Shown here: positions 1-40,730 of the stretch, piece by piece
Layout: every line of letters starts with the position of its first letter
How positions within the stretch are numbered: the stretch's first letter is position 1
DNA from: Acidobacteriota bacterium
GTDB taxonomy: Bacteria > Acidobacteriota > Terriglobia > Acidiferrales > UBA7541
Direction: 5' to 3'
DNA length: 40,730 bases
Assembly: GCA_003224525.1 (NCBI GenBank)
Contig: QHZB01000250.1
Coordinates: 1 to 40,730, forward strand
Position numbers and translations under genes: made by a program
The notes under the pieces: model-generated
The model's database searches: none
Seen by the model: only the letters and a program-made list of their open reading frames with translations
What the model was told of the DNA's origin: nothing

Positions 1-1
1 C

Positions 2-907
2 CTCGGCGACAAATATCTTATTTTTCAGCATCAAGGCGAAGGCGTTCCGTGCGACCAAATTTACACGATAGAGGTGGACACGCCCGACGGAAAACCCGCC
101 ACACCCAAGCTCGTAAGCACCGGCAAAGGCCGCACGACTTGCGCCTATTTCTTTCCCTCCGGCGATCGCGTCCTCTTCTCCTCGACTCACGCGGCAAGCC
201 CCGACTGTCCGCCGAAGCCTGATTACTCCCATGGCTACGTCTGGCCGATTTACGATAGCTATCAAATCTATACGGCCAAGCCAGATGGCAGCGATATGAA
301 GCAGCTTACCCGCGCGCACGGCTACAACGCCGAGTCCACCATCACCCGGGACGGCAAGCACATCGTGTTCACTTCCACCCGCAATGGCGATCTCGACATC
401 TACACCATGAATGCCGACGGCTCCAACGTCAAGCAGCTCACTAGCGAGCTGGGTTACGACGGCGGCCCCTTCTGGTCCTACGATGGCAAGAAGATCGTCT
501 ACCGCGCCGAGCATCCCAAAACGCCAGCGGAAATCTCCGACTACCAGGATCTGCTATCAAAAGGCCTGATCCGTCCGGGCAATCTGGAAATCTGGGTTAT
601 GAACGCGGATGGTTCGAACAAGCACCAGGTGACACGCAATGGGGCGGCGAATTTCGCGCCCTACTGGTATCCCGACGGAAAACGCATCGTCTTCGCGTCG
701 AACATGGCCGATCCGAAGAACGGCCGCGATTTTGATCTCTACCTGATCAACGAAGACGGCACTGGCCTCGAGCGCATCACCTATGCGCCCGATTTCGACG
801 CCTTTCCGATGTTCTCTTCCGACGGCAAGCGGCTCGTGTGGGCCTCCAATCGCAACGGCAAAGCCCCGCATGAGACCAACCTCTTCCTCGCCGATTGGTC
901 GGAATGA
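2..907 (+). CDS. PD40/TolB-like beta-propeller protein (5' end missing)
   Basis: The reading frame is open from base 2, so this is the C-terminal part of a gene that begins before the window. About 300 residues are visible. They contain repeated PD40 (WD40-like) blades with the pattern DIYTMNADGS..QLT...D..P.WS.DGKKIVY, at least four times (for example around bases 380-480, 580-690 and 740-850). Each blade ends with an SPDG-like turn followed by a hydrophobic strand. Such propellers occur in TolB and in secreted acidobacterial proteins that act in the periplasm, often fused to peptidase or sensor domains. The partner domain, if any, lies outside the window. The exact function is not identifiable. 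The next gene is on the opposite strand, so this one ends its transcription unit. Confidence 0.85.
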   Translation, partial: LGDKYLIFQHQGEGVPCDQIYTIEVDTPDGKPATPKLVSTGKGRTTCAYFFPSGDRVLFSSTHAASPDCPPKPDYSHGYVWPIYDSYQIYTAKPDGSDMKQLTRAHGYNAESTITRDGKHIVFTSTRNGDLDIYTMNADGSNVKQLTSELGYDGGPFWSYDGKKIVYRAEHPKTPAEISDYQDLLSKGLIRPGNLEIWVMNADGSNKHQVTRNGAANFAPYWYPDGKRIVFASNMADPKNGRDFDLYLINEDGTGLERITYAPDFDAFPMFSSDGKRLVWASNRNGKAPHETNLFLADWSE

Positions 908-1113
908 CACTTTCGGCCAGCTCCACTTCCCGCGGACTAGAAGTTTAGAGCCTGATAAAAACGTTGGTATTTTGCCGGGCAACTGACGCACTACTGTTTT
1001 CTGGCCAGTTTTTTAAAGGAGTGGCGTACGGTCCCGGGAGGGCATGAGGACAAATCCGCTCTCGAACATTTTGAGGGCGCAGTCCGCCCGAGTGGCTCGC
1101 GGCTCGTGCACTC

Positions 1114-1341
1114 TTACTTGGGTGTTGTGACGAGCTTGCCCGCGGGGGGAGCGGCACGCTGCTCCGCTCGCCTTTCTTGTTCTACGTGCTGGGTGTACTC
1201 GGCAATTTCGTCGTCGATCTCTTTGATTTCACGAGCGAGGTGAAAATTTTGAGGATCCTTTGCGTACGTCTCGAACAGCAAGTTCCTCTTGGCTTTCAAA
1301 TCGTCGCGTTTTTTCTTCCAAACACCTGCGGTAGCAACCAT
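1114..1341 (-). CDS. small basic/acidic coiled-coil protein, hypothetical
   Basis: A 75-residue protein beginning MVATAGVWKKKRDDLKAKRN. The ATG at 1341 is preferred over the upstream GTG at 1368 because it has GAGG eight bases upstream. The sequence is rich in Lys, Glu and Asp with heptad-like spacing (AREIKEIDDEIAEYTQHVEQERRAEQ split over residues 40-65), which suggests a single amphipathic helix or coiled coil. There is no signal peptide or membrane segment. I do not recognise the family. It stands alone between the propeller gene and the ABC-2 exporter, on the same strand as the exporter but more than 200 bases downstream of it. Confidence 0.55.
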   Translation of the reverse strand: MVATAGVWKKKRDDLKAKRNLLFETYAKDPQNFHLAREIKEIDDEIAEYTQHVEQERRAEQRAAPPAGKLVTTPK

Positions 1342-1507
1342 GGGTTTAGCCTCGGAATGAGTGTGCACCTTTTTATGGTTTGCCGATAGAGCCGCCGAGC
1401 GATGTGCCCAGAGTCATACGCTGTCCATTTTCCGGGCGTGGTGATAGGAAACTGCTCAGAAAAGCGCACAGGAGTGGCCGTGCCACCAACCCGGAAAGAG
1501 AAAGGCA

Positions 1508-1527
1508 GGGCGGACTGAAGTCCGCCC
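1508..1527. repeat. perfect palindromic element GGGCGGACT-GA-AGTCCGCCC
   Basis: Two 9-base arms are perfect reverse complements separated by two bases. The element lies 47 bases past the stop of the minus-strand ABC-2 permease gene, inside the 232-base gap before the next gene. It could act as a transcription terminator hairpin, although there is no T-tract on either side, or as a copy of a dispersed palindromic repeat. I saw no second copy in this window. Confidence 0.6.
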
Positions 1528-1573
1528 CTACACACAGCAGACGGAAGAGACAGAACGGAGGCTCCCTGAACGG

Positions 1574-2788
1574 TCAGGAGCGGAAGAGGACGGATTCGCG
1601 CTGGAACATTTTGATGGCGATGAAGAGGGCGGCAGCGGCATACACGCAGGTGGAGGCGAAAATCACCGCGATGTAATTCCAGTGATAGGTGCCGGCGACT
1701 AGTTCTTTGCAGAGAAGGCTGACATTGAGGATGGGGATGATCGAAAGTTTGGGAGTGAGCTCCACGCCGGGAAGCATGGCGGCGATGGCGGGGATGATGA
1801 CGACAAAAGTCATCGGTGTGAGATAACTCTGCGCTTCTTTGTAGGTCTTGGCGAAGAGAGCAATGGTCATAAGGGTGGCGGAGAATAGCACGGCTACGGG
1901 GAGAGCCATGAGGAAGACGGATATAACCGTTTTGGGTCCGAGCTTGAGGAGAAATTCGGCAGCAGCAGCGCGGCCGCCGGCAGATTGGGACGTGTAGTGA
2001 CCTAAGACGGAGAACGAAACGCCCATGGACAATACCGAGAGAGCGGCCGTGCCCAGGGCCGCCGTGAGGATCAGAAAGAATTTGCCAAGGACGAGATGCA
2101 TTCGGGAGATGGGACTGGAGAGAATGGTTTCCATGGTGCCGCGTTCTTTTTCGCCGGCCGTCAGGTCCATGGCGGGATACATGGCTCCGGTCATGCAGAG
2201 AAGGATGACCATATAGCCGATGATGCCGCCGAAAGCGGCTCCGCTGACTTTTTCCGGAGGGGCGACGTTTTCCTGCTTCACGTCGAAAGGTTTGAGCACG
2301 GTGTCAGGGAGATTCTTAGCAGCCAGACGCTCCTTGATGACCTTGTCGCGATATTCCTTCATATATTTTTCGATCTTCTCGGTCGCAAATTCGGATTTCA
2401 ATTCTCCTTCATAGTTGAAAATCCTGACGGTGTCTGCTCTCTGTTGAGCTACGTTGGCCTGGAAGCCGGCGGGTATCTCCACGGCGGCCCGGATTTCCTT
2501 GTTGATGATCTGGTCTTTCCAGTTGGGTGTCTCCGCGACAATTTCGATTTTGTCGAGCTTTTTGAGCCCTTCGACAACGGCTGGAGAATCTTCGCCGCCA
2601 CGAAGCATGACTTTGGGAGTCTCTTCTTTGGCCTTGCCGACCAGGGCGACAGCCAGCGAGCCAAAACCTACGCTGAGAACGGGGAAGAGCAAGAGAGGCA
2701 CGAGTATCGTGGAGATGAGAGTGCGGCGGTCGCGGACGGCTTCGGTGAGTTCCTTGCGATAGACGATGCCTACGTTGCGTATGGACAT
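1574..2788 (-). CDS. ABC-2 type exporter permease, NatB-like
   Basis: A 404-residue membrane subunit of an ABC-2 exporter. It has one N-terminal membrane segment (residues about 22-48), a large extracytoplasmic domain (about 50-180) and a C-terminal block of five or six helices from about residue 185. The motif GEKERGTMETILSSPISR just after the second helix is the signature of the NatB/COG1668 family. The start is the ATG at 2788, one base after the TGA of the ATPase gene. A longer in-frame extension to 2899 runs antisense-like through the ATPase tail and has no family resemblance. Together with the ATPase it should form a 2+2 exporter. The NatAB system of Bacillus exports sodium, but the substrate here is unknown. 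Confidence 0.88.
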   Translation of the reverse strand: MSIRNVGIVYRKELTEAVRDRRTLISTILVPLLLFPVLSVGFGSLAVALVGKAKEETPKVMLRGGEDSPAVVEGLKKLDKIEIVAETPNWKDQIINKEIRAAVEIPAGFQANVAQQRADTVRIFNYEGELKSEFATEKIEKYMKEYRDKVIKERLAAKNLPDTVLKPFDVKQENVAPPEKVSGAAFGGIIGYMVILLCMTGAMYPAMDLTAGEKERGTMETILSSPISRMHLVLGKFFLILTAALGTAALSVLSMGVSFSVLGHYTSQSAGGRAAAAEFLLKLGPKTVISVFLMALPVAVLFSATLMTIALFAKTYKEAQSYLTPMTFVVIIPAIAAMLPGVELTPKLSIIPILNVSLLCKELVAGTYHWNYIAVIFASTCVYAAAALFIAIKMFQRESVLFRS

Positions 2789-2789
2789 G

Positions 2790-3545
2790 TCAGTTGGCCT
2801 CCTCGGCGGCGAAGAGGGGCGTGACGACTTTGACGAAGATTTCCTCGAGGTCCTGCTCGGCATATTTATCGCGGAGTTCGGCGAGCGTACCTTCGACAAG
2901 GAGCTTGCCAGACTGGATGATGCCGATGTTGTCGCAGAGCTTTTCGACTTCGCTCATGATGTGGGTGGAGAAGATGACAGTCTTGCCGTTATTGCGACAT
3001 TCGCGGATGAAAGAGGTGATGGTGCGGGCGGTCATGATATCGAGGCCGTTGGTAGGCTCGTCGAAGATCATCACCGGGGGGTCGTGAACGAGTGTGCGGG
3101 CGATGGAGGTTTTCTGCATCATTCCGGTGGAGAGCTTGTCGCAGCGGCGGTCGCGGAAACCGTTCATGTCCAGGCGTTTAAAGATATCGTCGACGCGCTT
3201 TTTCAGCGTGGCTTCGTCTAAGCCATTCAGGCGGCCAAAGTATTCGACAAATTCCTGGGCGGTGAGCCTGCGATAGAGAGCGGTGGCGGTGGAAAGGAAG
3301 CCGACGTTGGCGCGTACTTTTTCCGGTTGCTCGACGATGTCGTGGCCGCAGACGATGGCGGTGCCGCCGGTGGGCTCGAGGATGGTAGCGAGCATGCGCA
3401 GGGTGGTGGTTTTGCCGGCGCCGTTGGCGCCGAGGAGGCCGTAAATCTTGCCGGGCTGGCAGGTGAAGCTGACGTTATCGACGGCGCTGATTTCACCGCG
3501 CTTCTTGTCTTGGAAGCGCTTGGACAGGCCACGAGCTTCAATCAT
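2790..3545 (-). CDS. ABC transporter ATP-binding protein, NatA-like
   Basis: A 251-residue nucleotide-binding subunit. It shows Walker A GANGAGKTT (about residues 42-50), a signature helix written LSTGM instead of LSGGQ, Walker B VMIFDEP followed by a D-loop, and the H-loop STH. The ATG at 3545 is chosen because AGGA lies seven bases upstream; the TTG at 3560 would add five residues. The gene is followed directly by the NatB-like permease with one intervening base, so the pair is translationally coupled. ATP hydrolysis here would drive export through that permease. No substrate clue is visible. Confidence 0.93.
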   Translation of the reverse strand: MIEARGLSKRFQDKKRGEISAVDNVSFTCQPGKIYGLLGANGAGKTTTLRMLATILEPTGGTAIVCGHDIVEQPEKVRANVGFLSTATALYRRLTAQEFVEYFGRLNGLDEATLKKRVDDIFKRLDMNGFRDRRCDKLSTGMMQKTSIARTLVHDPPVMIFDEPTNGLDIMTARTITSFIRECRNNGKTVIFSTHIMSEVEKLCDNIGIIQSGKLLVEGTLAELRDKYAEQDLEEIFVKVVTPLFAAEEAN

Positions 3546-3736
3546 CCGAAGATCCTTCAATGGGAGTTCGTAGGACAGGGCAAAGAGCGTTCACAGTGTA
3601 CTACGCGGGGAACGGGGAAATGTTACGGCACGGAGAAGGGAGTCAGGGGGATGGCAATAGGGAATAGGGGAAAGAAGAAAAGCAAGGATCTTCGGCGAAC
3701 CCAGGGCCTCGAAAAGCTTTAAGTAGCTGCGGGAGT

Positions 3737-3922
3737 TCAGCCTTTGTGACAGATGGGGCACTGCTTGGCATCAAACCGATCAGGAGAGACGCGGAACATA
3801 TTGTTGCACTGGATGCAGACGCGGTGGATGACAGGACTGATGACGGCGCCGGGCTGGATTGGTTTGTCCAAGCCACCCGAAGGAGGGGCGACGGTTTTCT
3901 CTGGGATGCTCTCAGCAGACAT
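3737..3922 (-). CDS. small zinc-ribbon protein, hypothetical
   Basis: A 61-residue protein. Its C-terminal half carries two CxxC knuckles (VCIQCNNMF and KQCPICHKG) about 20 residues apart, which is the pattern of a structural zinc ribbon. The N-terminal half is Pro/Gly-rich and probably disordered. There is no signal peptide, so it is likely cytoplasmic. No convincing Shine-Dalgarno sequence precedes the ATG. It is monocistronic, about 190 bases upstream of the NatA-like gene on the same strand. The function is unknown; nucleic-acid or protein binding is typical of such ribbons. Confidence 0.6.
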   Translation of the reverse strand: MSAESIPEKTVAPPSGGLDKPIQPGAVISPVIHRVCIQCNNMFRVSPDRFDAKQCPICHKG

Positions 3923-4219
3923 GAACCGATTCTAGCACGCCGAGGTCTGCCGTCCATAGGGAGCCGACGGCATCCTTGGGATCGAGCGGGGCATCTCTTA
4001 GATACGGGAGATGCTCGATTGGGAAAATCGGTCAAGCACGAACAGGGTGAGCAACGAATATGGAGAAAGCCGCGCTGCTCTTGATAGAATGAAGTACCTT
4101 GGCGCCTTCCTGACTGGGGTCAAGCAAGCCACGGACAAGTAAGAGAAACGCTGCGCCGGAGGGAGGCGTCCTTGCGCCTTGCGGAGGGCGATGTGCAGGA
4201 CCGCGCAGAATAGGAAAAT

Positions 4220-5506
4220 ATGGATCGTAGGCTGCGAAACCGAATCTTGCTCTACCTGCTGCTGGCGGGAGCGCTGGCGTACGTTCTGGTGGGATTGAGC
4301 GGGCGAAAGCCGGTGCCGAAGATTTCGGCGGTGACGCCGATGCGGGAAAACCTGGTGTCGTCCATCAGCAGCAATGGAAAGGTAGAGCCTATTTCGCCGT
4401 ATGTGATGCGAGCGCAACTGGATACGTTTGTGGAAAAGGTGCGTGCGACGGAGGGACAGACGGTCAAGAGAGGGCGAGTGATTCTGGAATTGGATGTAAA
4501 GGATGTGGCGGCGAAGCTCTCCGAGGCGAAGGGCAAGCTGCTGCGAGCGCAGGACGATCTGCGCACAGCCAAGGCCGGGGGGAGAACAGACGATGCGGCG
4601 AGGGTTGCCGGCGACTTAGCAAAAGCCCAAGCGGAGCGCGACCGGTTGCAGAAGAATCACGAAGGGCTGCAGCGGCTGATCAAGCAGCAAGCCGCGACAG
4701 AAGACGAGCTCGCGGCGAACGACCTGGCCTTGACGAAAGCGCAAGCGGAAGTGACACGGCTGACGGCGGCGAAACAGGAGTTTGACCGGAGCGTGAAGCT
4801 GGACACGGACCAGGCCGGGCTGCACGTGCAACAGGTCGAGAATGAAGTAGCGGCGCTCGATGAAAAGGTGCGGCAGGGGCGAATCACCGCGCCGGCGGAT
4901 GGAACGCTGTACTCGTTGCCGGTGAAAGCCGGGGACTACGTGAAGCTGGGGGATCTGCTGGCGGAGATGGCGGACCTGCACAAGGTTCGCGTGCGGGCAT
5001 TTATCGACGAGCCGGAGCTCGGCGCGCTGGAAGAGAATGAGCCGGTGAAGATCACCTGGGACGCGTTGCCGAGCAAGACCTGGATGGGGAAAACGGAGAT
5101 CATCCCGAAGCAGGTGGTGCCGCACCAGAACCGCAGCGTAGGGGAATTACTTTGCGCGGTGAACAACGACAAGCTGGAACTGCTGCCAAATATCAACGTG
5201 AACGTGCGCATCAATTCGCGGGAGCGGATCGGCGTGTTGTCGGTACCGCGGGGCGCGGTGGCCGCGGAGGGCGGAAGGCGGTACGTGTTTGTGGTGAAAA
5301 GGAACCAGCTCAGCGTGAACAAATCGATACTGGAGAAACGCGAGATTCACGTGGGCATAGCGGACGCCACCAACTACGAAGTCGTGAGCGGGCTGCAAGA
5401 AGGGGAGCTGGTGGCATTGCCCGGGGACGTCGATCTACGCGATGGAATGACCGTGACCGTTATTACCACCGAAGTTTTCCATTTCCGGGAACGATGGAAT
5501 GGTTAG
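4220..5506 (+). CDS. membrane-fusion (periplasmic adaptor) protein, HlyD/MacA-like
   Basis: A 428-residue adaptor of a tripartite efflux system. A signal anchor lies at residues about 8-26. It is followed by the first lipoyl half (NGKVEPISPY...VEKVRATEGQTVKRG), a long alpha-hairpin coiled coil (about 90-215, rich in Ala/Lys/Glu), the second lipoyl half (GRITAPADGTLYSLPVKAGDYVKLG) and beta-barrel plus membrane-proximal domains ending in GLQEGELVAL. This order is the RND/MacA adaptor architecture. AGGA precedes the ATG by four bases. The gene opens an operon with the TPR gene (8-base overlap), a MacB-like permease and a TolC-like protein, so the product should bridge inner and outer membranes. 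Confidence 0.9.
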   Translation: MDRRLRNRILLYLLLAGALAYVLVGLSGRKPVPKISAVTPMRENLVSSISSNGKVEPISPYVMRAQLDTFVEKVRATEGQTVKRGRVILELDVKDVAAKLSEAKGKLLRAQDDLRTAKAGGRTDDAARVAGDLAKAQAERDRLQKNHEGLQRLIKQQAATEDELAANDLALTKAQAEVTRLTAAKQEFDRSVKLDTDQAGLHVQQVENEVAALDEKVRQGRITAPADGTLYSLPVKAGDYVKLGDLLAEMADLHKVRVRAFIDEPELGALEENEPVKITWDALPSKTWMGKTEIIPKQVVPHQNRSVGELLCAVNNDKLELLPNINVNVRINSRERIGVLSVPRGAVAAEGGRRYVFVVKRNQLSVNKSILEKREIHVGIADATNYEVVSGLQEGELVALPGDVDLRDGMTVTVITTEVFHFRERWNG

Positions 5507-6488
5507 GCCGATGAAGCGGGTGCTCGCAGCACTTTCGATCGCCAGCGCGGTGATGGCGGCGGCAAATGCGAAGCAGGAAACTGGTCTCGAAGCGGGGCGG
5601 CGTGCGTACGAGGCCAGCGATTATGCGAAGGCCATCCAGGCGTTGCAGGCGGCTGCGGCCAAAGATCCGCAAAATGGCGACGTGCAATTGCTGCTCGTGA
5701 AAAGTTATCTCGAACTGCAGGAGTATGACCCGACGATCAAGAGCGCGGAGAAGGCGGTGGCCATCGACCCGCAGAACTCGGTCTACCACGAATGGCTGGG
5801 GAGGGCGTACGGAGAAAAGGCCGATCATGCGAGCTTGTTTTCGGCGATATCACTGGCGAAAAAGACGCGCAAGGAATTCGAGACGGCCATACAGCTCGAC
5901 GGAAAGAATTTTTCGGCGCGGCAGGCGCTGATTGAGTTCGATTGCAGCGCTCCGGGCATCGTGGGAGGCGGAGAAGAGAAAGCGTTGCCGCAGATCAAGC
6001 AACTGGCGGAGATGGACGCCGCCGAAGGGCATTACGCGGCTGGAAATTGCCGGCGGCAGAAGAAAGACTTCGCCGCGGCGGACGAGGAATTTGCGAAAGC
6101 GCTGGAGAGCAATCCGAAATCGGCGATGTTGATCTACGACATCGGGGATTACGCCGTGAAGCGCGGACAGCCGGAGCGGCTGCTGGCGGTCGCGGACAGG
6201 GGAGAGCGCGTGGCGCCCGGCGACCCGAGGGGAAAGTTTTACCGGGGCGTTGCGCTGGTCTTAAAGAAGGAAAACCCGGAGGAAGCCGAACGATTGCTTA
6301 GGGAATACGCGAAGAAAGCGCCGATGCGATCGGGATATCCGCGGCCTGCTGCGGCACACGCGTGGCTAGGTCGCCTCTTCGAAGACCAGAACAAGATGGA
6401 AGAGGCAATAAAGGAATTTGAGAGCGCGCTCGAATTAGATCCCAAAAACAAAATGGCGCACGAGGCGTTGAAGCGGCTGAAGGGTTAA
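5499..6488 (+). CDS. secreted tetratricopeptide-repeat protein
   Basis: A 329-residue protein with an N-terminal signal peptide (hydrophobic core LAALSIASAVMAAANA, likely cleaved near residue 24) and TPR motifs throughout: an N-terminal cluster at about residues 30-110 (ASDYAKAIQALQAAAAKDPQN, LLVKSYLELQEYD...) and a C-terminal cluster at about 185-325 ending in MEEAIKEFESALELDPKN. It is therefore probably periplasmic and mediates protein contacts. The ATG at 5499 overlaps the adaptor gene by 8 bases and has GGGA eight bases upstream; the ATG at 5511 is a possible alternative that keeps the signal peptide. Its place between adaptor and permease suggests an accessory role in the exporter, but no direct partner is visible. 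Confidence 0.82.
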   Translation: MVRPMKRVLAALSIASAVMAAANAKQETGLEAGRRAYEASDYAKAIQALQAAAAKDPQNGDVQLLLVKSYLELQEYDPTIKSAEKAVAIDPQNSVYHEWLGRAYGEKADHASLFSAISLAKKTRKEFETAIQLDGKNFSARQALIEFDCSAPGIVGGGEEKALPQIKQLAEMDAAEGHYAAGNCRRQKKDFAAADEEFAKALESNPKSAMLIYDIGDYAVKRGQPERLLAVADRGERVAPGDPRGKFYRGVALVLKKENPEEAERLLREYAKKAPMRSGYPRPAAAHAWLGRLFEDQNKMEEAIKEFESALELDPKNKMAHEALKRLKG

Positions 6489-6546
6489 GAGTCTCAGCAG
6501 CGGCCGCCTGGAAGAGCTAGCGAGGAATTCCGGTCAAAGGACGATC

Positions 6547-7743
6547 ATGGATATCCGAGAAACGGTGTCGGTGGCGATCGACGCGCTGCGAGCGAATAAA
6601 CTGCGCGCGATCCTGACGTCGCTGGGCGTGATCATCGGAAGCGCTTCCATCGTTCTGGTGGTCACCGTGGCCCTGACCAGCAAGCAATTCGTGCTTTCAC
6701 AGATCGAGAGCATCGGCTCCAACCTGATCCAGGTGGAGCTGGTTACCAGGCCGGAAGCAGCGCACCCACTCAGCTATGAAATGACGCTGGGGGATATGGA
6801 GGCCGCCAAGTCCATTCCCAATGTGATCGAAGTGGCAGGAACACGCGAACTGCCCATGACCGTGGTTGTCAACGGGGTGGAGCGCCCCGTGAACCTGGTG
6901 GGAGTGACGGAAGGTTACCAGGTGATTCGGCGGCTGCTCGTTTTGCGCGGGCGCTATCTCGATGCCGCGGATATGGAGATGCGCAGCAAAGTTTGCTTGA
7001 TCACCACGCAACTCGCGGACCGGATTTTTGGGCAAGAGAATCCGATCGGGAGATCGATGCGCATGGGAGAGTTGACGTTTACGGTGATCGGTGTGTTCCG
7101 CGAACGCGTCGAGACGTTCGGCCTTTCCGATATTCAGGAAAACACGGTCATCCTCCCCTTCACGCTCATGAAGTATTACACCGGCATGGAAGTGGTGCGT
7201 CTGTTGGACGTGCAAGCAGCGCGAACGGAAGACGTTCCATCCGTCGAGCGGCAGGTGGCCCAGTTGCTGAGGAGCCGGCATCCGGCGGAAGCGGAATATA
7301 AGGTGCTAACGCTGGCGGCGATCCTGAACGCGGCAAAGAATATCTCGCTGGCGCTGACGATCGTGCTGATCATCATTGCGTTCATCGCACTGGTGATCAG
7401 CGGAATCGGGATCATGAACATCATGTTGGTGACGGTGACGGAACGGACAAGGGAGATCGGGATCCGCAAGGCGATTGGGGCGGCGCGGCGGGAGATCATG
7501 TATCAGTTCTTGATCGAAGCGTTCGTGATCAGCGGCGGAGGGGCGGTCATCGGGATTTTGATCGGGATCGCCATACCGGTGGGCGCGCAATTGTTTTTGC
7601 CGGGAAATCTGCGGGTTCCGGTTTCGAGTCTCAGCGTGGTGATCGCTTTCCTGGTGTCGTGTTCCACGGGGCTTTTCTTTGGGTACTTGCCGGCCAAGCA
7701 GGCCGCCAGCCTGCAACCAGTCGAGTCGTTGAGATATGAATGA
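6547..7743 (+). CDS. MacB-like ABC permease (FtsX/MacB-PCD), no ATPase domain
   Basis: A 398-residue permease. The N-terminal segment LRANKLRAILTSLGVIIGSASI is the hallmark of MacB/FtsX-type subunits, followed by a periplasmic core domain (about 45-265) and three C-terminal helices. The second half contains GIGIMNIMLVTVTERTREIGIRKAIGA, another family signature. E. coli MacB carries the ATPase in the same chain; here only the permease half is present and no LolD/MacB ATPase gene lies in the window. AAGGA stands five bases before the ATG. It lies between the TPR gene and the TolC-like gene, so it probably works with the adaptor as a MacAB-TolC-type exporter using an ATPase encoded elsewhere. 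Confidence 0.9.
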   Translation: MDIRETVSVAIDALRANKLRAILTSLGVIIGSASIVLVVTVALTSKQFVLSQIESIGSNLIQVELVTRPEAAHPLSYEMTLGDMEAAKSIPNVIEVAGTRELPMTVVVNGVERPVNLVGVTEGYQVIRRLLVLRGRYLDAADMEMRSKVCLITTQLADRIFGQENPIGRSMRMGELTFTVIGVFRERVETFGLSDIQENTVILPFTLMKYYTGMEVVRLLDVQAARTEDVPSVERQVAQLLRSRHPAEAEYKVLTLAAILNAAKNISLALTIVLIIIAFIALVISGIGIMNIMLVTVTERTREIGIRKAIGAARREIMYQFLIEAFVISGGGAVIGILIGIAIPVGAQLFLPGNLRVPVSSLSVVIAFLVSCSTGLFFGYLPAKQAASLQPVESLRYE

Positions 7744-7935
7744 AGCACAGAGGGAATAGGGGTTAGAGAATAGGGGACAGGCATGGAAAGTGCACTGGGG
7801 GCGGCGATTGGCGGCCCTTTTTTTCTCGGGAGAATGAGTTTCAGCGAAAAGTCTGGAAATGCGGTGACCGAAACTCTGTAAGTTTTTTGTTGAGGCGGGC
7901 TGGTGGAGATTGAGCGGGCGCGAAGGAGCATGAAA

Positions 7936-9288
7936 ATGCAATCACGGGGACCTGTTGCGGGGATGACTGCGCTTTTGGTTTTGTGCGGCGGCGCCGCGGG
8001 AGCGCAAGAGACTTCCGCGCCGAAATCGAGTCAGTCGGCGGCACAGGAAGCGTCGAAGGATGGAGCGCCGGTGGCGCTGACCTTAAAACGCGCGATTGAG
8101 CTGGCACTCGAGAACAGTAAAGAAATTCAAGTAGCGAAGATTCAAGCGAGCGTGGCGGATCGCACCGCCCAGATTACGAAGTCACAGTTCATGCCGAGTC
8201 TCTATGCGGGCTCCGGCGCGGGGTATACCTACGGCATACCGGAAACGCCGGGCGGGCGCGCACCATCGATCTTCAACGTGTCGTACACGGAACAGATTTT
8301 CAACGAACCGCTGCGAGGCCAAGCGAAAGAGACCGAGGAGCAGTCCAAGGCCCAGAAGATTGCGCTGGAAGAGACAAAGAACAGCGTGATCACGCGAACG
8401 GCGATGGCCTATCTGGAATTGGGGAAGGTGCGGCATTCGCTCGAGCTATTGCGCAAGGAGCAGGAAAGCGCGGAGAAGATTCTGCAAGTGACGCAGGATC
8501 GTCAGGGGGAAGGATACGAACTGCCGGTGGAAGTGACGAAAGCCCAGCTCAGGAAGGCGCAGGTGATCCAGCGAATATTGCAACTCGAGGGCCGGGAGGA
8601 TGAGCTGGAAGTTTTTCTGAGGTACCAGTTCGGATTTTCAGAAGCGCAGCCCATCGAGGTCATGCCCGAGGAGTTGCCAGGCGAAGCCGAGCAGGCGGGA
8701 GACAACCTCGTGGCCATGGCCATGACGCACAATGCCGGCTTGCAACTCGCGGCGTCCGACGTCCGCGCGAAAGAGTTCCGACTGAAGGGGGAAAGGCGAG
8801 GGTATTTCCCGACGGTGGAGCTTGTCGGCATTTATAGCCTGCTGGGGAAATTCAACAATTACTCCCAGTTTTTCCGGACGTTTCAGCGAAACAATCTCAA
8901 CGCGGGAATCGACGTCCGCGTGCCGATTTTCAGCGCACCGACAAAAGCAGCGATCGGGATGGCGCGGATAAATCTGGAGGCCGCCCAGGTCAACCTGCTA
9001 AACAAGAAAACCGAATTGACCGCGGATGTCCGGCAGAAGACGCGGCGGGTGCGCGAGAGGGATGCGGCAAAAGAAGTGGCGCGGCTGGAATTGCAGCTCG
9101 CGCAACAAAGCGTGGCGGTGTTTCAATCGCAGTTTGCCGAAGGGAAATTGAATTTGCGCGAAGTCGAGAAGGCCAGGCTGGAAGAGAATGAAAAATGGAT
9201 GGCCTATCTGGATGCAAATTTTCAGAAACAGCAGGCGCAGCTGGAATTGCTGAAGACGGCGGGGCAATTGGATAAGGTGTGGCAATGA
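7936..9288 (+). CDS. TolC-like outer membrane efflux protein
   Basis: A 450-residue protein with a signal peptide (MQSRGPVAGMTALLVLCGGAAGAQE, cleavage after the last Ala-Gly-Ala). It has two internally similar TolC/OEP repeats. Each begins with LKRAIELALENSKEIQVAK-like or MTHNAGLQLAASDVRAKE-like helices and contains aromatic strand segments such as YAGSGAGYTY and VELVGIYSLLG. The ATG at 7936 is chosen because AAGGAG lies seven bases upstream; the ATG at 7930 is too close to it, and the GTG at 7903 gives no sensible signal peptide. It forms the outer-membrane channel of the tripartite exporter encoded just upstream, separated from the permease gene by a 192-base gap. Confidence 0.92.
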   Translation: MQSRGPVAGMTALLVLCGGAAGAQETSAPKSSQSAAQEASKDGAPVALTLKRAIELALENSKEIQVAKIQASVADRTAQITKSQFMPSLYAGSGAGYTYGIPETPGGRAPSIFNVSYTEQIFNEPLRGQAKETEEQSKAQKIALEETKNSVITRTAMAYLELGKVRHSLELLRKEQESAEKILQVTQDRQGEGYELPVEVTKAQLRKAQVIQRILQLEGREDELEVFLRYQFGFSEAQPIEVMPEELPGEAEQAGDNLVAMAMTHNAGLQLAASDVRAKEFRLKGERRGYFPTVELVGIYSLLGKFNNYSQFFRTFQRNNLNAGIDVRVPIFSAPTKAAIGMARINLEAAQVNLLNKKTELTADVRQKTRRVRERDAAKEVARLELQLAQQSVAVFQSQFAEGKLNLREVEKARLEENEKWMAYLDANFQKQQAQLELLKTAGQLDKVWQ

Positions 9289-9309
9289 ACAAGTGACGGG
9301 TGATTGGTG

Positions 9310-10671
9310 ATGCTCGATTTGGAGAGTTTGCGCCTGTTCTCGGAAGTGGCGAGAAAGCTTGATAACGGATTTAGAAGACTGCCTGCTTTTCAAAATCAAT
9401 CGCCGGGGATGGCGCGTCTTGCCGAAGTGCTCAACGCGACAGCCGAACGGCTGCAAGATAACTACCCGTATTTTCATCCGTTGTACGCGGGACAAATGCT
9501 AAAGCCGCCGCATCCGGTGGCCCGCCTGGCGTATGCGCTGGCCATGTGGATCAATCCAAACAATCACGCGCTGGATGGCGGGCGGGCCACCTCGGCGATG
9601 GAAAAAGAAGCAGTCGCAGAGATCGCCGGCATGTACGGGTGGAAAAATTTTCTGGGCCACCTGTGCGGAGGCGGAACGATGGCGAATCTCGAGGCCTTAT
9701 GGGTGGCCGGCCAATTGCTACCGGGAAAGAAAATTCTCGCCAGCGAACAGGCTCACTATACGCACGGGCGAATCAGCGGTGTTCTGCAATTGCCATTCGA
9801 AAGCGTGCCGTGCGATGCGCGGGGCCGGATGGACGTAAATGCGCTGGCGAAGCGCGTGGGGCGCGGCGACGTGGGGACGGTTGTCGCAACGATGGGTACC
9901 ACGGCAACAGGTTCGGTGGATCCGCTGCCGGAGATTCTCGCTTTGCGCGCAAAGCATGGATTCAGGATTCACGCCGATGCGGCGTACGGCGGCTATTTCG
10001 TGCTTACGGAAAATCTTGGAGAAGATGCGGAGCGGGCAGTTGCACGGATTGGAGAAGCGGACTCGATTGTCATCGATCCGCACAAGCACGGACTGCAGCC
10101 CTACGGGTGCGGCTGCGTGCTCTTTCGCGACCCCGAAGCCGGCCGATTGTACAAGCATGATTCGCCCTACACGTATTTCAGTTCCGCGGAACTGCACTTG
10201 GGCGAGATAAGCCTGGAGTGCTCCCGTCCGGGGGCCGCGGCGGCGGCCTTGTGGGCGACGCAGAGATTGCTGCCTCTAGAAAAGGGAGGCGAATTCGCGG
10301 GCGGGTTGGAACGCGGAAGGAAGGCAGCGCTGGCGCTTTTCGGAAAGCTGCGCGAGGATGTGCGGTTTGTAACCGCCTTCTCCCCTGAACTCGACATTGT
10401 CGTATTTGCGCCGAAAGCCACAAGCGTCAGCGGGGCTTCTGTCTTGAGCCGCAAGATATTCGAAGCTGCGGCCAGGCGCGATCTGCATCTGGCGGTAGCG
10501 GAATTGCCGGTTCGCTTTTGGGAGGAGAACCTGGGAGCGGCAAAGCGCGATCGCGAAACGATTGCTTGCCTGCGTTCGGTGCTCATCAAGCCGGAGCATT
10601 TCGACTGGGTAGACCGCATTTGGGGCTTGCTCTCCTCATCTGCCGACGAGATCCTCGGTGCCCGAAACTGA
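9310..10671 (+). CDS. PLP-dependent group II decarboxylase family protein
   Basis: A 453-residue fold-type I PLP enzyme. The sequence HLCGGGTMANLEAL (about 115-128) forms the phosphate-binding part, HADAAYGGYFVL the Asp/Ala that contact the cofactor ring, and DPHKHGLQPYGCG carries the Schiff-base lysine (Lys259). The N-terminal FHPLYAGQMLKPPHPVA segment is typical of glutamate/aromatic-amino-acid/diaminobutyrate decarboxylases (Pfam Pyridoxal_deC). The substrate cannot be assigned from sequence. The ATG at 9310 is chosen; upstream TTG and GTG codons (9304, 9307) are possible. It starts 21 bases after the TolC-like gene and may be cotranscribed with it, but nothing ties it to export. Confidence 0.88.
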   Translation: MLDLESLRLFSEVARKLDNGFRRLPAFQNQSPGMARLAEVLNATAERLQDNYPYFHPLYAGQMLKPPHPVARLAYALAMWINPNNHALDGGRATSAMEKEAVAEIAGMYGWKNFLGHLCGGGTMANLEALWVAGQLLPGKKILASEQAHYTHGRISGVLQLPFESVPCDARGRMDVNALAKRVGRGDVGTVVATMGTTATGSVDPLPEILALRAKHGFRIHADAAYGGYFVLTENLGEDAERAVARIGEADSIVIDPHKHGLQPYGCGCVLFRDPEAGRLYKHDSPYTYFSSAELHLGEISLECSRPGAAAAALWATQRLLPLEKGGEFAGGLERGRKAALALFGKLREDVRFVTAFSPELDIVVFAPKATSVSGASVLSRKIFEAAARRDLHLAVAELPVRFWEENLGAAKRDRETIACLRSVLIKPEHFDWVDRIWGLLSSSADEILGARN

Positions 10672-10744
10672 TCCGGCCTGTAAACCCCATTCAATGTGGT
10701 ATTTAGCGTTTCGCTGCAGGATGGCACGCGCTGATCGGAAAGGT

Positions 10745-10774
10745 TTGAGGGGATACGACGAAATCGGGTAAACT
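10745..10774 (+). promoter_or_regulatory. possible sigma70-type promoter before the hopanoid cluster
   Basis: TTGAGG (10745-10750) and TAAACT (10769-10774) are separated by 18 bases in the 225-base gap upstream of the HpnJ-like gene. Each hexamer matches the consensus at four of six positions, so the call is weak. The gap is a natural place for a promoter because the decarboxylase gene ends at 10671 and the radical SAM gene begins a new functional group. Confidence 0.3.
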
Positions 10775-10896
10775 ACTGTCTACTGATTTGGGGGCCACGC
10801 TATGGGTGCACGCGCGGATCTCCTATTCCATTGTCAGACACAGGAGCCCGCGACTTGATGGGGCCAAGTTTGTAAAGTGAACGCTGAGGGTGAAGA

Positions 10897-12399
10897 ATGC
10901 CGGATGTAATGAAAACATTGCTGCTGAATCCGCCGAGTTTTGAAAACTTCGATGGTGGTGCGAGCTCGCGTTGGCCTGCAACGCGCGAGATTGAATCCTA
11001 TTGGTACCCGGTTTGGCTGACGTATCCCGCGGGAATGATCCCCGGCAGCAGGCTGCTGGACGCATCACCTCACAAAGTCAATTGGCGACAGACGATCCAG
11101 ATCTGCAAGGACTACGAATTTCTGATCCTTTTCACGTCCACGGTTGGTTTTGAGAGCGACGTCAAGCTCATCCGCAAAATCAAGGAAGCCAACCCGGGCA
11201 TGAAGATTGCTTTCGTCGGCCCGCACGGACACATCAAGCCCGATGAGACGCTGAATGCCAGCGCGGACATCGATTTTGTGACGCGCGGAGAGTTCGATCA
11301 CTCCGTGGTGGAATACGCGCACGGCAAGGCGCTGAACGAGATTCTGGGTGTCAGCTACCGCAAAGATGGAAAGATCGTGCACAACGCCGAACGCCCGCAG
11401 TTGCACACGGAAGAGCTGGATGCGCTGCCGTTCGCCACGGACATTTACAAACGCGACCTGGAAATCGAACGCTACAACGTGCCGTTCCTGTTGCACCCCT
11501 ATGTGTCGTTTTACACCACGCGCGGATGCCCGGCGCTTTGCACGTTCTGTATGTGGCCGCAAACGATTTCGGGACATGCCTGGCGAACGCGTTCGACGGA
11601 AAACGTGGCACGGGAAGTGAAGCAGGCGCTCGAACACTTCCCACAAATGAAAGAGATTTTCTTTGACGACGACACCTTCAACATCCGCAAGGACCGCGTG
11701 CTGGATCTTTCGGCCAAGTTCAAACCGCTGAAGTTCCAGTGGTCTTCGACGGCGCGCGTGCATAGCGACTACGAAACGGTAAAAGCGATGGCGGACGGCG
11801 GAGCGCGGCTCTTTATCGTCGGCTTCGAATCCGGCGACGCGCAAATCCTCAAAAACATCAAGAAGGGTGCGACGGTCGAGATGGGCCGGGCCTTCATGAA
11901 GAACTGCCGCAAAGTTGGAATCAAGGTGCACGGCGACTTCATCATCGGCCTGCCCGGCGAAACCAAAGAGACGATTCAAAAAACCATTGACTACGCGAAG
12001 GAATTGGATTGCGAGACGATCCAGGTTTCGCTGGCGCATGCCATGCCGGGAACGGAATTGCACGACACCATGGCGGCGCAGGGCTTCCTGAAGATCGAAG
12101 CCCTGGCGGATTCCGGAGGGCATCAATTGCCGCACATCGAATACCCGCACCTGTCGAAGGTGGAAATGATGGGGGGCGTGAACCGCTTCTATGATGAGTA
12201 TTACTTCCGGCCCAGGGTCGCGTGGCGCATCGTGAAGGAAGCGCTCTGGGACAGCCACGAGCGGAAACGCTTGTACCACGAAGCAACGGAGTTCCTGAAG
12301 CTGCGCGCGGAGCGCTTGAAGTGGGCACGCAAGGGCGGCGATTACGACAAACCCATGGTTTCCGTGCCGGGGACGCCTTCGGCTTCCGGAAACGGTTAG
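10897..12399 (+). CDS. hpnJ: B12-binding radical SAM protein, HpnJ-like (hopanoid head-group)
   Basis: A 500-residue protein with an N-terminal cobalamin-binding-like domain (residues 5-150) and a radical SAM domain. The cluster motif is RGCPALCTFC with Cys211, Cys215 and Cys218 binding the 4Fe-4S cluster. The opening TLLLNPPSFENFDGGASSR and the segments FFDDDTFN, VGFESG and DFIIGLPGET match what I know of HpnJ, the enzyme needed to form the cyclitol ether head group of bacteriohopanetriol derivatives. GAGG precedes the ATG by seven bases; the ATG at 10909 would remove four residues. The two HpnI-like glycosyltransferases downstream support a hopanoid role, because HpnI adds the sugar that HpnJ is thought to rearrange. 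No hpnK deacetylase is in the window. Confidence 0.85.
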   Translation: MPDVMKTLLLNPPSFENFDGGASSRWPATREIESYWYPVWLTYPAGMIPGSRLLDASPHKVNWRQTIQICKDYEFLILFTSTVGFESDVKLIRKIKEANPGMKIAFVGPHGHIKPDETLNASADIDFVTRGEFDHSVVEYAHGKALNEILGVSYRKDGKIVHNAERPQLHTEELDALPFATDIYKRDLEIERYNVPFLLHPYVSFYTTRGCPALCTFCMWPQTISGHAWRTRSTENVAREVKQALEHFPQMKEIFFDDDTFNIRKDRVLDLSAKFKPLKFQWSSTARVHSDYETVKAMADGGARLFIVGFESGDAQILKNIKKGATVEMGRAFMKNCRKVGIKVHGDFIIGLPGETKETIQKTIDYAKELDCETIQVSLAHAMPGTELHDTMAAQGFLKIEALADSGGHQLPHIEYPHLSKVEMMGGVNRFYDEYYFRPRVAWRIVKEALWDSHERKRLYHEATEFLKLRAERLKWARKGGDYDKPMVSVPGTPSASGNG

Positions 12400-12409
12400 A
12401 CCCCTCGAA

Positions 12410-12838
12410 ATGGCAAGCGAGAGAAGACTGCGGATCAAGACGCTGGTCATGGTCTTGGCAATGGTGGTGTGTGCCAATGCCGGGGATCTGATGCTGAAGC
12501 GCGGAATGTCACAGATCGGCGCGGTTCAACTGACGGCTTCAGGACTCGCCGAAGCCTTCCGGCTGACGGTGACGAACGGGACGATTTGGGTTGGGATATT
12601 CTTTCTGACTGGCTTCATGCTGAGTTACATGACGGTGCTGAGCTGGGCGGACTACAGTTACGTCATGCCCGCGGGGGCGTTTGGCTATGCTTTGCTCACC
12701 TTGCTGGCAGTTGTTTTTTTGCACGAGTCGGTGTCCCCGCGACGGTGGGTGGGTGTTGTCTTGATCTGTGTGGGTGTGCTGCTGGTGGGGCAAACGAAAC
12801 CACGGACAACCGCAGTGGCTAGTGAGGCAGTGGCTTGA
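12410..12838 (+). CDS. small EamA/DMT-type four-helix membrane protein (ArnE/ArnF-like), first of pair
   Basis: A 142-residue protein with four predicted membrane helices (about 10-28, 55-78, 82-102 and 107-126). The second half has the EamA/SMR look: WADYSYVMPAGAFGYALLTLLAVVFLHESVSPRRWVGVVLICVGVLLVG, where an E in the third helix and the SPRRWVG turn are typical. Four-helix members work as homo- or heterodimers. The gene follows hpnJ by 10 bases and its stop overlaps the start of a second, similar gene. This fits a heterodimeric transporter such as ArnEF, which flips a glycolipid. A hopanoid or sugar-lipid flippase is inferred from context only. Confidence 0.8.
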   Translation: MASERRLRIKTLVMVLAMVVCANAGDLMLKRGMSQIGAVQLTASGLAEAFRLTVTNGTIWVGIFFLTGFMLSYMTVLSWADYSYVMPAGAFGYALLTLLAVVFLHESVSPRRWVGVVLICVGVLLVGQTKPRTTAVASEAVA

Positions 12839-13206
12839 TGCGCGTCATTCTTGCACTTGCCGTCCTGGTTCTTGGCAGCACGGGAGGCGAGATCGCCATC
12901 ACCCACGGAATGAAGGCGACCGGTGAGCCGGCACGGTTGCGGCCACGGGCTTTACTTCAGTTCCTGGGGCGGGCAGTACAGAACGGGTGGTTCTGGACCG
13001 GCGTGCCGCTGATGGCACTGTCATTTTATTCGCTGCTGGTACTGCTTTCCTGGGAGCCCATCAGCCTTGTGATTCCCGCATCGGCGCTCAGCTACGTTGT
13101 CGGCACACTGGGCGCCAAGTACATCCTGGGCGAGCAGGTGAGCCCCGCGCGTTGGGCGGGCGTCGTGCTGGTTTGCGCGGGGGTTGCACTGGTCGCGGCG
13201 GGTTAA
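12838..13206 (+). CDS. small EamA/DMT-type four-helix membrane protein (ArnE/ArnF-like), second of pair
   Basis: A 122-residue four-helix protein with the same C-terminal pattern as its neighbour: LVIPASALSYVVGTLGAKYILGEQVSPARWAGVVLVCAGVALVAAG. The ATG at 12838 shares its A with the TGA of the preceding gene, so the two are translationally coupled and probably made in equal amounts. Unequal small pairs of this type (ArnE/ArnF, EmrE-like paired SMR proteins) assemble as heterodimers with antiparallel topology. The substrate is unknown; neighbours point to a lipid-linked sugar. Confidence 0.8.
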   Translation: MRVILALAVLVLGSTGGEIAITHGMKATGEPARLRPRALLQFLGRAVQNGWFWTGVPLMALSFYSLLVLLSWEPISLVIPASALSYVVGTLGAKYILGEQVSPARWAGVVLVCAGVALVAAG

Positions 13207-13439
13207 GGACCAGGCACGCCAACTAAATATTCATCAAGAAATCAGAATGTAGTGATAGGGTCTAGGCTCTAGGTAACGGGTTGGCGCCGGCGCGGGACTC
13301 CAGGTCTGGCCCGCGGCAACCAATCAAACCAAGACGAAATCTGAGTCGAAAAGGCAGTCTGTAAATCACGATTCTTACTTGACGTGCGGGATTCCATTGC
13401 ATCGGTTTTCGCCTGCGATGGGGACCTAGGGCGACTGGA

Positions 13440-14678
13440 ATGCTGTTACATACCTTCTATTGGATCGCGCTTGTCCTAGCGGCCGCGCCGCTGGCCTATT
13501 ATCTTCTGTCGTTGCACTGCGTTGTTTGCTATTTCCGTGAGTTGCGGAAATCGCCACCCTTGAAATCTTCCTATTCGCCGCCCGTGAGTATTCTCAAGCC
13601 TGTGCGTGGCGTGGACCACGAAGCTTACGAAAATTTTGCCAGTTATTGCCAGCTGGACTATCCGGAATACGAAATCATTTTTGCTGTGGCCGAGCCGGAT
13701 GACCTTGCAGTGCCTGTAATCGAGAGATTGCAGGCTGATTTTCCGCGATGTTCTATCCGGCTGATTAAGGGTGCGGAGCGAATTGGAACGAACCGCAAAG
13801 TGAACAGCTTGTACCGGCTGGTGCAAGCGGCGAAATACGACCTCGTGGTGATGAGCGACAGCGATGTGCGCGTCGATCCCGATTATCTAGGGGTAGTTGT
13901 CCCGCCATTTGCCGATCCCCAAGTTGGCGCGGTCACCGCTTTTTACCGGTGCATTACCGCCGGTAGCATCGCGGCAGATTTGGAAGCGCTGGGGATGTAT
14001 TTGGACTCCGCCCCGGGCGCGCTGGTGGCGCGAAGGCTCGAGGGCAAGATGCAATTCGCTTTCGGCTGGACGATGGTCACAACCAAGAGACACCTGTCGG
14101 AGATTGGCGGCTGGGAAGCCATGGCGAATTATCACTCTGACGACTTTGAGCTGGGAAACCGCATCGCGCGCCGTAACTATCGCGTGGAATTAATGCCGAA
14201 GCCGGTGTGGATGGTGTTTCCACAAGAGACGATCGGGCAGTATTTCCGGCACGAGCTGCGCTGGTCGATCGGATTGAAGAATGTGCGCCCCACTGCATAC
14301 CGGTGGCTGATGCTTACCCACGGGTTGCCCTGGGCGCTGCTGGCGGCAGCGGTCGCGGCCAGCGCCGGATGGGAGGGAATTGCGGCGGCGCATCTCATTG
14401 CCTATCTTGCGTTGCGTCTCGGTCTGGCTTGGACGACAGGTACTTGGGGCTTGGGCGATACCGGAGCATGGAAGAAACTGTGGCTTGTTCCGCTGCGCGA
14501 TGCCATCAGCTTCATCGCCTGGGTGGGCGGCTTCTTTTCAGAACGGATCCTGTGGCGCGGTCTTGCCTATCGCGTGAAAAATGGCCAGCTCTTCCCATTG
14601 GCAAGTGCGAACCTCATGAAAGAGAGTACTGCCCAGGGATTGAGCGCCAGCATCACGAATTCAGAGAATATTACCTAA
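13440..14678 (+). CDS. hpnI: HpnI-like glycosyltransferase (GT2/GT21, ceramide glucosyltransferase type), copy 1
   Basis: A 412-residue membrane-bound glycosyltransferase. An N-terminal helix (about 5-28) precedes a GT-A domain with PPVSILKPVRGVD, the metal-binding SDSD (Asp140, Asp142), YHSDDFELG with the catalytic-base region, and HELRW (residues 271-275) as the (Q/R)xxRW element. Two or three membrane segments follow (about 300-385). This is the ceramide-glucosyltransferase-like layout of HpnI, which transfers N-acetylglucosamine to bacteriohopanetriol. It lies 233 bases after the EamA pair. A second homologue follows at 14877, so one copy may have a different sugar or acceptor. Confidence 0.82.
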   Translation: MLLHTFYWIALVLAAAPLAYYLLSLHCVVCYFRELRKSPPLKSSYSPPVSILKPVRGVDHEAYENFASYCQLDYPEYEIIFAVAEPDDLAVPVIERLQADFPRCSIRLIKGAERIGTNRKVNSLYRLVQAAKYDLVVMSDSDVRVDPDYLGVVVPPFADPQVGAVTAFYRCITAGSIAADLEALGMYLDSAPGALVARRLEGKMQFAFGWTMVTTKRHLSEIGGWEAMANYHSDDFELGNRIARRNYRVELMPKPVWMVFPQETIGQYFRHELRWSIGLKNVRPTAYRWLMLTHGLPWALLAAAVAASAGWEGIAAAHLIAYLALRLGLAWTTGTWGLGDTGAWKKLWLVPLRDAISFIAWVGGFFSERILWRGLAYRVKNGQLFPLASANLMKESTAQGLSASITNSENIT

Positions 14679-14876
14679 GAGACAGTAAATTTGCGGGCGC
14701 CCAGCACGGCCCGCAATGCGCCCTGCGGGGAAGGCCATTCTTTCGGCCGCAGCTCTTCCCTTCGCTTTCGCTGGATCAACAGATCTCGAGGCAATTTCCC
14801 ATTGTCTGCCAACCTGTTAAAGTGGCCTGAGAAGTGCATCGGGCAGGAAACTTTTGCCGATGACGAGTAGACCCGC

Positions 14877-16079
14877 ATGATGGCGCACTCCGCGATGTGG
14901 CGTGATGCAGTGCTCCTGCTGGCTCTGGCTCCGCTTGGCTACTATGTGCTTGCGACAGTGGCGGCGCTGCGGTTTTTCGGGCGTGAGCGCGCGCGGCAGC
15001 TCCTCAATTACACTCCGCCGGTGAGTGTGCTCAAACCATTGCGTGGCGTGGACTTCGGATCCCACGAAAATTTCGCAAGTTTTTGCCGGCAGGAGTACCC
15101 AGACTTCGAGGTTTTGTTTGCCGTGAATGACGACAAAGACCCCGCGGTGCCGATGGTCCGGCAAATCATGGCGGAATTTCCCGAGCGGAAAATCCGCCTG
15201 CTCGTGGGCGCGGAGCAGTTCGGTGCAAACCGCAAGGTAAACAAACTGGCGCGGCTCGCGCGGGAAGCGCAATACGAAGTGCTGGTATTGACCGATGGCG
15301 ACGTGCGCGTGGGACCGCGCTACTTGCGTGAAGTTGTTGCGCCGCTCGCGGATCCGAAAACCGGTGCGGGGACTTCCTTCTACCGCGGCATCGCCGAGAA
15401 TAATCTTGGCGCGGAAATCGAAGCCGTCGGCGCTTCGAGCGATTTTTTCGCCGGAGTGCTGATGGCGGAATGGACCGAAGGAATGACCTTTGCGCTGGGC
15501 GCTTCCATCGCCACGACCAAAGCATGGCTCGGCAAAATGGGCGGGTTTGAGGCCATTGCCGATACTCTTGCGGACGATTATGAACTCGGCCACCGGATCG
15601 CCAAAGCCGGAGGCGCGGTCGTGCTCTCACGCGAAGCCGTCTGGACCATGTATCCCGCGCAGACCCTCGGCAGCTTCTGGGACCACCAGGTGCGCTGGGC
15701 GCGCACGGTGCGGTTGTCGAGGCCGCGGTCTTACCTGGGATTGTTGTTTACCCAAGGACTGCCTTGGGCGCTGCTTGCGGCGCTCGTCGCGCCGGCAAAA
15801 TGGATCGCGGGAGTCTACCTGCTTGCGTATTTGATCTTGCGTTTTCTGGTGGCCTGGACGGTGGGGATTTTGGGTGTCGGGGACGAAGTCCTGCGACGGA
15901 AGATTTGGCTGGTGCCATTGTGGGACGCGGTCCACTTCGCGATTTGGCTGGCAAGTTTTGGTTCGAATCACATCCGCTGGGGCAACGCCGAATTTGTGAT
16001 TCGCCAGGGTCGAATGGTGCCCCTAGCGGGCGTCGAAAGTACCGCAGCTGGCCCCGCGGAACACGCCCCGCGATCGTAA
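14877..16079 (+). CDS. HpnI-like glycosyltransferase, copy 2
   Basis: A 400-residue paralogue of the preceding enzyme with the same layout: N-terminal helix, PPVSVLKPLRGVDFG, ANRKVNKLARLA, metal motif written LTDGDVRV instead of MSDSDVRV, TLADDYELGHRIA, DHQVRW and C-terminal membrane helices. All catalytic elements appear intact, so it should be active. Divergence from copy 1 is considerable outside the motifs, which argues against a recent duplication. Two adjacent ATG codons (14877, 14880) could serve as start. It is separated from copy 1 by a 198-base gap and closes the hopanoid cluster. Confidence 0.8.
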   Translation: MMAHSAMWRDAVLLLALAPLGYYVLATVAALRFFGRERARQLLNYTPPVSVLKPLRGVDFGSHENFASFCRQEYPDFEVLFAVNDDKDPAVPMVRQIMAEFPERKIRLLVGAEQFGANRKVNKLARLAREAQYEVLVLTDGDVRVGPRYLREVVAPLADPKTGAGTSFYRGIAENNLGAEIEAVGASSDFFAGVLMAEWTEGMTFALGASIATTKAWLGKMGGFEAIADTLADDYELGHRIAKAGGAVVLSREAVWTMYPAQTLGSFWDHQVRWARTVRLSRPRSYLGLLFTQGLPWALLAALVAPAKWIAGVYLLAYLILRFLVAWTVGILGVGDEVLRRKIWLVPLWDAVHFAIWLASFGSNHIRWGNAEFVIRQGRMVPLAGVESTAAGPAEHAPRS

Positions 16080-16639
16080 GTTTGGGCCACCCCGTTCCAG
16101 GTGCGCGGTTGACGTAAGCTGGCTTAAAATCAGTCTTCCTGCGTTTCCAGTGGCCTTCACGATATTTGGCGTGTGGCTCTATTGGCATGAAAATCCCCTT
16201 CCGTTGCTAGCCCCTCCGTGGCCTTTTGGGGCGTAGTCGTACTCTTCTATTTGTTTTCTCATCTCGATCTGCCTGATAGAAGAAGCTACTCTTTGTTTCT
16301 GATTATCGCGGCGACTTCTCTGTGGATGGTGTCCGCCATCACTTCCACAATCTCGGAAGACTTGTAGTATCAACTCGATACGGCGGTTTCTGGGCCGTCT
16401 TTGGGAACACGGGCTCTTGGTATGCTTTATATTTATGCCGAAAAGCAAGAGGACCGGAAGCCTTTCAGCCCCGGCCCAGAAATTCAGCTCAACTCCGTCC
16501 GGTCCACCACTTTCACGCCCGACCGGGAACCCTTCTCTTGCCAATAAAAATATGAACGAGGTGCGCCAGCGGATTCGTTGAAAGGGTGTGTTCCACCAGC
16601 AAAACCCTGTAGCGCCAATTTTCAAACCGCAGCGTTCCA
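16080..16639. other. 560-base stretch without a recognisable gene
   Basis: Between the second glycosyltransferase and a minus-strand hypothetical gene I see no convincing coding frame. The longest minus-strand frame (16179-16655) has an irregular composition rich in Arg, Ser and Trp and no family resemblance. No tRNA, clear promoter or strong inverted repeat was found. The stretch marks the beginning of a gene-poor region that runs to about 18.6 kb. Confidence 0.5.
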
Positions 16640-17080
16640 CTACACGCGGGAGCAATGAGGAGCGACCAATTTGTTCAGGATGGGCTGCACATCGATTTCA
16701 GGTAGGAGGTCATTCTGCATGTAAGCCGTAACCTCTGGCGTAAAAATCCGGTGGGACCAACTCGCCTTGCTGGACCTTTTCCGCCAATGCGGGTCGTCCC
16801 AATACTCTACCGTCCAACGAAAGGGATTCCCATCCTTGCTACAGACCTTCAATCGACAGTGATTGGTAAGCCCGAGGAAAAAGCACCCCAGCGCTTCCTC
16901 CAACGAGTAAAAGTCTTCGTGCCAGCGGCCATAAGTCACGCTGTAATGGTTCTCCCAAATCTGTTCGATGACGACTTCGAATCCATCAGGAGTGGCCGGA
17001 AGGACACGAACAAGGTCCTTTCCCAGCTCATACTGTGCCAAAGGGCATTTCTCTAAGACTTTGAGGATTTCGCCGACCAT
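16640..17080 (-). CDS. hypothetical protein with Trp/Tyr-rich core
   Basis: A 146-residue soluble protein. The ATG at 17080 has GGAG seven bases upstream and is preferred over the longer frame to 17116. The composition is protein-like, with conserved-looking blocks FEVVIEQIWENHYSVTYGRW, HEDFYSLEEALGCFFLGL and WTVEYWDDPHW, followed by a Lys/Ser-rich and a C-terminal helical part. There is no signal peptide or membrane helix. I do not recognise the family. It stands alone in an otherwise gene-poor stretch, so it may be part of the accessory island. Confidence 0.55.
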   Translation of the reverse strand: MVGEILKVLEKCPLAQYELGKDLVRVLPATPDGFEVVIEQIWENHYSVTYGRWHEDFYSLEEALGCFFLGLTNHCRLKVCSKDGNPFRWTVEYWDDPHWRKRSSKASWSHRIFTPEVTAYMQNDLLPEIDVQPILNKLVAPHCSRV

Positions 17081-17627
17081 GAGGGGCTCCAGTGCTGCTG
17101 CTCGCGGGATTCCCAATTCACCGCATCACAGCAGGAGAGGTTCTGGGGTTCTTGAGTGAAAAAATAGCGCGCCTTCCGAACCGTAACAAGAGCGCCAGAG
17201 GTTCCACGAACGTGGTGCTTATTACCTAGCACGACACATTTTGGGGGCCACAAGTTGAGTCTTCGCAACTCGAAGAAGCAAACTTTCGGTCCCGCAACGG
17301 CATCGAGCGGAGGGGGGCTGACCGGCGGCTGACCGAGGGCGAACTACAAACCGAGTTTCCGCAGTCGCCCGACCCCATGAGTATCTGCGAGGGACAAGAA
17401 ATCGAGGGCGCATCAGCCTTTAAGCAACTGAGTTGGAAGGTCTTACATCCCCCCGTTCAATCTCGCCTGAAACCAAGTGCTTTCGTTCAAGTTGTCAATT
17501 GAATTCTCATCGCATCCCTGTGCAAATCTGTGGGAGGCTATGCAAAATAAACGGAAAAGGCCGGAAGTCTTTCGGCCATGCCAAGCCGTAGTGCCGGGTG
17601 GGCGACGCAGCATAGTAATCTCGATGA
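17081..17627. other. 547-base stretch without a recognisable gene
   Basis: This lies between the hypothetical gene and the truncated DUF72 gene, whose missing N-terminal part would be expected here. No frame in this stretch resembles it; only short, irregular frames are present on both strands. It probably consists of rearranged or decayed sequence. Confidence 0.45.
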
Positions 17628-18077
17628 ATGCGGCGAAGCGGCCCACTCGCTGTGCTCACACCCTTCCTGAAGAAGCTTCCTACCGATCACAAATTTGTAA
17701 TCGAGATTCGAAGCAAGACCTGGCTCGATGCCAGATTCGCGGACGTGCTCCGGGAATACAACGTCGCTTTGGCACTGACTGACACGTCGTTTGTGCCTCG
17801 ACCCTGGGAAATGAAGGAGAAGTTTGGCCTGATTACGGCGGACTTCGCTTATGTCCGCTGGTTGGGCGACCGTAAGAAGATCGGGAAGCAGACAACGACG
17901 TGGGACAAGACGATTATTGACCGTGAGATCGATTTGAAAAATTGGGTAGAGTTGTTTAGGCGTCTTGTGACTGACAAGGACGTCCGAGAAATCCTCGCCT
18001 TTATGAACAACCACTATTCAGACCACGCTCCAGCCGGGGTAAAATTATTCTTGGATTTGTGGAACAAGAAAAAGTAG
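17628..18077 (+). pseudogene. DUF72 (YecE-like) protein, N-terminally truncated remnant
   Basis: 149 residues match the C-terminal half of DUF72/YecE proteins as I know them: FLKKLPTDHKFVIEIRSKTW, LALTDTSFVPRPWEMKEKFG, ADFAYVRWLGDRK and FMNNHYSDHAPAGVKLFLDLW. Full-length members are about 240-290 residues with a TIM-barrel fold, so roughly the first 100-110 residues are missing. A stop codon stands in frame at 17625-17627 directly before the ATG, and no Shine-Dalgarno sequence precedes it. It is therefore most likely a non-functional gene fragment. It lies in the decaying region upstream of tRNA-Gln. Confidence 0.72.
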
Positions 18078-18101
18078 ACTGAGGTTCACACGACGAGAGG
18101 A

Positions 18102-18278
18102 ATGGCAAATGGAACGCCCAAAGGGGACCCCACGTACAGCAGGATATATACCCAACTCGCCAGAGACACTGCGGAAATAGGTATCACACGGGATGAGCTT
18201 CCAGAGGCCGCCAAAATTTGCGGTCACCTAAGCACCTTCGAACGCTTAGAACATCTTATGAAGAAAGCTGTCCGTTGA
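18102..18278 (+). CDS. possible small protein of 58 residues, hypothetical
   Basis: The frame starts ATG GCA AAT at 18102 and encodes a mostly helical, charged peptide ending LSTFERLEHLMKKAVR. The composition is protein-like, with balanced Glu/Arg/Lys and one cysteine. A GAGAGG purine run sits only one base before the ATG, too close for good initiation, so the start is uncertain. It lies 24 bases after the DUF72 remnant. I recognise no family, and it may be a fragment. Confidence 0.3.
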   Translation: MANGTPKGDPTYSRIYTQLARDTAEIGITRDELPEAAKICGHLSTFERLEHLMKKAVR

Positions 18279-18501
18279 CTGAGGACGCTTCCTCCTGCAA
18301 TCGTTTCATTCCTCTTCACGCTTACGCTCCTCCATTCGCTCAATCGTTTTCTTTGGTGACTGCTCGCAACTGTCGCAGTGAATCCGTGTCTTTGGTCACA
18401 CGAATCGCTTGAATCAGAACCATTATTGAATTGCGCAGGACGGCCCGATTGGTTTCAGCGGCTTCGCCGGCGAACCATATGTCTGCCACGGTAGCGAAGA
18501 A

Positions 18502-18639
18502 ATGATTCGTCGCTACGCTCATCTTCGTCCTGATTTTATGCGAGATGAACTTGCCAGAGTGTCCGATTTCACTCCTAAAAATGCATCAAAAATCGTTGAG
18601 ATTGCCCCGGTTGCCCCACAATTAGCAGTCGCGGTATGA
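18502..18639 (+). pseudogene. C-terminal remnant of a tyrosine recombinase (phage-type integrase)
   Basis: A 45-residue frame begins MIRRYAHLRPDFMRDELARV. This is the tail of tyrosine recombinases: RYAHL contains the nucleophilic tyrosine (Tyr5 of the fragment) and the following LRPDFMRDEL helix is the usual trans-packing C-terminus. The residues just upstream in the same frame (CHGSEE) may be the last trace of the (L)GH.S motif. The upstream catalytic Arg/HxxR box is absent, so the gene is dead. Its stop lies 25 bases before tRNA-Gln, which is the expected neighbourhood for an element that integrates at a tRNA gene. Confidence 0.7.
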
Positions 18640-18664
18640 TGTAAGTCCAGAGTTTTCATGCTGC

Positions 18665-18738
18665 TGGGAGATCGTCCAACGGTAGGACTCCAGATTCTGG
18701 ATCTGGCTATCTAGGTTCGAATCCTAGTCTCCCAGCCA
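18665..18738 (+). tRNA. tRNA-Gln, anticodon CTG
   Basis: The full cloverleaf is visible: acceptor TGGGAGA pairs with TCTCCCA, D-stem GTCC/GGAC, anticodon stem CCAGA/TCTGG around the loop TTCTGGA (anticodon CTG, codon CAG), T-stem CTAGG/CCTAG with loop TTCGAAT, discriminator G and an encoded CCA (18736-18738). The U1 start is typical of bacterial tRNA-Gln. An integrase remnant upstream and accessory genes downstream suggest this gene has served as an integration target. I found no second copy of its 3' end in the window. Confidence 0.95.
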
Positions 18739-18804
18739 ATCTTTTCTTCTTGGCGCCGCCTCCGACGCCCAGGGCTCGAGGTAACCGAAACCGACAGCCC
18801 TTGG

Positions 18805-18823
18805 GAAGCCTTAGGAAGGCTTC
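18805..18823. repeat. perfect 8-base inverted repeat downstream of tRNA-Gln
   Basis: GAAGCCTT and AAGGCTTC are separated by AGG. A second, imperfect pair (CCCAGGGCT near 18769 and AGCCCTTGGG near 18796) sits just before it. The location 67 bases past the tRNA would suit a transcription terminator, but no T-tract follows. It could also be part of a recombination site. Confidence 0.4.
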
Positions 18824-18913
18824 TGACGTAAGCCGTCGCCCCTCGCAGCTCCTCGCAACTGCCCACGCTGGCTTCCTGTATGAAAAGGTCTCGGCGGCGG
18901 CGATTTCCGCATC

Positions 18914-19153
18914 ATGGACTACATCTGCGATTTGAGTGCGCACGAACGCGATGAAGTTGAAGCAGAGACGGCAGGATCGAAGACTCTGCTGTACTTGGTC
19001 GGTCACTACGAGGCGGCGGCTTCGATTCCAATCGGTGCGACCCTGGCTTATTTAGAACGCGAACACGAATTGCTGCCGCCCATCTTCCAAATAAGGGGTA
19101 TCTGTTATAATGATACCCAGCATGGACATATACGACCTTCTCGTCTGGTTTGA
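18914..19153 (+). CDS. possible small protein overlapping the nucleotidyltransferase promoter, hypothetical
   Basis: A 79-residue frame whose first 58 residues look protein-like (DYICDLSAHERDEVEAETAG, TLLYLVGHYEAAASIPIG, TLAYLEREHELLPP). The frame is open upstream to about 18878, so an earlier non-ATG start or a truncated gene is possible. No Shine-Dalgarno sequence is visible. Its last residues run through the promoter-operator of the next gene, which weakens the case. The family is not recognised. It may be a fragment of a gene linked to the toxin-antitoxin pair downstream. Confidence 0.33.
   Translation: MDYICDLSAHERDEVEAETAGSKTLLYLVGHYEAAASIPIGATLAYLEREHELLPPIFQIRGICYNDTQHGHIRPSRLV
19096..19118 (+). 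promoter_or_regulatory. extended -10 promoter inside a perfect palindrome (putative autoregulatory operator)
   Basis: GGGTATC (19096-19102) and GATACCC (19112-19118) are perfect 7-base inverted arms around TGTTATAAT. The centre contains TATAAT (19106-19111) preceded by TG at the extended -10 position. No good -35 is present, as usual for extended -10 promoters. Transcription would begin near 19118, only about four bases before the ATG at 19122, giving an almost leaderless message. A protein bound to the palindrome would block the promoter, which is how many toxin-antitoxin operons are autoregulated. Confidence 0.6.
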
Positions 19154-19661
19154 CCAGTATTTGGCTAAGCGCCATCTTCAATTTGAGGCTGTGGCCATCG
19201 GTGGGGCGGCGCTTAACTTACTGGGCGTTGTGTCTCGGTTGACCATGGATTGCGACATTCTATATCCCGAAATTCCTAGGGACATCGCGGAAGCCGCGCG
19301 TGCTTTTGCGGCCGAGGTTCGCGACAGAGGCGATACGTTACAGGAGGATTGGTTGAACAACGGGCCGGCTTCACTTGCAAACCAGCTTCTGCCCCAATGG
19401 CAAGAACGCCTGCAAGCATTGTTTTCGGGTAACGCCATTCGTCTCCGCTCTCTTGGTCGTGTGGATCTCCTCTGCGCCAAACTATTCGCCTTATGCGATC
19501 GAGGCATTGATTTAGGAGACTGCATAGCACTCGCACCGACAACCGATTAACTCGCAAACGTGCTTTCATGGCTGGAGGTTCAGGACGCCAATCCCGACTG
19601 GCCAGCCCACGTTCGGGCAACACTTGCGGATCTTGGAAGGAGGCTTGGTCATGGGATTTAG
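19122..19661 (+). pseudogene. nucleotidyltransferase-like protein (AbiEii/DUF6036 type) interrupted by one in-frame TAA
   Basis: The frame starts MDIYDLLVWFDQYLAKRH and contains AIGGAALNLLGVVSRLTMDCDIL, the GG...D.D nucleotidyltransferase core typical of this toxin/antitoxin-associated family. It then runs through LFALCDRGIDLGDCIALAPTTD to a TAA at 19548-19550. Reading on in the same frame gives a natural-looking C-terminus (WLEVQDANPDWPAHVRATLA, then LGRRLGHGI) up to a TAG at 19659-19661. A single GAA-to-TAA change would explain the stop, so about 36 residues are lost. The intact frame would overlap the next start by 11 bases, the usual coupled arrangement. The upstream ATG at 19110 lies inside the -10 box and is unlikely to be used. 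Confidence 0.72.
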
Positions 19662-20370
19662 CAGGACTCTCGTCCCCACTCAAAGCCCGCAAGCCGATAT
19701 GCTTACCTCGTGCATGGCAGGTATCGGCATGAACTTTACAGCAGTCCCGTCGGCCGACCCGAATATCGAGGATACCATTCTGTTTGCCAGTGTTGAAGGA
19801 GTGGAAAACTATGACCTGCGGGTGCTAGCAGTGTTGGTTACATGGTTTGGCATACATGCACCCTGGGTTAATGCTGATCGACTCACGAAAATCGTCGAAG
19901 CTCAAAGCTCTTCTCGGCTTCGTGCATTCTGGTCCGCGTTGGCGAGTTGGCACAAGAAAGACCGACGGTTCGCCCGCCTCGCCAGGTTGTATGTCGGACA
20001 ACGCCAGAACTTGATCGAGACGGGAACAAATTTTCAGGTTAGACGTCACGGCGAAGACCCGCGTTTTGAAGGAAGCCCAATCCGTGTCGCTGCGAATGTT
20101 CTTCGCGATCGAACCAGCAATGTTCTGCAACCGGCAGACTTAGCGCGGCATCACAATTCCTATCGCTATCGAGTGATGATGGGCCCAAGCTTCCGTGCGG
20201 ATATGTGGGCTGCACTTGAAAGGGACCCGACACTCTCAGCAGCGGAGCTGGCCCGCAGAACTTATGGATCCTTCGCTACAGCTTGGCACGTAAAGCGTGA
20301 GTTCAGATTGCTGTCACCCGCTTCGCAGCACCCCAAAACGCTGCGACCCAAGCCGGCAAAATCTGCCTAG
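19651..20370 (+). CDS. partner protein of the nucleotidyltransferase, hypothetical with C-terminal HTH-like segment
   Basis: A 239-residue protein. The ATG at 19651 is chosen because GGAAGGAGG lies seven bases upstream; the longer frame to 19624 ignores this. The N-terminal half is helical and hydrophobic in places (NYDLRVLAVLVTWFGIHAPW, residues about 50-70). The C-terminal part contains TLSAAELARRTYGSFATAWH (about 200-220), which looks like a helix-turn-helix. The start overlaps the ancestral end of the nucleotidyltransferase, so the two formed an operon resembling AbiE-type toxin-antitoxin pairs in which one partner binds DNA. It may bind the palindrome at 19096-19118. The assignment is by context only. 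Confidence 0.62.
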   Translation: MGFSRTLVPTQSPQADMLTSCMAGIGMNFTAVPSADPNIEDTILFASVEGVENYDLRVLAVLVTWFGIHAPWVNADRLTKIVEAQSSSRLRAFWSALASWHKKDRRFARLARLYVGQRQNLIETGTNFQVRRHGEDPRFEGSPIRVAANVLRDRTSNVLQPADLARHHNSYRYRVMMGPSFRADMWAALERDPTLSAAELARRTYGSFATAWHVKREFRLLSPASQHPKTLRPKPAKSA

Positions 20371-20645
20371 GAACTCGCTAGAGACGCCAGAGGGTCCTTT
20401 TCCTTCCGATCAACGAGTACCATGACTGACAAGAGACTGCCATTCCACGACCCGAGCGAGTCCGCCGAGCTCCCGCAGGTCGGCTGCCGACGATGTTCAA
20501 GTGTCGGTTCGGTTCCGATAGACCGCTCCATCTTTGCCAGCGGGGATTCTATTCCTTGTTAAGAATGAGGTCCACAACACGGAAATCGACTTATGCCTGA
20601 CTATCGGGCATGTGGATATTCAGACACTTCTGATGGGAGGTAAAC
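20371..20645. other. intergenic region before the AbrB/PIN pair
   Basis: 275 bases without a gene. A 5-base inverted repeat ATGCC...GGCAT (20593-20597 and 20607-20611, 9-base spacer) sits about 35 bases before the AbrB-like start and could be an operator, but such a short repeat is weak evidence. No clear -10/-35 pair was found. Confidence 0.3.
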
Positions 20646-20930
20646 ATGGAATCGGCGAAGGTGGGGAAGCGGGGCGCAATCGTGGTCCCCGCCAAATTGC
20701 GAAGGCGGTTCGGCATTGAAGAGGGTACTCTCGTTACCGCGGAGGAACGAGAAGACGGCATTCTGATTCGCCCCGCCGTCGTGGTCCCGATTGAAAGGTA
20801 CACTCCCGAGCGTAAGGCGGAATTTCTTCTCTCCAATGCGACCACTCGTGCGGATTACCGCAAAGCACGAAAAGAAGTCCAGAAGCTAGGCATGGACCCG
20901 GATTCGATTCCACATCGACGGCCTGCATAG
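20646..20930 (+). CDS. AbrB/MazE-type (SpoVT-AbrB) antitoxin of a VapBC-like pair
   Basis: A 94-residue protein. The N-terminal 45 residues (KVGKRGAIVVPAKLRRRFGI, then EEGTLVTAEEREDGILIRPA) form a swapped-hairpin AbrB DNA-binding domain. The C-terminal part (ERKAEFLLSNATTRADYRKA and onward) is a flexible toxin-binding tail. GGGAGG lies five bases before the ATG. The TAG stop is directly followed by the ATG of the PIN-domain gene. It should neutralise that toxin and repress the operon by binding upstream DNA, as is known for VapB and MazE antitoxins. Confidence 0.88.
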   Translation: MESAKVGKRGAIVVPAKLRRRFGIEEGTLVTAEEREDGILIRPAVVVPIERYTPERKAEFLLSNATTRADYRKARKEVQKLGMDPDSIPHRRPA

Positions 20931-21326
20931 ATGGACCGCCTGTTCCTCGATGCTAATGTTTTATTTTCGGCAGCGTACCGGTCCGATACAGGAATTCTTG
21001 AGCTGTGGAAACTCAGAGAGGTTGTCTTGAGTAGCTCTCGCTACGCGCTGGAAGAAGCGAGAGCTAACCTTAGTAATGAAGTTCAAAGAACGCGGCTAGT
21101 GAGGCTGGAAGGAAAGGTTCGGCTCTTCGATGCGGGCGAGCGCGAACTTCCGCATGGCGTCGCTTTGCCAGAGAAGGACGTACCGATCCTACTGGCGGCC
21201 ATCGAAGCTAATGCCAAACATCTTTTGACTGGGGACATTCGGCACTTCGGATCCTTCTTCGGCAAGAAGGTCGAGGGCATCCTTGTCTTGCCTCCCGGAG
21301 ACTACTTGAGACGGCACGGTAATTAG
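20931..21326 (+). CDS. PIN-domain ribonuclease toxin, VapC-like
   Basis: A 131-residue PIN protein. It opens with DRLFLDANVLFSAAY, in which the first conserved Asp is visible. Glu in YALEEARANL and the pair LPEKDVPILLAA and LLTGDIRHFG supply the remaining acidic metal ligands. The length is normal for VapC toxins. It begins immediately after the antitoxin stop with no spacer, so translation is coupled. The expected activity is Mg-dependent cleavage of RNA, often tRNA; the specific target cannot be read from sequence. Both genes of the pair look intact, in contrast to the damaged toxin-antitoxin genes on either side. Confidence 0.88.
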   Translation: MDRLFLDANVLFSAAYRSDTGILELWKLREVVLSSSRYALEEARANLSNEVQRTRLVRLEGKVRLFDAGERELPHGVALPEKDVPILLAAIEANAKHLLTGDIRHFGSFFGKKVEGILVLPPGDYLRRHGN

Positions 21327-21418
21327 ACGCGTGAAGAGTAGGGGGCTTCTACGAAACCTGAGGTCCCTCGATTTAGAAAGGATGCTCTACCAGGGTCGCG
21401 TTCGTTGGGACAGCGGTA

Positions 21419-21559
21419 ATGTTGTTCCACGGATTTGTCAGAAAGCACCTGACTTTGGCTGAACTCGAGGACGCAGTTGACGAGTTGAGTAAGACAATCT
21501 GGCTTGCTCGGGCCGTTGTTGCTGAAGTGTTTAAGAAGGCTCGGGAGGCTGAGCGATGA
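21419..21559 (+). CDS. small 46-residue helical protein upstream of the UPF0175 gene
   Basis: The frame reads MLFHGFVRKHLTLAELEDAV and ends with a basic VFKKAREAER. It is predicted to be mostly helical. The TGA stop overlaps the following ATG in the ATGA form, which is strong evidence that the two frames were translated together. No good Shine-Dalgarno sequence precedes the ATG, so a different start or a truncation is possible. The family is not recognised; the position suggests a partner of the antitoxin-like gene. Confidence 0.45.
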   Translation: MLFHGFVRKHLTLAELEDAVDELSKTIWLARAVVAEVFKKAREAER

Positions 21560-21878
21560 AAAAGGAACAGATAGTGGGTACGAGGCTGCCTGACACAGTT
21601 GTTCGGGATCTTGAAGCCATAGAGGAAGTCGAGCAATCCGATCGCTCGACGACTGTAAGAAAAACTTCTGTCTCGGGCGATACAGGACCTGGAAGCTGGA
21701 CCACTATTCGCGGCTGTATGGCAACGGCAAGCTCACACTTGCACGTGCCGCCCGTGAGGCGGGAGTCTCACTCTGGGAAATGATGGATTACGTGAAAACC
21801 AAGAAGATCACTGCACAGTACGATCTCGAGGACCTTCAGCGAGACCTGAAAACTGTCGCCGCACGTGAAAGGCGGTAG
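21556..21878 (+). pseudogene. ribbon-helix-helix/UPF0175 antitoxin-like gene with two frameshifts
   Basis: The frame starts MKKEQIVGTRLPDTVVRDLE, a ribbon-helix-helix-like segment, and runs normally to TTVRK near 21663. An extra A in the run AAAAA (around 21660-21664) shifts the frame, so that LLSRAIQD appears in the next frame. An extra C near 21690 shifts again, after which WKLDHYSRLYGNGKLTLARA, AREAGVSLWEMMDYV and YDLEDLQRDL follow to a TAG at 21876-21878. The second half is a typical UPF0175 helix-turn-helix. Both errors are single-base insertions; sequencing error is possible, but the neighbourhood is full of damaged genes. An intact protein would have about 105 residues. Confidence 0.72.
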
Positions 21879-21960
21879 TTGACCTAGTCTTGTGGCCCGA
21901 GATGCGCATGGCAAGGTAGTCGGACGGTCGCGAAGTACCTGCGAAGCGCGTATGAAATCT

Positions 21961-22317
21961 TCAGTGACTGATCGAGTAGCCGTAGGCGCGAATGGTTTCC
22001 ATGGCCTCACTCCGGCTCCCGGCGTCCACCTGTTTTAATATTCGATGGATGTGATTCCTCACCGTAAACTCAGAAAGATTCAACTGAGAAGCGATTTCCT
22101 TATTTGTTAAACTTTTGGCGACGAGAGCCATCAGTTGCTGCTGACGCAACGTCAGATCAGGTCTTCGGGCAGATCGCTTCACCGGGATCTCGTCCACCAT
22201 GTGGGCAACAAAGAGGAAAAGGGTGGAGCAGAGTTGAGGCTTTTCCCCGGTAGACAGCGCGGCAACTGTAAGTCTGGCCGGTCGTTCAATCCGAGCCGCA
22301 ACTATCGAACACAACAA
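21961..22317 (-). pseudogene. truncated LuxR-type regulator (HTH domain only)
   Basis: 118 residues at most, of which the last 93 match the C-terminal half of the intact regulator at 35414-36094: PQLCSTLF, then PDLTLRQQQLMALVAKSLTN, KEIASQLNLSEFTVRNHIHR and ILKQVDAGSRSEAMETIRAYGY. The receiver domain is missing; only a TTG start (22317) without Shine-Dalgarno sequence is available. A fragment LKVVVFDSCGSD in another frame just upstream may be the remains of the receiver. The DNA-binding domain is intact, so a stand-alone regulator is possible, but truncation is the simpler reading. It ends at the left side of the RiPP-like cluster. Confidence 0.65.
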
Positions 22318-22451
22318 CTTTCAGCGTCGGGCGGCCGAAGAGTTCAGAAGCAATATCCGGGAATGACTTCGGGCGGTTTTGGTAGCCATCGACGCCGCCT
22401 AATTTCAAATACCAGGACCGATCAGAGTGAATTTGTGGGAAAAGAGCGAAT

Positions 22452-23831
22452 TCACCCAGTCCGTATTTGGCGCTCATGGTTTCCTGCGTCCTCCGAAGGA
22501 GCTCGGGAGGTACTCTCCGCCAAGGAGTTCTGGTGCGCGCACGAAGTCTCTTGGTCGATCTGCTCGAACAAAATATTCGACGAGCGCAAGCGTGCGGCAT
22601 TCTGGCGAATAGTGCGAAGATTCAGGCGGCCACTCTTCCACGCATAAAAATACCGCGGAATCTTGCTCCTGAGAGCAGCAGTCAGGAGCCGCAGGGAAAG
22701 CCGGGCGCGACGAAATAGGCCGGCAACGCCCGGCTTCGATCCAAGTTCCGCATGCCTCAGAAGGGGTATGTAATTTACAAACGCGCGCGCACGGCTCCGC
22801 CAGGACCCTTCCGCCAGGAGACTCGGCAAAAATCCCGGGGTGACAGACTGCCCGCATTGTGCGGACCAAATCTGTTCTTCTGCCACAGGCTGCAACAGCA
22901 GTAGATCACGAGGGCGCGGGAGGGCTTGGAAGAAACTGTCCGGTACGGGCGCGCCCACCAAGTCGCGCGCGAGCTCCAAAGTAAGGTACATCCAGGTGGC
23001 ACATCCACACCGCATCGACCGCTCGGCGATGCCTGCCCAATTCCAATCTGTGCGCGAATCGAGCAGCAACTTCAGGTCAACTAGGGGAAGCAGACCCTTA
23101 TTGAACCGGTGCCAGCTGGACTGGTGCAGACACAAGTGAAAGAGGAAGTCTTCCGGACAAAGTGTCCGCACTGTTAGCCCCTTGAGATCGACAAGGATAG
23201 ACCGGGACCAATATTCTTCGATCGACATCGGAAATAGTGGTTCGCTGCATTCCAGCTGGCTGTGGACTTCTACCAGCACAGGAGAGGCGCGAAGCCGGAG
23301 CGGAGGAGCAAATTCCTTAACCTGGCTCAAACATCGATTAGGATCCCGGTGCATGGTGAGCACGTCTTCCGGATACTCGTATCCAAGGGTCTGCAGGATC
23401 AACACGGCCTCTGCTCTCTTGCCCGGCGGTACCAACAGGTCCAGATCTGCCATCGGTCGCAAGGACGGGTCGGGATAAGTGGTGTACGCCATGACCACTC
23501 CCTTGAGCGCGAGCGCCGGGATGCCACTCTGCTGCAGGGCTTCGAAAGTCTTTCTCAATTCCTGGCGTAGGAGGAGATTGTGAACTGCCGTGAGACGCCT
23601 GGCCTTGAAAAGCCGTTCCCATTCCGGCGACGCTTCGAGAAAACTGAGGTAAGGCTCTAAACCAAAGGCCACGCAGGGATAGAGATCCCCGGAAGTAGTG
23701 TTGAGAAAATTTGGCCAATTCACTTGGCGCAGCAGCAACACCATCGCTCGATTGTCCAGCGCCTCCGTCTGACGGCCAAGCAAGGCCAGGAGAAGTTTCC
23801 TCTCGGCGCCGCGCTGCTCTTCCATATTCAT
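22452..23831 (-). CDS. nucleotidyltransferase family protein (NTP_transf_5 type) of the RiPP-like cluster
   Basis: A 459-residue protein. The core motif ALKGVVMAYTTYPDPSLRP followed by MADLDLLVP (residues 107-134) is the signature of the uncharacterised nucleotidyltransferase family PF14907: KG, an Arg, and the DxD pair Asp129/Asp131. The C-terminal half is helical with HLCLHQSSWHR and DLKLLLDS. Members often sit beside PqqD, HprK-like kinase and asparagine-synthase genes in lasso-type clusters, where they may nucleotidylate or otherwise modify the peptide. Its ATG overlaps the stop of the peptidase gene (ATGA form). It is the last gene of the minus-strand arm. Confidence 0.82.
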   Translation of the reverse strand: MNMEEQRGAERKLLLALLGRQTEALDNRAMVLLLRQVNWPNFLNTTSGDLYPCVAFGLEPYLSFLEASPEWERLFKARRLTAVHNLLLRQELRKTFEALQQSGIPALALKGVVMAYTTYPDPSLRPMADLDLLVPPGKRAEAVLILQTLGYEYPEDVLTMHRDPNRCLSQVKEFAPPLRLRASPVLVEVHSQLECSEPLFPMSIEEYWSRSILVDLKGLTVRTLCPEDFLFHLCLHQSSWHRFNKGLLPLVDLKLLLDSRTDWNWAGIAERSMRCGCATWMYLTLELARDLVGAPVPDSFFQALPRPRDLLLLQPVAEEQIWSAQCGQSVTPGFLPSLLAEGSWRSRARAFVNYIPLLRHAELGSKPGVAGLFRRARLSLRLLTAALRSKIPRYFYAWKSGRLNLRTIRQNAARLRSSNILFEQIDQETSCAHQNSLAESTSRAPSEDAGNHERQIRTG

Positions 23832-24382
23832 TTTGCGAGCTCACCAGGTTGGGACAGACTCCGAACCAATCGCCGGCGCCAGCGAGCAAGCCACAACAGG
23901 AATTTCGATGCGCGGCGCGCCAGCCGTATGTCAATTTGCAAGCAGACAAGAAGCAGAGTCTCGATTATCCAACTACGCTTTCTCTTCTCGCATTCAAATG
24001 GGACACTGTCGTCAAACACATGCCATTTCCCATTCACTTGGCGCTCCGACACAACGCCCAGAATGGCACTTACCGGGACCGGTAGATCGCACCAGGAATG
24101 ACTGTCACCGCGGGTCAAAACACCCTGACGGCTGCGATGGACAATTCGATGTGCAAAGATCGCACCGCCAGCTACGAACGCTACTACCTGGCCGGGGCGG
24201 TACTCATCAGTTGACAAGGGGCGAATCCGGATGCGGCACCCCGAAGGCAGAGTGCTCCCCATGCTGGTGCCGGAGATCTCGGACTCGATAACCTTCCCCG
24301 ACCGCCCTAACAGAACTCCAAACGCGAGCAATTGATCAGCTGTGGAATCTGGCACGAAGGTGGTGCTTCGGATGCTCCGCAT
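23828..24382 (-). CDS. S26-type serine peptidase (signal-peptidase-like, Ser/His)
   Basis: A 184-residue protein. SGTSMGSTLPSG carries the nucleophile Ser40; RPGQVVAF, FAHRIVHR with His78, and LTRGDSHSWCD follow in S26 order. The lysine of bacterial signal peptidase I is replaced by His, as in Sec11/archaeal enzymes. There is no N-terminal membrane anchor; a hydrophobic segment occurs near the C-terminus (about 138-165). The ATG at 24382 lies five bases after the stop of the membrane-protein gene, with GAGG upstream; the longer frame to 24460 would overlap that gene. In this cluster it is the best candidate for leader-peptide removal. Similar proteins in lasso-type clusters support this, but activity is inferred. 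Confidence 0.75.
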   Translation of the reverse strand: MRSIRSTTFVPDSTADQLLAFGVLLGRSGKVIESEISGTSMGSTLPSGCRIRIRPLSTDEYRPGQVVAFVAGGAIFAHRIVHRSRQGVLTRGDSHSWCDLPVPVSAILGVVSERQVNGKWHVFDDSVPFECEKRKRSWIIETLLLVCLQIDIRLARRASKFLLWLARWRRRLVRSLSQPGELAK

Positions 24383-24387
24383 CTGGC

Positions 24388-25506
24388 TTAGACCTCGTGC
24401 GATTCCAGCACCAAATATGGACCTACCGTCTTCCGCACAAAGGAATCCTTGAACGCCCAAACTAACCCATCCACGTAAAAATGGATCAGCACCAGGGAAT
24501 TCCAGACAATGATGTAACTCAAATACATGCCGATAATCCGGCTGCCCCGATCAATGAAGAGAAAGAACCCACCCAGAAGCAGCAAGCTCACCAGTAACAA
24601 TCGCGGACGCGAACTGAGTCTGATCAACCACTGTTGTGCGAGGGAGCCGGACGTCTGCTGGCCGTATTTGCGGCGATTCAGCAGCCAAATAATTCCCAGA
24701 TATTGGATGAAGTGTCCCATCAGCATGGCGATGGTGGCCAGGAGGTAATCTTTGACCCAGAGGTAAGGATGAAAGAGCAGCAAGCTGGAGATCAGAAACA
24801 CTTGTTCCGGCAACCTCACAGGACGCGGTCTTCGACTCAGGTGAAGGGCGTAACCGCTTCCCGCCACCAAAACGGTCGCTAAACAAACATATCGCAAAAC
24901 TATCGGCGTCCATGGATGAACTCGAACCAGTAGTTGATACAACGGCAAAAAACGGTTCAGGAACCAGAAAGCCATGGTTGCGTTGACTGACAAGATCGTT
25001 AGGTGCGCCCAACGCTTTTCCGTTTGTTCTCCACCGTTCAATCGCCGGTAAAGCGAAAGGACACCGGCACTCTGCAGTGAGACGTGGTAGACGTTCCAGA
25101 CAAAAATTGCAGACTGGACAACTCCCTGGACTGCAAGAGCACGCAGGCCTAGCACGGAAGCGAAGATCACGAGCGGGCCGAGGAAGAAGGCTGCCCAACG
25201 CAGGCGGTAGTAGTCTCGATTCTGGTCTCCCAGATAAAACGTGAAGCTCGACAGGTAGTGGGGGATACCGACAAAGTAAATCGCGAGTTCTCCGGCGGCG
25301 TGACCCCACCTGCTCATTTGATCCACCAAGATAAGCAGCAGGCCGGCGACAGGCGAGAGCGCAAATAGCCCCACGTCATAAGCCGGAGACTCAATCCAAC
25401 CGCGATTCTTTTCTATGGGAGTTACTAGGGCCGCGGATCCTGGGGAGCTAATCTCTGGGTCGGTGGTGCCGCTGGGGAAGTCGCCGCTCCAGCTATGTTC
25501 CGGCAT
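24388..25506 (-). CDS. polytopic membrane protein of the RiPP-like cluster, function unknown
   Basis: A 372-residue protein with about eight to nine hydrophobic helices between residues 45 and 350. Notable polar positions are the motif VGIPHYLSSFTFY (about 80-92), VYHVSLQSAGV, MGHFIQYLGIIWLLNRRKYG and the C-terminal HFYVDGLVWAFKDSFVRKTV. Recurrent His residues in or next to helices could bind metal. The N-terminal 40 residues are hydrophilic. The start overlaps the preceding DUF455 gene by 14 bases and the stop is followed by the peptidase gene after five bases. It could export the product or act as an integral-membrane enzyme. No family can be named. Confidence 0.75.
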   Translation of the reverse strand: MPEHSWSGDFPSGTTDPEISSPGSAALVTPIEKNRGWIESPAYDVGLFALSPVAGLLLILVDQMSRWGHAAGELAIYFVGIPHYLSSFTFYLGDQNRDYYRLRWAAFFLGPLVIFASVLGLRALAVQGVVQSAIFVWNVYHVSLQSAGVLSLYRRLNGGEQTEKRWAHLTILSVNATMAFWFLNRFLPLYQLLVRVHPWTPIVLRYVCLATVLVAGSGYALHLSRRPRPVRLPEQVFLISSLLLFHPYLWVKDYLLATIAMLMGHFIQYLGIIWLLNRRKYGQQTSGSLAQQWLIRLSSRPRLLLVSLLLLGGFFLFIDRGSRIIGMYLSYIIVWNSLVLIHFYVDGLVWAFKDSFVRKTVGPYLVLESHEV

Positions 25507-26251
25507 GTTTTTTCCTTGCGTTACGATCCGCGGCGGCGAACCGCACTTCCTCGGGACTGAAACCTGCCTCCAGTCGGCCCTGTTCGTTGGTGGTGTACTT
25601 CACACTGTCGATGGCCTCCTGACCCATGACTGACAGAAATGCTTCAGAAGCTTGGTTCAGGGCTCGACCGACGCGCATGACGTTCATGGGGTTGCTCTTC
25701 GTAGCTTGCGCGATATATTCATTGGCAAAACGGACATGACCTATCTCGTCGGCAAGCTGCGCCTCGAACAGATCGGCTAACTCGGAATCCCCTGCGTCGC
25801 GCGCCTTCTGAATTGCAGGTTCCACGGCGTCTACGCCTTCGGCTTCGAATGCTCGATTTTGCACTGCCAGTCTGCCGACCAGATTGTCAATCTTGGTGAT
25901 GATGCGATATTGGAAGTTCAAAACCGCATAACGCCCCAACCACCCACCCCGGCGTTCAAGGATCCGCCGAAACATCAGCACATGCCGGGCCTCATCGGCA
26001 GTTTGACGCGCGATGGACATACGCACGCTCCATTCCGCGTCAGGAAAATCGGCCAAATTCCGCGCCGCGTTCTCCATGCCGTTGATCTCCTCGTTCATCT
26101 GCCGGTGAAAAAACTCCAGGTCTCGGTCGGGGTGGGTGTCCGGCAAGTTCAGGCATTCCGACCACCTCTCCTTGACGTCAAAGCGGGAATCGCGCGCCGG
26201 CCCCGCCGCGAAGGCGGTTGCTTCTATCGAGTTCGTGTTGCTTGTATTCAT
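25493..26251 (-). CDS. DUF455-family ferritin-like diiron protein, copy B
   Basis: A 252-residue four-helix protein. Metal-ligand motifs are visible in order: EEINGMENAARNLADFP (Glu60 region), DEARH (residues 86-90), NRAFEAEGVD and ADEIGHVRFAN (Glu169, His172). Two ExxH pairs with two further Glu are the diiron signature of ferritin-like oxygenases and of DUF455. The ATG at 26251 has GGAG six bases upstream; a longer frame to 26290 is less likely. It is separated from copy A by 147 bases but overlaps the next gene. The expected chemistry is O2-dependent oxidation or hydroxylation; in this cluster the precursor peptide is the obvious candidate substrate (inference). Confidence 0.82.
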   Translation of the reverse strand: MNTSNTNSIEATAFAAGPARDSRFDVKERWSECLNLPDTHPDRDLEFFHRQMNEEINGMENAARNLADFPDAEWSVRMSIARQTADEARHVLMFRRILERRGGWLGRYAVLNFQYRIITKIDNLVGRLAVQNRAFEAEGVDAVEPAIQKARDAGDSELADLFEAQLADEIGHVRFANEYIAQATKSNPMNVMRVGRALNQASEAFLSVMGQEAIDSVKYTTNEQGRLEAGFSPEEVRFAAADRNARKKHAGT

Positions 26252-26398
26252 GGGGTTCTCCGTGTTTGCGAAAAATAACCGCGATGACATTCTCAGGAAA
26301 CCTTAGGACCATCGAGGAATCAAGGAGTCACTAACTCACCTTTCCTGCTTTTCGCCTCTGCCCATTTGGGCGGACAGCCAGTGAATCGTTGAATCTGT

Positions 26399-27196
26399 CT
26401 ACGCCGGGGCTCCCGCACTGGCCAGCGAACTCATGCCTGCCTGACGCAGGATCTCATTGATTTCATCGTCGCTGAAATCCGCATGGCGACGGTCTTCGAC
26501 GTTGATCCCCAGCTTCTTGTGTTGCTCAGCCGAAGTTTCTCCAGAATTCGCGGACGTCTCGCCAGCAAGCGCCGAATTCGTATCCGCAAGAAAGCGCACC
26601 GCGCTGGCGACCTTAAGCAAAAGCCGTCGATCCGCTTGGACTAACTTCCGGATCCACTGGTTCGCGAAGCGCACGTGATTGATCTCATCGGCAAGGATGT
26701 GCTCCAAGACTTCCGCAGTTCTCTCATCCCCAACCGATCGCCAGATTTGCCGCAGAGACCCAAGCAGGTCCATTTGTCCAGCCTCAAAGGTGCGGTTCTG
26801 GATGGCAAGCCGAGCGGCCAAGGTGTCGCACATGTTGGTGACGGCCCATTCGAAATTCCCAATCGGGAATTCGCCCTTATAGCCGCCGAGCTGCCGCAAC
26901 CGCTGGTGGAGGCCGTGAACGTGCCGGCTCTCGTCGAATGCCTGCCGCGCCAGTTGCATGCGTAGGTCCCAAGGTGATTCGGGAAAATCGGCAAGACACT
27001 GAGCGGCGATCTCGAGCGCCCCCATCTCGTTATTCATATGACGATGGAGTCGTTCACGACGGGCATCTTCGGACATGCCGTTCTCAAATTTCTGCATCTC
27101 GTTGTCGAGCTGTGCCACTCGAAAGCACGGTTCACGGGCCGGGTCAGCACATAGAGTGACTCCCTGCACAGTTTTTCGATTGGAAGAAGCGCTCAT
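26399..27196 (-). CDS. DUF455-family ferritin-like diiron protein, copy A
   Basis: A 265-residue paralogue of copy B with all ligands: MNNEMGALEIAAQCLADFP (Glu62 region), DESRH (88-92), NRTFEAGQMD (Glu138) and ADEINHVRFAN (Glu171, His174). A C-terminal extension (about 205-265) contains the tandem GETSANSGETSA and an acidic DFSDDEINEILRQAG that is absent from copy B. The ATG at 27196 overlaps the TGA of the preceding ferritin-like gene (ATGA), so translation is coupled; the longer frame to 27274 runs through that gene. Copies A and B may form a heterodimer, as their conserved cores match but their tails differ. Confidence 0.82.
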   Translation of the reverse strand: MSASSNRKTVQGVTLCADPAREPCFRVAQLDNEMQKFENGMSEDARRERLHRHMNNEMGALEIAAQCLADFPESPWDLRMQLARQAFDESRHVHGLHQRLRQLGGYKGEFPIGNFEWAVTNMCDTLAARLAIQNRTFEAGQMDLLGSLRQIWRSVGDERTAEVLEHILADEINHVRFANQWIRKLVQADRRLLLKVASAVRFLADTNSALAGETSANSGETSAEQHKKLGINVEDRRHADFSDDEINEILRQAGMSSLASAGAPA

Positions 27197-27759
27197 GCGC
27201 TCGCCTCCCGCGCCAGCGTGGCGCCGCTGCCCTGCACCACAAAATCGCTGATCGCACTTTCTTGCCGGGACCATCGCTCTGCTCGCTCGGGATCGAACAC
27301 CAGAGTTTCCCGGAGCTCTGCCCGAACCTCTTCGCTCTCTTTCCGCATACGTGCATAGTCGTTAAGGATTCCCTCAATCACCCGGAAGCTTGGTTCGTCC
27401 AGCAAGGAGTCGGAGTTCTGCAGGTATTGCTGATATCGAGCGGCCAAGCCGGGCAAAATGACGTCGTAAACCGACTGGAGCCTGCCTGTCGTGTCCTCGA
27501 CCGACGCCAGTTCGTTCATCGTGCTGAGGTGCAAGGGAAGCGGCGCGAGCGTGTAGTGCATCGGAGCCCGCAGCTCGAACGTCCTCTTGCCGAGAGCGTC
27601 GGCGTGTTGAGCGGCATCCCAAATGTGGCGTCCCATCAACACCTTCACTTCCATCTCAGGTGTGGTAGGAACCCATCGGGCGAGCGTCTCCATCAGGAAC
27701 ACTTCCAGCCACCGGAATGTTGCAAGGTGCTCGGCTTTCTCCCGCAGAATCAGTCCCAT
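27193..27759 (-). CDS. putative ferritin-like protein of the RiPP-like cluster, hypothetical
   Basis: A 188-residue helical protein. The segment METLARWVPTTPEMEVKVLM followed by GRHIWDAAQHADALGKRTFEL (residues 23-63) places Glu24, Glu37, His45, Asp48 and His52 in helix-compatible spacing. A second helix pair holds DEPSFRVIEGILNDY (121-135). This looks like a divergent four-helix diiron protein related in style to DUF455, but I cannot name a family. AGGAGG lies four bases before the ATG. It overlaps the kinase gene by 10 bases and the DUF455 copy A gene by four, so the three are translated together. Confidence 0.65.
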   Translation of the reverse strand: MGLILREKAEHLATFRWLEVFLMETLARWVPTTPEMEVKVLMGRHIWDAAQHADALGKRTFELRAPMHYTLAPLPLHLSTMNELASVEDTTGRLQSVYDVILPGLAARYQQYLQNSDSLLDEPSFRVIEGILNDYARMRKESEEVRAELRETLVFDPERAERWSRQESAISDFVVQGSGATLAREASA

Positions 27760-28790
27760 AAACCCTCCTTCAGAGTTTCTTCAATCAAGTCCGCCGTTTC
27801 CTCCGGCGATCCACCGGGGTCCAAGTGCCACCAGCGTGCCTTGCCCAATGTTCGGAACAGCTGGAGCGCCCGCTCGGCTGGCGGATAACCCCAAACGCTC
27901 GCCAACAACGGTGAAATGGGCGGAAGCTCTCCCCCGCTAGGGGTGAAGCGCTCCACTACGGGCCGTGGCGCAAACCGGCGAAGAAAGAAAACGTCGGTGA
28001 GCGGCACAACCTGGGGGAGGGCTCGAGGAAAAACCGTTCCGACTTTCGTGCGTACTCGCTGCGTCCCGTCCGGAAGTATCTCCGTATCGCACGAATGGCC
28101 TTGCAAGTATTCATTGAGCCCTGCTGCTTGCAGCCCAGGACGGATGGAAGCCGCCCGTCGCAGCGGCAGAAGCTCGCCAGTCAAAGACGAGATCGCCGCC
28201 CACTCGTCTCCGAGAAAAGCGTGACCCCGAGACGCAAAGCAGAGTGACAAGGTGGTCTTCCCCGTCCCCTTGGCTCCGGAAAGCAAGACGCCGCTCCCCG
28301 AGATGCCTACGGAAGCAGCGTGGAACAAGTAGACATCGGGCTGCAGCCGAAACGCGCTGCTGATCGCGTAGAGAGCTATTGGGTGTTGCCACGGATGGTT
28401 CCGTGAAACCAGAATTCCGGATGGTCCGAAGGCAAGCACGGGTGTATCGGGAGCCTCAGGCAACGCCAGCATCTTCCATCCTGTAGCACTCTCTTGGCAC
28501 TCCAGGTAGCGACGCTCGGGAACCAACCGGCGCATAAAATCGGCTCCATCTGGCGGGTTGGGAATGAGCGAAACTGCCAGCACGCTGGAGTCAGACGGAA
28601 GGCCCGCCACCCGGAAAACGACGTGCGACGCGGTCATGTCTTCGTTCGGCTCGACCGCGCATTCACCATAAATATCTTTGAAGCGCCGCGAAAAGGCGCG
28701 GTCCTTGCACTCCATTCTCAGCAATGTCTGTCCGAAACGATACCACTCCTTCTCCGACTTGCCCGACAGAGTTGCAAACTCGCTCCCCAT
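27750..28790 (-). CDS. HprK-like P-loop kinase of the RiPP-like cluster
   Basis: A 346-residue protein (361-362 if a GTG at 28838 is used). The C-terminal half resembles HPr kinase/phosphorylase: LFHAASVGISGSGVLLSGAK followed by GTGKTTLSL (P-loop at about residues 172-179), and GHAFLGDEWAAI with the conserved Asp. The N-terminal half (about 1-150) is a separate domain. HprK-related kinases occur in lasso-peptide clusters, where they phosphorylate the peptide C-terminus (paeninodin and ThcoK systems). Here the gene directly follows the precursor gene, so peptide phosphorylation or activation is the likely role. Ser35, Thr40 and Thr44 of the precursor are possible acceptors. The start is uncertain; the ATG at 28790 has GGA five bases upstream. 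Confidence 0.78.
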   Translation of the reverse strand: MGSEFATLSGKSEKEWYRFGQTLLRMECKDRAFSRRFKDIYGECAVEPNEDMTASHVVFRVAGLPSDSSVLAVSLIPNPPDGADFMRRLVPERRYLECQESATGWKMLALPEAPDTPVLAFGPSGILVSRNHPWQHPIALYAISSAFRLQPDVYLFHAASVGISGSGVLLSGAKGTGKTTLSLCFASRGHAFLGDEWAAISSLTGELLPLRRAASIRPGLQAAGLNEYLQGHSCDTEILPDGTQRVRTKVGTVFPRALPQVVPLTDVFFLRRFAPRPVVERFTPSGGELPPISPLLASVWGYPPAERALQLFRTLGKARWWHLDPGGSPEETADLIEETLKEGLWD

Positions 28791-28825
28791 CGTGTCCGCG
28801 CCGGGCGGCCATTTGGCGCAACGGG

Positions 28826-28975
28826 TTATCCCCACCACATGTGCGTTCCCGCAGCAGTGACTTGAAAAGCGCTCAATACCTCCTCTTCGGTCAAAACCTT
28901 GATGCGCGGAGCCTCGTATTTAGGCCTTTGCTCTTTCTCAGGGGGCTTCGGTAACTGTTTCTGTTTTTCGTCCAA
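28826..28975 (-). CDS. putative RiPP precursor peptide, 49 residues
   Basis: A short peptide translated from a TTG at 28975 preceded by GAGGAG with ideal 7-base spacing. The N-terminal 19 residues are Lys/Pro/Glu-rich. A leader-like block follows (YEAPRIKVLTEEEVLSAF, residues 20-37), then a short, uncharged C-terminus ending THMWWG. Tyr20-x-x-Pro23-x-Ile25 resembles the YxxPxL motif by which PqqD-like recognition proteins bind lasso leaders. After Glu32 there is no Asp, Glu or Cys, so neither a lasso macrolactam nor a thioether ring can form in the core. Trp47 and Trp48 are striking. The gene lies between the PqqD-like and kinase genes, the usual place for a precursor. Confidence 0.72.
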   Translation of the reverse strand: MDEKQKQLPKPPEKEQRPKYEAPRIKVLTEEEVLSAFQVTAAGTHMWWG

Positions 28976-28998
28976 GGAAGTGCTCCTCACACAGATAG

Positions 28999-29274
28999 TT
29001 AGATTTGGGACGACGTCAAACACTTCGTAGAAAGCAATTCGTTCACTGTCTGTTCGACGTCTCGAATTGCCTCCGTGAGGCTGACCCCGTCAAAATGATC
29101 GCAAAGCTTTTGCGCAAGTTCAGTCACCGTGCAGGGCCGCTCCAGTTGATTCCAAAGGAAAGCGGCCGTGGCGTTCAATAGGCAGAATTTATTGGTTTCC
29201 GGTTGAAACAGGACGCTCTCATTCTTCATGGGAGCGAGGTCTACAGCTGGATTTCGAGACACTTTCAGGGACAT
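28999..29274 (-). CDS. PqqD-like RiPP recognition protein
   Basis: A 91-residue PqqD-family protein. The block SVLFQPETNKFCLLNATAAF, then LWNQLERPCTVTELAQKL and AIRDVEQTVNELL, is the small winged-helix RiPP recognition element that binds precursor leaders and hands them to modifying enzymes (known for PqqD and lasso B1 proteins). The ATG at 29274 has GGAG eight bases upstream; the in-frame start at 29289 is less likely. It is the first gene of the minus-strand arm, 80 bases from the promoter at 29361-29389, and is followed after 23 bases by the precursor gene. Confidence 0.85.
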   Translation of the reverse strand: MSLKVSRNPAVDLAPMKNESVLFQPETNKFCLLNATAAFLWNQLERPCTVTELAQKLCDHFDGVSLTEAIRDVEQTVNELLSTKCLTSSQI

Positions 29275-29360
29275 AATATCCGCTCCCACGCGCGAAGCGT
29301 AAGCAGAAATTTAGCTGGGGGGCTATCGGCTGCGGGGGACATCACGCTTAGCCATTTGCG

Positions 29361-29389
29361 ATTCTATTCTCGCCACACTGACGTGTCAA
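29361..29389 (-). promoter_or_regulatory. strong sigma70-type promoter of the minus-strand RiPP arm
   Basis: On the minus strand TTGACA (complement of 29384-29389) and TAGAAT (complement of 29361-29366) are separated by exactly 17 bases. The -35 is a perfect consensus and the -10 differs at one position. Transcription should start near 29354, giving a leader of about 80 bases before the PqqD-like ATG. No other good promoter is visible between the overlapping genes of this arm, so it probably drives the whole set. Confidence 0.7.
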
Positions 29390-29532
29390 GTCAGACTTCG
29401 GCTTCTCAGCATCCAATATTTTTTTCATTTGCAGCAATAAACTTCGAACAACAACCTGATCAAAAGCCTTTCCTCTGACGAGTTCCAAAATCGATGGAAA
29501 AATACGGCCAATTTACTCGCAATTTACTCCTG

Positions 29533-29560
29533 TTGACTGTCGCGCTCTCCAGGTCATAAT
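29533..29560 (+). promoter_or_regulatory. promoter of the plus-strand arm, predicted leaderless start
   Basis: TTGACT (29533-29538) and CATAAT (29555-29560) are 16 bases apart; each hexamer matches five of six consensus bases. The -10 ends six bases before the ATG at 29567, so transcription would begin at or next to the start codon. No Shine-Dalgarno sequence precedes this ATG, consistent with a leaderless message. Confidence 0.55.
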
Positions 29561-29566
29561 ATCTCG

Positions 29567-30469
29567 ATGAGTTTGCGGCAAATATCGGACGCGCTCCTTC
29601 ACTGGGCCCCCTTGCGCAATGTTGCCGGTGGATGCCTCCGCGCGTTGGCAGTGGGGATCGTTTTCTATTTCGTTGTTTACTTGTTGGAGCGAGCCTCGGG
29701 AGGAACAACCCAACAATATCGCAGCCGGGGCTTCCTGCAAGACGTGGCTTATTGGTTCTACTACCGCAGCGGACTGAACCAGCTTTTGTTCATGGCTGCG
29801 TTTTTCAGCTTCCTGGGTTCTAGGCTCGCTTTCTTGCAGCTAAGGATAGTGGGCAGTCTGCATCCCATCGTGCGGGGAATCCTCTGGATTCTGCTTGCTG
29901 ATTTCTGCAGCTATTGGGTTCACAGGCTTCAACATGCGAGCCGCTTCGTGTGGGCGTTCCACGCCACACACCATGCGCAGGAACAACTGAACTTTGCGAC
30001 CACGGTCCGCTTCCATCCAGTGGATCACTTCATCTCCGATACTCTGAAATTCGTCCCTCAGATGACATTGGGGGCGTCTCCGATGAGCTGGCTCCCGCTC
30101 CACTTGGTTATGGAATTTGTTTTGAATACACAGCACAGCAGGATCAAATGGCGCTTTGGGGTTCTATCAAGAGTATTCGTTACCCCCTGGTTTCACTCCT
30201 TCCACCATTCGACTGATCCGCGCCACTACAACAAGAACTTCGGCGGCTTGCTCAGCATCTGGGACCACATGTTTGGAACGGCCGTGGACGCTCCTGAGCA
30301 GCCCTCAGAGTACGGCCTGGAGGATGTCAAGATGCCAACCCTCGTGAGTACGTTTGTGGTACCGTTTCGTCTTCTACGCCAGTTCAATGACCAGGCTTCG
30401 TCGAATTCAAGCAACGCCCGAAACGCAATCGTAATTCCCAGATCTGCTGGCGAGCCTCCCCGTGGATAG
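29567..30469 (+). CDS. fatty acid/sterol hydroxylase superfamily membrane protein (diiron)
   Basis: A 300-residue integral membrane protein with the three histidine boxes of the superfamily: HRLQH, HATHH and FHSFHH (residues about 120-217), plus HPVDH between them. Helices lie at about 22-40, 65-85 and 95-118. These boxes bind a non-haem diiron centre that hydroxylates or desaturates aliphatic chains with O2. The start has no Shine-Dalgarno sequence and probably lies at the 5' end of a leaderless transcript. It is the first gene of the plus-strand arm, divergent from the PqqD-like gene. A lipid or a lipid part of the final product is the plausible substrate. Confidence 0.86.
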   Translation: MSLRQISDALLHWAPLRNVAGGCLRALAVGIVFYFVVYLLERASGGTTQQYRSRGFLQDVAYWFYYRSGLNQLLFMAAFFSFLGSRLAFLQLRIVGSLHPIVRGILWILLADFCSYWVHRLQHASRFVWAFHATHHAQEQLNFATTVRFHPVDHFISDTLKFVPQMTLGASPMSWLPLHLVMEFVLNTQHSRIKWRFGVLSRVFVTPWFHSFHHSTDPRHYNKNFGGLLSIWDHMFGTAVDAPEQPSEYGLEDVKMPTLVSTFVVPFRLLRQFNDQASSNSSNARNAIVIPRSAGEPPRG

Positions 30470-30688
30470 GTTTTTGCCGGCTTTACTTTGCAACTGGGCC
30501 TGCCTGGTATCCTCCCACTAGCTGTAAGTCTACATTTTGCACTAGATGAGAGTCTCTGACCTTTGGGAGTGTCGAAGGCCCGTTAAATCCCGAAAACCCT
30601 TAGAGTTTGCTGCGACTGGATTTCAAATTGTGACAGCCAGAATTTGAGTTCGTCACCGAGTACAATGCCCGCACCCTGGAGGCTCAAG

Positions 30689-32038
30689 ATGGAAAATCAG
30701 GATCAAGCAGCGGCCGATTGGTCACGCGTTCAACTTTTCGCGTTTCGATTCGCCTTTGTGTACCTTATTTTGTACTTCCTTCCGTTCCCCTTCGGGGCCT
30801 TTCCTCACACTGGCTCACTCGCGCAAAAATACGAATCACTCTGGCACAAGCTTGTGCCTTGGGCCGGCAAGCATGTCCTTCACTTGAGTCACGAGATTAT
30901 GACCTCTACGAACTGCAGCGGTGATACCACCTACGAGTATGTGCGGGTCTTGTGTTTTCTCGGCCTGGCCTTCGCTGCCTCTGTTCTTTGGTCCTTCCTC
31001 GATCGATCCCGCCCAAACTACCAACGGATTCACCAGTGGCTCCGGTCGTACGTCCGGCTTTCGGTGGGAGCCGCGATGCTGGTGTTCGGAGCCGCTAAGA
31101 TTTTCCTGGTGCACTTTCCCCAGCCAAATCTTTGCAAACTGCTCGAGCCCCTCGGCGATTACTCTTTGATGGGCTTGCTCTGGACCTTTACGGGGGCTTC
31201 TCGGGGCTACAGCGTATTTGCCGGCTGTGTGCAGATGCTCAGTGGCATTTTGCTTTTCGTCCCACGGCTGACAACTCTGGGAGCTCTCGTTGGCCTTGCG
31301 GTCTTTTCGCACATTTTCGCTCTCACCGTGTGTTATGACGTGCCGGTTAAGCTCTATTCCTTGCATCTTCTCCTCGTCTGCTTCTTTCTTGTTCTCCCGG
31401 ATGCGCGGCGGTTAGTTGACTTCTTCTTGCTCAATCGAAGCGTGGCACCCTGCCGCGAGACCGCCCTGTTTAATCACAAGCCTCTAAACGCCAGCGCCTT
31501 CATCGCGCAATTGACGTTGGGCGGATTTCTGGCCTGCTCCTACCTCTATGGAGCGCACGATTACCAAAACCGGCTCTTCGGCATGGCTTCTAGGCCGCCG
31601 TTCTACGGCATCTGGGTTGTGGATGAATTCACGCTCGGCGGGAAGGCGCTGCCTCCGCTATTGACCGACGAGACCCGCTGGCAGAGGGTGGTCTTTCAGT
31701 TTCCCAAAAAGGTTGGCATTCAGTCCATGAACGGCGCGTGGACGGGATACTGGGTGCGCGAGGACATGGCGAAGAAGACCTTTGCCATGGAAAAGGCCAA
31801 CGGTCTGAGGAATGAGATCGAATTTACCTTTTCAAACCCCGATTCGCGGTCGCTGACTTTGGAAGGAAGCGACAATGGAAGCGCGATTCGGGTGAAACTC
31901 CACCGCGTGGACGAAAAACAAATTGCGCTCCTCGGCGGGGGCTTTCACTGGATCAGTGAGGATGCTGATTTGGTGACAGACGAGGAGGGCGTTTGCGATC
32001 ATGTCAGGCGGGCGGGGGGCGCGCTTTTGGCGCGGTGA
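30689..32038 (+). CDS. DoxX-like multi-pass membrane protein, function unknown
   Basis: A 449-residue protein. The ATG at 30689 is preferred because GGAGG lies six bases upstream; the TTG at 30644 has no such site. Membrane helices occur at about 12-32, 85-108, 125-145, 170-190, 193-235 and 280-302. LVFGAAKIFLVHFP and VGLAVFSHIFALTVCYDVPVK (split over two helices) recall DoxX/HTTM-type proteins. The C-terminal 140 residues form a soluble beta-rich domain (GGKALPPLLTDETRWQRVVF and onward). It lies 219 bases after the hydroxylase gene and 148 bases before the secreted-protein gene. No enzymatic motif is visible. Confidence 0.72.
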   Translation: MENQDQAAADWSRVQLFAFRFAFVYLILYFLPFPFGAFPHTGSLAQKYESLWHKLVPWAGKHVLHLSHEIMTSTNCSGDTTYEYVRVLCFLGLAFAASVLWSFLDRSRPNYQRIHQWLRSYVRLSVGAAMLVFGAAKIFLVHFPQPNLCKLLEPLGDYSLMGLLWTFTGASRGYSVFAGCVQMLSGILLFVPRLTTLGALVGLAVFSHIFALTVCYDVPVKLYSLHLLLVCFFLVLPDARRLVDFFLLNRSVAPCRETALFNHKPLNASAFIAQLTLGGFLACSYLYGAHDYQNRLFGMASRPPFYGIWVVDEFTLGGKALPPLLTDETRWQRVVFQFPKKVGIQSMNGAWTGYWVREDMAKKTFAMEKANGLRNEIEFTFSNPDSRSLTLEGSDNGSAIRVKLHRVDEKQIALLGGGFHWISEDADLVTDEEGVCDHVRRAGGALLAR

Positions 32039-32186
32039 AAACTCCGGCGTGGCCTTCGATAACAGCGAAGGCCTCACTGTGGTCAAGGCCATCTGAGTTT
32101 GACACGAGAGGGTGACTAGCATATGGTTTTTTCGCAGTTTCGAGGTTGCAATGGGGAATTCCGGCTGCCCTTCGGGGGAGATTCCA

Positions 32187-33371
32187 ATGGAGCACCGAAG
32201 CAGTTTCAAACGGTTGGTGTGTGTTTGCATTGCCGCTGTGGTTGGTGGCTTCGTCGCGACGCAAACTGCGTTCGCGCAAGCACCCTCACGAGGAGCGATT
32301 GTCCAGATGGACCGTGGAAGCTTTCACCAGCACTTGAAAGCACTCGGATACCGAACGCGCGGCGGTATAGGAAAGAACAAGACGGACAGCAACGATGAAC
32401 ACTTCCGATCGCTGCCGCACTTCTCTTCATCGTTCACGGTTCGAGGTGTCACATTCCCTTACACGATGTTGGGCCATCCGCCGCGGTCGGGCCGGCCGGC
32501 GCACATTCACTCCGTCCTCGTTCCTTTGCGGATGAAATTCGTCGGTTTCGGGCCAAACCACGACGTGGCTGTCACCTTCGATCCCAAAGATGCCGTCACG
32601 AACATCCTTCATTCGCCGATATACCAAGACGCATCGTTCGCCAACGGGGTCGGGCAATTCAACGACATGATGCAGCGGGCAACCTTCTGGAACAAGATGG
32701 ACGCGGAAAGAAAGTGGCACGTCAAATTCGCGCCCCCGAAGATCATGCATACCATCGACATCGAGGTCGGTCCCGAGATTGGGACGCTGATTCAATCGGG
32801 GAGCGTCGTCTTTGGTGACGTTCTGTTCGATTTCTTCGATTCACTGGCTAGAACCATCATTAAGGTCACAGGGGTGGATCCGGACGAAGTACCAATCTTC
32901 GTTACACAAAACTGTACGGCTGAGTCGCGCGGATACCACAGGGCCTTCTCCATTCCGAACGAGGATGGCAGCGAGACGTTTCAGACCGCCATCTATGCCA
33001 GCTGGTTTGACCCGGCCCTCATCGACCCACAGTTTGCCGACGTCAGCGCCCTAAACCACGAAGCCGGCGAATTGTTCAACGATCCTTTCCTCAATAACGC
33101 CGTTCCCGAGTGGCGGAATCCACCCGAAAGCGACCCCGCGGCGGGATGCGCCTTCAACCCGCTCCTCGAAGTGGGTGATCCCCAACATAACAACCAGACC
33201 CTTCGCGACTTCCCGGTCGTGGCCATCTCTGTCGATGGCGTCACCTATCATTTGCAGGATCTAGTCATGCTGCCGTGGTTCGCCGATGAGATCCCCTCGT
33301 CAGCCGAGAACGGTTGGTACGATTTCCCAGCGACGACCGAGATCACCGCCCCGGCCGTGTACTGTCACTGA
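32187..33371 (+). CDS. secreted protein with HExxE motif, putative metallopeptidase-like
   Basis: A 394-residue protein with a clear signal peptide (core LVCVCIAAVVGGFVATQTAFA, cleavage near residue 30). The ATG at 32187 has GGGGGAG five bases upstream; earlier in-frame starts are not supported. Residues 290-298 read NHEAGELFND (His291, Glu292, Glu295), similar to the S/NHExxEaxtDP motif of some secreted metallo-hydrolase-like families. Elsewhere the protein is beta-rich with few cysteines (ESRGYHRAF, AAGCAFNPLLEV). It is exported and could process or bind the mature product outside the cell. Context within the RiPP-like arm is the only link. Confidence 0.72.
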   Translation: MEHRSSFKRLVCVCIAAVVGGFVATQTAFAQAPSRGAIVQMDRGSFHQHLKALGYRTRGGIGKNKTDSNDEHFRSLPHFSSSFTVRGVTFPYTMLGHPPRSGRPAHIHSVLVPLRMKFVGFGPNHDVAVTFDPKDAVTNILHSPIYQDASFANGVGQFNDMMQRATFWNKMDAERKWHVKFAPPKIMHTIDIEVGPEIGTLIQSGSVVFGDVLFDFFDSLARTIIKVTGVDPDEVPIFVTQNCTAESRGYHRAFSIPNEDGSETFQTAIYASWFDPALIDPQFADVSALNHEAGELFNDPFLNNAVPEWRNPPESDPAAGCAFNPLLEVGDPQHNNQTLRDFPVVAISVDGVTYHLQDLVMLPWFADEIPSSAENGWYDFPATTEITAPAVYCH

Positions 33372-33525
33372 ACCACCGGTATTTGAGATCTTCGTGCTAG
33401 CGAAGTGGGGTTCACAACGAGCTTCGCCTCGCTACCGCCAGAATTCACGAGCTTCCTACGGGCCTGCCCTCGTTGAAGTGGAAGTCGGATAATCGGTTGA
33501 GTCTCCGGGAAAAATCTACCAAGTC

Positions 33526-35514
33526 ATGAGCGGTATACTCGGTTTTGCTGGTAACACCCTGCAGACGGTGCACGTTGGCCAGCTCCGACGCGCTCTGCGG
33601 TCTCTCGAGCAGCGGGGGCGAGACGTCCGCAGCATTCTCGTGTTCAACAATTCTGAACCTTCTTCGTTGTTTCTCGACGCAACTTCCGAGCGCTCGCACT
33701 CCTCTTTCCGTAACTCACGGGCCCCAAATGACATGGCGACTGCAATGCTGGCGTACTGTCACTTCGAGGAGGAAGATCGCTCCGACGCCCTAAGCCACTC
33801 CTTGGCTTCGGAAGATGGTCAAGTCTTTCTTGCTTGCGACGGCGTGGTCGACAACGGCTCAGAGCTGAGTCAGGAGCTACAGAAGTTCGGTCACGACCTC
33901 CGATCCAACTCGCCACGCGAGATACTGCTTGCCGCCCTCGAGCAATGGGGACCCGAGTGCCTGGCCCGAGTTAGAGGAAGTTTTGCTTTCGCGGCACTGA
34001 ACTTTCATCGCCGTAGTCTGATTTTAGCGCGGGACGCCTTTGGAACTAGACCCCTGTTCTATTCACGTCCAGATTCCATGGGGTTGTTTTTTTCATCGCA
34101 GATCGCCGCCCTTCTGGAACTGACCTCTGCCGCCCCAAAAGTTAACCGCGCTAGCCTCTACCGATATTTGGCCCACAACACTATGGACCACGCTCCCGAG
34201 ACCTTCTTCGCAAGCATTTCGCAGGTCCCCCCCGGACATTACCTCGAAGCGCCTCTCGACAAGCCAAGCGCGTTCTCCGTGACACCTTATCGCCGCGTGG
34301 TTCCGGTTCAAACGAAGCTTTCATTCGAAGAGGCCGCCGAATGTCTCAGGGAGTTAGTCGTTCGCTCAGTGACTTCCCAAGTGGGCGCCCAGAATTCTCT
34401 CGGCGCGGCCCACTCTGGAGGGTTCGATTCTTCGTTTGTTGGTGCAGCCTTCGCGCGCACTCATCCGGACTGGCAGCTGCAGCTATACACCTGCGTCCCA
34501 ATCGTAAAAAATGGCGCCTTCTCAGAAAGCGAAGAGACCTGGGCAGATTTGGCCGCCTCTGGCTTCCGCTCGTCCATCAACAAAGTGCGAGTTTCGGCGG
34601 AGGCTTTACCAGGAGAGTTTGACTCCCTGATTTGCCTGCACGAAGAGCCATTTTCAAGTCCTGTAGTCTTTGCTCAGCTGCAACTATTTCGGGCTGCCCG
34701 TGATAATGGGGTGCGCATGATGCTCAGCGGCCAAGGCGGCGATACCCTATTTGCTACCTCCGCAAACCAACTGCTCCGTGCCGTGCTTGCGCATTTTCGT
34801 CGAGGCCGTTGGGGGAGCGCTACGGCCCTGTTCGAAGCCGCAGCTCATCTCCCACAGGGGAGTTTTCGCCAGCTGGCCCGTGCTGCCACGCGAACCGTTC
34901 TACCAGGGGGCCTGCAGGCGTTTGCAAGGCGGCTCGCCCGCCAGCCTCATCCCGACTGGCTCAAGGCGGAATGGTTCGAACTCGACTCCGCTTTGCCAAA
35001 GAGCGATCTTGGCCTTCCCATACTCCGGTTCGAGGACCGCAATTCCGTCGCGTGCTCGATATTGAACCGCATGCCCTTGCTTACAGTCGAGCTCCAGAAT
35101 TTCGTGCGGTCTCTGCCGGCGGAGTACTTGGTTACAGCGAACCAGCCCTTGAAATCCATTGAATGTGCGGCCATGCGTGGCCTGGTGCCTGATGCGATCC
35201 TGGCCCGCAGGGAGAGATCCGGGTTTCCTGTCCCGGTCAGAGAATGGCTTGACGAACTGGCTCCGTGGGTGGATAGGAACAGAACGGAAATAATAAGATT
35301 GCCGTTTCTTGAGCCGCATCGAGTGCGTCAAGTTCGGGAGTCAGACCGCTCGCAAAAAGCTTCCGTGTCTGCAGCGTTCTTGGTCTGGCGATGGATTTTC
35401 TTGGCTGGCTGCGCTATAGGAAGTAGCCGTAGGCGCGAATGGTTTCCACAGCCTCACTCCGACTCACGGCGTCCACCTGTTTTAATATTCGATGGATGTG
35501 ATTCCTCACCGTAA
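33526..35514 (+). CDS. asparagine-synthase family protein (lasso-cyclase-like), glutaminase Cys replaced
   Basis: A 662-residue protein with an N-terminal class II glutamine-amidotransferase-like domain (1-210) and a C-terminal ATP-pyrophosphatase domain. The N-terminus is MSGILGFAG: the catalytic Cys2 of true asparagine synthases is Ser, so glutamine hydrolysis is unlikely. The PP-loop HSGGFDSS (297-303) and SGQGGDTLF (401-409) are intact, so it should adenylate a carboxylate, as lasso cyclases do. The last 33 residues lie antisense to the LuxR gene (101-base overlap) and look unlike the family, suggesting an extended tail. It is the terminal gene of the plus-strand arm and the best candidate for amide-bond formation on the precursor. 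Confidence 0.85.
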   Translation: MSGILGFAGNTLQTVHVGQLRRALRSLEQRGRDVRSILVFNNSEPSSLFLDATSERSHSSFRNSRAPNDMATAMLAYCHFEEEDRSDALSHSLASEDGQVFLACDGVVDNGSELSQELQKFGHDLRSNSPREILLAALEQWGPECLARVRGSFAFAALNFHRRSLILARDAFGTRPLFYSRPDSMGLFFSSQIAALLELTSAAPKVNRASLYRYLAHNTMDHAPETFFASISQVPPGHYLEAPLDKPSAFSVTPYRRVVPVQTKLSFEEAAECLRELVVRSVTSQVGAQNSLGAAHSGGFDSSFVGAAFARTHPDWQLQLYTCVPIVKNGAFSESEETWADLAASGFRSSINKVRVSAEALPGEFDSLICLHEEPFSSPVVFAQLQLFRAARDNGVRMMLSGQGGDTLFATSANQLLRAVLAHFRRGRWGSATALFEAAAHLPQGSFRQLARAATRTVLPGGLQAFARRLARQPHPDWLKAEWFELDSALPKSDLGLPILRFEDRNSVACSILNRMPLLTVELQNFVRSLPAEYLVTANQPLKSIECAAMRGLVPDAILARRERSGFPVPVREWLDELAPWVDRNRTEIIRLPFLEPHRVRQVRESDRSQKASVSAAFLVWRWIFLAGCAIGSSRRREWFPQPHSDSRRPPVLIFDGCDSSP

Positions 35515-36094
35515 ACTCAGAAAGATTCAACTGCGAAGCGATTTCCTTGTTAGTGAGCCCTTTGGCAACGAGAGTGACCAATTGCTGCTGGCGCAAAGTA
35601 AGATCGGGCTTTGAAGCTGAATTCTGGAGAGATATCTCCCTGGCCACTTGAGCCACGAAACGGAATAGCGTGGAGCATAGCTGGGGAGGGCAGACGGCCT
35701 CGCCGCGGAAGACGGCACGCACCGCGGCAACAACATCCGAGGCAGATGCGTCTTGCAACAAATAACCGGTTACTCCGGAACGAACGGCAGCCATGAATTG
35801 CACTTCGTCAGGCTCCATGCCAACCAGGACGATCTTAAAGCCAGCTGGCGTTCCACTCTTGCCCGCAAGACTTGCAGGAAAGTAGGCGGGCAGGAAGGAA
35901 TCGCCCACCAAGACGTTGCACTGAGTCTCAAGGATGCCAAGCGGTGTTTCGTCAGCGGGAGAAGTTTGGCCGACAACCATAAGGTCGGGCCGCTTGCGGA
36001 AGAGTCGAACCAAGGCTTCGCGCAGGAGGCGATTCTCAATCAGCAAGAACGCGCGTATAGACAAAACGGGAACGCAGTCATTCATGGATGACAT
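35414..36094 (-). CDS. NarL/LuxR-type response regulator, intact
   Basis: A 226-residue regulator with a receiver-like N-terminal domain (about 12-130) and a LuxR helix-turn-helix (DLTLRQQQLVTLVAKGLTN, KEIASQLNLSEFTVRNHIHR, about 165-220). The receiver keeps an Asp in VLVGDSF, but the usual Lys in the GYLLK region is Gln (GYLLQDAS), so phosphorylation control may be altered. The gene is convergent with the asparagine-synthase gene and overlaps it by 101 bases. A truncated paralogue at 21961-22317 lies at the other end of the cluster in the same orientation. It is a plausible regulator of the cluster or of the exopolysaccharide locus. Confidence 0.85.
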   Translation of the reverse strand: MSSMNDCVPVLSIRAFLLIENRLLREALVRLFRKRPDLMVVGQTSPADETPLGILETQCNVLVGDSFLPAYFPASLAGKSGTPAGFKIVLVGMEPDEVQFMAAVRSGVTGYLLQDASASDVVAAVRAVFRGEAVCPPQLCSTLFRFVAQVAREISLQNSASKPDLTLRQQQLVTLVAKGLTNKEIASQLNLSEFTVRNHIHRILKQVDAVSRSEAVETIRAYGYFL

Positions 36095-36537
36095 AAGCTT
36101 AGAGTAGGGAACGCTGCAAAAAACAAAGGAAGGGCCAACGAAACCAAAGCCTGGCCGTCAACCTAAGCAGAAAGAGGGTAAACTTAGACTCTCATAAATG
36201 TCAACGAAAAATGTTTCATAGACCTATAATTGAAGAAGCGAGACGTACTCGCTAGCTTACTAATAGGGACTATTACCGAAAATTGTATTGGTGCGGTACT
36301 GGGAGTAAGAGGCTTGCCCGGCAGAGACAGAAAAGTAGAGAAATTCAGATCACAGTGTCGCCTTTTGTTGACATATCCAAAACTACGACACTCCTGTCCG
36401 TGATAGGTCAATCTTGGTACCTACCTAGAAGTCTGTAGTACCTGCCACGTGAATGAACCAGCCCCACCTTGTGGGTCCTTTTTGATTCTTACTTCAACTT
36501 GCTTAAGGACGGAGACTTACGGCGCATGGAGTGTGCC
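36095..36537. other. 443-base divergent intergenic region
   Basis: This lies between the minus-strand LuxR gene and the plus-strand receiver-only gene and is more AT-rich than its surroundings. A perfect TTGACA stands on the minus strand (complement of 36199-36204) facing the LuxR gene and another on the plus strand (36368-36373), but neither has a convincing -10 at normal spacing. TATAAT occurs at 36223-36228 on the plus strand. No gene is seen. Confidence 0.4.
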
Positions 36538-36915
36538 ATGGAAAAATCGATTCGCGTCCTCGTGGCGAACCATCCCCGGCTCATGCGGGAGATCATCCTT
36601 ACAACTTTTGCCGATCAACCAGACATTGAAATTGTCGGTGAGGTTGCCGATGAGTCCGAGATTTCTGAGAGTGTGAAGAAGACCTTGCCCCATTTCGTGG
36701 TCATAGCGCTCGACCAGCCGGGCAGACGGCCGCCCATCTGTGACCAGCTGCTCCGCGACTATCCGGAGGTGCGCATCATCGCAGTGGCACCTGCGAACAA
36801 CTATATCGCTTACTACTGGGCCACTCTCGATATCCATTCCAGCGATATCGAGGCGTCCGAAGAAGGCATGTTGAACGCTTTGCGAAGCACGATGGTCGCG
36901 GACAGAACGAATTGA
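36538..36915 (+). CDS. degenerate receiver-domain-only protein
   Basis: A 125-residue stand-alone receiver-like protein starting MEKSIRVLVANHPRLMREII. The fold pattern of NarL receivers is recognisable (VLVANHPRLMRE, then HFVVIALDQPG, then YPEVRIIAVAP), but the acidic pair that binds Mg is replaced by Asn-His and the conserved Lys region is unusual (DIHSSDIEAS). The Asp in IALD may remain. No output domain follows. An in-frame ATG at 36526 is also possible. It precedes the exopolysaccharide export gene by 31 bases and may act as a non-phosphorylated regulatory partner of it. Confidence 0.68.
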   Translation: MEKSIRVLVANHPRLMREIILTTFADQPDIEIVGEVADESEISESVKKTLPHFVVIALDQPGRRPPICDQLLRDYPEVRIIAVAPANNYIAYYWATLDIHSSDIEASEEGMLNALRSTMVADRTN

Positions 36916-36946
36916 AGAATTTCAAGCCCGCGCCCGGGGAGAAATT

Positions 36947-39900
36947 ATGTTAAAGCAGAAAAACTTAAAAGAAATGATCACTTGGCTCGGCGTAGCGTTA
37001 TTGTTCTGCGCGCCAGCCTCCGCACAGCAGCAAGCTGTCCCCGGACGGTCTAGTTCAGAAACTACGGCGCGTGTGCCTGCTCGCCCTCCGGATATCATCT
37101 CGGACAACCTTGACCGAGTGGCAGCTTCAGCCGATCAGATTCTTGAGGTCTTGAATAAAGAGGCTGGCCTGATGGTCGAGTTGAAGCGTCTTCTTGCCCA
37201 AGACGCGGGGGTTAGCGGGCAGATTGTTGAAGAGTCTGATCTGACCGATCAAGCAGTAAAAGAACGCCTATACTCGGACTTGCGTGCCCGTGTGCTCGCG
37301 ACGCGCCTTCTGCAGCGGTATGGCTATCTCGTGCCCCGAGTGAATCCGGATTCTGACCTCGAGGCAGAGCAAAAGCTCGTGCGGCAGGAGCGGGCGCAGG
37401 TACTCGCGCGCTCGGCCGAACGCCGCGACAATTTAGAGGAGAGCTCAACTGCAGGCCGTAATGCCGCATGTGATCCGCGGACTGACTCTGAGTGTGTGCT
37501 CCCGGCGTTTCTCCCGGAGGATCTTGAAAGTCAGCCGTCTGTCCCGACTGCACCCGCGCGTCCACCACGTCCGTCGGCGCCGCTCCAACGGGCCGAGGAT
37601 GCGTCGCCCAATCAGATAACGCGTCCGGATGAAACGATTCCTCCTCGAGACCAAGGTTCAGAATATTCGGCCACTCTGGGGACCCAGGAGACCGTGCTCA
37701 CCTCGGCGCGCGCCGAAATGAATCCTGTGCCGAACGGCACTCAACGCATGTCCGGGTACGGGAGCGAGGAGAATCTCTCGGTTTTGCAGACGACTCAGCC
37801 AGATCTGCAATCATTCTTGGGGTCACGGTCGAACCAATTGCCGAACGAAACCGGAGTGCCACGAACAGAGCGAGGATTCGAGCGATATCCAGCGGGGCGC
37901 AACTTTGCTCCTGCGCGCACTACCGTGGCGGAGTCGGCGAGGATGGTGCGGCAACGCAATCCTTATGGCAACGTGCCTTCGCTGTATGACCTCTATGTTC
38001 AAGCGGCGTCAAACACGCGGCCTCTCGAACGGTTCGGCTTGGATGTCTTTCGCAACGGCGAAGCGAATCCAGCATATCTCCCGATGGATCTGCCTGTAGG
38101 GTCGAACTATGTTGTCGGTCCGGGCGATAGTCTATCTTTCGACCTATGGGGCGGGGTAGCGCAGCGCCTGCTCCGAACCGTGGATCGCCAAGGGCGTGTG
38201 TCACTGCCTGAAGTTGGGCCAATCCTGGTTTCCGGGCGAACCCTTGGTGATGTGCAACAAGAAGTGCAGCGCATGTTGCGGACGCAGTTTCGCGATGTTT
38301 CTGCCGATGTGTCGTTGCAGCGCCTGCGCACAGTCCGGGTATATGTTGTCGGCGACGTGTCTTCCCCAGGCGCGTATGACGTGAGTTCACTCTCCACACC
38401 GCTCAATGCGCTGTTTGCGGCGGGAGGTGTGACGCAACAGGGCTCTCTGCGAAGGCTGCAACACTACCGCGGAAAGCAATTGATTGAGGAGGTAGACGCC
38501 TACGACCTGTTGCTCCATGGAATTCGCGGGGATCTCGCCCGGCTAGAAAACGGTGATTCGCTCCTGGTACCACCGCTTGGTCCCGTGGTGAAGATTGATG
38601 GCATGGTGCGTCGGCCAGCGCTCTATGAGTTACACAGTGAAAAGACGCTAGAGGACGCGCTTGACTTGGCGGGAGGTATTCTCCCTGCGGCGGCGCTCCG
38701 ACACATCGAAGTACAGCGGTTGGTGGCGCACGAAAAGCGCACGATGTTGAGCGTGGAGATCGGAGAGACCAGCGATCCAGAAGCCGTGCGCGCCCAATTG
38801 CGCGGTCTGGCAGTACAGGATGGTGACCAGATTCACATCTTTCCGATTGCGCCTTACAACTCCGCGTCCATCTATCTCGAAGGGCACGTATTGCGCCCGG
38901 GCCGGTATTCCTACAAGCCGGAAATGAAGTTGACGGACCTCGTGACTTCGTATGCTGACCTGCTCCCGGAACCTTCGACACGTTATGCCGAGATCATTCG
39001 GCTGCGTGCGCCCGATTACCATCCGGTCGTCGAAACTTTTGATTTGGCAGCCGCTCTCGAACACGCCGAAAAAGCGCCGACGCTTGAACCTCTCGATACA
39101 GTGCACATCTTCGGGCGATTCGACTTTGAGCCGGATCCCGAAGTGATCGTCACCGGTGAGGTTCGCGCCCCGGGGCGTTATCGAACCTCGGGACAGCAGC
39201 ATCTGCGCGACGCGATTTTTCTGGCCGGAGGTGTGACACCGGATGCGTGGCTGGACTCTGCACAGCTATTCCGCCGACTGCAAGACGGGACCTCGCGAGT
39301 TTTTAGCATCAACTTAAACGATGCACTCGCGGGCGATCCTTTGAATAATGTTTTGGTCCAGCCGCGTGATCGGATCCTTGTTCATCGCCACCCGGAACAA
39401 GTTTCGCCGGCAAGTGTGTACGTAAAAGGTGATGTAGCTCGGCCGGGACGTTATCCACTCGCAGCCAACATGCGCGTCGCCGACCTGGTCCAGTCTGCCG
39501 GCGGATTGTTGCGCAGCGCGAATCCCGATGCGGGGGATCTCACGCATTATGCGATCCCTACCAATTCTTCGGGAGAGCGTATACCGTCAGGGCATCAGGA
39601 CCTTAGTCTGGCTGCGGCGCTCGCCGGCAAAGAAGACCAGAATTTACCGCTCCTCGCTGGCGATGTGCTGACCGTGCCCCAACAGGCTGGCTGGAACGAT
39701 ATCGGTGCGACGGTCACCCTGCGCGGTGAAGTCCGCAAACCAGGTGTTTACGGCATCCGGCCAGGCGAACACCTAAGTTCGCTACTTAGCCGGGCTGGTG
39801 GGCTAATGCCAACAGCATATCCGCGCGCCGCCGGGTTGTGGCGAGATGAAGTTCGCGAACTTCAGGAGAAAAATCGCCGGCAGTTGATTGAGCGGCTCGA

Positions 39901-40465
39901 GCAGGAGTCCACAGTGGTGAAGGCTTCGGCGTCCACCACCGGAGCGGAGGAAGCCGCATTGCAACAAGCTGCTGTCCAGCAGCGCCAGCGCGTGCTCGAA
40001 GGGCTACGGAAGGCTCCCGTATCGGGGCGCCTCGTGATCCATCTTCGCCCGGACCGCAAAGATTTTGCGGGTTCGTCGGACGATATCGAGCTTCGTGCCG
40101 GCGACTGGCTGACGATTCCCAAACAGCCCGGGGAGGTGCTGGTCACCGGGCAGGTCTACAACTCCAATGCCCTCACCTATACACCTGGAAGGAATGCGGG
40201 GTGGTATCTCTCCCGCGCCGGAGGCCCGACTGAACTTGCGAACAAAGGAGCAATCTTCATTATCCGCTCTGACGGCTCTGTGACAGGCGGAAAGCAGGGC
40301 GGCTTTTGGTCCGGAAGTGTACTCTCGGCGACCATGGGTCCGGGCGACACGATCGTGGTGCCGGAGAAGCCGGTTCTAGGAAGCAACGCTACGTTTAAGA
40401 ATATTATAGCGCTCGCGCAAGTCGCGTCGTCTGCGGCATTGGTTGCGGCTGTCGTCCACCCGTGA
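36947..40465 (+). CDS. large polysaccharide export protein with multiple SLBB domains (Wza-like)
   Basis: A 1172-residue secreted protein. A signal peptide (about 1-27, ending PASAQQ) is followed by a Pro/Ser/Arg-rich low-complexity region with charged helices (about 30-340). The polysaccharide export domain starts at YVVGPGDSLSFDLWGG (about 386-401), and a series of at least five SLBB units follows, each with patterns such as VYVVGDVSSPGAYDV, IYLEGHVLRPGRYSY, VIVTGEVRAPGRYRT, VYVKGDVARPGRYPL, VTLRGEVRKPGVYGI and VLVTGQVYNSNALTY. Wza itself has about 380 residues and two or three such units, so this protein is unusually long. GGGGAG lies seven bases before the ATG. It would form or gate an outer-membrane/periplasmic channel for polysaccharide. 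Confidence 0.92.
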   Translation: MLKQKNLKEMITWLGVALLFCAPASAQQQAVPGRSSSETTARVPARPPDIISDNLDRVAASADQILEVLNKEAGLMVELKRLLAQDAGVSGQIVEESDLTDQAVKERLYSDLRARVLATRLLQRYGYLVPRVNPDSDLEAEQKLVRQERAQVLARSAERRDNLEESSTAGRNAACDPRTDSECVLPAFLPEDLESQPSVPTAPARPPRPSAPLQRAEDASPNQITRPDETIPPRDQGSEYSATLGTQETVLTSARAEMNPVPNGTQRMSGYGSEENLSVLQTTQPDLQSFLGSRSNQLPNETGVPRTERGFERYPAGRNFAPARTTVAESARMVRQRNPYGNVPSLYDLYVQAASNTRPLERFGLDVFRNGEANPAYLPMDLPVGSNYVVGPGDSLSFDLWGGVAQRLLRTVDRQGRVSLPEVGPILVSGRTLGDVQQEVQRMLRTQFRDVSADVSLQRLRTVRVYVVGDVSSPGAYDVSSLSTPLNALFAAGGVTQQGSLRRLQHYRGKQLIEEVDAYDLLLHGIRGDLARLENGDSLLVPPLGPVVKIDGMVRRPALYELHSEKTLEDALDLAGGILPAAALRHIEVQRLVAHEKRTMLSVEIGETSDPEAVRAQLRGLAVQDGDQIHIFPIAPYNSASIYLEGHVLRPGRYSYKPEMKLTDLVTSYADLLPEPSTRYAEIIRLRAPDYHPVVETFDLAAALEHAEKAPTLEPLDTVHIFGRFDFEPDPEVIVTGEVRAPGRYRTSGQQHLRDAIFLAGGVTPDAWLDSAQLFRRLQDGTSRVFSINLNDALAGDPLNNVLVQPRDRILVHRHPEQVSPASVYVKGDVARPGRYPLAANMRVADLVQSAGGLLRSANPDAGDLTHYAIPTNSSGERIPSGHQDLSLAAALAGKEDQNLPLLAGDVLTVPQQAGWNDIGATVTLRGEVRKPGVYGIRPGEHLSSLLSRAGGLMPTAYPRAAGLWRDEVRELQEKNRRQLIERLEQESTVVKASASTTGAEEAALQQAAVQQRQRVLEGLRKAPVSGRLVIHLRPDRKDFAGSSDDIELRAGDWLTIPKQPGEVLVTGQVYNSNALTYTPGRNAGWYLSRAGGPTELANKGAIFIIRSDGSVTGGKQGGFWSGSVLSATMGPGDTIVVPEKPVLGSNATFKNIIALAQVASSAALVAAVVHP

Positions 40466-40471
40466 GGACAA

Positions 40472-40730
40472 ATGAGGACGAGGCATCTGATGGCAATTCT
40501 CGGAACGACGCTACTGTTGAGCGTTGGGAAGGTTAGTGTGTCGTACGCACAGGAACAAAGGACGGGGCCAGCGGCATCGGAAACCGCCTCGGAGAAGCAC
40601 ACACCTTCTTCAAAAACGGATGAGCCGCCGGAAGCCAACGCAGTATCGAAAGCATCTGAAGGAACGTTGAAGGGATTGGCGGGAAGGTTCGCTAGTGATC
40701 AGCGGGAAATTTGGACGAGCCCAGCGCGAC
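40472..40730 (+). CDS. secreted protein, 5' part only; resembles PAP2-family phosphatases
   Basis: The frame starts at an ATG seven bases after the SLBB gene stop, with GAGG upstream, and runs off the window end. A signal peptide is visible (MAILGTTLLLSVGKVSVSYA, cleavage before QEQ), followed by a Ser/Glu/Lys-rich linker and then FASDQREIWTSPAR, a segment I associate with the N-terminus of acidobacterial PAP2-superfamily phosphatases. Such enzymes recycle lipid pyrophosphate carriers, which would suit a polysaccharide export locus. The catalytic part is outside the window. Confidence 0.6.
   Translation, partial: MRTRHLMAILGTTLLLSVGKVSVSYAQEQRTGPAASETASEKHTPSSKTDEPPEANAVSKASEGTLKGLAGRFASDQREIWTSPAR

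Follow-up and report, generated by a model that had tools for sequence, protein, structure and literature searches.

The leader of linear polyphosphorylated peptides (LPPs) is removed by LppS, a signal peptidase of the Ser/His/Asp type, together with the RiPP recognition element (RRE) LppB, as tested biochemically, and LppK phosphorylates serine in the core (PMC13381572). According to the accessible part of that report (Nat Commun 2026), LPPs are restricted to Bacillota, their core gene set includes an MsbA-like exporter and their precursors follow the consensus YxxPxVLxHQxIxFETxxS. Here we describe a gene cluster within a 40,730-nucleotide stretch of DNA (the window) whose peptidase, RRE, kinase and nucleotidyltransferase appear, by analogy, closer to the LPP module, as far as that part describes it, than to a lasso cluster. 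Relative to this module, the new part is a diiron trio and a Trp-Trp (WW) core. The product is probably a small peptide bearing two adjacent tryptophans close to its end, oxidised by a paired iron enzyme. More specifically, we give a probability of about 0.6 to a RiPP cluster in which a diiron complex of two DUF455 proteins (A and B) and a ferritin-like partner, FER188, oxidises the Trp-Trp end and a peptidase removes the leader.

The cluster lies in two divergent arms, and all the genes named in an earlier note on this DNA were confirmed, by Pfam and TIGR family matches and, for the third ferritin-like protein, by its predicted fold. Nine minus-strand genes are close-packed from 29289 to 22452 and most of them overlap, so that this arm looks like one operon. 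It begins with a PqqD-like RRE (28999..29289; PF05402, 1.8e-14) and a precursor peptide (28826..29023, start codon uncertain), a member of a conserved family, which carries a YxxP motif, FQV and the C-terminal residues ...GTHMWWG. These are followed by an HprK-like kinase (27750..28838; PF07475 3.2e-6 and TIGR04352 5.9e-10, both below cut-off), FER188 (27193..27759), the putative diiron oxygenases DUF455 A (26399..27196; PF04305 1.4e-29, scored on a longer frame reaching 27274) and DUF455 B (25493..26290; PF04305 4.4e-23), the polytopic membrane protein MP372 (24388..25506), S26, a putative leader peptidase resembling archaeal-type signal peptidase I (23828..24460, start uncertain; TIGR02228 7e-6, below cut-off), and a nucleotidyltransferase, NTP_transf_5 (22452..23831; PF14907 5.1e-44). 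On the plus strand are three accessory genes, encoding a membrane His-box protein of the fatty-acid-hydroxylase type (29567..30469; PF04116 5.5e-27), a membrane protein called DoxX-like by inspection only, with no family above cut-off (30644..32038), and an asparagine-synthase homologue in which serine replaces the catalytic Cys2 (33526..35514; PF00733 8.2e-39). No ABC transporter was found among the 15 window proteins scanned with Pfam (22452-40465), and no exporter, including one of the MsbA-like kind that the accessible part of the LPP report describes, was recognised in the window's cluster. An ABC-ATPase-like frame lies at 2790-3560, 19 kb from the cluster.

The window proteins were searched by tblastn (E 1e-3) across 24 loci, including the window itself; DUF455 A led to 21 of them, and FER188 to L038 and L039. 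Most of the gene set recurs in Acidobacteria, Gemmatimonadota and Proteobacteria, well beyond chance. FER188 was matched in all 24 loci (partially in L063, which holds only part of the set), the kinase in 22, DUF455 B in 21 (leaving out three rows that were really copy A), PqqD and S26 in 20 each, NTP_transf_5 in 14, MP372 in 12, the asparagine synthase in 12 (with one further example in L060 by Pfam), the fatty-acid hydroxylase in 10 and the DoxX-like protein in five; some of the misses are contig ends. A WW precursor was found in 19/24 loci, in 21 copies. As controls, we used 11 loci of 6 to 20 kb that encode a distant fused homologue (L105-L115) and four with weak DUF455 or FER188 hits (L041-L044). 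These 15 loci match only FER188 or DUF455, and none of the other 12 window proteins. The earlier expectation that the genes would occur together in other genomes therefore holds across the loci compared in three phyla, as does the reading as a non-canonical RiPP cluster, since a precursor family, RRE, peptidase and modifying enzymes are conserved together. The extra putative O2-activating metal proteins are likewise conserved together with the cluster. Conservation of the full set stands for most genes and fails for others: the DoxX-like protein is sparse, and tblastn gave no match in the other 23 loci for the secreted protein (32112-33371) or for the LuxR and SLBB genes.

In the betaproteobacterial locus L061, the genes for PqqD, precursor, A, FER188, B and S26 stand in one compact row and the kinase has no tblastn match, which argues that the trio, and not phosphorylation, is the constant part. 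A nucleotidyltransferase match lies about 7.6 kb from its PqqD gene, with other possible tailoring genes beside it. When the genes are compared with one another, their distance correlations are only moderate (Spearman 0.10 to 0.67), and modules may therefore have been exchanged.

The precursors share a near-C-terminal Trp-Trp pair in 21 of 22 copies, at an almost fixed distance from YxxP: from Tyr to WW there are 26 residues in 17 copies, 30 in three and 27 in the window. Among the 21 WW precursors, Y..P is found in 20 and FQ[VILM] in 20, and WW is followed by anything from 1 to 9 residues. L065 provides the 22nd copy, with the leader motif and no WW, and L064 has the enzymes with no precursor found. 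A short precursor with a conserved leader motif beside an RRE, a peptidase and modifying enzymes is the general signature of a RiPP cluster. No described peptide family of this make-up was found among the matches listed from the open-access literature.

Both DUF455 copies contain the E, ExxH, E, ExxH pattern of diiron ligands. In A, E57, E89xxH92, E138 and E171xxH174 are invariant in 7/7 aligned sequences and are kept in 22-23 of the 24 loci, the misses being gaps (L058, cut in extraction; L065, at a contig end) with no substitution; the matching six-ligand set of B is also invariant in 7/7. The two are reciprocally monophyletic sister paralogues (tree supports 0.78 and 0.85), suggesting that both copies were kept through the spread across phyla. 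FER188, to which no family was matched, is predicted by AlphaFold2 to be a ferritin-like bundle (mean pLDDT 90.8). In toluene 4-monooxygenase (T4MO) hydroxylase, a catalytic ferritin-like subunit is paired with a ferritin-like subunit lacking a diiron site, and the best structural match of the FER188 model is T4MO chain B (Z 17.2, rmsd 2.8 A, 177 aligned), with ordinary ferritins and Dps scoring close behind. FER188 also aligns with the N-terminal half of a FER188-DUF455 fusion that occurs unclustered elsewhere; together with the chain B-like fold, this argues for a physical complex. The earlier note had counted the third ferritin-like protein as O2-activating, which probably does not hold: there is no conserved ExxH, and so no such ligand set, in 23 sequences, and FER188 itself is probably not an oxygen-activating protein. 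It retains a nearly invariant His as well as further acidic residues, and might still bind metal. Its sequence resemblance to A is weak (hhalign E 0.024, probability 2%), and a loss of ExxH is therefore read from a poor profile alignment, in which the first Glu of ExxH faces Ala. Open-access papers that mention DUF455 indicate no chemistry for it, and the matches listed from that literature include no diiron enzyme of the ferritin-like type that works on a ribosomal peptide.

The remaining enzymes also keep their expected residues. S26 has SM, HR and GD motifs in 20/20, giving the Ser/His/Asp set of an SpI-like peptidase, and these would correspond to the LppS residues as the accessible part of the LPP report presents them. 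The discrete RRE, HprK-like kinase and NTP transferase that mark LPP clusters in that part are all present in the window. The kinase keeps the P-loop K and T and a downstream D in 22/22, and NTP_transf_5 keeps DxD in 14/14. MP372, counted earlier as a plain membrane protein, has no recognised Pfam or PDB relative and a model of pLDDT 78.9; its H83, H141, H265 and H342 are invariant in a 12-sequence alignment, and it may be a metal enzyme. The His boxes of the fatty-acid-hydroxylase-type protein are invariant in 10/10. DoxX-like matches in L045-L048 (72-79% identity) are located between MP372 and S26. The asparagine-synthase homologues begin with MCG in nine of the 11 loci other than the window; no such start was seen in L064, and the L059 sequence is cut.

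We propose that the PqqD-like protein holds the YxxP of the precursor leader and that A and B assemble into a heteromeric diiron oxygenase, in which FER188 has a structural and no catalytic role. Its target would be the Trp-Trp close to the C-terminus, usually following Ser, Thr or Cys and lying at a constant spacing from the recognition motif. The oxidation would most likely fall on tryptophan, as hydroxylation, quinone formation or a cross-link. Where present, the kinase and nucleotidyltransferase would add phosphate-linked groups. The signal-peptidase-like protein may then cleave off the leader behind the FQVT(x)(A) stretch to free a product that, for the window, would be roughly 7 to 9 residues long and that MP372 and the His-box hydroxylase might act on, or handle, in the membrane. 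The amide modification and lipid association proposed in the earlier note are conjecture at most. A far more speculative version, which we think quite improbable, has the cluster turn a ribosomal Trp-Trp dipeptide, in the manner of PQQ, into a redox cofactor or metal ligand that is free and diffusible. The product would then be a small-molecule counterpart of tryptophan tryptophylquinone, used or finished by the membrane metal proteins, and the split, duplicated DUF455 diiron complex would represent a RiPP oxygenase of a new class.

The finding of a WW precursor in only 19/24 loci, together with L063, L064 and L065, speaks against the proposed pathway, and the oxidation target could be another residue. 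The diiron complex might modify the Ser, Thr or Cys before WW, or the C-terminus (e.g. by oxidative cleavage or decarboxylation), with WW only anchoring the peptide in the active site. This would suit the [STC] before WW in 18/21 copies, the variable tails and L061, which has a precursor ending in Cys and a flavoprotein of PF02441, the LanD superfamily. However, WW is the sole pair common to all 21 copies and [STC] is absent from three of them, among these the window's, and we regard this reading as rather unlikely. The Ser or Thr before WW in 15/21 precursors could be a phosphorylation site, the kinase- and nucleotidyltransferase-modified peptide being the main product and the diiron proteins a tailoring add-on. 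The frequency of the kinase speaks for such a pathway, as does the likeness to LPP clusters, as far as the LPP report is accessible, in combining an RRE, an SpI-type peptidase, an HprK-like kinase and an NTP transferase next to polysaccharide genes. Against it, L061 has no kinase match while FER188 is in every locus, the nucleotidyltransferase is unmatched in 10/24 loci (some on short contigs) and Cys precedes WW in three loci. Moreover, compared with the consensus in the accessible part of that report, YxxP is kept in 20/21 precursors and HQxIxFET gives way, by inspection, to a longer stretch that closes with FQ[VILM] and often T. We therefore judge an LPP-like main product unlikely. That the trio is an iron-storage or peroxide-defence unit, placed beside RiPP genes by a frozen accident, seems very unlikely. 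The conserved A and B ligands would also fit a ferroxidase or peroxide-scavenging role, bacterioferritins are the best, weak, solved relatives of profile A1 (E 0.0018) and ferritins and Dps come near T4MO for FER188, but the A/B/FER188 set is repeatedly linked to the cluster in three phyla and no RiPP genes accompany the 15 unclustered homologues.

The term lasso-like in the earlier note proved misleading, and we reject a lasso cluster: there is no B2 nearby, and the window's core lacks an acidic ring partner. A lasso pathway that obtained B2 from another part of the genome and used the asparagine-synthase homologue as cyclase would draw on the YxxP leader motif and on matches, below cut-off, of lasso PqqD models to the PqqD-like protein and of the lasso cyclase model NF033535 to the homologue (156.7 bits, cut-off 525). 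The general asparagine-synthase model scores higher (218.9, also below its own cut-off). As earlier claimed, the cluster lacks B2: a PF13471 search found none on the window's contig (C509), and a genome-wide profile search gave one match, on contig C20 (G000:C20). None of the 15 window proteins matched within the 20 kb around that gene, which therefore does not account for the cluster. The window's core has no Asp or Glu after FQV, and so no ring partner at core position 7-9. The same is true after FQx in 19/21 copies, with one Glu in each of L060 and L061 (an acidic-residue flag in L058 is a pattern artefact). With an S26 peptidase in place of B2 and an asparagine synthase in half of the loci, the lasso explanation is extremely improbable.

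Compact versions of the cluster occur in the finished genome of GR16-43 (L061) and in the named strain Ramlibacter monticola KACC 19175 (L060). Therefore, whether the DUF455 pair acts on a Trp-Trp peptide is directly testable. The data also suggest that the signal-peptidase RiPP module described in 2026 (PMC13381572), as its accessible part presents it, is not confined to Bacillota.

In its pairing of catalytic and site-less ferritin-like proteins, with FER188 superposing on chain B, the cluster resembles the multicomponent diiron monooxygenases. It differs from them in having two DUF455 catalytic paralogues and a likely peptide substrate, and no reductase or Rieske protein is among its annotated genes. 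The MNIO (DUF692) fold is a barrel. As far as the nitrilobacillin report is accessible (PMC13060819), MNIO systems likewise use non-haem multi-iron enzymes with partner proteins to modify a RiPP precursor, and the nitrilobacillin cluster also holds an Asn-synthetase-like enzyme; here the fold is instead a ferritin-like bundle and the precursor also differs. With the phosphorylated lasso peptides of the paeninodin/Bsf type, as the accessible parts of the sources describe them (PMC10368454, PMC8498205), it shares the PqqD-like B1, kinase, nucleotidyltransferase and YxxP leader, but is without B2 and a lactam-ring partner, has S26 instead and adds the diiron trio. With LPPs, on the same partial basis, it shares a discrete RRE, an archaeal-type signal peptidase for the leader, an HprK-like kinase, an NTP transferase, the YxxP leader, an F..T stretch before the core and polysaccharide genes as neighbours, whereas the diiron trio, the four-His membrane protein and the WW core are features of this cluster only.

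We consider the cluster in the window to be a RiPP pathway, with a probability of roughly 0.85. It comprises nine tightly spaced minus-strand genes running from 29289 to 22452, from which a plus arm diverges at 29567. Every gene named in the earlier note was recovered by family searches. The HprK, S26, lasso PqqD and lasso cyclase matches score under curated cut-offs, and these names therefore denote superfamilies. A MazE-like antitoxin and PIN-like pair (20646-21326) lies upstream, and no tRNA was found in 22000-36000 of the window. The genome assembly has 516 contigs and is 98% complete; a second, distant PqqD-like protein is encoded on another of its contigs (G000:C140:14245-14487; locus handles L002 and L076).

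With copy A of the two DUF455 proteins as query, strong relatives (E <1e-99) were found in three more same-genus genomes (101 searched, the window's own included), and with FER188, the third ferritin-like protein of the minus arm, in three genomes from other families of the phylum (199 searched). A single search across genome contigs recovered 21 loci, whose record titles name Acidobacteria, Vicinamibacteria, Gemmatimonadetes/Gemmatimonadota and relatives, Ramlibacter monticola, the betaproteobacterium GR16-43, a gammaproteobacterium, a proteobacterium and one MAG. This last contig (L063), titled Bordetella parapertussis and probably misnamed, carries a partial FER188 and DUF455 A match and no other cluster genes. 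Once duplicates were removed, the comparison covered 24 loci, one of them the window. FER188 is present in 24, the HprK-like kinase in 22, DUF455 B in 21, the PqqD-like protein and the S26 peptidase in 20 each, the nucleotidyltransferase in 14, the membrane protein MP372 and the Asn-synthase homologue in 12 each, the FA_hydroxylase in 10 and the DoxX-like protein in 5. Since loci were found with these very queries, the presence of DUF455 A (21 loci) and that of FER188 at L038 and L039 are not evidence; the remaining presences count. At the control loci, 11 with fused, more distant homologues and four with weak hits, no match to other window proteins was found at the same threshold. Gene-to-gene distance correlations are only moderate and are not taken as proof of co-inheritance. 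Wider sampling with profile A5 (E 1e-15) brought no further complete cluster to light among 396, 298 and 399 genomes: there were hits in 6/396 from the window's phylum (four strong, window included, all known, and two of the fused type), 14/298 from the phylum of locus L053 (five strong, already known loci, and nine fused) and 2/399 from the order of Ramlibacter, both already known loci. Plasmid-borne copies were rejected, as tblastn of DUF455 A against plasmids returned 11 records, none of which reached 60% identity or 80% query coverage. Members of a formyltransferase family cluster in 8/24 loci (L045-L048, L050, L053, L054 and L062), all three that were tested matching PF00551; an HTTM-type membrane family, assigned from one tested member, likewise clusters in 8/24.

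Precursors were sought by reading all frames near PqqD or ahead of the kinase for a YxxP-like motif, with the near-C-terminal Trp-Trp pair (WW) not required, and by extending tblastn hits. This yielded 22 copies at 20 loci, two each at L046 and L047. WW is found in 21 copies (19 loci), followed by 1 to 9 residues; among these, Y..P and FQ[VILM] are each kept in 20/21, and [STC] directly precedes WW in 18/21, the exceptions being the window, L053 and L059. WW follows the YxxP aromatic residue at a spacing of 26 residues in 17 copies; three copies have 30, and the window has 27. The remaining copy (L065:2270-2520) keeps the leader YxxP motif and diverges ahead of WW, which reflects either genuine variation or a frameshift introduced by sequencing. 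No precursor turned up at L063 and L064, nor at L052 and L057, where the contig begins inside the kinase match.

We lean towards the two DUF455 copies and FER188 jointly oxidising the WW end of this precursor. DUF455 A and B keep the series E, ExxH, E, ExxH. When the alignment is widened to 24 rows, 22 to 24 of them retain any given ligand, and all misses are gaps, with zero substitutions; the gaps come from L058 (cut in extraction) and L065 (contig end), and three B rows are actually A. The two copies group as sister clades, with supports of 0.78 and 0.85. FER188 is modelled with confidence (mean pLDDT 90.8) as a four-helix protein, and no conserved ExxH was found in it. Foldseek gave no match at E <0.001 (best 0.0059). 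The top VIA-align match was toluene 4-monooxygenase hydroxylase chain B (Z 17.2, rmsd 2.8 A, 177 aligned), the non-catalytic beta subunit; the match spans almost all of FER188, with a margin of only ~1 over unrelated bundles, the runners-up being Dps-like proteins and ferritins (Z 15 to 16). The loci L105-L115 encode a fused protein that stands alone; measured from its FER188-like start it is about 440-450 aa long, and it combines an N-terminal FER188-like with a C-terminal DUF455-like part. It occurs at E <1e-15 in 9 of 298 and 2 of 396 genomes of the L053 and window phyla, respectively, and no RiPP gene lies alongside it at these loci. The fusion points to FER188 and DUF455 working as one unit. 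A direct profile comparison of the two gave a weak match (FER188 against DUF455 A, E 0.024, probability 2%); the case for their kinship therefore comes from the fold and the fused proteins. Among the matches listed, mainly open-access literature, no title or abstract placed DUF455 or ferritin-like enzymes within a RiPP cluster.

MP372 (24388-25506), a polytopic membrane protein, shows invariant residues across 12 sequences (four His, plus Gln and Asp) and may represent a new membrane metal enzyme family. A carotene-dioxygenase-like identity was unsupported: Pfam searches on 12 members gave weak scattered hits only, the best (0.0031) being to an iron permease family in 4/12. Neither Foldseek nor VIA-align returned a convincing relative (best Z 5.9), which is not proof of a new fold. 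Elsewhere in the cluster, the kinase P-loop is kept in 22/22, the nucleotidyltransferase DxD in 14/14 and the His boxes of the FA_hydroxylase in 10/10. The Asn-synthase homologue starts with MSGI in the window, whereas 9/11 other loci have MCG; the window homologue therefore probably cannot use glutamine. At L061, a flavoprotein (PF02441), a methyltransferase-like and a JmjC/cupin-like gene (8743-9339 and 4484-7732) adjoin a compact cluster whose precursor has a Cys at its end.

A canonical lasso pathway was rejected, there being no nearby B2 (the transglutaminase-like lasso protease, PF13471), no acidic ring partner and an inconstant cyclase homologue. The L060 and L061 precursors each have a genuine Glu; an acidic-residue flag at L058 was a pattern artefact. 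The earlier note's claim that the cluster lacks B2 was borne out. PF13471 was found in 7/11 genomes searched, including the window's own (G000:C20:32484-32819; L069, L075). This copy does not account for the window's genes, as 0/15 window proteins matched in the 20 kb around it. In two same-genus genomes a PqqD match lies close to B2, at L077 and, together with Asn-synthase matches, at L078; separate lasso-type loci may therefore be present in addition to this cluster.

The non-lasso RiPP pathway we favour is best compared with the linear polyphosphorylated peptides (LPP; PMC13381572). As described there, these Bacillota systems, often in polysaccharide loci, combine an RRE, an SpI-like peptidase, an HprK-like kinase, an NTP transferase and YxxP precursors; LppS and LppB remove the leader, LppK phosphorylates core Ser3, and deletion of LppN caused no change in the test used. 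None of the words Acidobacteri, Gemmatimonad, Pseudomonadota, Proteobacteria and oxygenase appears in its main text. LppS is described there as needing Ser, His and Asp; the Ser, His and Gly-Asp motif of S26 is kept in 20/20, and we infer that these residues correspond. As far as LPP are described there, the window's cluster shares the RRE, peptidase, kinase and NTP transferase module and the polysaccharide neighbourhood, adjoining a polysaccharide-export gene (36947-40465); at L045, Wzz-like and sugar-transferase genes lie downstream. It differs from LPP, as so described, in belonging to another phylum, in having WW in the core and in adding MP372, the FA_hydroxylase and the diiron trio.
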